From positions 25,960,501 through 26,024,500 of the forward strand of contig NC_080577.1 of assembly GCF_029962835.1 (NCBI RefSeq): DNA of 64,000 nt, given 5' to 3'. The notes under the pieces are model-generated. The model made no database searches and was not told the DNA's origin. It saw only the letters and a list, made by a program, of their open reading frames with translations. The stretch's first letter is position 1. Every line of letters starts with the position of its first letter. A program made the translations under genes and the position numbers. This DNA comes from Magnolia sinica (lineage: Eukaryota > Streptophyta > Magnoliopsida > Magnoliales > Magnoliaceae). Positions 1 to 64,000 of this stretch are shown in pieces.

Positions 1-1690
1 CATCTATCGTGCATAAGCTTATAAAAAGCTTAGAGGGTGGTGTACGTGTGTGAGCAGTATATGCGTGCTCAGAATGTAATATCAGGTAAACGGAAATGCT
101 GGTAAATCCATGAACCATATAATATCAGAGTAAGTAGAAATACTGATAAGTCCATAAAAATATCATCAACCTCATTCAGGATATACGATGGAAAGACATA
201 GCAAGCCAATGTCAGATACTGAGAAAGCAATGTAAATCGACTATGTAATGCGGAAATATAATGAACTATATATCAGATATCAAGGATGCAATATAATATG
301 CAATTCGAAAGAGCTGTAGATACCATCAGCCTCATCTAGGTCATATAAATGCAGAAACATAGCAACTCAAAATGACATATGCCGAGGATGTAATGAAATA
401 TGCAATATATGGTGCGAATAAAATGACCAAGCTGCAGTGTGAAGTCGGGATGATAGTACATGGTATTGCAGACTATGGGGCCTATCACAAAGAACTTCTA
501 TCCAAACTAGTCTCATACCTGAATTTGGATAGATAGACTCAATGTGGTAAGCTCCTGATCTCAAGTTAGTCGTGCGCCCCAACTAAAATCCTAGCCATTG
601 CAAAAGTACACATAACAATTAATTGCGCACTACCAGCCCGAGTGAATAGTGATGAATGAATTAATATAATGCTGAGTATGCAACTCCTGCTCCACAAATC
701 AGTACTGTACATATCTGGGATCATCACCGGGGTCTAGTACACTCTACATGCAAATCGCCGCCGCGACCATGCAACTGGAAGAGACCTCACTATTCGCCTG
801 ACCAGTAGTCAGCCAATATCTACCCGGCACGTCGATGACGAACCCATTCACGAGCTGGTCAAACTCAGCCTAGCTATGCCCCCTATTCTCTGGCGAGTAA
901 GGCCACACCCCCTCCAACCGACCATGACACAGTGGGAGACGCGGCCTCCTGGTATTCGGCACTCGAGCGCTCATGTATCCACTCGGTCTCGATGTTGGGG
1001 CATCTCCTAGCCACGGAGATCTAGGGACTTTCACCCACGGACATCCAAAGTGCCCAGATACTCGGACTAAACATTTTCGGTGTCTCATCTAGCCATCCAC
1101 GACATGCCTGTGAAGGCTACGGCCCTGATATCGCTAGGGCGTACAGTAATCACAACACACAATGCAAGATGCATGAGTCATACAATCTAATCATGCATCA
1201 ACCCTGCGCATACCGTGTGCTCATGTGAGATAATCTCTGCCTATCAGGGAGTCTTATAACAATCTTCCCAATGACATGTGCAATGGTCAACCATATCTCA
1301 TAACAAACATGCAGATGATGCGTATGAGCATGTATCGTGATGTTATGCTATCACATACTCATAATCGGTATTAATAATCGGCATTGACAATGTGGACATT
1401 TAACCAACATTGCCCCCAAGGAATGACCCATATAGAGCCTAACATATAGTGGACCCTATAGATGTTACAAGTTTAAAAAGTGATGATAGTATCAGCCACT
1501 TAGGCATAATTATCAAGAAAGATATTACAATGGACGAGTATAAAATGACCCTATAGAGTGTTACATGGCCCATCTATAGAGTGTTATACAATGGGCTCAC
1601 TGTTTTATAAGATGCCTTAATTTGTATGAAAATCTGGTGGTCCACTGATCAAGTGGGTCACAATACACAATAAGTGGACAGCTTGACCAA
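1..1690. repeat. Unassigned non-coding sequence, probably retroelement-derived
   Basis: No convincing coding region is present on either strand. The only open frames are short and lack recognisable motifs. The style of the sequence (long, non-coding, moderately GC-rich around 740-1130, AT-rich elsewhere) resembles the untranslated part or long LTR of a plant retroelement. I could not find both ends or a target-site duplication, so the assignment is inference only. Confidence 0.3.
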
Positions 1691-1775
1691 GTATCGTTTC
1701 CCTAGTCATCTATTTCTCTGGGCATTGCCGTGAGATCCATGGCCTATTGCACATACATGTTGGAACACATGGTGA

Positions 1776-1778
<3 letters not shown>

Positions 1779-1818
<40 letters not shown>
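1779..1818. repeat. (AT)n microsatellite
   Basis: About 20 uninterrupted AT units. The small open frame that runs across it encodes a Tyr-Ile repeat and is an artefact of the microsatellite. Confidence 0.95.
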
Positions 1819-1820
<2 letters not shown>

Positions 1821-2205
1821 GCTGTTATACATGGAATCGGATTGCATCATCTGCCACACATCACCTGCCTAGGCATGTGTTGAGGTGGCAAAGTTTTATG
1901 AGCTCCACCATGATATATGTGTTATATTCATTTCCAAGATCATTAATTTCGGCAAGAACCTATGATAAAGCAGATTCAAAGCTCAAGTGCTCTGCATGAC
2001 AGAAAGCAACGAGGATTGACAGCTTACTATTAAATGCTCTCAGGAGTTTTAAAAGTTCTGGATCCAACTGATATTTGTGTTTTCCTTTTATCTGGGCTTT
2101 TAGTGACATCATGAACAAGTTGGACGGCAATGAACATCATGCGGCGCAAGGAATCAATGTACCCGGGGCGGCTCAAAGGGGTAGGTGGGTGAGGCAATCG
2201 CCTAA

Positions 2206-2333
2206 GCCCCCTAATTATGAAGGCCCTATATTTTTGGACGAGGATTTCCTGCCAAAGCCTTCCGCAGAAGCCCCCTAATTATGAAGGCCCTATATTTTTG
2301 GACGAGGATTTCCTGCCAAAGCCTTTTGCGGGA
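2206..2333. repeat. 64-bp direct tandem duplication
   Basis: Units 2206-2269 and 2270-2333 both begin gccccctaattatgaagg and both contain the left terminal motif ggatttcctgcc of the adjacent long-TIR repeat. They differ at a few bases near the end of the unit. The duplication therefore doubled the terminus of that repeat plus its flank. Confidence 0.85.
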
Positions 2334-2821
2334 AGTTCCTGTGATGGGAACCTAGGTGGGGTCCACTGTGATGTTTATGACATATCCACCACGTACATCC
2401 TTTTTTTGAGATCATTTTAGGATTTAAGGCCAAAAATGAACGGGGTCCAATACTCAAGTGGGCCGTACTAAAGGAAAAGGTGGGCAGGGAAATTCCTACC
2501 ATTGAAATCTCCTTGGGGTCGACAGTGATGTTTGTGTGCCATCCATACAGTTCATAATGTCATTGCTACTTGGATAAACTTAAAATACAAATATTATCCT
2601 AATTCGAAACTTTTTTGGCCCCACAAATATTTCAACTGTGAACGTTAAATCCTCACCTTTGCAGCCCACTTGAGGATTGGACCCGGTTCCTTTTTGGTCT
2701 TATGTACTAAAATGATCTCAAAAAATGGATGGACGTGGTGGATCTCTCAAAAAAATCACAATGGCCCCCACCTAAGTTCCTAGCGCACGAACTTCCTGCA
2801 AAAGGCTCTCGCAGGAAATCC
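2306..2821. mobile_element. Long-TIR MITE, hairpin-ended family (family B)
   Basis: The left end begins ggatttcctgcc and reads into cctaggtggggtcc. The right end is its reverse complement (ggcccccacctaag ... gcaggaaatcc). The terminal inverted repeats are roughly 60 bp. Each terminus also contains its own small inverted repeat (ttcctgc ... gcaggaa). The interior carries the core shared by all long-TIR repeats of this window, including the quasi-palindromic 'ttggataa/gtcattgctac' centre. No coding capacity. I could not recognise a target-site duplication because the left flank is itself duplicated. Confidence 0.7.
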
Positions 2822-2829
2822 ACCTCTTA

Positions 2830-3600
2830 TATTATAATATAGCAAAATAAAAATTTCTTAATTATGAAGGTCCTATATTATAGCAAAATTAAAATTAAGA
2901 AGGAAAAAAAGTCTAAATTTTTTGAAATAAAACTTATTGAAAGGCCTACAAAATATGAACATCTAAAAATTAGTTTACAAATTTGAAATTGAAATTAAAA
3001 AATAAATCCTAAAAACTAGCACTATCAATAATAGCAATCTAACTCTATAGTCTCTTTTCAAAATAATAGTATCATTCCCAATAAATTCTTCTCCTAAAAC
3101 CTAGGATCACAACTACCTACTTTATTGCTAATTAAGTTCTCAAAAAATTAAATTCTAACGCTATTTTTCTAAATTAAATTCTAACTTCATTTTTCTAACG
3201 GTTTGTTTTTGGAATTAAAAGTTTTAAAAGAAGTTTGCAAAAACAGAAATTAATACTCCAATTGAAATACTTAATCTAATAAAAGAACAATATTGTTTTC
3301 CAAATTGTTTTATTGCATACAGAATACTAGTTACCATACCTGTTACAGTTGCATCTACATAAAGAAGTTTTTTAAAATTAAATATTATAAAAAATTATTT
3401 ACGAACAATTATATCTCAAGATAGATTACACAGTTTACCAATTTTATTTATCAAAACTGATTTATTGGGTAAACTTGAATACAAAAGTTTAATTAGTAAT
3501 TTTGCATCTAAAAAGGTAAGAAGTAAATTTACGGTTAAATTTTGAATTTATTAAATTTTTTTAAAATTTTTTAAACTAAAAAACTTCATTTTTATGATTT
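2830..3600. other. AT-rich intergenic sequence, no gene seen
   Basis: Strongly AT-rich, with many stop codons in all frames and no repeat that I can bound. I see nothing functional here. Confidence 0.5.
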
Positions 3601-3639
3601 GCCTAAGGGCTCCAAAAATGTTGAGCCGCCTCCGAATGT

Positions 3640-3770
3640 ACCCACTTATTATATGTGGGGTGGTCTACTTGATGTTTGGATCCACTTAATCTGTAGAATG
3701 GATGGAGGGTGTGGATATAACACGTACATCATATTGGACCCACCTAACTTTGCCATGTCAACATGGAAAT
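3640..3770. repeat. Fragment of the gtggtccac dispersed repeat
   Basis: Half of the common long-TIR repeat. It runs from a 'tggggtggtctacttgat' segment to 'acacgtacatcatattggaccc', the usual right-hand end of the family. The other half is missing. Confidence 0.6.
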
Positions 3771-4750
3771 GCCAATCACGTGCATTATGTTTACAATGCA
3801 CAAAATCGAGGCATGCATTTCGAAGTAGAATCTTTTCTAATTGTATTAATTTAAGATTACAGTGCAAAACCAATCACGTGCATCATGGTTTTGTCCCATA
3901 AGACAATGATAGCATTTCAAAACAGGGGGAAAAACCAAACTTCACCGGTAGAGAGAGCAAAAAGATGTTAAAATGATGGTGTAGCTGCCCGCTGGAGCCC
4001 ACGTGATGAGATGGTTTGATGAGCTCAACTGATCATATTCTCTTTAGCACCGTTGATAAGCTATCATCACACAATCACCCTTCATTTTTAAGATTGAATT
4101 GAAGCCGTTGAAAATTGCCCCTTCACTATTCTTGATTCATTTACACAGAGTGACGTTATAACAATCATTCGTTCATTGTTAGTTTTTTTTAAAATTATTT
4201 TATTTTAATGGTGGCCCACGGAGCATAGATTTAACAATATGAATGGTTACGATCATCCGGCCCGATCGTGAGTCGTTTGTGGAGGCAAAACGAACTCCTC
4301 ATCTCATACATGGATGTTCGAATTTCCGGAACGTGATTCTGAGATGCACGAATTTCAGAGACGTGATTCGCGGGAAGCGGATTGGCTGATGTACCGCACA
4401 CCAGCGATATGGCTGATATGGGTACGTGTCGTGCGAAGACGAGCGTTGCAGTAGGACGCGGATTGCGTACTACCCCCGCCGTCCCTAGCTCCGAACAGGC
4501 AGTTGAGTGAATCACACCAAATAATAAGCTAGGTTGCATTAAAATGTTAAAAGCATTAAATATCAGTTGTATTAAATGCAAGAGTCATATGTGGTGTGGT
4601 CTACTTCGTTGTTAGGTATGTCTCAATTTTGTGTTCATTTCTTAAAATAATATGAGAAAATGGTTTGACGGTTTGGATGTATAGATAAATCACGGTGGGC
4701 CTGCCCACAGATCCGGGGGGTGGGGGGTACAATCCGCGTCCGTTGCAACG

Positions 4751-5261
4751 GGAACGGATTGGCTACTCCCCTGCCACCAGCCCTATGGTTGGTGGTCGAT
4801 GCTCCTTGGACCCCACCATGATGTATGTGATTCATCCATGCCGTTCATCCATTTTTATAGATCATTTTAGGGCTTGATACTGAAAATGATAAGAATATAA
4901 ATATCAGGTGCACCACACCACAAGAAAACAATTGTGATTGGACATCCACCATTAAAATCCTCCTAAGGACCATTGTACTGTTTATTTGACATCCAATCTG
5001 TTGATTAGGTCATACAGACCCAAATGAATGGAAAAAACAAAGATAAGCTTGATTCAAAACTTTTATGGCCTTCAAAAAGTTTTTAATGGTTGAAGCTCAT
5101 TCAAGACGGTTTCCTGTAATGTGGTCCACTTGAGACTAGGATATACCTTAGTTTTGGTCCCATACGATAAAATGATCTAGAAAAGTAGATGGACGGCATA
5201 GATGAAACACATACATCATGGTGGGGCCCACACAACACTGACCACCAGCCATTAGCTAGAG
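4751..5261. mobile_element. Long-TIR MITE, family A (ggattggctactccc ends)
   Basis: The left arm starts ggaacggattggctactccc and passes through a self-complementary ccaccagccc..ggttggtgg stretch to accccaccatgatgtatg. The right arm mirrors it up to ccaccagccattagctag and then stops abruptly at 5261, so the last about 30 bp of the right terminus are lost. It is a sister copy of the complete element at 8498-9034. Confidence 0.65.
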
Positions 5262-5267
5262 CTGGGC

Positions 5268-6746
5268 ATTAGTTCGGTTCAGAATAGATCGAGCATAACT
5301 CGAGCCGATCCAAAATCTCCCTGTCTGACTCGAACTAGATCCGATCCGAGACCGAGTCCGGGTCACCTGACTCGAACCAATCCGATGCAGGGTTGGCCTG
5401 ACCCGAACCAAGTCTGACTCAGTCAGGGAAACCGAGTCGGATCGGGTTGGGTACGATTCGGATTGTTTAAATTTAATCCAACTCTTTTATGTGGTGTGGT
5501 CCACTTCAGCCTTCGATATACTATATTTTTGTGCTCAAGACTTAAAATGATATGTCCAAATGGATGAACGACTTAGATGAAACATGTATATATCAAGCTG
5601 GGCCCCACATGACTGAAAAAATTGTATCCATGCTTTCACCGAAACGTACTTCTGTGTTGATGTTTACTGCAAGAAAGTGCAGAGACTTGCTATATTGCCG
5701 TTCTTTTTATGCAAAGTCTTAGCAAGTTTTGTGGGTCTCATCATGGGGTATGTGTTATATCCAAACCGTCCATCCATTTGGCGAGCTCGTCTTAAGGCTT
5801 GAGATGAAAAATAAAACAGATCTAACTATCATGTGAACCATACGAATTGTTTAACAGTGAAAATCATTCTCTGCTGCTATTTGTGGTGTGGTCCAGATGA
5901 TTTTTGGATATTATTCATTTTTTGGATGATGCTCGATAATGATCTCTAAAAATATATGAACGGTGTAAATATAATAAATACATCACTGTGGGCCCATGTA
6001 ACTTTGATATCCTTTGAACCGTTCATACAACTCGGAGCTTGAGGAGCGTCAGTGCTCGTCTTCGCATGACACGTACCTACGGCGGCTGGAGCATAGTCAG
6101 ACAGACGTCACGTCATGGTGGGCGCACAAAGAGGGAAACAGAGACATGGTCGGTGCTATGTGGGCCCCACCATGACATATTTGTTTCATCCATGTCGTCC
6201 ATCTATTTTTACAGATCATTTTACGGTATGAGTCAAAAAATGAGGTATATCCAAATCTCAAGTGGACCACATTACAGGAAACAATGTTGAATGAGAGTTG
6301 ACCATTAAAAATATTTTGAGGGCCATGAAAGTTTTGGATCAAGCTGATCTTAGTTTTTTCTCTTCATCTGGGAAGACTGTATGAACTAGTTAATAGATTG
6401 GATATCAAATAAACAGTATAGTAGGCCTTAGGAGGATTTTAATGGTGGATATCCAACCGTTATTGTTTTCATGTGGTGTGGTCCACCTGAGATTTATATT
6501 CCTCTAATTTTTGGTACCAAGCCATAACATGAACTTTAAAAATGGATGAACGGAATGAATGAAACGCATACATCTGGATCGGACCGAATCGGATCTAAAC
6601 GGATCGGATTAGTCCGGGCAAGCATGGATTCGTAATCGACCTGAAAAACTTTTGGATCAAGTCTGACCTACTTGATTCGCACCGATCCAGGCCGTCGGAT
6701 CGGGTTGAATCCACCGGATTGGGTCAGGATTGCCCAGAGTAGCTGA
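5268..6746. repeat. Composite repeat: gggcat..cgg/gattgccc-ended element with inserted copies
   Basis: 5268-5470 is a GA/TC-rich stretch of repeated 'gacccgaacc/cgagtcgg' words that starts ctgggcat. 6577-6746 is the complementary half and ends gattgcccag. Between them lie copies of the gtggtccac repeat (5487-5615, 5735-6003 and 6135-6576). The arrangement looks like one inverted-repeat element opened by later insertions. The same architecture occurs at 24861-25995. Confidence 0.45.
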
Positions 6747-6789
6747 TCCGTTTCCCGTTGCAGCTCCTCATGCTCCAAGTTTTACAAAC

Positions 6790-7440
6790 GGTGCGAAGGA
6801 GATCAAAGTTATATGGCTCCAAATGTTGTATTTATTATATCCACACCATTCATCCATTTTTTGAGATCATTTTATACTAGGATACCAAAAATGATTCATA
6901 TCCAAATCTTAAGTGGACCACACCAGAAATAGCTGTGGGACAATGATTCTCACTGTTAAAACATTCGTAGGGCCCAATATAGCGTTTGTTATCCATCCAT
7001 CTATTCATAAGGTCACGCACACATGAAAGAAGAGGAGAAATAAATATCATATGAGTCGGGATCCTCTGTTATCAGGTCAACAGAGAATTCCTGTTACCCT
7101 AATGGTTTGGCGTCCGAAGCCGTTTTATATTTTTTTTATTTTTTTAGTGAGGAGTGACGTGGACCAATGAGAATTTGAGTATTAGGAATTCTCTGTTGAC
7201 CTGATAACAGAGGATCCAGACTCATATCATATCTATCCAAAACTTCTATCACAACCAAAAAGGGTTTCAATGGTAGACGCTCAATCCCCCACAGCTTTTT
7301 GGAGTGTGGTACACTTGATCGTTGGATCTGTCTTATTTTTCGTTCAAACCTTTGGACGATTTCACCAAATGAAAGGACGGTTGTGATGTAACACATGCCT
7401 CATTATTGGACCCACAGAACTTGGTGACGTCAACACATCA
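6790..7440. repeat. Long-TIR dispersed repeat copy with a nested MITE
   Basis: Left arm 'ctccaaatgttgtatttattatatccacaccattcatcc' style, right arm 'acatgcctcattattggacccacagaacttgg'. The right arm continues into a tgcaccagccaagccgcttcctgatt terminus. The interior is interrupted by the small MITE at 7053-7223. No coding sequence. Confidence 0.6.
7053..7223. mobile_element. 171-bp Mutator-like MITE with perfect 9-bp TSD
   Basis: Terminal inverted repeats of about 40 bp start gagtcgggatcctctgttat on the left. The right end is the reverse complement of the same sequence with one mismatch. The 9-bp sequence atatcatat occurs directly on both sides (7044-7052 and 7224-7232). Removing the element and one copy restores the usual 'gagaaataaatat..ctatccaaaactt' text of the host repeat. 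A 9-bp duplication is typical of Mutator-like elements. The interior is non-coding. Confidence 0.88.
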
Positions 7441-7986
7441 GCCATATCGCTGCACCAGCCAAGCCGCTTCCTGATTCCCGGCACAGTGTCAGCGAACGGT
7501 CTCCCTACGGCCGGCCGTATCAACTGCTGCGTGCTTCCTGGGTTTCCCTATTGATCTGGTTCCGAGTTTGATAGTTCGGCACAGTTTAAAAAATAATGGT
7601 GACCCTTTAACCGTATACGTGGCGTAGTCATAAGATGATCTAGACTCTCCAACTATCTGAGTTGGAGCTTTACCGGAAAGTTAGAAATAATCTGATTTCT
7701 CTGTTGGAATATTAACCACTCACTATTTAACTTTTAGTCAACCATTTCATGGCGACCAACTGAATGGTCAGGATTATTTTATTAGTTCTATTTTAGAAAT
7801 ATACTTCATACACATTGCCCACACAATTTGAATCGTCCGATGGTCATAAATGAGTCCCACGTGAAGGAGGGTGAGTCACAAACTCACAATTATTTTCAAA
7901 ATGGTGGTAAACTACCATGCGAGCCGACGGCGTGTTTGAATTTATCAGAAGGAGATGCGTTTGCCATTGTTGCGGCATAGGATCGG

Positions 7987-8310
7987 AAGCGTATTGCGTA
8001 CAGAGTAGACTCTGTGGTCCCCCGTGATGTATGTTCTTATCCACGCCGTCCATCCGTCTTCCAGCTTATTTTAGTGCATGAGATCAAAATTGAAATATAT
8101 TCAAAGCTCAAGTGGACCACACCACAGGAAACAGTATGAATGGTACGCCTACTGCCCAAAACTTCTTGTGGGCCCTGTGGTGTGGTCCATTTGAGCTTTG
8201 TATATGCTTCTCATGCCCTGAAATATCTGAAAAACGGATGGACGACGTGGATAACCCACATACATCCATGGTGGGCTCCACAGAGTTTACTCAGTGCTTT
8301 CCTCTGTATT
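7987..8310. repeat. Long-TIR repeat, family D (ttgcgtac..actc ends)
   Basis: The left arm reads gcgtattgcgtacagagtag, then actctgtggtcccccgtgatgtatg. The right arm is 'catacatccatggtgggctccacagagtttactcag'. The central part is reduced, so the copy is short. The same family is the host of the inner CACTA element further right. Confidence 0.6.
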
Positions 8311-8497
8311 CAGCGTGTGTCGCAATGCACTGGGACCCATATACCAACTTTACAATTATTTGAACCGTACGCATTGCTTGAGTGGTTACGATCATCGGAC
8401 CATCCCAGAACGTGGGCCCCGATGGCGGCGACACACGTTTGGACGTCAGTCGCGAGTCTTGCGACAGAGGCAAAGCGTCCGCCACTAGTTTGAAGTT

Positions 8498-9034
8498 GGA
8501 AACGGATTGGCTACTCCCCCTGCCACCGGCCAATGGCTGACTGTCACTGCTCTGTGGACATCACCATGATGTATTTGTTTCATCCATGCCGTTCATATAT
8601 TTTTCCATATCATTTTCTGTTATGAGACCAAAAATGAGGTATATCCCAATCTCAAGTGGACCACATTACAGGAAACAGTGTTGAATGGGCTTCAACCATT
8701 AAAAACCTTTTGGGGGCCATAAAAGTTTTGGATCAAGCTGATTTTTTTTTATACCTTGACCTGGGCCTGTAAGACCTAATCAACATATTGGATGTCAAAT
8801 GATAAGTACAGTGGGCCTTAGGAGGATCTTAATGGTGGATATCCAATCACTATTGTTTTACTGTGGTGTGGTCCACCTGAGATTTATATACTCTCATTTT
8901 TGGTATCAAAACGTAAAATGATCTTTAAAAATGGATGTACTGAATGGATGAAACACATACATCATGGTGGGGCCCACAGAGCACCGACCATCAGCCACCG
9001 GGCTGGTGGCAGGGGGAGTAGCCAATCCATTTCC
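8498..9034. mobile_element. Complete family A long-TIR MITE with 9-bp TSD
   Basis: The left terminus starts ggaaacggattggctactcc. The right terminus is its reverse complement, ending gtagccaatccatttcc, giving TIRs of about 60 bp. The flanks tttgaagtt (8489-8497) and tcagaagtt (9035-9043) match at 7 of 9 positions, consistent with an aged 9-bp Mutator-type duplication. The 537-bp interior is a quasi-palindrome with a 'ttggatgtcaaatgataag' centre and no coding capacity. This is the reference copy for the family. Confidence 0.75.
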
Positions 9035-9079
9035 TCAGAAGTTACATTAACAGACGTCCAAACAGCTCCTCAGCCATAG

Positions 9080-9512
9080 CGGATTGCGTCCTGTCCCCTC
9101 CTGTGGAGCCTACAAAAATGTATCGGTTTTATTCACTCCGTTCATCCATTTTTTTCGGATATTTTAGAATTTTTATACAAAAATTAGCTAGATCCAAGCC
9201 TCAAGTGGACCACACAATGGGGATTGAACTCTTACCGTTGAAAACTTCTTAGAGGCCACAGAAGCTTCGTATCAAACAGAAATTTGAGTCTTCCCTTCAT
9301 TCAGGTTTTTATGACCTTATGAACAGGTTGGATGGTAAATAAACGACGGGCCCAGGATGGTTTCAACGGTGGTCATCATTATCACCACTGCTTCCTATGG
9401 ATCTTCTTCATTTTTTTGGATCCTATCTAAAATAATTTGAGAAAATGGATGAACAGAGTAGATAAACTCCATACATCACGGTGGGCCCACAGAGCTCCCG
9501 CTTCCCTCCTCG
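9080..9512. repeat. Long-TIR dispersed repeat copy
   Basis: Left arm 'gcggattgcgtcctgtcccctcctgtggagcc', right arm 'catacatcacggtgggcccacagagctcccgcttccctcctc'. It has the typical central 'gaacaggttggatggtaaataaacg' segment. It ends about 380 bp before the probable 5' leader of the transporter gene. Confidence 0.55.
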
Positions 9513-9879
9513 TCTTTTGAGAACTGATCAGGTACATCCAGAAGTACTCTAACTTGTATTCCATCCATGTCTTTCCCGCCAACTTACTAATTGTGCAGTA
9601 AATCCGTACCATGAAAACGGCATTAAAATAATAAATATCAGTCAAAAGAATAAAGACAATCTTTTAATCAAATGGGCTCCGCCGTTGTAATCAATGCTGA
9701 TGGACTGTTTAGTAAAAATATATATGTGGACCACATGAAGATTTTTTGTGGCCTGAGTTTTGTGTAAAATGATATTAACATTGTGTCCTATCTTTTCTAT
9801 GGTACCGATTTACTAAAAATATCTCATGTTGGCGGGAAATTCCTGGTTGGACGACAATCTATAGTACTTCCGGGTGTAC

Positions 9880-10028
9880 TGATCAGCTCTCTTCCTCAGA
9901 CAACAAACAAAAGGCAAAAAACACGCCTCTCTCTCGCAACAGCAACAGCAACCTCAAATCTGATTTCTCCGCAAACTACTCAAGATTCTCCAAAAACTCG
10001 TTTTCTTCTGCAATTCACTTCGCTTAAG
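9880..10028 (+). promoter_or_regulatory. Probable 5' untranslated exon of the transporter gene
   Basis: A CT-rich then CA-rich stretch (ctctctctcgcaacagcaac) typical of plant leaders ends at cgcttaag, followed by gtgaaaat, a plausible splice donor at 10029. Acceptor-like sites downstream (tttgttttag near 10359, tagattgtag near 10550) could join this leader to the first coding exon. No cDNA evidence is available, so the exact leader structure is inference. Confidence 0.4.
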
Positions 10029-10595
10029 GTGAAAATATAGTTAGAATCTTTCCCTTTTCCCTTTATTGTGTATGTTTCTGTTTGATTCTTACTATATAAA
10101 ATAATCTTTTATTAAAAAAAAAAAAAGGATTTTGTTACATGGATGGTATGAATTTCTACAGCTCATGTTCTCTACCATGCGTAGGAGATTCATACTCTCT
10201 CATCTCTTACATGTTTTGAGTATTACATTTTTGGGTTTTGCTTATTATATTATTTGAGAATTGGGTTCTTCATGTGAGAATTGTGTGTGGGGTACATTTC
10301 ACAAATTCATGTGGGTTGACTTTTGTTCAACTAATAGTCTCACATCTTCTTTGTTTTAGGCTATCAATGTTGTGCAATTCGATATCGACCGTTGATTACA
10401 TGAGGATTTTATAGGTTTACTCCTCGCCGTTGATTTAGAGTTGTTCTGAGGACATGAATGTTTCAGGAGAAGAAGTGGTTTTATTCTGTAGCTGTTAAAA
10501 ATATAAATTATATGGGTGTTTTAGAATTGGTGAATTTATATAGATTGTAGTGGATTTTGGTTGATCAGATCTCCGACTATTGGGCTTGGAAAGAG

Positions 10596-13500
10596 ATGCT
10601 GAGTCGAGGTTGGAGATGGGCTTTGGGTACGGTGTACATCGTCGCTGTTGCGGCTATTTGGATTGCAGCCAGCTATATAGTTCAATCCGTTGTGGATGAG
10701 GGTGTTTCTCCTTTTCTCATCACCTACATTTGCAATTCCTTGTTTGTGGTTTACATACCTTTAGTTGAAATTGGACGCTATTTTGAGGATTCTTTAGCTA
10801 ATTTATGGTTTACAAACCGTCCTGGGAATGACTTAAATGATCATCGGTTGGGAGATTCCAAGAAAGCAGCACTTTTGGGGGAGGAGGATTCTAATACAAC
10901 AGGAGATGGGTTGAATACCTCTGAATTTGTCCACAAGGAACGTCTGAGTCAGTATGGAAAGGATACTGTATTGGAAAGGGAGTCGGAAATCCATGAGTCT
11001 GAAAGGATGTTGCTCTGTGGGGATAATTCATCAGCACGGCAGGTCAACAGAAATGGTAGTAAAGAACTGGATGCAAAGGGACGATGGACGCGAACAAGAA
11101 TGGCTAAGGTTGGCCTGTTGATATCTCCCTTTTGGTTTCTTGCACAACTCACTTTCAATCTCTCTCTCAAATATACGACCGTGACGGTAAGCATCTCAGC
11201 GTCATACCCGTTTATTTTCCTTTTCACCTGCAATGTGCTAATGGCACTTGCTTGAGTTCACTTGCCAGTGCCCTTACGGTTCATACATGCTAATGCGGCA
11301 CACATGCCAGATCCAAGCCATTTATCAAGTGGGCCCCATCAAGTAGAAAAAATGGATACCAGGACTGGGTAACCAGCCAGATTCACTCACCAGGTTGCGA
11401 ATCTTGTACAAATGATGTGTGCATTTAAAATAAATTCAATAGCAGTCTGTGTTCAATGTGCAGGTGTGACCCACCAGATGGACTGGCCTACTTTTGGGCA
11501 ATCGCTCTGAGCAATTGGGCCCTCATAACAAGCAGCTTGGATCTTGCACATGGATGATGGATGCCAGATTGTCTGTGCACTCTCATGAGTCCTGTTTGCT
11601 TCTCTTTTATCCATGCATTGCACCTCTCTTTTGTATTTTTAACGATATTTTGGCATGTTATCTTCATTTCACGCAGTCAAATACCATCTTAAGTAGCGCT
11701 TCCAGCCTGTTCACTTTCTTGGTATCCTTAGCATTCTTGGGTGAGAGGTTCACATTTTTGAAGCTAATTAGCGTTCTTCTCTGCATGGTGGGAACAATTA
11801 TAGTCAGCTTGGGTGATTCTGAAACAGGGCCCAATGCAATCGCTACAAACCCTCTTCTTGGAGACATTCTCGCCCTTGTTTCAGCGGGCTTGTATTCTGT
11901 TTACATTACCCTGATCCGTAAAAAGATACCTGATGAAGAAAGAGGCGAAGGTCTAGCCAGCATGGCACAGTTCCTTGGATTTCTTGGGCTGTTCAACCTA
12001 TTGATTTTTCTACCCGTTGCTCTCATACTGAATTTTACAGGGTTGGAGCCCTTTCACAAGCTCAGCTGGAAGCAGACCGGTCTCATCATTGGAAAAGGTT
12101 TGTTATCCAAAACCCAGATGATTTGTCTTTTATGTATCATATTATTTAGTTGGAATGTGACTTGTCTTTAACCAGGGGTTACAGGAATCCCCTGTAACCC
12201 CAAGCTTTGCTGGGCCCACCGTGATTTTTGTGTTATATCCACTCTGTCTCATTTTAGGACATGAGCACAAACATGAGGGATATCCAAAACTCAAGTGAGC
12301 CACACCACAGGAAACAGTAGGGATGGAAATACCCACTGTTGAAACGTTTATGGGGCCTACCTTCTAATATTAAGAACCGGTTTAAGTAATCGAAATCGCT
12401 TCTATATCTTCTCTGACTTTTTTTTTTTGTTCTTTTCTTTTCTGTTGGACATCTTTCTATCAAATGAAAAGTTCCCCCAGCCATGTTTGATTTTAGAATA
12501 AATTTCTTTGTTGCAAAATTCATGATAGTTTTGGCTTATATACCATTGATCGAGCAAAGGAACTAAGGCTACATTTGGGTCCACAAGTGAATTGAATTGT
12601 GAACATTCAGTTTAATGAAGACAAAATGACAAATTAATGATGTTTCCTTGCGTTTGTATTGAAGAACTAGGCCTCAAATTGCAGTTATGGTCCTTTCTTT
12701 TTTTTTGAAAGGTCACTTTTTCATTAAAAGAAAAAAGGAAACAAGACAGAAAAAGCAGAGTCCGATGAGAATGCCGACATTACAGTGCTCCTAAAAAAAG
12801 AAAATCCGACTCCTTTACTCGAGCATTGTTAACCACCCACTCTAACAGCATACGCTTAGCATTTGAGACTGTGACCTCTACTGGATTTGAGATGTTATCA
12901 AAGCATCTGTTGTTTCTGTCTTTCCAAACAGCCCACCAGACTGCTAAAATTGACATTCTCCAAAGCCGATTCTTAAGCTTGCCTAACCTGACACTGTGCC
13001 AAGCAAAGAGAAGAAGGTCGGCCGAGCCCGGGCTGCACCAATTTATAACAAAACGCTGACAGAACTCTGACCATATTCTAGATATGAACAGGCAATGAAC
13101 GAGAAGATGATCAATCGATTCTTCTTCCTTCATGCAGCATAAACAAATGTTGATGATTGGCATCCCCCTTTTCTTCAAATTGTCTACCGTGAGAATTTTT
13201 TCCTGACCCACCAGCCAGCCGAACACCACCACTTTAGGAGGAACCGCATATTTCCAAATAAGGGATAGCGGATGAAACAGAAACGTGGACATCATTTGAT
13301 AGAAAGACTTTACCGTGAATACACCAGTTTTGTCCAATCTCCACGTAAGACTGTCAACAGCCTGATGGTCGATGTTGAAGCTATGAAGGCTGTGAAGAAG
13401 ATTAGCAAACTCAGTAACCTCCCAGTCTTGAAGAAATCTTCTACAAACCACATTCCAGACTATGTCTTCACCTGAGGGAGAGAAGCACCTGTCAATCGTA

Positions 13501-15156
13501 ATATCTTTCCTTGGGGTGAGCTGAAAAATATTAGGATATACTTGGAAGTCCTTGGAAGTCCAAATTCATAATTGCAATTTCGAGCTCATAGTCAGACCCT
13601 CAACATGGACACTAAGAAAATTACAATTTGGTTATTTTCACTTTATTAGACTAACAATTGTAATTCAAGCATAGAGTTGATCCAAACGCATCATAATGGT
13701 ATTCGGCTCTTTTTGCTGGTGGAATGAAACCATGGTCAGCTGAATGTTGGTGGTAAGCTGTAATTCCATGCACTAGACAGGTTAATCCATATGCATCATA
13801 ATGGTATTCGACACTTGACCAACAAACTGAAGATAATGCACTAGACAGGTTAGTCCTGAATGTTGGTGGTAAGCTGTAATTCCATGCTTCCTTGGACGAT
13901 GATTCTTCTTCTATTTTATTCATTGTATGGCAAGTGGTTGGGGATATCCACTAGGAAGCCTTACTACCACTTGGTCACTTCTTTTCTACCTTTTAACTGA
14001 ATGTTTGCCATTCAATTTGGTTTTACATCCAAATGCATATGTGATACACCTTTTATGTTCTGGGTGCACCATCATTTACATAATGATTCAAGGAAATTAA
14101 CTTCCATATGGTTTTGGAATTCAGATTACAAGCTTGTAGGTGGGATTTTCCAGACCAGTACCGTCTCGGGCTTGCATACCAGTTGGAGTTGAATATCGAT
14201 ATTACGGGTGATCATAGATGCTGCGGCTCTCATACAGCTGGTCCTTGGACAAATCTGCTGTGTTTGAATATTTGTGTAGATCTCATTGCACCACATACCA
14301 CCATTACAACGCCTGTTTGGTACTTGTTTTCTTTTAAGACCGTTTGTAAATTTCTCCACATTTTTGTTAGGAACCAACTGTTGACTTGCACTTTTGCAGC
14401 TTTTTTTAGGGATATTTTGGTATTTTCGGAATATTTTAGGAGATCTTGTGAATTACTTCTAGATGCTTGTCCAATGTAAATTTGGTTTTTCAATGGGTCA
14501 AAAATGCCCAAACAACAACCCCCCCCCCCCCCAAAAAAAAAAAAAAAAAAACTGTAAATTTAGAGATGGTTATCTTAATGGCACACCATACTTGACTACT
14601 TGACCAAGTTTCTAGATAATGTTTTTGAGTGTTCAAGCCGTCCATTTTGAGTATTTGATTGATTTTGTTTCTTGGGTATGGATATAATAAATATAGACAT
14701 TCTTCCTCAGTGTTCTAGTTTTTTTTCATTGGTATTTCTAGGAATTTGAATGGTGTTGTCAGGTCCATTCAGTATGAGAATATCAAATGGCTAGAGAAAC
14801 ATTGTTATAATTCTAATCTGTTTCCCTCATGTGGTTCAGGTCTACTGGATAATGTGCTGAGCGATTACTTATGGGCAAAGGCTGTCATCCTAACAACACC
14901 CACGGCAACAACAGCTGGTCTTACAATTCAGGTACCGATTGCAGCCGTCGTGGATACGCTGACAGGCTATGCTCCTCATCATATGGATTACCTTGGAGCT
15001 GTTGCTGTCTTGGCTGGGTTCGCGGGTATCAACATCCCCCCTGATGCTTGTTGTGGCTCAAGGGATCACCATCAAGAACAAGAAGCTGAAAATACTAGTA
15101 TTGTCACTGGGAATGATGGTCTGCCAATCAGTAGAGATGCAATCACCGTTTCTTAG
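10596..15156 (+). CDS. SLC35F5/EamA-type drug/metabolite transporter, three coding exons
   Basis: Coding exons 10596-11186, 11677-12097 and 14840-15156 join in phase (0, then 1) into 442 aa. The start is the ATG at 10596, just before LSRGWRWALG. The open frame extends 13 codons upstream but only from a TTG. Both introns are GT..AG (acg|gtaagc, cacgcag|TCA, aaag|gtttgt, gttcag|GTC). The protein has about ten hydrophobic segments. TM1 and TM2 lie at about residues 5-53, then comes a hydrophilic loop at about 54-168. TM3 onward includes SNTILSSASSLFTFLVSLAF, the second-repeat entry typical of this family. Plant proteins of the SLC35F5 group are predicted nucleotide-sugar or metabolite carriers of endomembranes; the substrate is not known. 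Intron 2 is 2.7 kb and contains a repeat fragment and a truncated LINE. No stop or frameshift interrupts the exons, so the gene looks functional. Confidence 0.9.
12190..12352. repeat. Half-copy of the gtggtccac repeat inside intron 2
   Basis: Contains gctgggcccaccgtgatttttgtg, the 'ccactctgtctcattttagg' arm and ccacaccacaggaaacag. Only one arm is present. It lies just after the donor of transporter intron 2. Confidence 0.65.
12697..13530 (-). mobile_element. 5'-truncated LINE in intron 2 of the transporter gene
   Basis: On the minus strand an uninterrupted frame (12780-13451, opening further upstream) encodes the C-terminal part of a plant LINE ORF2. It has the zf-RVT region: WRLDKTGVFTVKSFYQMM, then IWKYAVPPKVVVFGWLV, then a Cys/His knuckle ICLCCMKEEESIDHLLVHC. 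After the stop a short 3' region ends in an A-rich tail, seen as tttcttttttttt on the + strand at 12697-12709. Endonuclease, reverse transcriptase and RNase H parts are absent, as expected for 5' truncation. I could not settle a target-site duplication. The element is antisense to the host gene. Confidence 0.85.
14515..14550. repeat. Homopolymer C/A tract in intron 2
   Basis: A run of about 16 C followed by about 20 A, with no surrounding repeat that I recognise. It may be an assembly-sensitive site. Confidence 0.8.
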
Positions 15157-15950
15157 CATGATTTCTGATTTTCTTAAAATGTTCCACAACCTTGGGTACC
15201 AATTCTATCCGCCGAATCTGTGCATTATCTGATTTTGCAGAATTTGGGGTCTGTCTATTAAGCAGATGTACTATTTGTGTTGATAAGAAAGCATCTCATG
15301 ATTTCTGCCTCATTTCTGTCAGTCATCTTAGTTTTTGGCTGGTTCTGTTATAAACTCTTTTGAAGTTGCATCAACCATTTTATTTCGAGTTGTCGTACAT
15401 GCTTTTATTTTGGGTTTTTTAATTTGTGACTGCCTTTTTATCAACTGGGGAAGCTGTTGAGAACTTCCTGGATATTTTGGATGGTGAAGTTTGGAACCAA
15501 AGTGGTCTATTCTTGTGGAGGACATGCACGACTTCGGCTTAGTGAAGTGGAGAAAGGATAATAAACAGAAATCAATGAGAAATCCAAAACGTCTGATCCT
15601 GTAGAGATCAGATGCAAGCCATGCCGAGTTTAATTCCTGAGCAGGACAATCAAGCCCTTGGTTGCATGAAACACGAGCCTCAGCTAGAGCCAATCTGGGT
15701 GCAGGAGTGGCGTTTCGCAGAAATTCTGGAAGCATGAATGGCTAGGAAGCAAGAGCAGTAGCTTCTTGAATTCTAAAGTGAGAGTGGCACTTTGGTTAGA
15801 AGCATCTTGGTACTAGGTCAAGACAATAAAAGCTCAAAGCCTAACGGAGTCTGAGGTGCATTTACCACTTATTCCTTTGATGGTTTACTGCATAAATATT
15901 GCCAACGCAGCAGTGGAGGAGTTTCAATTTTCATATGAAATCATCTATGA
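15157..15950. other. 3' flank of the transporter gene, no further gene seen
   Basis: The 3' untranslated region probably occupies the first 150-250 bp. The open frame on the opposite strand at 15328-15735 has no recognisable motif and I do not call it a gene. Confidence 0.4.
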
Positions 15951-15973
15951 AATGCTTCAAGGTATTTAATCTT

Positions 15974-16084
15974 CTTTTTCTTTTTTGTTTTTTTTCCAAA
16001 CGCACTTACACCACAATGGGTGCTCAAACCCATGACCTCGTGTTGAAACTCTTGTGAGTCTACCACTGAGCCATAGGGTTGCAG
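15974..16084 (-). mobile_element. 111-bp tRNA-derived SINE with 20-bp TSD
   Basis: On the minus strand the element begins ctgcaaccctatggctcagt. It contains an A-box-like tggctcagtggtaga and a B-box-like ggtcatgggtttgagcac, the split RNA polymerase III promoter of tRNA-related SINEs. It ends in an A-rich tail, seen as ctttttcttttttgtttttttt on the plus strand. The same 20 bp (gcttcaaggtatttaa plus tctt) flank it at 15954-15973 and 16085-16104 with no mismatch, so the insertion is young. The body is very short for a plant SINE. Confidence 0.9.
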
Positions 16085-16334
16085 GCTTCAAGGTATTTAA
16101 TCTTAGCTCCCATTTTATCTGTTTAACAAGTTAGGAGACTACATTACTAGAAGTGACACAATACAAACCATTATCATCTTAGCATTCTCCAGCAATTTGG
16201 GTTAAGCTTTTAATTGGTAGATTGGTGAATGTTCTATGATTGGTTGCTTATCTGACATGAACCTAGCTCTTCACCTTGGCTTTGGAACTGGCCATGGAAG
16301 GGGAGGAAGCAAAATACAAATATCATCATATGGA

Positions 16335-16442
16335 TCATAGTTCGAAAACCCGAAAGTTCAACTGACTCAATTTTCATCCGGGTTGTGTTGAATTGAAGAC
16401 TCGACCTGACTCGACTCGATATTTAATAAAGCATTAGAAATA

Positions 16443-16533
<91 letters not shown>

Positions 16534-16795
16534 TTGGAATTAAGAAGGTCTCTCCTACCAGAGGTTGTGGGTTTGATTCCTACCTTCTCTACCTTAATTT
16601 CTATTAAGAATAACATGTCACTCGCCACATTACTTGGTTCAAGTCAAGCCGAGTTGCATTGAGTCGAGTCTTCCCAAATTTTGTTTGAGTCAGGTTCAGG
16701 ACCAAGTTTCCAAGCTAGACTCAAAATTTCACCGCGTTGAGTTGACTCGGCCAGTTTTGTGTCAAGTCAGTGAGCTTTAGAACTATGATATAAAT
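16335..16795. mobile_element. Inverted-repeat MITE containing an (AT)n tract
   Basis: The left end reads catagttcgaaaacccg and then repeated 'gactcga' words. The right end is the rough complement (gactcggccag ... agctttagaactatga). In the middle lie an AT microsatellite and a stretch with a tRNA-like 'gaggttgtgggtttgattcc' that could be another SINE remnant. Ends and duplication are not precise. Confidence 0.5.
16446..16531. repeat. (AT)n microsatellite, about 85 bp
   Basis: Uninterrupted alternating AT/TA. The Ile-Tyr open frame across it is an artefact. Confidence 0.95.
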
Positions 16796-17742
16796 GATCC
16801 CAATGTAGAGAAAAAAAAAAACCAACTAAAAGGTGATCAAGGAAGAGAGATTAAAGGCAGAAACCTACTTTTTTTAATTCTAATAATTTGCCAGAGTGAC
16901 AGTGAATCTTCTTACTGCATTTGAGATTTATTTATTTATTTTTATTTTTTTTATTTATTATTATTTTTTTTTAAAGGCAAGCTAGGTTGAACCCAAAGCT
17001 ATTTATCATTTAACATTTTAGGGCTAGTTCCAAAACATAAGCTTTATCAGGATTCCCCCCACAAAATTAGAAACTTGCGAATTTCTACCTTTAGTTGCAT
17101 TGAGTGAACGATCCCAGCAATTGCATGGATTGGATAGGCCTCATGGCGACCTTTGTGGAACGCTGACAGTGCTAATGTTCTTTGCCACTGTCCACTTATA
17201 GGTCACTGATCAATCTGATTGGTGAGATTCTTTTCTACACTGGACAATATATGGTAAATAGGGATTGCAACCTATGAACAGCCATGATCATTGACCATGG
17301 TTCTACCAACCCAATTTTTGTGCAAGCTCACAATGAGGAATGATTGGAACCTCTAGTAGAGGATTTGTTCAGTGTCGTTGAGCCTTCGAGTATGGACAGA
17401 TGGGTTCCATCTCTTGGTGATCCAAACTGTTGGCTAATGGTATAATGGCCCAAAACTTCCCATATTGGAAGCTCATAGAATCCAATATTTGGTCCTTTTG
17501 CTCAACTAAGAAGATTTGTAGAACATTCCCAATCCACAACGGGATTCATAAGATGAACAGTCGTTATAACAGGTCAACATGTCCCACTCAAACTAAAAAA
17601 AGGTTCAGGAAGAAAATGAAGAGGCAATTTAAAAGGAGAAAAGGGTATGTATATACCCCATCAGTTTTATTCACTTATTATGCATCGTCTTGTAGCGCAA
17701 CAATAGATGAAAATTAAAGGTGAGAAGAGATAAGAAGAGAGG

Positions 17743-18052
17743 CTAATCACGGCAACAGCAGTCAATGACATGACCAACAACTTGGCAGCTCCCCCCTGAA
17801 TAACCCTTATCATAGCACGCCTGGTCGCAATTTTCAAAGCCCACACAGTCTCCTATGCAGTGAGGCTGAGCTCCCACGTTTTTAACTGCATTCACATTCC
17901 ACCAATCCAACAAACTAACCCAAGTCACTTACCTGCTTTACTTTATTAGCTTAAACTATTGAATGAGTCAGGGTTGCAACTAGGCTAGCCTGTCCTGAGC
18001 CCAAAGGACTGATTTTTATTTTTATTTTTTATTACCTGGGCTCAGTTGCAAC

Positions 18053-18101
<49 letters not shown>

Positions 18102-18177
18102 CAGAGACGGAAGAAAGGATGAAAGCCACCAAGACAAGGGCCATTATGAGTCGTTTGATGAAGCTGGAAGGGGCCAT
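17743..18177 (-). CDS. Defensin-like secreted cysteine-rich peptide, copy 1
   Basis: Two exons on the minus strand: 18177-18102 (76 bp) and 17885-17743 (143 bp), joined in phase 1 to give 72 aa. Exon 1 encodes a signal peptide (MAPSSFIKRLIMALVLVAFI and a short SSVS cleavage region). Exon 2 encodes the mature peptide with eight cysteines spaced C-x3-C-x5-C-x3-C-x9-C-x8-CCC. The segment CDQACYDKGYSGGSC carries the C-x3-C and G-x-C parts of the cysteine-stabilised alpha-beta fold. Splice sites are tctctg|gtactc and aatgcag|TT. A TATAAAAAT box lies about 80 bp upstream. Plant defensin-like peptides act in defence or in pollen-pistil and seed signalling; which applies here cannot be told. It is paralogous to 22706-23250. 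Confidence 0.85.
18059..18098. repeat. (AG)n microsatellite at the intron start of defensin-like copy 1
   Basis: About 20 AG units, read as (CT)n on the coding strand and starting three bases after the splice donor. The same feature is found in copy 2. Confidence 0.95.
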
Positions 18178-18252
18178 TTTTTTGCCGGTTTTATTACAGG
18201 TATGTGGTTGAGATTGTAAGTTGGGTGATGAGGAGACTGTTGGATGTGTGCC

Positions 18253-18261
18253 ATTTTTATA
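18253..18261 (-). promoter_or_regulatory. TATA box of defensin-like copy 1
   Basis: TATAAAAAT on the minus strand, about 80 bp upstream of the ATG at 18177. Copy 2 has TATAAAAAGA at the equivalent distance. Confidence 0.6.
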
Positions 18262-18405
18262 GGCGAGGGATGGAGTGAAGCATGCTACGTATCATAATTC
18301 CTTATACCTCCTTTGGAAGATTTGATACTCTTCTCATTAAATTCATCTCTAGTTTAGAGAGCCACCTCAGCACGTTGGATTTTTGCGTATCTATCCATTT
18401 TCAAT

Positions 18406-18910
18406 GGGACCGGTCTCCAGCTGGGAACGGGTAGGAGCTTTGAGTGCCACCGTGATGTATGGGTCTTATCCACACCGTCCATCCATTTTTTTCATATCAT
18501 TTTAGGTTATATACCCAAAAATGAGCCATATCCCAAGTTCAAGTGGATCACACCACAGGAAGAAGCGCTGATAATGATTCTCACCGTTGAAACTTTTCTA
18601 GGGCCCACCGGGATGTTTATTTGCCACCCAACCTAATCATAAAGTTACACAGACCTGGATGAAGAGAAAAAAATAAAATTAGCTCCATCCAAAACTTCCG
18701 TGGCCCCCAAGAAGTTTTCAACGCTAAGAGTTTAATCTCCATTTTGTAGCCTACTTGAGCCTTGGATCTGCCTCAGTTTTGGGCATGGCCTAGAATGATT
18801 TGAAAAAGTGGATGGACGGTGTGGATAAGACCCATACATCACGGTGGACACTCAAAGCTCCTGCCCATTCCCAGCCGGAGACGGACGGGATGGGAGGCAA
18901 TCCGCGTCCC
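18406..18910. mobile_element. 505-bp long-TIR MITE with 8-bp TSD, upstream of defensin-like copy 1
   Basis: The left arm contains gctgggaacgggtaggagct then tttgagtgccaccgtgatgtatggg. The right arm is a near-perfect mirror (cccatacatcacggtgg ... caaagctcctgcccattccc). Both termini start gggac. The flanks carry ttttcaat at 18398-18405 and 18911-18918. The interior is quasi-palindromic and non-coding. Its left edge is about 230 bp upstream of the ATG of the defensin-like gene, so it sits in that gene's promoter region. Confidence 0.75.
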
Positions 18911-20960
18911 TTTTCAATATAAACATGTGCCCACCTGATGGTTACCCTAATTTTTGTGGCAGATATGAGGTCTACATTCTACAAGTATCAGATGTCCCAT
19001 AAAAGTGGGGGTGTATTGGTGGGGCCACCATGAATAGTGTGCCCCAAATGTTAACGTTGCAAATAGGTTGTTGGTGTTCCTAACCATCCATTTGTCACCA
19101 GTGTGTGGTCCACACATACATGCAAAGTTGGTACATGTGACCTGGATCAGGTGACCTGGATTTAATTCCGGATCTGATCGAGTTCGGGTTAAACCATTGC
19201 CATTTCGGATCTGATCGGGTTGAACCCAATCCTCTCCAATCCGGACCGATGCCCACCTCTAAGTGCCACAAACCTGGCTCACTTTGATTGCCTTACCATC
19301 TCTGGTTCTCGAAAGTTGAAACATGTGTTCCAACCGGATTGGGCATCAGCCAACTGATGGGAAAGTTACAAATGATGCAAATGTGTTCCAATACTTGTTG
19401 TTATACTGTATTTCTAACCGTTTAAATTCAATTGGAAATGATATGTATTATAGAAAGAAAAAAATATAATAGGTTAAATATTTTAAAGAATACTAAGAGT
19501 AATTTTAAAAAATTACAATTGATATGATAATAAAATAGATAGCAGTTGGAAGGAATTCAAAAACATAATAAACAGCTCAAAGTCATTTAAGAAGTCGATC
19601 GAGTGCCGATAATCATCCAGAAGGTTAATAAAGTGACTGAGTGAAATATAGTGATTTTAATAAGAAGCCCTGAATTGGTTAGTAAAATGTGTGACAAGTT
19701 TAGAAAGAAGTCTCCAAAAAGCCATGTAGCACTAAAACAATTACAGAAATTGTTAGAACGTGGGAAGTATCTATAAGGTCAACAACTGTCAGCATATGAG
19801 AAGCATCCTGATGGTCAGGTTAAGACTATAAATAGTAAAGGAATTCAGCAAAACAACTTATCTCATAAGAACCCAATTAAACCAAATCTATCTTTCAATT
19901 ATTTATTATTTACATTATTTAGTTTAATCTTTTACTTTTTGCCAGTCATTTACATTCTACATTATAATCATATACTTTTGCTCGCTATTTACATTCCTTA
20001 ATATAATCCATAACGTTAATCAAGTAGTTGTTAACTTTAATTGTAATTCGAATCTACGCTTGTACGCTGGATTCAATTTAATCATCAATCAAAGTTCTTA
20101 ATTCATGAATATGTTTTGCAATTATTCTCTGCAACTGATATGATTGTAAGAATTCCTTTTTTATTTTTCTTTTTTTTGTATCGAAAAATCATTTCATACG
20201 GAAGTCAAAGGTGTAACCTATTATTAGAAGACAACCCTCTGAGCATCACCTGATCATTTTATCATAATATGCGAGTGGTTGTATAAGCGATTGATCTTAA
20301 TTATTCGATCTTGGTCACATATTATGTATTTACATATCTTGGTGCTGGGAGTCATATATAGTTGTTCAATTTGAATTGAGCTACATATTCAATTTTGGCA
20401 TGCCTGTAATTATCAGGTGACTGAAATTGTAAATCGAATCACAACAATCCTCACCGTTGATATTATGAACTTCACCATGGCTGGCACATGCACTCACAAT
20501 CCGTCGGATAGCCTTGAAATAGAATATCTAGCTTTCTACAAGTTTGATGTGAACCTAAGCTATATTAGCTTTCCAAACCGTCTATTTGTGAATCCGCTGT
20601 TGTATGGTTAGAAATTTTCACCAGAGGATTTTGGTGAATGGGCCATCTGCAGTAGACCCATCTTATCAACAGTTGGGACCACTGAGTTATTGTAATTACA
20701 TACGTCTCAGCTATGTGGGACCGAGCTCTGATGGGTATGCGGTATCCAAACCCTGCATCTGGTTCACCTCCTAATGGAAACTGTACATGACTTTCAAAAA
20801 CTTTTCCAGGACACACCACAGGAAGCAATGTGCAATCGCTCCTAAAACTTGAGCCCACCTAAATCTTGAGTTTGTCCCTTCATGCTGGTGGGGTGTAACT
20901 TATTATTGGGTTGGATTACATACACAACATAGTGGACCTCACGTTCCATCTGTAAGTTTC
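18911..20960. repeat. Intergenic stretch with a possible solo LTR, no gene seen
   Basis: 19140-19262 is a 'gatctgatcgggtt' type half-repeat ending ccgatgcccacctct, matching the other gggcat-ended elements. From about 19390 to 20410 the sequence is AT-rich with an LTR-like TATA motif, ctataaatag at 19826-19835, and has no long open frame. I could not fix both ends of an LTR, so that part is inference. Confidence 0.3.
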
Positions 20961-20984
20961 TGCGGTGGGCAGCCCAATCCCCAA

Positions 20985-21480
20985 TGTTGGTAGTTATTCT
21001 CGGTTTTGTGGACCCGGATGGCCAGCGACACCCTGTCGCAGGAAGCTCCAGCGGTCAAGAAGCTGGGTGGGGGCCACTGCGATTTTTAGGTGGATTGAAA
21101 TAGGCGGGCCCACCTTGATGTTTGTGAGGAATCCACCCTTCCATCCGTTTTTTCAGCTCATGTCAGGAAATGAGCTAAAAAATAAGGCAGATCCAGAGCA
21201 ACAGGAAAAAGTGGGCAGAGAAATGCTCACCGTTTAAACCTCTCGGGGCCCACCGTGATGTTTATATGCCATCCATACTGTTCATGAGGCCATTCCTACC
21301 CGGAAGAACTGAAAACACAAAATATTAGCCTACTCAAAACTATGGACATTTCATCCCAACTGTTTTCTGTGCATGCAGCCCACTTGACTTTATGTAATTC
21401 CTTATTTTTGGGCTCCCGTCCTAACTTGATTTGGTAAAAAAAAAAAAACATATGAGTAAAGTTAATTTCTCACAAACATG
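20985..21480. repeat. Long-TIR repeat, family B, partly degraded
   Basis: Has the family's hairpin-type left end (ccctgtcgcaggaagctcc), then gggtgggggccactgcgattttt. The central 'gccatccatactgttcatgaggccattcctac' segment follows. The right half decays into an A-rich stretch at 21436. Confidence 0.55.
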
Positions 21481-21506
21481 TTACCCTCACCTAGCTTCTG
21501 ACCACA

Positions 21507-21680
21507 TACTAGTATGCTAGTAAACTCTGTGGGATCCACTGTGATGTAAGTATTTTATTCATACATCCGTTTTATCTGCTTATTTTAGGGCTCATACTAG
21601 TATGCTACTAAGTAAACTCTGTGGGGTCCACTGTAATATAATTATTTTATTCATACATCTGTTTTATCTGCTTATTTTAG
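21507..21680. repeat. Imperfect tandem duplication of a repeat arm
   Basis: Two adjacent units of about 85 bp. Each contains 'agtatgcta..gtaaactctgtggg(g/a)tccactgt' and 'ttttatctgcttattttagggc'. They are arms of the gtggtccac repeat duplicated in direct orientation. Confidence 0.7.
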
Positions 21681-21789
21681 GGCATGAGCCCAAAATTAAA
21701 GCATATCCTCAAGTGAACCACACCATAGGAAACCACACATCCCTAGAGTTGTTCCCATCAATAGTTTAGATGAGACACAACTATCTACA

Positions 21790-22169
21790 TGTAAACTATA
21801 GGTGAAATTGCATAGGACCGTCCATAAAATATGGAGATCAAATAAACTAAAATATTGTACTTGATTGGGACACCATTGATGTATGCTTGACGCCGCAATA
21901 TTATGCACCTTACACCCTTAGAGATGCATTGGGTTGCGAATGGAAGCTTCTCGTTATGTTGTATAAGATTGGGGACCCAGTCTCGTTTATATAGTTGAGA
22001 AGGTTAAGGAGTTTGGAACACATCAAAACTCCTCTCGGCTACCACCCCTTATATGATTTTAGATGCATCAAAACTTAGTTGGATTTACTGGTACTTCCGA
22101 TCACACTATTCAACCCTTAGGGCAATACAGAACGTTGATCAATAAAGTCCACCTTATAAAATTCTTACA
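21790..22169. mobile_element. Copia-type solo LTR, 380 bp, TSD CTACA
   Basis: Starts TGTAAACTATAGG and ends TTCTTACA, flanked by ctaca on both sides (21785-21789 and 22170-22174). It aligns by eye with the 3' LTR of the Copia element at 35647-37333: caccttacacccttaga, ctcgtttatatag and 'gatcacactattc(a/g)acccttagggcaat' are shared. This is therefore a solo LTR of the same or a closely related family, formed by LTR-LTR recombination. The host is a half-copy of the gtggtccac repeat. Confidence 0.88.
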
Positions 22170-22705
22170 CTACAATCATGCCTAAACCCTACATATGCAT
22201 CTGTTGTGGCCCCCTAAACTTTTGAATGGGGTGTAGTTTTTATGTGTCCTTTCATACTAGTGGAGCTCACCTCATTACCGGTTTGGATGACATAGCCACA
22301 ACACGGTAGACCCCAAATTCCATCTAGAAGTTTATGTAATTGGAGTCCCACTCACCATTGTCCACCATTGCGCCCTTTTGGTGTCGCCCACCAGAGCTAT
22401 GGATCAGCTGGATTTTGGTGTCTAGGCCCACATTGGGGAGGCCATCAAATGCCACATTGGGGAGGCCATCAAATGGAGGTGTCGGATGTCACTCAAACAT
22501 CAAACATAATCAGATATGCATAACCGGACCCTTTAGAAGAGAGGGTCATTCATAGGTGAAATTAAGTTCACATACATCAAGTATAGCTGACCAATGGGAA
22601 ATAAAATAAAGTAAACCTCCTTATAAATTAAAAGCTCAAAACATTGCCTTATTTTAAATAGTAATAATGTTGATTCTTAACTATAAAAATGAAATTCTTA
22701 TTAGG

Positions 22706-23130
22706 CTACTGGCAACAACAGTGGATTTCATTAAAGAAATAGGTGCATTCGCCGTTGGTGAAGCCTTGTTCCTTGCAGGTGGCTAAGCAGGATTTAGTGG
22801 TGTCACCACAATTACCGATGCAGATTATGTCGCCATTCACATGTTGGACTGCCCAATGGAAATACTCCCATTAGTAAATATTTATAGTTGACTACAGAAA
22901 GAAAACAGACAGCTTAAGATGGGGCCCATTTCAGAAATGGACTAATATCATGTAGCCCAAATTCAGCTATGAAGAGAAATGGAGGCTCATGACATTTCAA
23001 TCTAACCATTGTCCAGTTCCAAAATTATCCAGATCAGTAATTAGATGTTACACACATACTGCATGAGCCCAAAATTCTCATTATAAACAGAGGAATTATT
23101 GAGTCCAAAAATAAAAATAAAAATGCACAA

Positions 23131-23175
<45 letters not shown>

Positions 23176-23250
23176 ATTAACTGCACATAAGACGAATGTG
23201 ACTACCAAAATGGCAATGAAAGTATTGCTCTTGAATCCCTCCACAGCCAT
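22706..23250 (-). CDS. Defensin-like secreted cysteine-rich peptide, copy 2
   Basis: Two exons on the minus strand: 23250-23175 (76 bp) and 22848-22706 (143 bp), phase 1, 72 aa. These sizes are the same as in copy 1. Exon 1 gives a signal peptide (MAVEGFKSNTFIAILVVTFV then LCAVN). Exon 2 gives a mature peptide with eight cysteines spaced C-x3-C-x6-C-x3-C-x9-C-x8-CCC, with CLATCKEQGFTNGEC in the core. Splice sites are ttaatg|gtctct and tgggcag|TC. A TATAAAAAGA box lies about 75 bp upstream of the ATG. The mature sequence has diverged strongly from copy 1 while cysteine positions, exon sizes and intron phase are kept, a pattern usual for fast-evolving plant defensin-like families. No defect is seen, so it is probably functional. 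Confidence 0.85.
23134..23173. repeat. (AG)n microsatellite at the intron start of defensin-like copy 2
   Basis: About 20 AG units (CT on the coding strand) that begin immediately after the donor GT. It occupies the same place as the microsatellite of copy 1. Confidence 0.95.
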
Positions 23251-23320
23251 CTTTCTTTCTTTCTTTATTTTTATTTTTTATTTTTCCCTTATTCTACGTA
23301 GTAAAAGGGTGGCTTTGGGT

Positions 23321-23330
23321 TCTTTTTATA
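23321..23330 (-). promoter_or_regulatory. TATA box of defensin-like copy 2
   Basis: TATAAAAAGA on the minus strand, 71-80 bp upstream of the ATG at 23250, equivalent in place to the box of copy 1. Confidence 0.6.
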
Positions 23331-23899
23331 GTCGATTTAGACCATAGATATTAGATACTCCCCCGGATCTTGCTTCTATGGTAATTATGTAAAGTACATT
23401 GGTGCACGGTGACTTCCATCTATCGGATCTGAGGTTTTTTTTTTTTTTTTAAAATAAAAAATTAATTAATTAATTAATTTTAATTCACCCAAACCGTTTA
23501 TATGATGGGTCTCGCAATGGATGGGGGATCTCAAATAAACTATCAGATCGGAATAACTTAACCCTTTGATTGTACGGAGTTAAGGAGTCCGTTCATACTG
23601 AAAGAACAAGAGTCAAACTATGAAAGGTTGAAATAATCCAAAGGATAGAGTTTTATTTTTTTGGTTATCCTCTGTCCAAGCTGAGTTACATCGTATAAAC
23701 CGTTTGGATCATTGAAATATGATTCCAGATCGAACGGCAAAAGACGCACGGTATAAAATAGCAGTGGGTTGGAATGTATTCTACCGAACCTATTCTCTTA
23801 TTAGTTATTACTACGGCGATTGATATCTAATACCTTGATTTTTACCATAAGCGCTCTAACTTCCGTGTAAATGAATTCATGAATCACTGACCCTAATAA

Positions 23900-24240
23900 T
23901 CTACGGCGCCACCTGAGCTCTGTGGGGTGAACAGTGATACATCTGCTCCGTCCATCAGTTGTGTTACCTCATATTCACCGTACACAACAGAAATCACCGG
24001 GATCCAGAATATAGATGGCCCACACCACCTGAAGGATGAAAAAACGTGATCAAAGTTGCTAAATTCAAGCAGTGTGACCCACCTGAGTTGTGGATCAGGC
24101 CTAGTTTTAATGGTCTCTTAATTCTGGTGGGCTGACGTGATTAACAGATTGGATGATATATATAAACAACAGGGTGGCCGGAGGAATGTTTCTATGGTTG
24201 GCATCCCCATTCCAACTGTTCTGTCCTACCGGAGTATTTT
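23900..24240. repeat. Diverged long-TIR repeat copy
   Basis: Has 'gctctgtggggtgaacagtgatac', a 'ccgtccatcagttg' arm, 'gcccacaccacctgaag' and the mirrored 'gtggatcaggcctagttttaatgg' half. This subfamily also occurs at 28650-29050. No coding sequence. Confidence 0.5.
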
Positions 24241-24261
24241 TGGGGTCAGGTCCTGATGATG

Positions 24262-24786
24262 ACGCGGTTTGGCTAATGACCCTGCCAGTAGCCAGTGGCT
24301 AGTGGTCGGTGCTATATGGGCCCACCACGATTTATGTGTTTTATCCACATTGTTCATCCATTTTTACACATCATTTTAATACTATATCCCATAAATTAGG
24401 TAGATAAAAATCTCATGTGGACAAAGACATGGGAAAACAATATTGATTGAATGTCTACCATTAAAAACCTCTTACGGTCGCTGTAATGTTTATTTGGCAC
24501 CCAACCTGTAAATTAGGTCATACAGACCCGAATGAAGGAAAGAACCAAATATGAGCTTGATCCAAAACTTTTGTAGCCCCAAAAATTTTCTAATGGTGAG
24601 AGTTCAATCAACATTGTGTGGCCCACTTGAGATTTTGATCTACCTCAGTTTTGGTTTCATAACATAAAATTATCTGGAAAATGGATGGACGGCATAGAAG
24701 TGACACATACATCATGTTGGGGCCCACAAAGTACCTACCACTAGCCATTGGCTAGTGGCAGGGTCAATATCCAATCTGTTTCCCCC
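24262..24786. mobile_element. Long-TIR MITE, family A
   Basis: Left end gcggtttggctaatgaccct then gccagtagccagtggctagtggtcggtgc. The right end mirrors it (tacctaccactagccattgg ... gcagggtcaatatccaatctg). The interior follows the family A layout with a 'cacccaacctgtaaattagg' centre. I found no clear duplication. Confidence 0.6.
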
Positions 24787-24860
24787 GGTGAAACACACAC
24801 CACTGACCTGGCTGGTGTGGGTACGTGTCGTGTTAAGACCAGCATTCATGCTCCTCCATA

Positions 24861-25995
24861 GAGGTGGGCATCGGGTCGAGTCGGACTGGATGGGGTCCAA
24901 CTTGACTCGGTCCGAAACTTTCAATGCCCTGACCCGAACTCGATCCGATTTGGGACCAAGTCCAGGTCCTCTAACTCGATCCGATCCATCATACTATTGG
25001 CCTAACCCGAACCGAGTTTGTTTCAATGGTAGACGTTCAACCCCCCACTGCTTTTTGTAGTGTGGTCCACTTGATCTTTAGATCTTTCTTATTTTACGGC
25101 TCAATCCTTAAGACTAGCCCGACAAATGGATGGATGGTTTGGATATAACATATACCTCATGATAGGACCCACATAACTTGCTAACATCAATACATCAACC
25201 CGCCTGGTGCATTGGTACACCTGCCAGGTTGCCGCTTCAATCACGTAAAATGTTGGGAGGGTTACGGGTAACCCTCCCATTAAAACATTCATGATCATTT
25301 TTTAGGCTCACCGAGGTGTGGTTCACAAATCCAAACCATCCATTATGTGTGTCCCACTTGGATGAGGGGTCAGACTAAGTTTCAAATGTATGCAAATTTT
25401 AGGTGGGCCCCACCAAGTTCTGTTATGTGTTTTAGGAATGTCTTCACATGATTTTAGATGGTATGGCCCACCTGAGTTCCGTATACAACTGATTTTCGGG
25501 ATATCCCATAATTTAAGGGGGACCCATCAAATGCATGGTATTGATGTTTAACATGCATCACAGTGGGGCCCACACAACTCGACCGAATAGAACCATTCCC
25601 TTTTGTCCATGTCAGAGGTTGATCCTCAATGCACCTTGAGCCACGAGGTAAGAGGAGGGATTGGCTACTCCCTTGCCAGCCAATGGTTGATGATCGGTGT
25701 TATGTAGACTCATCATGATGTATTTATTTCATCCATGTCGTCCATCTAATTTTCTAAGTCATTTTATGGCATTAAACAAAAATGAGGTATATCCCAATCT
25801 CAAGTGGACAACATTATAGGAAATAGTGTTGAATGAATATTGTGTGGATCGTGTCGGATCTGATCGGTCTGGATTGACATTGATTCGAACTCAATCCGAT
25901 GAACGGTTGGATCTGAGTGGGCCAGCCCGATCTTAGCCTTTAGTTTAGTTTGAATCCGTCGGATCCGTTGGATCAGGTCAGATTATGCCCAGCTA
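24861..25995. repeat. Composite gggcat-ended repeat opened by insertions
   Basis: 24861-25020 (gaggtgggcatcgggtcgag ...) and about 25850-25995 (... gatcaggtcagattatgccc) are the two halves. Between them lie a gtggtccac-type half-copy and a separate repeat. 25256-25279 is a perfect short hairpin (gggagggttac/gtaaccctccc). The unit 25303-25580 reappears in reverse orientation at about 45730-46020. Confidence 0.45.
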
Positions 25996-26450
25996 TATTC
26001 CTCTAGCAGCCAGTTGTATGAATGATTCAAAGGAGATCAAAGGTACATGGCTCCACAGTGATATATTTATCCATACCGTTCATCCATTTGGTGAGATCAT
26101 TTTAAAGTATGAGCCAAAAATGAGTTACATCTAAAGCTCGAGTGTACCACACCACAAATAATAGTAGGGACAATAATAATCAATGTTAAAACATTTATAA
26201 GGCCAACCATAAAAATTCACACGGACCTGGATGGAGAGGTTAAAAAAATAATTATATTGATCCAAAACTTATGTGATCCTCGAAAGAGTTTCAATGGTAG
26301 ACATTCAGTCTCCCACTGCCTTATGCCGTGTGTTCCACTTGATCTTTGGATCTGTTTTAATTTTTGGCTCAAGCATTACAATGAGCTCATCAAATGAACG
26401 GACAGTTCAGATATAAGACATGCCGCATGATGGACCCACAGAACTTGTGT
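25640..26450. repeat. Partial copies of the gtggtccac dispersed repeat
   Basis: Includes a family A left arm (gggattggctactcccttgcc, then tcatcatgatgtatttatttcatcc) that breaks off at about 25840, and a second copy from about 26040 to 26445. No coding sequence. Confidence 0.5.
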
Positions 26451-26465
26451 CCCTCTCTTCACGTG

Positions 26466-26937
26466 ACGGATTTCCTGCGAAAGTCTTTCCCAAGAAGTTT
26501 ATACGTGGGGCTCACTGTGATGTTTACAGAAATCATCCCAGTAAATATGCCAACAAAAATAAAATGGATCCAAAACTCAACTGGATCACACGAGAGGTAA
26601 AATTGGGGAAAGAAATTCTTACCGTTGAAACTTTCATAGTCTCCACCCTGATGTTTATATGCCATCCAAACCATTTATAAGATCAATCCCACCGGGATGA
26701 ATTGGAAACACAAAAAACAGTAGCGTGATACAAAACTTTTGCGACCATAAGATTGTTTCAACGGTGCCGACTGAATCCTCACTCTTTCCTCTCATCTATC
26801 CCACTTAAAGTTTTGGATCCACCTAATTTTTGGTTGCATCTCTTAAAATGAGCTCCAAAAATGGATGGACGGGGTGGATTTCTCAAAATGGAAGGATCCT
26901 TGCACAGTAACTTCCTGCAAATTAAAGGCTTTAGTAG
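26466..26937. mobile_element. Long-TIR MITE, family B
   Basis: Left end cggatttcctgcgaaagtct then ggggctcactgtgatgtttac. The right end contains 'gcacagtaacttcctgcaaattaaaggcttt'. The hairpin-type termini match the copies at 2306-2821 and 53542-54255. It directly abuts the next element. Confidence 0.6.
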
Positions 26938-27511
26938 GAAGCGGATTGGCTAGTCTAACACACACCACCACCTCACATGATTGATGTATTTAGGCCACAA
27001 GTTCTATGGGTCCATCATGAGGTATGACCTATATCCAAAGGGTCTGTCTACTTGGCAAGCCCATCGCAACCAGCGAAAAATAAAATAGATCCAAAAATCA
27101 AGTGAACCACACTATAAAAATAGTGGGGAATTAAAGGTATACCATTGAAACCCTTCTGAGGTCACAAAAATTTTGGATCTATATATATGATATTTGTTTT
27201 TCCTTATGACCTTATAAATAGATTGGATGGAAAATAAACATTATGATGAGTCATATGAATGTTTTAATGGTGAAAATCATTGTCCCGATGTTATTCGTGA
27301 TGTAGTCCACTTGAGCTTTGGATATGAATCATTTTTTAATCGAGATTGAAAATGATCTCACCAAATGGATGAACGCTGTGGATATGATAAATACATCATT
27401 ATAGAGCCCACGTAACTTTGATCTCCATTAAACTGTTGGTGACCTCAAGGGCGTGCTGGTCTTCTCAACCAGCGAGGTTGGTGGTGTGTGGTACACCAGC
27501 CAATCAGCTTC
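26938..27511. mobile_element. Long-TIR MITE, family C (gaagcggattggct ends)
   Basis: The left end gaagcggattggctagtcta leads into a cacacaccaccacctc segment. The right end is its reverse complement (gaggttggtggtgtgtggta ... ccagccaatcagcttc), so the TIRs are about 35-40 bp. The interior is the usual core. Remnants of the same family are at 4366-4440 and 7440-7480. Confidence 0.65.
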
Positions 27512-28600
27512 TGATATTTGGGGATCAGGAGCAAATGAAATCTGACGTAAATGAAATTCGGCTTTGATTTATTTTGAAGTACTCTTATCATTTCTGTGGT
27601 GCTTCTAATGAGTGTTATTTTGGCTCTCTTTTTAAAAATAGGAGAGTTTTAGTGATTATGTTGCTTATCTATTACACACGTGGCACGATGGTGACACTCA
27701 TAACATTTTAAGGGCTTATTTGGGAGTGTGGATTTGGAGCTCCTATTGCGTTGACGCCTTGACTCATAATCCCTGTAATCCAAAAGTAGCCACGCATAGT
27801 ATATTTAAATGGATTTGAATTTAATTATTAAATTAACTTTAATATCTCTAATTAGTTTAGTATATAATGTTTAATACAATGGTTGTAATAAGCCCGTTAA
27901 AGTATATACTTTGCCTGAAAATGATGAAATTCCAAAACTCGGATGAGCCATAAGGAAAAGATCACATCCGAGTGACTAACCAATGATTTTTAATCATTGA
28001 TTTATATGGACAATGTTTGGACGGCACATATTATCATATTTATGTAATTATAGTGACGCAGTTGATAATATAATTGTTTTGAGATATTATTTGCGGGCCA
28101 TGTACCCAATAGATTAGTACCCTAGTGACACTGATGCAACCTTGGATTGGATTTGAAACCCAATTACTTTTTGCTACCAGACACATGGAGGATTTGAAAT
28201 CCCCTCAAATCCTCTCAAACCCATGGTGCCCAATGACCTTTAATTATTAACCATTACTAAAATGGTATGAATAAAATGATTTAAATTGTCCAAATGTTGG
28301 CCATGTAAGTTGACCGTTATTGTTGGCGGTCAGTCTTTTTTGAACTTTATGCTGGTGGCCCACCCAAGATTTGGAATATCCTATTTTCTGCTAAAGTATA
28401 TATTTCAATAGATTTATTATAATTATTTTATTAAATATAACATAAGTAAAACATTAAGATTAAGTGAACAATTTAATTTAATTTCCTATAAAAGTCTTAC
28501 AAATTTTCAGTGTATATATTTCTATTTTTGAATTCCAATGTATTCAGCTTACAAGAACCTAAATGCAATTGAAGATTCGGAATCTCAAAAGTCTCAAACC
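27512..28600. other. AT-rich intergenic sequence, no gene seen
   Basis: No open frame with recognisable content, no RNA gene signature and no bounded repeat on either strand. Confidence 0.5.
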
Positions 28601-28639
28601 ATGTATTAAGGTTAGGACCATAGTCCCCTAAGACACTCT

Positions 28640-29060
28640 CACAACCATCTGAGATCTATAGGGGCCACAGGATATGTGTTTGACCTCCAATCCGTTCATC
28701 AGTTGAGTTATCTATTATTCACTGAACATACTAAATATAAGGTCAATTCGAGGCAAATACGTTCAACCCGAGGCTCAGGTGGGACACCACAGGAACAGTG
28801 AAAAATCAGGACTAAAACCTCTAATTCAGTCCTTGTCACCCACCAGGGTTTTTAAATATCAGGCTGAATTTTAGGATGTCTTATCCTCATGGTGGGCCTC
28901 ATCTGATTAACGTATTGGATGGGAAATACACAGCACATTAGCCTCATAGAGTTTTGTGTGGGGAGAATCCTTACTGTACTACTGTTTCCTATAGGTAGCC
29001 TACATAATTTTTGATAGATCTGATCTTAGGGCTCTAGTTCTAATATAAACTAGCTCAACT
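28640..29060. repeat. Diverged long-TIR repeat copy
   Basis: Same subfamily as 23900-24240. It has 'ggggccacaggatatgtgtttgacc', 'cattcaacccgaggctcaggtggg'-like text and a mirrored half with 'cctcatctgattaacgtattgg'. Confidence 0.45.
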
Positions 29061-29164
29061 GATGGACGGATATTCGTGGATGGCATTAGAACATCGGTGG
29101 TTGGCTCATGGACATGGGGTGTTGCACTCACTTGCTAGATGACTTGGATTGCATACTGATACTG

Positions 29165-29610
29165 CCAGTGGGCCCAGCATGATGTATGTGTTAAATCCAG
29201 GCCATTCATCCATTTTGGATCATCATTTCGGATCATGAGCCCAAAAATGAGACAGATCCAAATCTAAAGTGGAAAACACTATAAAAAAGAGGAAAAAAGT
29301 AGTGATTGGAGGCTCACCATTAAAAATTTTCTGAGCTCCACTGTAATGTTTATTTTCCATTCTTAGGTCACACAGACCTGGATGAGGGAAAAACACAAAT
29401 ATAAGCTTGAAGTAAAACTTTTGTGGCCCCAGGAAGTTACTTTTGTGGCCCCAGGAAGTTTTTAATGGTGGACATTAATCCACCATTAAAACATGGTCCA
29501 TCTTAGATTTTGATCTGCCTCATTTTTGGGCTCATGCCCTAAAATGATCTGTCAAAATGGATGAACGGTGTGGATAAGACATACACCATGGTGAGGCTAC
29601 TCACAATTTC
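29165..29610. repeat. Long-TIR repeat copy whose right arm is duplicated
   Basis: Left arm 'gtgggcccagcatgatgtatgtg', right arm 'ggtgtggataagacatacaccatgg'. A 21-bp direct duplication (acttttgtggccccaggaag) lies at 29417-29460. Confidence 0.6.
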
Positions 29611-29867
29611 GGTATGCATGCAATATTTAACGTCCATCCTATATATACAGTATATAAACAGGTGAAATTAGGAAACCACATGTTCTACTTTAATCAAAGT
29701 CACTTATGATCTGTCAAAATGGATGAACGGTGTGGATAAGACATACACCATGGTGAGGCTACTCACAATTTCGGTATGCATGCAATATTTAACGTCCATC
29801 CTATATATACAGTATATAAACAGGTGAAATTAGGAAACCACATGTTCTACTTTAATCAAAGTCACTT
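29544..29867. repeat. Perfect 162-bp direct tandem duplication
   Basis: 29544-29705 and 29706-29867 read as identical. Both run from tgatctgtcaaaatggatg to ctttaatcaaagtcactta. The unit joins the right arm of the dispersed repeat to unique flanking DNA. Identity over the whole length means either a very recent duplication or an assembly artefact. Confidence 0.9.
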
Positions 29868-30392
29868 ATGCAAATCATTTAGGCCCACATGGCTGCTTGG
29901 ATGGATGTTCTGGGTAAAAATAAAATCAAGTAGGTTTGATAATCCTCTCCTGCCCATATGAGCACGCCTTTGAACGGACAGTGCCAACCAAAAAGTAACG
30001 CATGCTTTTGAATTGAATGGATTACTAGATTAATGGGAGATGTGGGCCTCCCATAGAATTAGGCCTAATGGAAAGCACATTTCAACTGGGATGTAATGTT
30101 TTTTACACTAAAAAATGTAGGTGAAATATATTAGAGAGTCATGGAGTGTGTGTACAGACATGGGTGTGTACTAACAAGCTAACCCTAAAAAAAAAAAAAA
30201 GAAAAAAAAAAAAGCCATGAATGTCATATTCCATTATATGATTAGTGGATTCATAGAGATTTATCTCCATTTTGTGCTGGTTAAATCAGTTAATTTGTGT
30301 AATCAACTAATGTATTTAAAGATATCATTCGAGCATATGAGAAAATATAAGCTTAAAATTAACTCCCTCAAGTGAGTTTTCTAAGTGTTAGC

Positions 30393-30407
30393 ATGGAATT
30401 TCATAGA
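30393..30407. repeat. Left target-site duplication of the LINE
   Basis: atggaatttcataga, identical to 35096-35110 at the other end of the LINE. Confidence 0.9.
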
Positions 30408-33400
30408 GCTCCCTATTGCAACAAGGGAAGAAGGCTCCACACAGTCCGAGGAATTCAGTGTTGATGAACAGGCTAGAGTGGATATCTGCCCAGTCTTTCC
30501 TGGATCAGGAGGAGATCAGTCTCAAGGGGAGACTACTCTCCATAAAATGCCACAGAATGAAAATTGCACCCTTCTCAAGGATCCAATAAGCTAGAAGAAA
30601 GAACCTGAAATTCAGAACAGGATTAGTTAACATGAAAGAACGCGAGTGGTACTGTAGAGTGAGAAAACTGCAGAGATGGGCTGTCAACTCCGGCTGTGTA
30701 ACTGATGGATAACATCATCATTTGGAACGCCCGCGGCGTGGGAAATCAAGCCACAATCAGGCCTTTATCTCGTATCATCCGCAAATCAAATCCTTGGGTT
30801 GTTGCTATCCTTGAACCAATGTTGCCTGATTCTAGAAGGGTGAGCGTGGGTTTAAAGATTGGCTTCCACTCCTCCATTTCCAACGCGGAAGATGGTGGAA
30901 AGATCTGGGTTTTCTACAATAGCAATTTAAGCATTTCGGTCTACTCTTCCTCCTCTCAAATGCTCTCACTGAAAATAGGTATTTCTAACCCCCTCAACAA
31001 TATTTTGTTATCCATTGTTTATGCAAAATGTGAAAGGTTCCAGCATCGTATCCTCTGGGAAGACATGGTCACAGTTAGTAGAACGCATCAGGGTCCTTGG
31101 GCCATTGGGGGTGATTTCAACGCGGTGTTGTCTCCAACGGAGAGGTTGGGTTGCCGCATTAACAATCAGGCCAGCTGCTCTGATTTCCTGGAGGCTATCA
31201 ACACAGCGGTTTTGTGTGATGTGGGATTTTCAGGGAATTCATTCACTTGGTCGAACAATCAATCCAGGGCGTTGCGCGGGTGGGCTAGGCTGGATAGAGT
31301 CCTTGTTAACGGGGATTGCTTAAATCTATGGCAGCATTTTAGGGCGGATCACCTGCCTAGAGCAAGTTCAAGTCATGCTCCTCTCTGTCTTCTTTTCCCT
31401 AGACCCACCCAATCATGTCCTAAACCCTTCAGGTTCCAAAGAATGTAGACCTTGCATTCCGGTTTCCAAGAAGTCATTAAACAAGCCTGGGAAGAGGATT
31501 TATCGCCACATCCACTGTTAAACCTTCAGCTAAAACTCAAAAGTACCAAGCAGGCTCTCAAAGCCTGGAACAGAGACATGTTTGGCAATGTCTCCTCTCG
31601 GGTCTAGGCTGCTGCGGAGCTCCTCAATAACCTGGAAAATCATTGGCAGTTGAACCCGACTGATGATCTCTCGAACGACATCCAGAATGCGAGGCATCAG
31701 TTAGAACAAGCTGAGCTTATGGAAGAGGTATTTTGGGAAAATAAAAGTCTAGGATTTCCTGGATCCAAGAGGGAGATCGCAATACTAAGTTCTTCCACAA
31801 GACAGCGTAAGAGAGATCTAGGCGTGCTTTCATCAACTCTATTAAAGGCACCAATGATCAAGTTATATCCGATCAGGCCCAACTAAAAGAAGAAGCAGTC
31901 AATTTTTTTCAAAAGGCTTTCAAAGCTGACCCTGCCATCGTCAATACAGACATCTCGTCTTTTATCCAGTAGTTGGTCAATGCCCAGGATAATGTGAGGC
32001 TCACATTAACCCCATCCCTAGAGGAGATCAAACAACCAATAACCGCAATGCCGCTGGATGGAGCGCCCGGGCCAAACGGATTATCTGCAGCATTTTTTTC
32101 CTCTTGTTGGTCTATCATAACCCAGGACCTTCTCAAAGCGGCCATTTCCTGGTGCCGCGGGGTCCCCATGCTGAAAGCGTTCTCTTCAATCCTCATTTGC
32201 CTCATCCCCAAGTCAGCTTCGGCCTCTACTTGGAGTGACTTTCGCCTGATTAGTTTGTGCAATGTCATGTACAAAATCATGTCAAAAATCCTTGCCAATA
32301 GACTGAGTCTTATTCTCCCCAAAATCATTTCGGGTGAGCAAGTGGCATTCATTACGAGCCGCTCCATTGCAGAAAATGTGGCGCTAACTCAAGAAATGGT
32401 GAGGGGGCTCAACAGAAAAGTTCGTGGAGGGAATTTGATGATTAATATTGACCTTGAGAAGGCTTATGACAGGGTCGACTAGGTTTTTTCTGAAGGGAGT
32501 GATGGCTTCTTTCGGCTTCAACCCCACTTCTGTAACCCTCTTTGAAGCCTATTGGGCCAATAATTAGTTTTCTGTCTTGGTCAATGGGGACTCTTTCGGC
32601 TATTTCGAGTCCTCCCGTGGTTTGAGGCAGGGTGACCCAATTTCTCCGGGTTTGTTTGTGATTGCGGTAGAAGTTCTGAGCAGAGGATTCAAAACACTTA
32701 TTCATTCGGATATCAGGCACCGTTTTCACCTCCACAGGGGCTGTCTGGAGATATCTCACATTCTCTTCGTCAACGACACCCTTTTATTCATTAATGGTAG
32801 CCTCTCGTCCATCCAGGCTACAAAAATTTTCCTTCAGTCTTTCCAAGCTTCCTCGAGCCAACAAATCAACTTCAGAAAGAGTTATTTTCTATGTTCGGAT
32901 AACCTGGCAGCAAGCAGGGTCAGTAGAATTGAGGACATGCTTGGCATTCTCATGGCCTCCTCGTCCTCTTGATATCTTGGAGTTTCGATCATTAGGGGTT
33001 AAGCGAAGGCAGCTCACTTCCAATTCCTGGTTGAAAAAATCAAAGACAGAATTAATGGTTGGAAAACCAGGCATCTCTCTTGGGGGGGCGTGTGACTCTC
33101 ATTCATCACATGTTGGGAAGTATTCCCATCCATGTCATGGCTGCTACGCAGGTGCCAAAATCAATCCTCTCAACTCTGGAAAAAAGTTGTGTGGATTTTT
33201 TCTGGGGTTGGGTGGACGGTTCCAGGAAGCTACATTGGATCAAGTGGCAGTCCATCTCCAAGCCGCTGTTGAAAGGGGGTCTTGAGATTCGTTCTCTGAA
33301 GGAGATGATGGCGGCACTGAGAATGAAATTGGGCTGGACAGTCAAGTATGGTACAGAAAACTCTCCTTGGGTGAACTTCACGAAAGCTAGATATGATAGA

Positions 33401-35095
33401 GATTTAAGGATGGGCAGCAACGTTCGAGCATCTACTTCTCCCTCTCCTCTATGGAAGGCTATTAGAGCCTCTTTCCCCTTGATTGATGATGGGGTTCAAT
33501 GGTCCGTGGGTTAGGGTGATTGTAATTTCTGGGAGACCAACTGGACGGGTTTGGGTGCTCTCTCCTCAGTTGTGGATTTTCCCATTCCGTCCCATTTGCG
33601 GCACATGAAAGTGGCAGACGTCTTTGGCCCAGCAGGCTCTCTCCCTCCTTGCGCTGTCTTCACGCTCCTCCCCCAAAGTGCAATGGAGGCTATACTCAGG
33701 GGAGGCCATGAAATTTCAAACTCCCTCGATCTCTGTGTCTGGCCTTGGGATGCCTCGGGTTGTTTCACTGTCAAGTCGGCATGGCAGATGAGTAGAACAG
33801 TGTCTCCTCCTTTAAACTGGGCTAGAAATATTTGGAACAATAATCTTCCTCCTAAGATCTTGGTGTTTATTTGGAGGCTGTTAAGGAATGCCATCCCCAT
33901 CGACAATCGAGTGCAGAAGAAAGGGGTCCACCTTGCGTCTAAGTGCGAATGCTGTGTCAGCGCGGCCAGCCCTCATCCGGATGAGGAGACCATTCTCCAC
34001 CTTTTCCTTAACAGCTCGTTTGCGATCCAGATATGGGACCAAATGGGCAGAATCTTTGGCATCCCAAACCTGCAAGCGTCTTCAATGGAAGCAAAGCTTT
34101 ATCAATGGTGGCTGCCCCCTGCTTCAGGAAAATCCTTCTCCTCCCTCCAATCCTTTGTCCCTTGTGTAGTTCTCTGGGAAACGTGGAGGGCTAGAAATGA
34201 GGTGCGATTCGACGCCAAGGCCATGAACTTTGTCTCCTCCTTTGCTCGAGTGAAATGGTGGTTGAAGCATCTTGGTGAGGCTTTAAACATCCCGTATCTG
34301 TCAAAGTCTGCCGACTGTTTGATCCTCGAGCGTCTCAACATCCTCAGCCGCCCCCAGTCTTTCCCTACTCCTTCCGTGGTTAGATGGGCCCCGCCCCCTG
34401 CCCACTGGGTCAAGCTAAATACTGACGGTTCAGCTCAGGGGAACCCTGGTCCTTCTAGTGGTGGCAGCTTATGTAGAGGTGATAATGGTGAATTCCTTTT
34501 TGCTTTTTCGTCCAGCTATGGTGAGGGCTCCAATAACCAAGCTGAAATGAGAGCAATTTGGGACGGTTTGATCTACTGCTTCTCTATGGGTTTTTCGATT
34601 GTGGTTGAATCTGACTCTTCCTTGGTGGTGGATATTCTTAATCATTCTTTTAAGCCGTCTTGAAAATGCTTAAACTGGAGGGAAAAAATCATCAATATGA
34701 AGAAATGGGGTCAGTTGTCTTTCATCCACATTTTTCGAGAAGGAAATGCTCCAGCAGATGGGCTGGCCCGTATGGGTAGCGATTCACAAATCTCGGCTTT
34801 CTTCTCTTCCTCGGCCTCTCTCCCGGCTTCGATTAGAGGCTTGTTGTTTCTTGATAAGGTTGGCCTTAGCTCCTTGAGGCTCCCAAAATCTCCAGCTGGA
34901 CCGGTCCCTGGTTAGCCCTGAGTCGGCGCTACTGCCTCTCTGTTTCCTTTTGTTCTTCTTTTTGCTTTTTTTGCTTACCCCATATGATAGGAGGCTCCCT
35001 CTACTTTTTTTTTTTGTTGGGACCGCCTGAAAGCAGTCTATGTACAGTCCTGTTCAACTTTCTAAATGAAATATGAGTTCTGTCGTTAAAAAAAA
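30408..35095 (+). mobile_element. Near-full-length plant LINE (L1 type, RNase H containing), inactivated
   Basis: A 4.69-kb insertion bounded by the same 15 bp on both sides (30393-30407 and 35096-35110), ending in a short A tract. The ORF2 domains are in order. APE endonuclease, from 30705: IWNARGVGNQ, GGDFNAVL, FTWSNNQ, RLDRVL, SSHAPL. Reverse transcriptase, about 31970-32970: LIPK, RLISLCNVMYKI, NIDLEKAYDRVD, GLRQGDPISP. zf-RVT, about 33500-34100. RNase H, about 34400-34780: NTDGSAQGNPGPSSGG, NQAEMRA, ESDSSLVVD, EGNAPADGLAR. The frame is broken by stops at about 31446, 31605, 31969, 32481, 32565, 33513 and 34661 and by frameshifts near 32483 and 32970. The catalytic FADD box reads FVND. 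ORF1 is nearly absent: only a possible C-terminal stub at 30408-30594. Confidence 0.92.
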
Positions 35096-35110
35096 ATGGA
35101 ATTTCATAGA
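35096..35110. repeat. Right target-site duplication of the LINE
   Basis: Second copy of atggaatttcataga, directly after the A tract. Confidence 0.9.
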
Positions 35111-35646
35111 ATTCTTTGTTCATCAGCAGGGAATAGAGATAAACCATAATAAAGTTTGGGCCATTTTGAAAGCTCAACCAAAGGAATAAGAAGAAACTCT
35201 AAAGACTTATTGATCAAATCAATTTTATGCGCTGATCTATCTCTAATTCGATCGAGAAATCAGCACCGCCTTCTCATTCTCCCTATTAATCAAACTAAAG
35301 GTAGGAAAAGAGTTTGTATAATGAAAAGAACATCAAACAACTTTTGAACATATCAATGAATACTTAACTAAACCGCCCGTGTTGAATCTTCCATGAAGAT
35401 ATCAATCGTTCCGGTTATATATCGTGAAAATTGAAGAATCAATTTGAACATTATTGGCTTAGAAAAATGACGATAAAAATGAGTACGCAATTTACTATCT
35501 CTCCAAAACTCTTTATTATACCGACTGATGATATTAAGCTATACAGAAGTTATGCTTGTTCTTGTTCTTTGCCACCATAAAATTTCGGCATGATTTATTC
35601 ATAGATATGATCCATGTTATTACTTCGACCAACCTTATCAAGTCCA
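35111..35646. other. Short AT-rich interval between LINE and Copia LTR
   Basis: I see no gene. It is the flank into which both the LINE (left) and the Copia element (right, flanking pentamer gtcca at 35642-35646) inserted. Confidence 0.4.
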
Positions 35647-37333
35647 TGCAAACTATATGCGGAATTACAAAGGACTATGCTATGCATCAAATATGGAGAT
35701 TAAATAAACTATATAAAAGGCATACCTGATTGAGAAGCCATAGCTATAGAAGATGGCTGGAATCGTCCTCACCTTACACCCTTAAAAAAGCACCGTGTTG
35801 GGATGAAAAGCCTCAGTCATATGTAGTCTTGGGTACCTAGCCTTGTTTATATAACTTGTTGAAGAGTTTAAAACTCATCGAAACTCCTCTTTTTAAGGGC
35901 CTATTTGGATTCACAGTTGCAGGTGTATTGTATGGTATTAATGGGACTGATGTGACAAAAACAGTGTTTGGTTCGAAGTAGCCGACCATGGAATATCACG
36001 CGTGCAAATACCGCGTGGAGCCAAAACTTCTCTGCGATGGTATTGTACTGTCAGACGGCTCCGCTGCCATCTGTACACTCTCTTCATTACATTGTATTCG
36101 TGAGCTGGCAAATTTCAAAAACTGTCAGAGTGTTATCTCCATGAGGAGAATGAGCGATTTTCTACACCACCTCCTCCATAGATCATCTCCGACCTCTTTC
36201 ATGTTGCCATCCAACTCCGAAGCGGCCCTTCCGAAGATCCCTCTGTACATACAGTGGGCATTATAAGTCTCTGAAAGGTTGCCCATTGCAAATTGAGCAT
36301 TCGTGCATCTCATTTGTGTTGCGGAAAGTCGAGGAGAATCTCAACTTCTTTTTTTTTGGTTTTTTGTAAACATCATGATTGGGATTGAAAACTATATCAT
36401 GGTCCGTTTTTGTGAGACATTCAGATCGGGATGGATAATTCGATCACAAATTCACTGATGATGTTTTTGAATTTTTTTCATAATTTAGTTTTTAAATTTC
36501 CATTTTTTGAAATATATTCACTGTTATTTGATGGTCATCATGGATGAACGGTGATCTCAACGTCGGACCCACTTTGCCTCTTCATGCATCTCAGGGTCAT
36601 CGAATGTGAGCTCCACCTATTTTAGCAAATTCTACGGCTAGAAATTGAAGTCCACAAGTGAATCTGGTAGTGAACGATTCCCCCCCTCCAACATATGCCT
36701 TGAGCCGCAATTTTGTTCCTCTACTGCAATAACAACCATTTGGGATGACATCCATGCCGTTAAACACGTCAATCCAAGTTGGGGATAATAGATGAACGGT
36801 CATCATTATTCAATCAAAATGTGATGGACGGCTAGGATTAATCACAACAATAACACTGGGCCCCGCCTGGGATAGAATGTATGAGAGTTTACAAATACGC
36901 TTCATACTACACAGACTACCAATATTTATATGTATATATAATGTGTGGCCCTTATACGTCGTTTCCAAACATTGATCTGTACAAGAAATTGTATATATGC
37001 TAGGACAATACCACCTATCCCAACATTGGTTAGTGGCATGTTTCTGATAGATGTATTCTGAAAATCACCCAATGTATACATGAATAGTACCCGAATACAA
37101 TACAATATACCCTAAACGTGAATCCAAACATACCATAAGGCTCCACACGAATTTGTTAATCCTACTCCAATTAGAACACTATGCGTGTGACACAGTTGTA
37201 GCACATCACCTCTTACATGATTTTAGATGAATCACAACTGAGTGGGGTCCACTGGTACTCCTGATCACACTATCCGACCCTTAGGGCAATTCAGACTATT
37301 GATTAATAAGGCCCTCCTTATATAATTCTTACA
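35647..37333 (-). mobile_element. 3' LTR of a minus-strand Copia element, split by a MITE
   Basis: On the plus strand the LTR begins TGCAAACTATATGCGG and ends ATTCTTACA at 37333. It is homologous along its length to the solo LTR at 21790-22169. It is followed at 37334-37349 by the complement of aagtgggagaa, the classical Copia polypurine tract next to the 3' LTR. This fixes the orientation as minus. Subtracting the MITE gives an LTR of about 445 bp. The outer flanking pentamer is gtcca; its partner lies outside the window. Confidence 0.85.
35897..37135. mobile_element. Harbinger-like MITE (1.24 kb) inside the Copia LTR, TSD TAA
   Basis: The left end reads gggcctatttggattcac. The right end gtgaatccaaacatacca is its approximate reverse complement; the matched inner part tttggattcac is identical. 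TAA lies on both sides (35894-35896 and 37136-37138), the trinucleotide type of PIF/Harbinger elements. Outside the element the LTR text continues (actcctctt..ggctcc), matching the uninterrupted solo LTR (actcctctcggct). The interior has no transposase. Confidence 0.75.
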
Positions 37334-37839
37334 TTCTCCCACTTGTGCTACTTTGATCGATGTCAATAATTAATTTTGGAAACATTGAAAAGATATTAAA
37401 GAAAACAACCAAATGGTTAACCAATATAATTGTTGGATAATACGGGTAATCTGGTCCATCAAGACTATTAGTATTGGATCGCGATACCTATCACAATATT
37501 TAATCTTGAAAAAGTGAGACTAAGCAAGATTACAAGTACTACTAGTCTTAACGACATAGATCAGTAACTAGGAAGTGTGGTAGAAGGATTACACATGTAG
37601 TGTGATGATATGTGCATATCCTTAAGAGGTTCTAGAGCTTTCAAATGTTTCCAACGAGACACAACTTTAGTTCTACTCACTCAGAGTAAACTGTGCATAT
37701 ATAGAGAGAAGCAGAAATTAACTTTATATTAGAATTATTAAAACTTTACCAATAAGATTTCTTCAATGTCTATGAAAATAAAATATACTCAACTCACACT
37801 AACTAATTAATTTATCTGTGAGATCAATGACTCTTATAT

Positions 37840-40469
37840 ATGTTATATGCTCCTGAAATAGCATGATAGGGAGCCCTTTAGTGAGCAAATCCGTATTCAT
37901 CTGCTTAGTGCCGATGAACTCCATAGACACTAGATAATTCTGAACTCTTTCATTTACAACAAGATATTTGATGTTGATATACTTCGACCTTAATGAATGC
38001 TTATTGTTTTAGAGAAGGAAACCGCAGTTGAGTTATCAAAAAAGAGTCTCACTGGTTTTGGGATAGCTCTAATACCCGCAAACCTAAGAAAAAAATGTTG
38101 TAACTAAATTGCATGATTTAATGCTTCATGCAAGTTATGAAATCAACTTCCATGGTGGATAAGGCTTTAGTTGACTATTTCACGATTTTCTAAGACAACC
38201 CCACTAACCATCATGAATATGTAACTTGAGGTGAACTTCTTTTTATCAACGCGGTCAACATAATGTATGTCTGAGTATCTAACCAACTCTAAATGATCAG
38301 ATTTTTTATATGTGAGTCTGAAGTCTTTTGTTCTTGGCATGTACCGCAACACCTTTGCAGCTATATATCCAATGTTGCATTCCTGAATTGGATAAATACC
38401 TGCCCAACATTCCAACTACAAAGGAAATATCCGGTTACGTGCAGACTTGGGCATACATGATGCTCCCTATTATTGACACATACAGAAAATCTTTCGTCCG
38501 ATTCTTTTTTAAATCATTCTTAAGACACTAGAATTGGTCGAATTTATCACTATTTATAATGGACGACTATCCAGGAGCATAATTTTGCATGTCATACCTT
38601 TTGAGTACCCTATTAATATAGGTTCTCTATGACATGCTAAGCAGTCCGCGTAATTTGTCACGGTGTATCTCAATGTCGATTATATAGGAGTGTCACCAAA
38701 ATCATTCATCTCAAACTTTTGAGATATGAATTTCTTGTTATCGTTCAACATTCTTGTATAACTACTAGCCAACAAAATGTCATCAATATATAAAACCAAT
38801 ATGACGAACTTACTCTCATTGATTTTAACATAGATATATTCATCTACAGTATTTTTCTCTAAAACCATATGAGGAAATCACTTCATGAAACTTTTGGTAC
38901 CATTGTCGTGATGCTTAATTTCAACCCATAGATAGATTTCTTTAGTTTACAAACCATACGTTCTAAGCCATCGATTACAAAGCATTCATGTTGTAACATA
39001 TATACGTTTTCGTTTAGATCTCCATTGAGAAACTTAGTCTTTACATCCATCTGATGTAGCTCCAAATTTATATGAGGTACAAGCGCCATTATGATCCTCA
39101 ATGAGTCTTTCTTAGATCCTGGTGAGAAAGTCTCCTTAAAATCAATGTCTTCATGTTGGTTAAAACCCTTGACAACAAGTCTGGCTTTATATCTTTTGAC
39201 ATTACCCATGGAATCCAGTTTGGTTTTAAATACCCATTTACAACCAATCAACTTTATTCCATGGGGTAACTCAACAAGATCATATACTTTGTTATCCTTC
39301 ATGGATTTCTACTCATCGTTCATGGTATGAATCTAATGAGAATGGTTGACACTTTATTTGGCTTGTGTAAAGGATTCATAATCCTTTTCCACCCCCATGT
39401 CAAACTGGTGCTCCTATAGATATATGATGTAATCGTCTCAACTCACATGCCTCATCTCTCTTTCAGATATTCTTAATGGCTTACCCTCTTGAGTGTGATT
39501 TTGATTTTCTTCATTCATGGGTTATATAAGAGGTTCATCCTGGTGATCTGTAGCGACTACAGGCTCAACTATAGGATTCATACCAACGTGGTTCGGAATA
39601 ACCGCCATGCTAGTCACTATCCTTCCTCAAATACAAAATCCCTAATGTTCGATCTCCCATTATTTCTAGTATCCTCAATGAATCTGAAATTTCAAGTCTC
39701 AATAATCCTGATGGAGTGGGAAAGACAGTAGAATTGATAACCTTTTGACATTTCCGGGTATCTTATAAAGAAACAACTTATGGTTCTGTAATCAACTTTC
39801 TTTCATGCGGGTTATAAATTTTGACCTTGACAAAACATCCCCAAACATGTAGATATCGGAGACTTGGATTTCTCCAATTCCACAACTCAAAATGGGTTTT
39901 ACTTGCAACCTTGCTGGGGACCCTGTTAAGGATATAAAATACAGTTTTGATTGAATCACTCCAAAGAGATTCTAGCAGTGTCGAATTGCTTACCATGATA
40001 CGCAACATATTCATAATGGTGTGATTGCATCTTTTAGCCACACCATTATGATTTGGGGTCTCAGGTATAGTGTACTGGACGATAATACAATAATCTTGTA
40101 GGTATCTAGCGAAGGTCCTAGATTGCGACCTGATTTGTCATATATGTCATAGTATTTACCACCACGATCAGACCTGACGACCTTAAACTTCCTATCGAGT
40201 TGATTTTTAACTTAGGGCTTATAAATTTTAAAAGCATCCATAACATCTGATTTTTCACTGATAAGATAAGGTATCTAAAATGAGAGTAGTTATTTATAAA
40301 GGTGATAAAATATTTGTGTCCACTCCAGAATGTTTTAGGGAATGACCTATAAATGTCTGTGTGTATCACTTCTAAAAGTCTCATACTCCTTATTGCACAA
40401 TTCCTTTTTGTTCTAGTCTGTTTACCCTTAATACAATCAACACATACTTTATAGTTGGGAAAGTCTAAA
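37840..40469 (-). pseudogene. Copia pol: integrase, reverse transcriptase and RNase H (degenerate)
   Basis: Read on the minus strand from 40469 downward. The rest of the GAG-pre-integrase comes first (DFPNYKVCVDCIKGKQTRTK), then the integrase core (IHTDIYRSFPKTFWSGHKYF and NHTIMNMLRIMVSNSTLLES). The integrase C-terminal part is YLHVWGCFVKVKIYNP. Reverse transcriptase follows at 39302-38680 (KWVFKTKLDSMGNVKRYKAR, LHQMDVKTKFLNGDL, and the active-site box LYIDDILLAS). RNase H is at 38415-37840, ending in KYINIKYLVV and TDLLTKG. The order INT-RT-RH identifies Copia. Several stops and frameshifts show that it is dead. Its upstream part continues at 62523-63442 after an inserted element. Confidence 0.9.
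40465..40469. repeat. Left TSD (CTAAA) of the inserted giant LTR element
   Basis: ctaaa here and at 62523-62527. The pentamer lies in the Copia reading frame, so deleting the insertion restores the Copia text. Confidence 0.85.
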
Positions 40470-42452
40470 TGTAACACCCTATACTTTGAGTACTCGGGTG
40501 TTACCATTAAACCTTAGGAAGTATTTAGGCATGTAGGAATACAACATATCATCATCAGATAATTCACAAAGAGACCACCTTTGTAAATCATGAACAACTC
40601 TAGAAAATTTCATTAGTTACAACTCTCATCGAGTCAGGTCTAAGATCATTCTAAGAGTCCATTAAAACTCAAGACAAATCCTACTCACCAACCACTTTAT
40701 AAAATAAGAAAATATAAAACAAACTAGTAATTAAATATCTACATCATAGTGTACACATTAACCTAGCAAGATCACAATCCAACCATTAAACTTGACTAAT
40801 GCATTTCGCATTTGTATCGGAACATGTCAAGAAGTCATATTCAAAACAAATCCAAACCACCCGAATTAGATTAGAAAGTTACAGATACCTTGTAATGACC
40901 CAAACCATCACCCTAATGGGCCATTAGACCTTAAAACATTTAAAAATTGGGACCAAATCATTACATCCACCATTCACAATACCTACAACCCTCAACCTAA
41001 TAATACACCACTTATTTCTCACTTAAAATGAAGTTTAGGATATTCAAACTATTAATGTTCAGATTGGAAAGGATCTGACCGTTAAACAGTTAGTAAAGTA
41101 AATGTGTAGTTAGGCTCACAAAAGGAGAAGTATGACCCACCTAAGCATATGAATTGCCTAACAAATGGATGGATGACCTAAAAGGACAAGTAGAATCAAA
41201 TGAACGGTGCAGATTGGCACAGATCACAATGTGGACCCCACGTCTGATCAGTGTGTGTGCACAGATAGTAATTGTAACAACCCATGCCTAATCCTAACTT
41301 AAAACCTAAGAACTAATCTCTTTAAACATTAAACGATTAGATCAGCCCACCTAATAACATAAATCCACCATCAAAAGTGTTTAACTAGGCCCTTCAAGAG
41401 ATCTGATGGTTCATATTTCTCAAATGATCGTGCGGCCCCTTTTTTTAACCGCTACATGTGCACAGACCCATGTACACATGATGTACATGGAACTGACTGT
41501 TGGGTCAAATATAGTCTGACCCGATATATAACTAGAAAAGTGAAATTTCTTACACTTTTCCCGCTGCTCTCAGGTTCAAATGAACACACGTTCATCATCA
41601 CATGATGGCCCACCAACAGGGATCATTGGAGCTCATCACACCAAATCTGACCCGTTCATCAACCTTAGCCAGGAAAATCGACCAAACCCATGGTGAGAAT
41701 CAACAACGATGATCACACCGACCCCCATGAGCAAGGGTCCCGTTCAGTGTGGCGCACGGAACTTCTGATAAGGAGGAGAAAAGCCACGTTGTTCTGCTCT
41801 GTTGGCAGTTTCATTCGCCTCAGTAGCAATCAGAATCACGTCCGCATGCTTTGTAGAAGCTAAGACACCAGTTTTTCGAAAATACCCACTCCCAGCCAAA
41901 AGGCGGAGAGAATATTTCTGTTTTGGGCTAGGAAAATCTCAACTATTTCTTGCCATCTGGAAGGTTCTCTTGAGCAATCCCAGATGTCGGCCTTAGGGCT
42001 CTTTGAAAATCTCGTAGCTAGACGAGAAAATCATGAGAAGCTGACGAGAAAACAGATCGACGCAAAAAGTCCATGTGCGACTAAACTCGATTAATCCACG
42101 GTCCCTCTCTCTTCGTGTAATAGATTCCACAAGCCTCCTGAGTATAATCCAACCCATTTAAACGCCCCCGATCGTCCGATCATCCGATCATTATGAAAAC
42201 ACCATGATCGACCAGTCTTTTCCTCTAAATCGGCCCAAAAACCCACCTCCTTGAAACTATCCCATTTACCAATCCAAAACATCCATCTTGTGGCCCAACT
42301 CATTAGAAAACCCATTTGGGATAATTGTATAGACCCATGCGACTGTTAAACCAAAGTTTAATAGCCCTCAAACTAGCTTTCTCTATCCTTCTCCCGCTAA
42401 TGATACAACTAATCCGTGATTAGTTGTCGGTCCTTCTAGATGTCTAAGAGGG

Positions 42453-42460
42453 TATAAATA
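42453..42460 (+). promoter_or_regulatory. TATA box within the giant LTR
   Basis: ggTATAAATAacc, about 2 kb into the element. Expected for the U3/R border of an LTR. Supports plus-strand orientation. Confidence 0.5.
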
Positions 42461-44179
42461 ACCTTAGGGCAACGAATTCAAAAAGAGAGAAAAGAGGGAA
42501 AAAATATATAAGAAATAAAGAGAGCACTGCTGCTGCTACCACTGGGTGACTCAGTTCGAGTTTGGGCCAGATCTGAGCCGTGTCTCGTGCCTCGAGTCCT
42601 CCTAGCAGAAGAAAAGAAAGAGAGAAAGAATAGAAGAAGAAGATAGAAGATAGAAGAAGGTAGAGTCAAGAGAGGGAGAAAATCTCTCCAGCCAGATTGA
42701 TTTGAACCTGATTCATGTCTGGGTTGCCAAGAACGTGCCGGAGAGGAAGAAGAGTGAGGATGGAAGGGAATGATGTTGCAACACTTTCATTTCAAGTTCG
42801 GGTTGAGTCAGTTGGCGGAGGCTAACTCACTGACTTGTGAGTTGTGGCGAGTTAACTCGTCTAGATATCGAGTCAAGTCTCTGACTCGCTAGCTGGCCAA
42901 GTCCAGACCCTTGCAGGAGAAAGAAGATGATACAGGGACAAGGATGAAGAAAGGAGGAGAGGAAGAAGTGAGAAAGCAAGGGGTTCTCATTGTTTCAAGA
43001 TCAACCCACTGAGTTGACTCAACAACCAACTAAGTTAGCCGAGTCTGGCCTATTACTGGTGCATCCTCGCTCGGCTGTATGAATTATGTTTTGTAAATGG
43101 TGGAGCTATTATTGTTGATTCTGCAAGAATTGAAGAAAACTCGGTTTAAAGTTGGATTGATTCGAAGGATGACCCAATCGCTACACATCCTTGCTAACAA
43201 AGCGAGAATTTGGGTTGATTTCAGTTCGGATAGACTGAGTGTTGCTGCGAAACCCCACTGATTAGACATGTTAAGGAGAGCCGGGCTGGAAACAAGTTGG
43301 GTCGAATCAATCGGGTTCGATTTGGGAGCAAGTGGAGTTGAGGAAGGTGATTGAGGTATGTTAATCTTATACAATTATTGGTGAGTCTAATGCCCTTCAC
43401 ATGCGTGATTAAAGCTCTTTATCTTATAATAGAAATTGAATTGAAGGCTAGTTGAATTAAGAGAGTTAACAACTAAGTGAATCAAACTTGGTTGTAGGAG
43501 CACATTTGATCAAGTTTAATTACAGTTAATTTCTTCTAAAACCTTGCCTAGATTGGAATTGTCCATGTGTAGATTACCCTAAATTCAAGTAAATGCGGAA
43601 ATGAGTTCAAGTTGGAACTAGGTGAAATCGGACTAGTAAAGGAATTGGAGTCTCCAATCATCTAACACAAGATAAGCAGAATTAGGCGATCCGATCTAAA
43701 GGTGAAGATCACCCTTCAAGTTTGTCTACATCTTGATAATTAGCCTAGTTCGTTTATTTCATCTATTGCCTAACATGATACTCGGTGAAATTGATGGTAA
43801 ATGCTAGTTTTTATTTGAAAAATTCTTTATGATGATTGATTGTTGGATTTACATTCGAATACGAATATGCGATGGTCTCAAACATCTCACTTTATATGTG
43901 TATATGCTTTTGATAGTGTGCGTGGCTTGTTTTATCACTTGCGGTTACTTAATGGTATTTTTGGAACCCTTGAACCAGTGGCTATTCTATTAAATAAATT
44001 AAATCAAAGTTGGTTGTGAACCTACCATCTATGGAATTGTTGTGCTTTTATGGCTTTTAGAGTCAATCCCTTTCACCATATCCTAGAATGGACTATTTAC
44101 CTTCTGTGGCTTTGATTGGCTAGTTGCCCTTTGTGGCTTGACGTAATATTTGCCCTATCACTACAAGAAATAGGAATTT

Positions 44180-45030
44180 TACCGACGAAACTTTTACCGA
44201 CGAATTTTTTTTTGTAGGTAAAAAGGACTTTTACCAACGAAAATTATTTTCGTCGGTAAAAGTTTACTTTTAGCGATGAAATTTTAATTTCATAGGTAAA
44301 AGTTTACTTTTATCGACGAACATTGTAATTTCGTAGGTAAAAGTCCTTTTTACCAATGAAAATTTTTGTTGGTAATGGTTATATTGAATTTTTGGAAAAA
44401 AGAATTTCAAAAAATTTACTTTAACCGACGAAATTTAATGTTAGCAGGTAAAAGTGTTTTTCCCGACGGACATAAACCGTCGGCATAAATCCCGTACAAT
44501 GTTGGTACCGACGAAAACTATTGTTGGTGAAAGTGTTTTTCCTAACGGACATGAAACGTCGGCACAAATCCAGTACAATGCTATTACGATGAAAAATAAT
44601 TTCGTTGGTTAATGTATTTTTCCTGACGGACGTCAAACGTCGGCAAAAATCGGGTACAATGTTATTACCGACAAACATGTGTTGGGAAAAGTGTTTTTCC
44701 CGACGGACATGAACCGTCGGCAAAAATCTGGTACGAACTAATATTGCCTTTTACCGACGAATTAAAACCGTCGGAAAAAGGTTCTCGCCAAAGGAAAGAT
44801 TCCTGCCATGACTGAACGCATGACAATTTTGCCGACGAACTAAAACCGTCGGGAAAAGGTTCCCTCCAATGTCCAAAGATTCCTGCCACGATGGAAAGTA
44901 TGAAAGTTTTGCCGATGAAGTAAAACCGTCGGGAAAAGGTTCCCACCACGATGGAAAACACATTTGTAAAATTTTTTCCGACGGCTGATAACCGTCGCTA
45001 ATTGTTTTTACAAAAGCCATCGGTAATAAT
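44180..45030. repeat. Left subterminal repeat array of the outer CACTA
   Basis: Many copies, in both orientations, of a word of the type taccgacgaaa / cgtcggtaaaag. Between 44460 and 45000 it takes the longer form ccgacgg..aaaccgtcgg separated by about 80-120 bp. Subterminal repeats are the transposase binding region of CACTA elements. The open frames here are repeat-derived. Confidence 0.8.
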
Positions 45031-45729
45031 CCTCTATTTTTATGTGTATATATATATAGTTTTTATATCATATGAGTGAAAATTTTTTTTTATATAATTA
45101 AAAAGTAATATTTAAATGATTTGTAATATCACATGAAGAAGAATATTGACAAGTTTAAAATTTTAACAATGTTTGAGAAAAATTTTGAAAATAAAATGAT
45201 GCTTTTGAAGAAAAAAAATTGGCATTTTGAAATTATTGAGAAAAAAATTTGAAATATGAGAAAATATTTTGAAAAATTTCAAATGAAAATTCAGAATTTG
45301 TATTAAATTTTTTTTTTTAGAAATAATTTATAGTAAAAATATTATTTTGTTAAAATGTTTTCAAAATTATGCATTTTGAAAAAGAATGTTATTTTTAAAT
45401 GAAATTGAAATTTATGTTTGCAAAAAAAATTACTAAATTATTAAGCACATCCAGTAATTGTACCTTTAACCATTTTTGGACAATCTAATTAGTTCAGATT
45501 GAAGAGTAAATTACTTCAGATGTTTAAATTAAATTTCACTAAAATTGTTGATCAATCTTGTATGTCCAATATCTTTTTCATATGTAAGCTGGTCGGGAAG
45601 AGTAACTAGTGAAATTGAGTATTGATCAGAAAAATAGTGTGAATGGACCAGACATGTAAAATGGGGCAAATATTTTGGTCAAAATTGTGACCCAATTTTA
45701 TTGACCTTGTGAGAACCTAAGTGTTGATG

Positions 45730-47420
45730 TTAGTAAGTTTTGTGGGCCCCATCATAATGTGTGTCGAACATCAATACCGTGAATTTAATGTGTCCCCTTC
45801 AGGTTATGAGATATGTAAAAAATCATTTGTATATGAAACTCAGGTGGGCTATACCATCTAAAACCATGTGAAGACATCCTAAAAAATATAAAAGAACTTG
45901 GTGGGGCCCACGTGAGTTTTGGATGCAGCTGAAACTTTGTCTGACCCCTCATCCAAGTGGGACACATAATGAGTGGGTTGGATATCTAAATCACATTTAG
46001 GCAAACCCAATATATGATTATGAAAGGAAACCCCTCTCCACTCCATTTAGGTGATTTACTAATTACCCTGAGAAAACTCCATGGGGTTTATCATTAATTA
46101 TTTATTTTATCCACTCCGTTCATCCATGTTAACAGATGATTTAGGGTTTAAAGAACAAAAAGGAAGCATGTCCAAAGCTCAAGTGGACCACATCACAAGA
46201 AATAGTGTGACTGAACCTCTACCATTGAAAAATTTGTGGAGGCCATAGAAGTTTTGGATCAATCCGATGTTTGTGTTTTCTCTTCATTCATATCTTTTTG
46301 ATATTATGAACAGGTTGGATGACAAATAAACATTATTGTGGGCCCAAGGAAGGTATCAACGGTGGAAATCATTATTTGACGTTGTTTCGTGTGGCATGGT
46401 CCACTTGAGTTTTGGATTTACCGAAAATTTAGGATCAACCCACACCGTTCATCCATTTTTCGAGATCATTTTAGAGAATTATCCAAAAAATGAATCATAT
46501 CCAAAGATTAAATGGACTGCATCACAAATAAGGGGAACATATTGGCTACTTCCCCTTACAGCCAATGGCTAGTGGTTGGTGCTGTGTGGGCCCCACCATG
46601 ATGTCTGTGTTTAATCCATGCTGTCCATCTATTTTTAAAGATCATCTTATGGCATGAGACCAAAAATGAGGTATATCCCAATCTGAAATGGACCACATTA
46701 CAGGAAACAATGTTGAATGAGCATAAACTATTAAACACATTTCGGGGGCCATAAAAGTTATGGATCGAGATGATTTTTGTTTTTCCCCTTCATCTAGGCC
46801 TGTATGACCTAATAAACAAATTGGATGCCAAATAAACGATACAGTGGACCTTACAAGGATTTTAATGATGGATATCCAATCACTATTGTTTTCATGTGGT
46901 GTGGTCCACCTGATATTTATATACCTCTCATTTTTGGGCCCCACCATGATGTATGTTTTATATCCACACCTTCCATCCATTTGGAGAGATCATTTTAGGG
47001 CAATATCCAAAGAACGAGTTAAATCCAAAGCTCTAATGAACCCCAACATAAAAAATAGTGGGACAGTAACGCCCACCATTAAAAACTTCTAGAGCTAACA
47101 AAAGTTTGATCTGAAGATGATATTTGTGTTTTCTCATATTTCATGTATTTTTTTTTAAACTTTTGAACAGGTTGGATTTCAAATAAACATTAGGATGGGC
47201 CATAAGATAGTTTCAATGGTGGAAATAACTCTCCCTGCTGTTTTCTGTGGTGGGGTCCACTACGAATTTTTATCTGCCTCATTCTTTGACTCATGGCTTA
47301 AAATGATATCTCAAAATGGATGGACTTATGGTGTGGATATAAAAAATACATTGTAGTGGGCCCACAAAACTTGGTGACGTCAGTGACAGTAGGACGTCCA
47401 GGAGACGCCCTCTGTCAGAG
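45730..47420. repeat. Cluster of dispersed repeats inside the outer CACTA
   Basis: 45730-46020 is the inverse of the unit at 25303-25580. 46050-47420 contains at least two incomplete long-TIR copies. One has a family A left arm (ggctacttccccttacagccaatggc). The other has arms 'gggccccaccatgatgtatg' and 'tacattgtagtgggcccacaaaac'. No gene seen. Confidence 0.55.
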
Positions 47421-48664
47421 ATGGAAGCGGATTGCGCACTGAGTAACTCAGTAGGGTAAGCGTACTGGGTAAACACGTTGGGGTCCACCGTAATTTACAT
47501 ATTTTATCCACTCTGTCCATCCATTTTAACAGGTAATTTGAGGGCTTGATACCAAAAATGAAATATATCAAAGTCTCAAGTGGACCTCACCATGGGAAAC
47601 GGTGAGAATTGAGATTCTACCGTTGAAAATTTCTTGGGGGCTACATATGCTTTGGATCAATATTTTATTTATGTTTTTGCTTCATCCATGTTTGTGAGAT
47701 CTTATGAACAGGTTGGATGATAAATAAACATCACTGTGGCCCCAGGAAGCTTTCAACTGTCACTACAAGAAAATAGGCCTTTACCGGCGGTCAAACCCGC
47801 CGGAAAAGACCCAGAAAACCGCCGGCAAATATTTTGCCCGCAGTTAGCTAACAGCCGGTAAAGCCTCAGTCGGTAAAGGCTTTACCGGCGGTCAGGACCT
47901 TTCCTGACAATTGTGCTGGACGCCGCTAAATTGTCAGCTTTTTATTGAAATGCTATCAAAAGCTACGAATAAAATCCGTACCTAAATATAGCTACGGTTA
48001 TAGTCCGTAGTACAACCGTAGCTATAGATTTAAAAACATATGGCTACGAATTAAATCAGTTGCTATAGAACTCATGGCTACCAATAACCCGTAGCCATAG
48101 AGCAAATCTTTTTCGTCAGCAAGACAAAAAAAAAAAACAGAGAGAGAGAGAAGAAAAGGAAAGGTGACACTCATGTATCCTAGTTTTTTTTTTTTTTCTT
48201 TTTATGCTGCAAATGTTATCATCCTTTTTTTTTACTTTTTATGCTGCGAATGTTATCATCCTTGCTCAGGCCTTCTCTTTCACTGGAGATGTTATCAAAT
48301 GATGCAATGTGGTCGCTTGGACAACTATGCTTAGACCTGAATCCTGGGAGCGGATCGAACCGGTGCGCTTGAGGCTGAAATTCTTCTCATTGCCCTTGTG
48401 TAGAAAACGTCGCAGTGGCCAATGAAGGACCGCCACCAAGCACAATGAATAAAGCTGGTCATGGGCCCAATGAGCATTGAATCCGTTGAAGCCTAGCAAA
48501 TCTGTCTGACCTGCAGCCCACAAAATGAGAGAAGACCATAACTGAAAGGACTAAGAAAGGGAAATGGAAATCATTTAATATATTGAAATGAATAATCATA
48601 TAAATGAATAATCATATTGAAAGGACTAAGACCATCCCGCACTTGAAGGGAACAAGAGAAATCC

Positions 48665-48886
48665 TCACAAGATATAGCAATGAAAGAAACTCTTCAGCTT
48701 CAACATCCGTAGATTTCTGCAAAATGGAGGAAGCCACATCCCTTGGGACCCTTCAAGCACAAAACATCCATTCATGGTGATATCCAAATCCACCACCTTG
48801 CAGTCCAAATTAGGGAACTGATCTTGCAGCTTACACTCCCCTAACCAGAAATCCTTCCAAAACTGAGCCCTCATCCCATTCCCCAC
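48665..48886 (-). pseudogene. LINE fragment (zf-RVT upstream region) inside the inner CACTA
   Basis: Minus-strand peptide MGNGMRAQFWKDFWLGECKL followed by QDQFPNLD resembles the 'G(N/D)G..FW.D.W.G...L...FP.L' segment that follows the reverse transcriptase in plant LINE ORF2. About 70 residues remain. No poly(A) tail or duplication is seen, so it was probably carried along within the captured DNA. Confidence 0.65.
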
Positions 48887-51398
48887 CCAAAAACCAAACG
48901 CTCATCCCATTCCAAATAACCATAGTCTACACCAACAAACTACCATCCCAACTTTGAAGAGTTTGAAGTTCAAAACTGATGTAGAAATAAATACCAAAAC
49001 AAAGATCACTGTTTCTTCACAAATCATTATGAATGCTGCAACTTCCTTAGAAAAAGTGTGTGAAGAAAATTAACGGTCTTTCAACAGGATGATATTCTAG
49101 TCAAGAAAATCAGGAAATATACCAAATAGCAACAGTAAATACACATTGTAATGTTTTGTAAGCAGTGTTCAGAGTATTAGTATCATTATGTATCAATGAC
49201 CGAGGATACAGAAACATGTATCAGGACATTTTAAGAGACACATGTTTAGACATGTAAAAATAAAAATATCGTAAAAGACAACTATATATAATAAGTTTCC
49301 TGCACTTGTCCAACCTAAATCTTCCTTTGTATGTTTATTAAATCTTCGAGGCTAGAGTATGTGTTCGAGTTTTCATAATTTTCCATTTCTAGCGGTAGCT
49401 AATCCTAACAGGTTCTATAAATCTATAATGGTTAAATAAAGGAAGATATATCAAATGGAGCATGGTTTTCACAATCTAATTTCACAAAAACCAGTCCATC
49501 CTTGCATGTGGGCCCCATCAGGCCACAATCTAATTTCACAAATCATGCCAAACCAAGTCAACAAACAAAGTTGGCAGTGAAAATCACCTTGAAACATAAC
49601 AAGGCGAAGATAGTTACACATTCAACTTATCTGCACAAGGGTTAATGAGAAAAGAAAAGTAAATGGAAAAGAAATCAATGAGACTAAAACAGACAAGGGT
49701 GATTAGCATTCAGCTAGGCAAAAGATACAGATATCGTAAAGCTCTAAAAATTACTTTGTAAAATTTCCATGGACTTAGCATTATTTGACATCCTTCCAAG
49801 AATCTGAACACTCCAAAGATAGTGATTGACCAGAAGAAACTGCAGACAAGCTGGGTATGTGACCAATTTCTATTTAATTCTAAATCAGTTTTTATTTTTT
49901 TTCATAAATGAGTGGCCCACCTAATGAGTTGTCGTACTTGTTTTTGTTATGATCACATATGCATTAGAACCATCATCTGGACCGCTCGTCATGAAATCCA
50001 TTGTTTTGAGTACATTGTTATTGCAACATGACATCTTAAAAGACAATTTAAGGGCATGTTTGGATCAAATTTAATTACGATTACTAGTGTAATGAATGGA
50101 TTTTAACTTGAAACTACCAAGCTCTGAAAGCAGGGTAAAAGCTGTTCAAGGGAAAATAAAAGATTAGACAATGGCAAAAATTACCTTTTTCTAGTGATGA
50201 TGATAAATTTTAGAAACACATTGCATAAGAGAAAATAGATACTTGCCTGAACAAGGTAAGTTCATCCACATGATATTTGTAACGAGAGATTTCCTGAGAA
50301 AACAGATAACAAACTGTTATTCATCAAAATTATAAAGAGCAAAGGCTAGGAATGATTAAAAACACTATCAATATCCTCATCCTTAATATCATATAGGCTC
50401 AGAATCTTGCAAAATGCAACACAGAGAAGGCAAATTTGTCAATCTACTTCCATGAAACAACAATTTTCATCTAGCATAGAAAAGTGAAGAAGATAACAAT
50501 GATAAACAACTGCAGTAGAAAGAAGTGCCGAAAAACTTCCACATGATAAGCTAAATGATCAATGCAAGTCATAGTATAGAAACTAACAAAAGAAAACCAA
50601 ATTGAGGAATGGTGCAAAGTTCCTGGACCAAAAAGATCACCAAAAATGAATTTTGCATGGACCAAAAAATTAGAGAAAGAAAAAAAGAAAAAAAAAATGA
50701 GAAAGAGCAAAACAAGCTTACCATCTCTAAAGAGTTACATTCCAACAGGGAAGCACAAGGATAGAAGCAGAATTGCCAAATCAGGTAACCATACTTGACC
50801 TGACCAATTCCAACCGGAGGGTCAGCCCAAGCCCAATCCAGCTTAAAGAGGACCTAACTGCAATTTTACATTCATAAAGAAGTAGCAAACATTAGCAGTT
50901 AAAATTAGCTCACACTCCAAATCACCATTCATTGTGTTTCAGACCACCAAACAATGATTGTTGATTTGTCGGGAAGTTGTCCCGTGCAGTCCGACTTTGC
51001 AATATGGTGAAAACAAGCTGGCTGATTCCAGAATGTGATGAGACATGTTCAGAGTCAGTTCAAAGAACACAAGAGATACAGATATTCTTATAGAATTCTC
51101 TAAATACAAAGTGTCTACTACATAACTTGTAATGATACACATCTGATAAATTACAACTTTTAGCTGTTCAGAAATCCAGATTGTCCAAATTGCTGACCCA
51201 ATTGTAGATGAAGCTATACATCACTGTCAGATCTTGTGGGTTTGGTGGTATCATAGGTCCCCACAAAAGAGAAGAAAACTAAGGGAAAAGCGATAAAGCT
51301 TTTGATTACTTGCTGTCACCAACAAAGTCAGTGAAAACCACATCATCTTCAATTAAAAAACAATCAGTTGGTGGCCAAATATCAAGTTATGAGCTTAC

Positions 51399-51477
51399 CT
51401 AGCAATATCAAGAGAGAATCTCAGAGCTTTAGAAGGCTGTAGCCGTCCTTTCTTTTGAAGGTAATTTGCCAAATCTC
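51399..51477 (-). pseudogene. Captured protein kinase exon (integrin-linked/ankyrin kinase type)
   Basis: 79-bp minus-strand exon. A tttcaag acceptor-like site precedes GAGATTTG and the donor is GCTAG|GTAAGC. It encodes GDLANYLQKKGRLQPSKALR then FSLDIAR, the alpha-D/alpha-E region just after the hinge, typical of plant ILK/ankyrin kinases (consensus GDL..YL..KG.L.P..A..FALDIARG). The catalytic loop, DFG motif and ATP site are not seen nearby, so this is a fragment and not a kinase gene. Upstream and downstream sequence shows no other clear kinase exon. Confidence 0.75.
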
Positions 51478-53541
51478 CTTGAAATCCACCGAAGTACAAG
51501 AATCCATATGGTTTAATGACATACATAAATGTTACCTAGACAATGCGGTCTTTTAAATAATATTTTAAGTGATGCCATATGTATTATCAACATCGATGTA
51601 AATATAGAAATAAATAAGACAGGCCACAACAAGTGCCACCTGTTGTCCAGTAAAATCGCAACCTGTTAACAGTTTGTAATATGGCTGAAATATGTACTGG
51701 CAAAGCCTTATGTAATAGAAGGTGACGAAGAACCTGTGTATATGTTCCAATCTAGGGTGAGCCTTTTTATATCAGACAAAGAAAATTATAAATCTAATCA
51801 TGCAATAAAATAAGCACCTTAAAAATGATAAGAATAACAGTTGTTTGTTCTTCAAGAGCTGCTTTGCTCAACCATGTCGCTAAAATCATCATACCACCTT
51901 TGGTCAAAAACCTGAAAAATAAATTTTAGAATGACTACATTCAGATAAGGGAACCAACTTTCTAACATCATCAATTAAAGCTCAGAAACAAAGGATGTAA
52001 GTACAAGGGAAGAAAATTTCAAGCATAAATGCAGTGGTAAAAGTGTTGGAATTGGCCTTAAAGGTAAATGACTCCATGTACTCTGTTTGGAATTTTGCCC
52101 TTCTATATACTAGTAATATCCTTGTAATTTATTGTCTGATTGTGCATCTGGATTTTTGCATATGCATGTGGATCAAGTCAGCGAAAGTTAGCATCATTTC
52201 CACTATGGTAGCTCACATGTACGACACGTTCAAATGCACATGCATATGACCATATGGGGCCCTTTAGTGATGTGGAAAACCTAATTACACTCAAACCCAA
52301 ACCCACTGGCAATAAAATCAAACCAGAAGATGATAATCCAAACACCAAATTCAAAATTGGATCTGTTTCCTATAGTGTGGTCCGCCTGCGAATTGGATTT
52401 ACTTCATTTTTGGGCTAATACGCTAAAATTATCTGGCAAAACCGATGGACGGAGTAGATTTACAATAAATATATCAAAGTGGGCCCCACAGTAAGGACCG
52501 AACCTAATCCGCTCACTATATCCACCTTTTTTTATGGATATGGGTCCGAATCCGAAAAAGTGCGAGTGTGGGTCATGGTAGAGGAGGACTACCAAAATAA
52601 ATACTCTTGCATATGCAGGCATCTCAAAATGCAGAAAGCACCCCATACACCGAACCGAAATTGCATAAAATAAATAAAATAAAATAAAATAAAAACAGAG
52701 ATTCAACACTAACACTCCGAAATCTCAGTGTATGATGGGTTTGAATCCGAAAAATTAAGATAGGAGAAGGTCATGTCAGAAGTGGACTACCAATGTACAC
52801 AGTCATGCGCATACAAAAACCAAATTACACAAAATACCCCTTACTACAGAACCGAGATTCACGCACATACACCGAAAATTCAGTGTATATATCAGCACCT
52901 TAGATGGAAATGAGGTTTGGATAGCAAGAACGCCGTCTGATGATGAAATCTCAGCTGCAATCTCTCATCGCTCTGCTGTCTTAGATCTGCAAACGGAGAG
53001 AGAGACTGAGAGAGACAGAGATGGCAGAGAGAGGGAGAGTGTCAGTGATGAGTTCGAGAGTGGAGAGGGAGGGAGAGAGAGGTAGAGAGAGATCGAGTGG
53101 AGACGGAGAGGTGCAGAGAGAGAGCGGAGAGTGAGATCAGGCGCAGAGAGAGAGCGAGAGCGAGAGAAATGAGGCGGCCGGTTAGGGCATTTGCGATTTT
53201 GATTAGGGCATTTGTGATTTTAATTAAATAGGAACACTTTGCCTGCAGTCGGCTTTGATTCCCGCGGGCAAAGGGTTCCACCAAGTGTCGGTTCTGCCCT
53301 CCTTTCTTGTAGTGTGTGTAAGTCATTATTCCCACTGTTTCCTGTGGTGTGGTCCACTTGAGCTTTTTGAATACTTCAGTTTTGTATTCAACCACTGAAA
53401 TGAAGTGGAAAAAGTCATGGATGACGTGGATAACCCACACACATTCAAAATAGGCCCAACTGAGTTTACTCAGTACCATAAAACCGTATTGAGTAACACA
53501 ATACGCAATCCGATTTCGTCAGTGACTCCTCGTATCCATGC

Positions 53542-54255
53542 GGATTTCCTGTGAAAGCCTTTCGCAGGAAGTTCATACGCTGGAAACCTAGGTGGGGCCC
53601 ACTTTGATCTTCTTGAGAAATCCATCCCGTTCATACGTTTTTTGAGATCATTTTAGAAAGTGGGATGAAAAATGAGTCAGATCAAATACTCAAGTGGGCT
53701 TAACTAAAGGAAAAGGTGGGTAAGGAAATTCCTACCGTTGAAAACTTTCTGGGGTCGACAGTTATGTTTAGACGCCATCCATATCGTTCTTAACGTCATT
53801 CCTACTGAGATGAATTGAAAACACAAATATTAGAATGATTCAATACTTCTTTGGCCCCACGAATATTTCAACAGTGGATGTTCAATCCTCACATTTTTGG
53901 TAGTGGGCTTAACTAAAGGAAAAGGTGGGTAAGGAAATTCCTACCATTGAAAACTTTACGGGGTCGACAGTTATGTTTAGACGCCATCCATATCGTTCTT
54001 AACGTCATTCCTACTGAGATGAATTGAAAACACAAATATTAGAATGATTCAATACTTCTTTGGCCCCACGAATATTTCAACAGTGGACGTTCAATCCTCA
54101 CATTTTTGGCCCACTTTAGTATTGGATCCGTCTCATTTTTTACCCTATGCCTTAAAATGATCTCAAAAAACGTATGGACGGTATGGATTTCTAACAAAAA
54201 TCACGGTGGGCCCCACTTGGGTTTCCAGCGCAGTAACTGCCTCACAGGAAATCCG
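53542..54255. mobile_element. Long-TIR MITE, family B, enlarged by an internal duplication
   Basis: Left end cggatttcctgtgaaagcct then ggaaacctaggtggggccc. Right end ggtgggccccacttgggttt then cacaggaaatccg. TIRs are about 60 bp. Internally a 209-bp segment is duplicated (see the next entry), which makes the copy larger than its relatives. Confidence 0.7.
53693..54110. repeat. 209-bp tandem duplication inside a MITE
   Basis: Units 53693-53901 and 53902-54110 share almost all bases, starting gtgggcttaactaaagg and running to caatcctcacatttttgg. I count only about four differences (for example ccgttg/ccattg, tggatg/tggacg). Confidence 0.85.
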
Positions 54256-54512
54256 CGTCCCGTATCTCTCTCTGTCTCTATCTTCTCTCTCGGTCCTCTC
54301 TCTCACGCGGCCTCTATCTCTCTCTGTCTCTCTTGGCCCTCTGTCTCTCTCAGCCCTCTCTCTCTCACGCATCCTCTCCCTCCTCTCTCTCTCTCTCTCT
54401 CTCTCCCTCTCTCGCTCTCCTCAGAGCTCGGGAACCCAATTTTCGACGTGGACTCGTGATCAGGGCTCCAACTCAAACTCCTCTCGTTCTCTTCCTCAAA
54501 ACTCGAAAGGTA
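54256..54512 (+). other. CT-rich leader-like segment with splice donor
   Basis: A (CT)n-rich stretch (tctctctctgtctctatc) then ends cctcaaaactcgaaag, followed by gtaaaaaccctaaccc. It resembles the 5' untranslated first exon of a plant gene. It may be the front of a captured gene, but no protein match supports this. Confidence 0.35.
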
Positions 54513-56351
54513 AAAACCCTAACCCTTCATCTAAGTGGGACACATATAGCAGATGGGTTCAATGTCTGAAATACATCTCAGTTGGCCCTACCACACAAAA
54601 CAGCAGGGTTAGAACGTCCACCATTGGAAACTTTGTGAGGCCACATAAGTTATGTATCTGGATGATATTTATTCATACAATTTATCGGAGTGGTGATAAC
54701 CCTATGAACGGTTTGGATTTCATATAAACACCATGATCGGCTCTAGGAAGGTTTCAACAGTGGACTTTTCTATTCCAACTATGTAGTTTCATGTGGCCCA
54801 CCTCAGTTTTAGATGTGCTTGATTTTTAAAGATCTGTCCTATTTTTCTCTTGAAAAACTGATGAATGGAGGGCATGTCTGTGGGCCCACATAGCTTCCAA
54901 CAACAGAGGACACAAGTATATCTCTGTGCCCAGGGCACAGGTAATCCGCTTCTTCCGGGAACAGACGATTCAACTGAGGTTATGGTTTGTTGGAACATGC
55001 ATATACTAGTTCTTACAAACAGGGGAGATTTGAAATTCATAGAATTTACAAATCCCTACCCTAAATCCTCTCTGTTATTATATTGATCTTATATTTTCAT
55101 TAAGAGTATCCTCTCCGTTATATGATTTCGCTAGTGAAAAGTGAAGTAAGAAAAGGAAGATCCTGATAGGTATTATCCTCTAAAAACCTACTATTACTTC
55201 TCTTTGTTTTCCCCCCTCTGCAAGAGGAAGTCATTAAAACCCTTTCTCTATAGCTAGCCTTTTGGGAGAAAGTTGTACTTTATTTATTTATTATTTCTTC
55301 TAGATTTTCAAAATGAGAAATGCTGCTAGGATATTGTTTCATTGATTCAACAAAATCAAGGGGTTTATACTATACTAGCCATCTGAATTAGTGGACCACT
55401 TAGCTCAAAACAAGGCAATGGCCCACATTCAAATAGAAAAACTCATAACTAGATGGTCATAGCCTTTCCATTGTTGCAATGTTTGGTCTATAGTCATGAA
55501 GTGGCCCACCAGATCAACAATGCCAGTAATTGCACCTACTACTCACAACATGCACTTTAGAGAAAGAGCTAAACCAAACTTCTACAATGCAAGCTGCTTA
55601 TAAGCATTTCTATTCCATGATAATAAACCCAGGGAAACCCTACGGTCCTGTTTGGCTGATGACTAAAAATAAGTTCATCACATTTTAGTTAACAATGATT
55701 TTGTATTAGAGATAAGATCTCTATTATACATAATAAGTTTATGTTAATGAGATAAGTAATTATCATTAGCTAAAATGAGATAATTCATCAACATGTTTAC
55801 CACATGGGCCCCACATGCAAAGATTGTCATACATTTGGGTTTGAAGCACTGTTTTGAACAACCTATGATTCGATAATGGGAGGATATCTTGTAGAGTTGA
55901 TTATGATCCCAGTCATAAGATTTTCAGCAAAACATATTGATGCCTTGATGGTCACACACCTGTTTGCCACTTGATTATTATTATTATTATTATTTTATTA
56001 CTGTGGGTAGCATCCAGAGCACGGACATTTCCTGCCATCGGACCATGTTACGTGTGGGGTGCAATAGGTGAACCCTGGTGGTCTTGAGTCGTGATATCGT
56101 TCTTTTTTCCCAATTCTGAGTAAGATGGATTCCTTTTTTTTTTTTTCCATTCTACCAAATCAATTGCTAATATCTTTCTTAAAATAATAGAAGATTGCCT
56201 TTGGTTCTGCGCCTCTTAAGCAGCTAAATATTGTGTGTTGCTAACAACAATTTTTTCAAGCATTTTCCTTCAGATTTTTTGTAAGTTCTTAATTCTTATG
56301 CTGTGATTGAGAATGGATTACTAAATTTTCAATATTTTCTCATGTTTTCAG

Positions 56352-56444
56352 GTTGAAACTAGTAAAGTATTTTTGCGAGATACTAACATTGTCTCTCCAT
56401 ACTCTATTTTGTTATTCGGTGGTCCCATTAACATTCAACACCAG
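56352..56444 (+). pseudogene. Captured DExH-box RNA helicase exon
   Basis: A clean exon of 93 bp (31 codons), flanked by gttttcag and by gtttcc, both usable splice sites. It encodes VETSKVFLRDTNIVSPYSIL then LFGGPINIQHQ, which matches the C-terminal OB-fold region of plant DExH helicases of the DHX29/DHX57-like group (consensus KVFLRDTTIVSPYSLLLFGG..N.QHQ). No helicase motor motifs are nearby. The exon is open, so capture may be recent or neutral decay has missed it. Confidence 0.8.
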
Positions 56445-58474
56445 GTTTCCTATCATAGCCTTCTTTATTCATTACATTGCAAAAGCCTATAGTTGCTTCT
56501 CTTGTTGATTACTTATAAAATAAATATCATGGTTGTTTACATTGTCTATAGGGCAATGGATTTATCTGACTTCAACTTCCATCCATGATGTTTGGTTGGT
56601 TAACTTTTGAAGAATACATACTGTTCAAATGAGTCAAGTATATGATATAGACTTACAATCTCAAATGGATAATTTTCCCATGGTACAATTTTCCCATGTT
56701 TGGTTTTGTTGTTTTCGGTTGTTGAAATATTACATATATGTGTAAGATTTAGGATTCTCCATGCTCCTTTTCTCTTGAATTTTAAAAGAGCCCTTTTGAG
56801 GATTTGAAATCCAGGATTTAGTAGATTCCTTATGATTTGGATGGTTCAGGTTGCATGTAAGAATCTCCATACATTTATGCTATATGGAGGTAGTCTAAGT
56901 GGATGGAAAACTTTCCATGTATCAACTTGCATTTGGATTAGTTGGCCTCCACATCACCCATCTGGACATATCCTATAACAATTCATTTGGGCACATTGTA
57001 GCAAACCTCCCAAGAAGCCTTTTTATAAACTACTTCCTCTCCTCTCTCACGACTTGCAAACCACTTCCTCTCTCCACTTGCCCATTTTCCTAGTATAGAT
57101 ATACACTTATGTTTTAGTTTTTATTAGGTAACTCTTAATTATATAGAAATTTTAAGGTTATTACTCTTCCTTCTAATGTAGTGCTTCTTAACATCAATGA
57201 TGAAGATAGTGGATGTATATCTAACTTAGAGAATTTGGTGTGATATAACTGTCTTATATAGGTTATTTTAGTTACCTAATGCTTCTTCTTCTTTGAATTT
57301 TGTATTCTAAGTTGTAATTTTTTATTTTATAGATGTTGAATTCCTGTAGAATGGGGATTGTTTCTTGTGTGGATGGCCTAAATAGTCTGGAAAATTGGAT
57401 CTCATTTGTTGGTCAATAGTTGTATAGATGGAATATTCCATTGTAGGGACTGCCTGATGAATAGTTTGGAAGATTGGTTCTCATCCACAAAAAAAAATGG
57501 ATGCCTAGCTTGATTATGCTAGAGGAATGTGAGCAAGGAAAAGATGATTAAAAGTTTGTATATATAAGCATATATAGAATTCGTAAAGAGGAATATGTTC
57601 ATCAATTAAGAGGGATTAGGGCAGATGATTGTCCTTCCCCCTTTTTTGGGCTGTAGATATTCTGATTCTTTGGAAGCTTTTAGGCATCTATTGATTGGAT
57701 GAGTTGAACGTGTTGTAATGTGATGAAAAGGAGGATTTTTTTTTTCTTTTTTCATAGATGGACAAGGGGATGACAAGAGAAGCTGGGGATAAGGGAGGGA
57801 TGGGAAGGACCAAAGAGCCATGGGAGGAGGTGAGAATCTCCTCCAACTCTTTTTCCTAGTGTATTCATTATGTCAAAGCACAGTTCTAACTTACCTAAAA
57901 AAATGCTATGACTAGTTTGATATTTGCCACGTTTCAGGACTTGCACATTTGTGTAAGGACAATGGATTTTCATTCTTTTAGAGTTTATTAACTACTCCCA
58001 AGAGCAGTTGAAGTTGGCAAAGCTAGCCCTTCTCTCCTTGTTCAGGTATGTTCATGGCTCTGGAGGTGGATGGCCCCTTGTAGGATGGTTTTGAAGCTTT
58101 TTAAGAGAAGGGTTTTTTTTTTCCTGAATTTCATAGGAATTTTAGAAAGCATCCATGTCATATACAAAATGCTGCATGTGTCAATCGATGTTACAATTTT
58201 CAAGTTATTTTCTCCCTCATCCTTGATATCGTCTACAGTTTCTTCATTCGTCAGAGAGAGATGCTTAGTTACAAACTTGCCACAGAACTTATGTCATCCA
58301 TTTTCTCTTATGCTGCAAGAAACAATTGAATGGAAACCTCCATTTTTTGCTTATTTTTTTTGGGATTGTGTGGCTTCTTAGCCCTTCGGTTTTTTGAGAT
58401 AGTTTGTCTTCTTCTTCTTCTTCTTCTTTTTCTCTTGTAAGGCAGCTATATAATTTCTGTGTGTGCCTTTTTAG

Positions 58475-58753
58475 TTGAGGTTTGGTGTTCTAGAGGCTAG
58501 AGCCTTTGGTGTTTCTCAGTCTAGGAAACGAGCATTCATATGGGCAGCTTCTCCAGAAGAGACACTCCCAGAGTGGCTAGAACTAATGCATATCTTTGCA
58601 GGCCCATAACTGAAAATCACATTACCAGGGGATGTACAATATGCTGCCGTCAGGAGTACAGCTAGAGGGGCACCCTTTCGTGCAATAACTGTGAGAGATA
58701 CAATTGGAGATCTCCCACCTGTTGGAAATGGAGCATCTAAAACAGAGATGGAT
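58475..58753 (+). pseudogene. Captured MET1-type DNA (cytosine-5) methyltransferase exon, with premature stop
   Basis: A 279-bp exon (93 codons), acceptor cctttttag and donor gat|gtgagt. It encodes [20 protein letters not shown] then [14 protein letters not shown]. This contains catalytic-domain motif VIII (Q-x-R-x-R) and the start of the target recognition domain ([20 protein letters not shown], then [15 protein letters not shown] and [10 protein letters not shown]). One TAA at 58607-58609 replaces the glutamate codon of the conserved PELKITL segment. The rest of the 93 codons are open. Full MET1 proteins are about 1500 aa and all other catalytic motifs are missing apart from the next exon piece. 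It is a captured fragment inside the outer CACTA. Confidence 0.88.
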
Positions 58754-59066
58754 GTGAGTTTTCTGATGAAACCTTGTCCTCGGTTGTCTGCACAAAAAAA
58801 AAAATAGTTAAAACTTCTAATGATGGAATGCACTTTGAGATATCCTTTTCACCTTCATTTTACCAATGGTCTATTTTCATTGCTCTACCAAAAGAAAAGG
58901 TACTTACATCACTAATTCCAGTGCTACTAACAGTGATGGATTAAACTAATCAGCCAACAAAATACTCTTTGACAGTACATGTTGGATTTTATATCAGTTT
59001 TCCTCCAACTTTTTAATAAACTCAGATGTTTGTGGTGTATTGTCTTACAATGTCTACAAAATGCAG

Positions 59067-59161
59067 GTGAAACTATATACTGGTCAAATGGTGGATTTGA
59101 TACCTTGGTGCTTGCAATGGAGCAGAGCTCAATAAATGCTTGCATGAATGGAAAGAATCAG
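59067..59161 (+). pseudogene. Second captured MET1 exon fragment
   Basis: Acceptor aaaatgcag, donor aatcag|gtgtat. The start encodes VKLYTGQMVDLIPWCL, matching the MET1 segment ..KLSTGQLVDLIPWCLPNTA. After WCL the frame degenerates and contains stops. In MET1 this segment lies about 50 residues downstream of the previous exon; the intervening coding part is missing. Order and strand agree with an origin from one captured genomic piece. Confidence 0.75.
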
Positions 59162-60799
59162 GTGTATGTGATATGAAAGAAGTGGAGATCAAGTTACCAT
59201 AACATATTTCAAAATGTTCAACTGTTCCTTCTCCACAGTATAGTGTAAGTTGAAAATCTTCAACCCGACCGAACCTGAACTTTACCTTATATGCAGAAAT
59301 CTCTTCATAGTGAAGAATCCATGTCCCAACTTACATGCACAATGGGATTTTGTTCCCCTAATGAGTTTATTCATTGCAGTACTCTTGCTGGTGTGATCAG
59401 TAAGAGCAGTGGGGATGAGGATAAATGCCTTGAAGATCAAGTACGTGATGCCAAGAATAAATTTTGATCCTATCACCTTCATTAGGATGGTCTTCAGACT
59501 CTTCACTTTAAGAATTTGAGTTTTAACCAGGACAATGAAACAGTCCCAAAATGGGTAAAGAAAAAAATGAGGTTCACATCCTCAGTTTCGTAGCACTCAA
59601 AAATGAAATCAAAATGAGTTGGTTGTTGTTTCTATACTATTCTGCCCTAGTGAAATTAGGACAGTTTGATGCATGATGCACATGCACTTAGAGATAGAGA
59701 TTTGTAAACGCGACGTGCATTATCTCATTATGCCATTCAAATTGTGGGGTCCACTGTAGATAGAGGTTATAATCTGAAAATTAGATTGGTTCAACAATCT
59801 TAACCTTGATTTGTGGAAACTTATTTGTTGAACAGTTGGATTTTTTTATTTTTATTTTTCCAAATTTAACCATCTGATACTTGTCCACCAATTGGCTAGT
59901 TTGGTAATCAAATCAAGGTAATTTCTGGATTATGATGCATCTAAGTTGGTACTGATAGATTAATTTGAGTTACTTGTATGCCACATATATCAACCATCAT
60001 ATCTTGCCAAAGTTGTTATGCCTAAAGCTACCTCTGCAGAAATACTTTACAGGTAAATATATCATTTGAATTTTAAAATGCAATTTTGAGGTGAAGTCTC
60101 TTTTTTGCAATGTGCTCTGTTCCAATCCCTCTGTCCAGTCCTAGACTGTCATTGCTGCCTGCTGCAACTTGTTTCTGCAAGTGTCAAATGTGTCTTTGAT
60201 TTTGGCAGCATTAGCCCAATGATGTCATTAGAGCATTTAAGTGTGATTTTCTATTTATGTGGTAGAACTGATTGTGCCAAAAGCTTGCTGGATTGTGACT
60301 GTCATTACCTTTAATTTGGTTGTCTTTAATGGTGTGATGATGGTAGTTGATTTATCTAGGTTGTTCATTAGAAAGATGCAGAAGTGCCGAAAGATGCAAA
60401 GGCCTTGGTTGATGGAAATTTGGTAAACATCTTCAACCAATTGCAGGCTGGTACATTAATGCTTGCTGAATGGGTTAATTTGTAAGACATTTACATAAAA
60501 ATATTCATTTCAAGCTTGGATGCTCTACTTTTGATAATAAAGGTTTTGTTCTATACATTGATCTTCTTATTTCTTCTACTACAGTTATTCTATGATTTCT
60601 TCTTTTACACCTTAAATGTATTTATGTGTGGATGAATGTAATGTGGATAAGATTATTTGTGTATGTATGGATGTGGCTTGTGTTTGGATGGATGTAGTTT
60701 GTGTTTGTTTGGAAAAATGGGAATGTGAATATAATGAAATATATTGTAACAGGTGTATAACAGGAATTTTTGCCTGTTATATGGAAAAAAAAAAGAGAC

Positions 60800-61480
60800 T
60801 TTTACCTACGACTATTCTCGTAGGTAGAAGTTTCATCGACATTTTTACCTGCAGAATTTTTCATAGGTAAAAGGTTCATTCACATTTTTTTACCTACGAA
60901 TCATGTCGTAGGTAAAAGATTCATCAACGGTTTTTTCCTACGTCAAATTTCATAGGTAAAAAGTCTTAACACAATTTCTACCTACGAAAACTTTTGTAGG
61001 TATAAGTCTTAACACTGTTTGTACCTACACACAATTTCATTGGTAAAAGTATTAATACAGTTATTAGTTACGACAGCATTTGTAGGTAAAAGCCTTAACA
61101 TAGTTTCTACTTACGAAAACTTTCGTAGGGAAAAGTTTTAACAAAGTTTGTAGCTACGAAAACATTCGTGGGTAAAAGTCTTAACACCGTTTGTACCTAC
61201 GAAAAATTTTGTAGGTAAAAGTTTTAACAAAGTTTTTAGCAACGAAAATGTTCGTAGGTAAAAGTCTTAACACAATGTTTACCTACGAAAAATATTGTAG
61301 GTACAAGTCTTAACAAAGTTTTTAATTTCATAGGTAAAAGTCTTACCATTGCCGACGATGACATTTTTCGTTGGTAAAAGTCTTTAGCCACGGCTTTTTA
61401 CCAACGAAATTTTTCATAGGTAAAACGTTTTACCTACGAAATCATATCATTTACCTATGAATTGTTTCGTAGGTAAAAGT
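60800..61480. repeat. Right subterminal repeat array of the outer CACTA
   Basis: About a dozen units of roughly 60 bp of the form tacctacgaaa..ttcgtaggtaaaagtcttaaca, in tandem and internally inverted. The core is cctacgaa. In the left array the corresponding core is ccgacgaa. Confidence 0.85.
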
Positions 61481-62522
61481 GGAATTTCTTATAGTGTATG
61501 TGGCTTTAAAGAACCATCTTCATATAACCTTGCGATGATAAGTCCCACTTGTAGAACTATAATTGGCCACTAGTTGAGTTGGTTACCTTAAAACACCTTA
61601 TTTGTTAGTCTCATGAGTCAGGGATGTTAGAATGGGACACTATGCCTGAGCTATCAGCTTATGCTGGGTGATAAACCCCCCATAGTAACCTTTGGACTTT
61701 TTTTAAATGATCGTTTGAAATTGAAATAATAATAGTCGGGCTAATCATGCATTTTCATGGCATGCGGTCTTTTTTGGATGGCTATTCCTTGGGCGTACAT
61801 TTAAGTACTTTTCTAGGTGGCTAGTTCTCCTTGGGTGACTTCATTGCATAGTCTTTTCCAGGTGGCTAGTTCTCCTTGGGCGTACCTTTAAGTACTTTTC
61901 TGGGTCGATAGTTCTCCTTGGGCGACTTTTTACCAGCTGGATGTGCATCCCCAGGTCTGTGAGCATGTACATGCATCCATGCATTTAAACAAGATTATCT
62001 TGTATGATTTATTTAATGAATGCGTATTTGATGAATCTTATCTGAGTCCCATGATAATCATTAAGTAATATTTGTTATATACTGTCTCTAATAACTATGC
62101 TTAATTATCTTGATGATGCGATAAATCTTTGGGGTTATACCTCACTAAATAGCCATTGATGCTATCAAACCGTACTCAATATGCAGGTGACTTAAATAAC
62201 GCGCATGCTGACGTTCATATGAAATAAGAGGAGCTAGATGATCTCGCGACTCTCTATTTCTGACTTCATTTGTATTAAATTGTACTGTCATGTTTTGTAA
62301 AACGTTAAGACTTTAGTTTGTATAAGTTTATGGGCAACCACTCGAATATTTAATTTTGTATATTTGGACTCCCTCATATACTTGATTGCTTATATTCTGC
62401 TAGATTACTACTCTGATATAAAGAAAAAAAATGTACGTGAAATTTGAGTGTTTTCAAAAGTTAACGCTTGGATTTTTGGAACACAAGTAGTGTACTCAGG
62501 TTTCGGGAATCGGGGTGTTACA

Positions 62523-63442
62523 CTAAAGAATGAAGAATTCCTTCCCGCACCGGTCTATCCATTCTCTTACAAGAGATCTGGCATAATCACATATGCCACA
62601 ACATGGATGAATTTTCATAATCTAGTCTTTAGTTAGATTCTACTTTATTTCCATACAGGGGATTTATATTATATACGTGTAAGGCATTCAAGTTTAGTTG
62701 GTATAAATTATTTACCATAAAGTCATTGCCAATATTAATTAAATAAAAGTAAATACTCAATCTTTTATTCTCAAATGTGAATAAATAACTTAATTTATCC
62801 AAACAAGAAATAGATATCAAATTACGCCTTAAAAAAAGGCATACAAAATGTATCTATTAGATCCAATAAATAACCTGACCCTAACCTAAGCCTATAGACT
62901 CTGACTGCCCCCACGTCAACCTTAACGTCATTGCCTACGTATACTAAGTATTTTGCATCAGTTAGTAGCCTGCTCTATAGTAAGTTTTGCATAAAAGTAC
63001 ATATGTGAATAGTTGTTCCCGAATCTATCTACCAAAAATCTATCGACATATCAGTTAGATTGGATTTGAAACAGACCAGAATTGAATTATTACTCTTCCT
63101 AACGAGCCACTGCTTGTACTTTATACATCCTTTTTCTTGATGGCCCAACTTTATGCAAAAGAATTAGTTATTCTTTTTAGCCCACTTATGTATCGATCCG
63201 TTCCTAAGTTGATTGCCAGCCAAAGAACCTGGATGACTTAGAGGACCTAAGGATCCCTTTCTATTATGTCCACATCCATGTCTAGAGGTTACAAGATTAA
63301 CATTCTGTGTGTTTTCAGATGATCTTGGAGGTTCAGATTTTTTCAGAGAAAGGTCCAATTGCAAGTACCCAGGGCTATCTCTAATGGACTCTTTTCGTTG
63401 AACATAATTGGACCCGGTTAAGGTAGGAACATGATCCGTTTG
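62523..63442 (-). pseudogene. Upstream part of the Copia element: gag zinc knuckle and GAG-pre-integrase
   Basis: Minus strand. Just above the CTAAA duplication the frame encodes CKRMDRPVREGILHSL, the GAG-pre-integrase motif, which continues directly into the pol part ending at 40469. Near 63110-63170 a degenerate zinc-knuckle like CHKVGPSRKRMYKVQAVA marks the gag C-terminus. 63164-63442 is further gag sequence. Stops are frequent. The element is cut again at 63443. Confidence 0.8.
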
Positions 63443-64000
63443 TGTAACGCCCCGAAAATTGGGGGTCGAACAAAGCTTAACTCCCGAGTTCCAACGCATC
63501 ACTTATGCAACATAAATAATGATGTTTAAATGTTGTCCATATTAGTGCATTAAGCATGAGTGAGATTAAACTAAAACAACATATCATACTCCGGAGTTAA
63601 TGTAATTAAGCAAGAGGAAGATTGAGATAAATGTATAAAGTATATACGTGTTTCGTAACCTCCAGAGTATGAACGTGCTATCGGGCTGAATACATACATG
63701 TTTTACCTAATACACACACACACACATACAAAAACGTTAAAATGTAAAGTTCAACTGATTCAATGTCCCTGTAACCCCGGCGACGCAGCTCTAGGTCTAC
63801 ACAGACCCGCATGAGAACTGAACGTAGGAGAACTCCTCCTCCTCGTCAAAGAAGTCTGGCTCCGTCGCAAAAGCCTCATCATAATTTGCATCTAAATTAG
63901 AGTCTGGTTGGTGTTTTAAAACACTGTCCCAGAGTGGGAGTGAGTGATCAACTCAGTGGTACTATAAGTCAAAGGTTAACATGTTATCAATTCAATCAAG
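63443..64000. mobile_element. Start of another LTR retroelement inserted in the Copia gag (runs off the window)
   Basis: Begins TGTAACGCCCCGAAAATTGG, an inverted-repeat LTR start of the same general style as the element at 40470 (TGTAACACCC). The reading frame of the Copia gag stops matching at this point. The candidate left target-site duplication is gtttg (63438-63442). No coding sequence is seen before the window ends. Confidence 0.55.

Follow-up and report, generated by a model that had tools for sequence, protein, structure and literature searches.

The window, by which we mean the whole stretch of 64,000 nucleotides that was analysed (C5:25960501-26024500), belongs to a 1.84-Gb assembly of 127 contigs, which was the genome searched. 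It contains a non-autonomous CACTA element, the outer CACTA, whose 17.3 kb are made up of 11.8 kb of its own sequence and a second, nested CACTA insert of 5.55 kb (Table 1). The outer element is flanked by a TSD (TAT at 44156-44158 and again at 61497-61499) and has inverted termini of the CACTA type, CACTACAAGAAA at 44159 and CACTATAAGAAA at 61496 on the minus strand, both adjoined by subterminal repeats of the type TTTTACC.ACGAAA. The site of the nested element is empty in all four other copies of the outer element that were tested. A six-frame Pfam search of positions 45000-47760, 47761-53314 and 53315-60801 found no transposase domain at E<=0.1, and it is because of this result in the stretches scanned that the outer CACTA is classed as non-autonomous.

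Elsewhere in the window, positions 10551-15156 hold exons of a multi-pass transporter-like gene (by eye of the drug/metabolite transporter type) with a 74% relative on C11. LINE-like frames, which by eye comprise an endonuclease, a reverse transcriptase and an RNase H-like part, lie at 30702-34663, and broken frames of a copia-type polyprotein, again by eye, at 38883-40513 on the minus strand.

Inside the outer CACTA, positions 58418-59115 are genomic MET1 DNA with introns, about 93% identical to the MET1 gene of the same genome. Judged from its sequence, the homology of this fragment to MET1 is certain. Since it contains introns, its source was genomic DNA and not mRNA. The one whole exon in it presumably encodes motif VIII. 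Its translation, 92 aa with X at the stop, matches residues 1239-1329 of a solved MET1 chain of 1507 aa (E 3e-37), which we take for the Arabidopsis protein on the strength of the title of PMC12474915. The second exon piece alone gave three matches among solved structures, none of them MET1, and its assignment rests on DNA identity to the genome's own MET1 gene (93.1% over 58885-59115). Compared with MET1, 176 bp are deleted from the captured piece, with the joint at 8866/9043 and a 2-bp overlap, and most of the middle exon is gone; the 15-nt remnant of this exon was missed in the first reading. Positions in the MET1 gene region count along the gene stretch at C2:24.40 Mb, whose exons were read without a complete gene model.

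Table 1. Coordinates of the outer CACTA and its parts in the window.
Feature	Position	Strand	Remarks
Outer CACTA, non-autonomous	44159-61496		inverted termini CACTACAAGAAATAGG / CACTATAAGAAATTCC, TSD, alignment with other copies
Left TIR and subterminal repeats of outer CACTA	44159-44950		tandem ACTTTTACCGACGAAA-type units
Inner nested CACTA	47761-53314		TSD TGT at 47758-47760 and TGT at 53315-53317
MET1 segment 1 (one whole exon with the 3' part of the intron before it and the 5' part of the intron after it)	58418-58886	+	92.8% over 470 columns, MET1 gene-region 8398-8866
MET1 exon, 93 codons	58475-58753	+	preceding AG acceptor and following GTGAGT donor both intact
Nonsense codon TAA	58607-58609	+	GAA in MET1
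Middle MET1 exon, remnant of 15 nt with its donor site	58885-58899	+	sits at the 176-bp deletion joint
MET1 intron	58900-59066	+	
Next MET1 exon, first 49 nt	59067-59115	+	VKLYTGQMVDLIPWCL; end of MET1 homology
Further interior of outer CACTA, no assigned source	59116-60795	+	common to other copies
Right subterminal 43-bp repeats and TIR of outer CACTA	60796-61496		

These results bear out most of an earlier note on this DNA, which had described two MET1 exon pieces, one with a nonsense codon, in sense orientation inside a CACTA transposon. The element is confirmed by its TIRs, subterminal repeats and TSD, and the two pieces by the protein match and the DNA identities. The nonsense codon is there as well: TAA replaces GAA in 4 of the 12 loci that have letters at this place, the window included (window, C5:85.25, C1:65.14 and C2:132.5), and the other eight have GAA. 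As to 'sense', both pieces do lie on the plus strand in the order of the gene, but the stretches scanned yielded no transposase that would give the CACTA an orientation. The limits proposed, 58475-59161, came close, although the MET1-derived stretch, introns included, is 58418-59115.

The host MET1 gene, whose product maintains the silencing of such transposons, lies at C2:24402613-24412699. Its large exons are open, they encode the expected MET1 sequence and the N-terminal exon is present; the gene is apparently full-length, to judge by its reading frames. A Pack-CACTA has its donor gene elsewhere in the genome, and this MET1 gene is such a donor. When its N-terminal exon was used as a query the genome gave five matches, namely the gene itself, two relatives on C4 with 47-50% identity and two short pieces of 88-89% on C6 and C4. 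The two C4 relatives, at C4:21984541-21985083 and C4:22005703-22006251, are neighbouring frames that look like divergent MET1-like genes.

Copies of the element and their cargo

A DNA search with 58475-59161 returned at least 51 rows, the best 40 of 63 candidates being scored. The deletion joint is crossed by no fewer than 18 loci, spread over seven contigs (C1, C2, C3, C5, C8, C12 and C15), and all 18 show the same 176-bp gap against MET1. The earlier note would have given up its claim had identity to MET1 been low, or had there been a single dead copy with a long-decayed fragment; we find 93% identity and at least 18 loci.

Longer stretches were read for 10 of the 17 loci besides the window. 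Copies at C5:85.25, C1:65.14, C15:15.55 and C15:15.48 Mb can be aligned to the outer element; identity is mostly 92-96% and falls to near 89% on the left side of the two C15 copies. For C5:85.25 and C1:65.14 the alignment covers 501 bp each of the outermost left 2 kb. The C1:65.14 copy has an extra insertion of about 3 kb, and the left end at C5:85.25 reads CGCTA, one base off CACTA. The MET1 exon carries frameshifts in the C15:15.48 and C12 copies. The TSDs are ATT/ATT at C5:85.25, CTT/CTT at C1:65.14 and TAT/TAT in the C15 pair. Because the flanks of the two C15 copies coincide over 165 bp and 355 bp, the pair represents one insertion that was later duplicated, and was counted once. This leaves four independent insertions with matching 3-bp TSDs (window, C5:85.25, C1:65.14 and the C15 pair), from which it follows that the element moved after it had captured MET1. 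In a Pack-CACTA the host fragment moves with the element, and here the 93% MET1 fragment is found in copies with different TSDs. A query with positions 60200-60795 (best 40 of 1423 candidates) hit at least 10 places outside the list of MET1 matches (best 40 of 63), and much of the wider element family may be without MET1.

Six other fetched copies, all six of those concerned, have 154 bp more MET1 on the 5' side, from gene-region position 8244. Pfam found further host-gene pieces in the C12 copy, an adaptor-complex medium-subunit exon (PF00928, E 2.6e-8, L049 9368-9526) and an RGP piece (PF03214, E 9e-6, L049 6443-6541), and found no transposase over L049 6000-10000 and L050 1-5000. The RGP-bearing stretch aligns in the C2:132.5 copy also. 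Twelve places have the adaptor piece: all six of the longer copies that were fetched, four loci at 90-94%, C6:8.33 Mb at 92% and a relative on C18 at 82%. On the basis of its sequence, C6:8.33 Mb is perhaps the donor gene of this piece. The four loci (C3:92.9, C17:64.2, C1:58.7 and C15:23.2 Mb) are outside the list of MET1 matches (best 40 of 63) and are perhaps elements that predate the capture of MET1. On the minus strand of the C12 locus, L050 4458-4574 is a fragment of a disease-resistance winged-helix domain (PF23559, E 2.9e-8), in a stretch absent from the C2:132.5 copy.

In a MET1-rooted tree of 22 rows, each with 420 or more positions filled and with six partial C8 copies left out, the window-type copies form a single clade (support 97) nested among the longer copies. 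They therefore look like a deletion derivative of these. Among the six longer copies, which lie on C12, at C2:132.5 and C3:82.9 Mb and at C8:7.28, 7.59 and 49.3 Mb, a plausible CACTA terminus was seen on both sides only at C8:49.3 Mb, where the flanking bases are TTA and AGA and no matching TSD was found.

Other MET1-bearing repeats

MET1 pieces are also found in two other repeat families. The first of these comprises at least nine loci, eight on C9 (27.6-34.9 and 61.8 Mb) and one on C7 (60.2 Mb), which span up to MET1 gene-region 8279-9316, keep the middle MET1 exon in 8 of 9 cases and in some instances resemble each other over 3.4 kb. These loci form a separate clade in the tree (support 100). 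Comparison of three of them with the C12 copy and the window found no common flank apart from simple repeats and one 81-bp match of 72%, outside the core of the element. The MET1 limits of the CACTA family (8244-9273) differ from those of this C9/C7 family (8279-9316) by no more than about 45 bp, so an old common capture is possible.

The other family carries a MET1 piece that runs from 9135-9180 to a fixed right end, 9396 in 13 loci and 9371 in 5, that is, a 262-bp or 237-bp piece with 90-96% identity to MET1, at no fewer than 18 loci (best 40 of 55 candidates). The copies have their flanks in common as well. With 351 bp of one of them as query (best 40 of 345 candidates), 12 of the 18 match end to end, 5 at 14/15-292 and 1 at 90-351; a nineteenth place, C8:19.41 Mb, matches 2-171 of the query and brings the count to at least 19. 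Two copies that were read (C12:43466100-43466780 and C5:85078370-85079050) are 93.7% identical over 490 bp. Their left flank includes GGCCCTGTTTGG, reminiscent of a TIR; the stretch read contained no inverted partner for it. The 262-bp family agrees with the CACTA family, and differs from MET1, at three intron sites, as would be expected if the two had one origin or if MET1 itself had changed.

MET1 sequence further upstream, used as a query, gave 8 rows including the gene itself, with two longer pieces, one at C4:61.26 Mb and one, split in two, at C6:13.5 Mb, besides four short pieces of 80-142 bp. A 705-bp exon taken from the transporter-like gene of the window served as control and gave 2 matches, itself and the 74% relative; this is a single control and a thin one. 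MET1-like pieces at C17:50373635, C1:103545597 and C3:18316251 do not belong, as far as can be seen, to any of the three families.

Age, constraint and methylation mark

Measured against the majority state of the MET1 fragment, the 18 loci diverge by 1.9-4.5% each. Substitution rates of 1.5 to 7e-9 per site and year are generally assumed, at which a divergence of 2-3% corresponds roughly to 3-20 million years, an estimate that is inflated by the decay of CG and CHG sites. We compared the MET1 part with its flanks in the C5:85.25, C15:15.55 and C15:15.48 copies, leaving out C1:65.14. Identity of the window to these copies is 97.4% in the MET1 part and 97.0 and 97.5% in the flanks for C5:85.25, 96.6% against 96.7 and 96.6% for C15:15.55, and 96.1% against 96.5 and 96.6% for C15:15.48, and is lower in the subterminal arrays (92.1-93.7%). 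The MET1 part is thus kept no better than its flanks in all three, and we reject selection for it. The family-private changes that precede amplification, taken over the whole exon from the majority state, number 0 at codon position 1, 0 at position 2 and 2 at position 3, out of 93 each. To us this pattern suggests that amplification followed soon after the capture, or that the donor was then still under constraint; it would also fit an early constraint within the element, and to that extent counts against the reading of the MET1 DNA as a passenger.

Over positions 55800-60795 of five copies, private transitions are found in 18 of 54 CG columns, 57 of 241 CHG, 56 of 1422 CHH and 41 of 3085 A/T columns, with private counts lowered by the shared history of the two C15 copies. 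CG and CHG both exceed CHH (Fisher p 1e-11 and 3e-21). The MET1 fragment itself, across the 18 loci, has transitions in 16 of 150 CG cells, 69 of 946 CHG, 56 of 3140 CHH and 61 of 6724 A/T cells. Fast transition decay at CG and CHG sites is the expected mark of CG plus CHG methylation in plants. That decay is fastest at these sites therefore points to past methylation of the copies, and it is the past and not the present state on which a mutation spectrum reports. The MET1-bearing copies were thus targets of the same machinery whose gene they carry.

Passenger DNA or an influence on MET1

We consider it probable, and hold with good confidence, that the outer CACTA belongs to a non-autonomous, multi-gene Pack-CACTA family in which the MET1 DNA is a silenced passenger. 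An ancestral element would have captured about 1 kb of genomic MET1 DNA, from mid-exon to mid-exon and with introns, and carried it beside adaptor-complex and RGP fragments, the order of uptake being one that we infer. The 176 bp inside the captured piece, whose loss all joint-crossing copies have in common, would then have gone, and a CACTA transposase supplied in trans would have copied the element into its several TSD-flanked sites. The window copy would stand for a shorter subfamily, from which the adaptor piece and the beginning of the MET1 piece have disappeared. The passenger would drift as its flanks do and encode nothing intact, with copies that are presumably silenced today by CG and CHG methylation and have no effect on MET1. 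The mechanism, Pack-CACTA capture followed by amplification, is ordinary; the cargo is unusual. If the copies are silent passengers, they offer a clean, multi-step case of CACTA gene capture, in which the donor gene lies in the same genome and can be dated.

The earlier note had gone further and suggested that a transposon bearing MET1 sequence could act on the host gene. The capture stands, at 93% identity and at least 18 loci; the effect finds no such backing, in view of the weak inverted repeats and folds, the ordinary conservation and the methylation-type decay. An action of siRNAs on MET1 is nonetheless possible on sequence grounds: the window fragment has 91 exact 21-mers and 76 exact 24-mers in common with the MET1 exons, and the 18 loci together cover 223 of 644 21-mers and 196 of 641 24-mers. 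In such a scheme transcripts of the copies would feed siRNA or phased RNA, lower MET1, loosen CG methylation and so help the element to spread, as in the miR820-OsDRM2 case of rice, a direct precedent. The exact matches and the amplification to 18 or more loci argue for this scheme, but we judge it unlikely, given that there is no inverted arrangement of MET1 sequence and no unusual fold-back, that the fragment is conserved no better than its flanks and that the copies carry the methylation mark. In 57800-60795 a search for inverted repeats turned up 10 pairs, 16-40 nt long, 73-88% complementary and mostly far apart. When 220-nt windows were folded (34 for each stretch, with 30 shuffles apiece), the best z values were -1.65 for the window copy and -1.20 for the C12 copy, and -2.86 for a control stretch of the same element. 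These inverted-repeat and fold scans found no fold-back precursor like that of miR820 in either copy, and with weak inverted pairs and no fold beyond the control we reject a miR820-like hairpin. Bidirectional transcription and Pol IV would be other conceivable sources of siRNAs. That three MET1-bearing repeat families exist does exceed what a plain passenger would lead one to expect, unless MET1 is a capture hotspot. One could accordingly imagine MET1 as a target of repeated capture, in which overlapping pieces of one 1.15-kb catalytic stretch, carried by all three families beside the one apparently intact gene, make siRNAs that lower MET1, to the gain of several unrelated elements; we regard this as quite improbable.

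It is very doubtful, too, that the retained splice sites join the MET1 exon to neighbouring captured exons in a chimeric transcript or short protein with a new or dominant-negative role. The exon has kept its AG acceptor and GT donor, the adaptor-complex exon upstream of MET1 in the C12 copy has by eye a donor-like end, and soybean Tgm-Express offers a precedent. Against this stand the TAA at 58607 in 4 of the 12 covering loci, the frameshifts at C15:15.48 and in the C12 copy, and conservation that does not rise above the flanks. Nor do we give any real credence to the view that there was no capture at all and that a degraded MET1 duplicate was later hit by a CACTA and other elements. The many MET1-like fragments in the genome would suit it, but the same fragment with the same joint lies in the same place in CACTA copies that occupy unrelated sites with TSDs of their own. 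With different TSDs, one joint and, among those tested, the C15 pair as the only segmental duplicate, we reject this explanation in favour of capture by the element.

In the literature searched, which takes in few subscription papers or preprints, we found no report of a transposon that captured MET1. The Pack-CACTA elements of Arabidopsis and other plants (PMC8903248, PMC13317346) resemble the present one in being non-autonomous, with CACTACAA-type ends, no transposase found and pieces of more than one host gene; the present element differs in that its cargo comes from a silencing gene, that it measures about 11.8 kb without the nested element and that it has long arrays of subterminal repeats. 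Soybean Tgm-Express (PMC1947982) is likewise a CACTA that mobilised gene fragments, with alternative splicing of the fragments reported there, in contrast to the present case, which is known from sequence. As described in PMC13317346, donor pieces captured by maize Helitrons, Pack-MULEs and Sireviruses may yield siRNAs that match the donor, which would be a point of likeness; unlike the present element those belong to other superfamilies, and siRNA data exist for them.

The closest parallel is a rice CACTA that carries pre-miR820, which derives from OsDRM2 and resembles it into the second exon and third intron, with five copies in Nipponbare and at least 18 in a BB genome, according to Nosaka et al. 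2012 (PMC3459959). If small RNAs from the present copies do reach MET1, they would make a further case of a CACTA acting on a methyltransferase after miR820/OsDRM2, here on the enzyme of CG maintenance; three amplified MET1 families and perfect 21-mers make the question directly testable with ordinary data. The two systems differ in that the rice cargo stems from the de novo enzyme OsDRM2 and the present one from MET1, known here from DNA and with no fold-back precursor found. In both, DNA of a host DNA methyltransferase gene, exon together with intron, has been multiplied by transposition.
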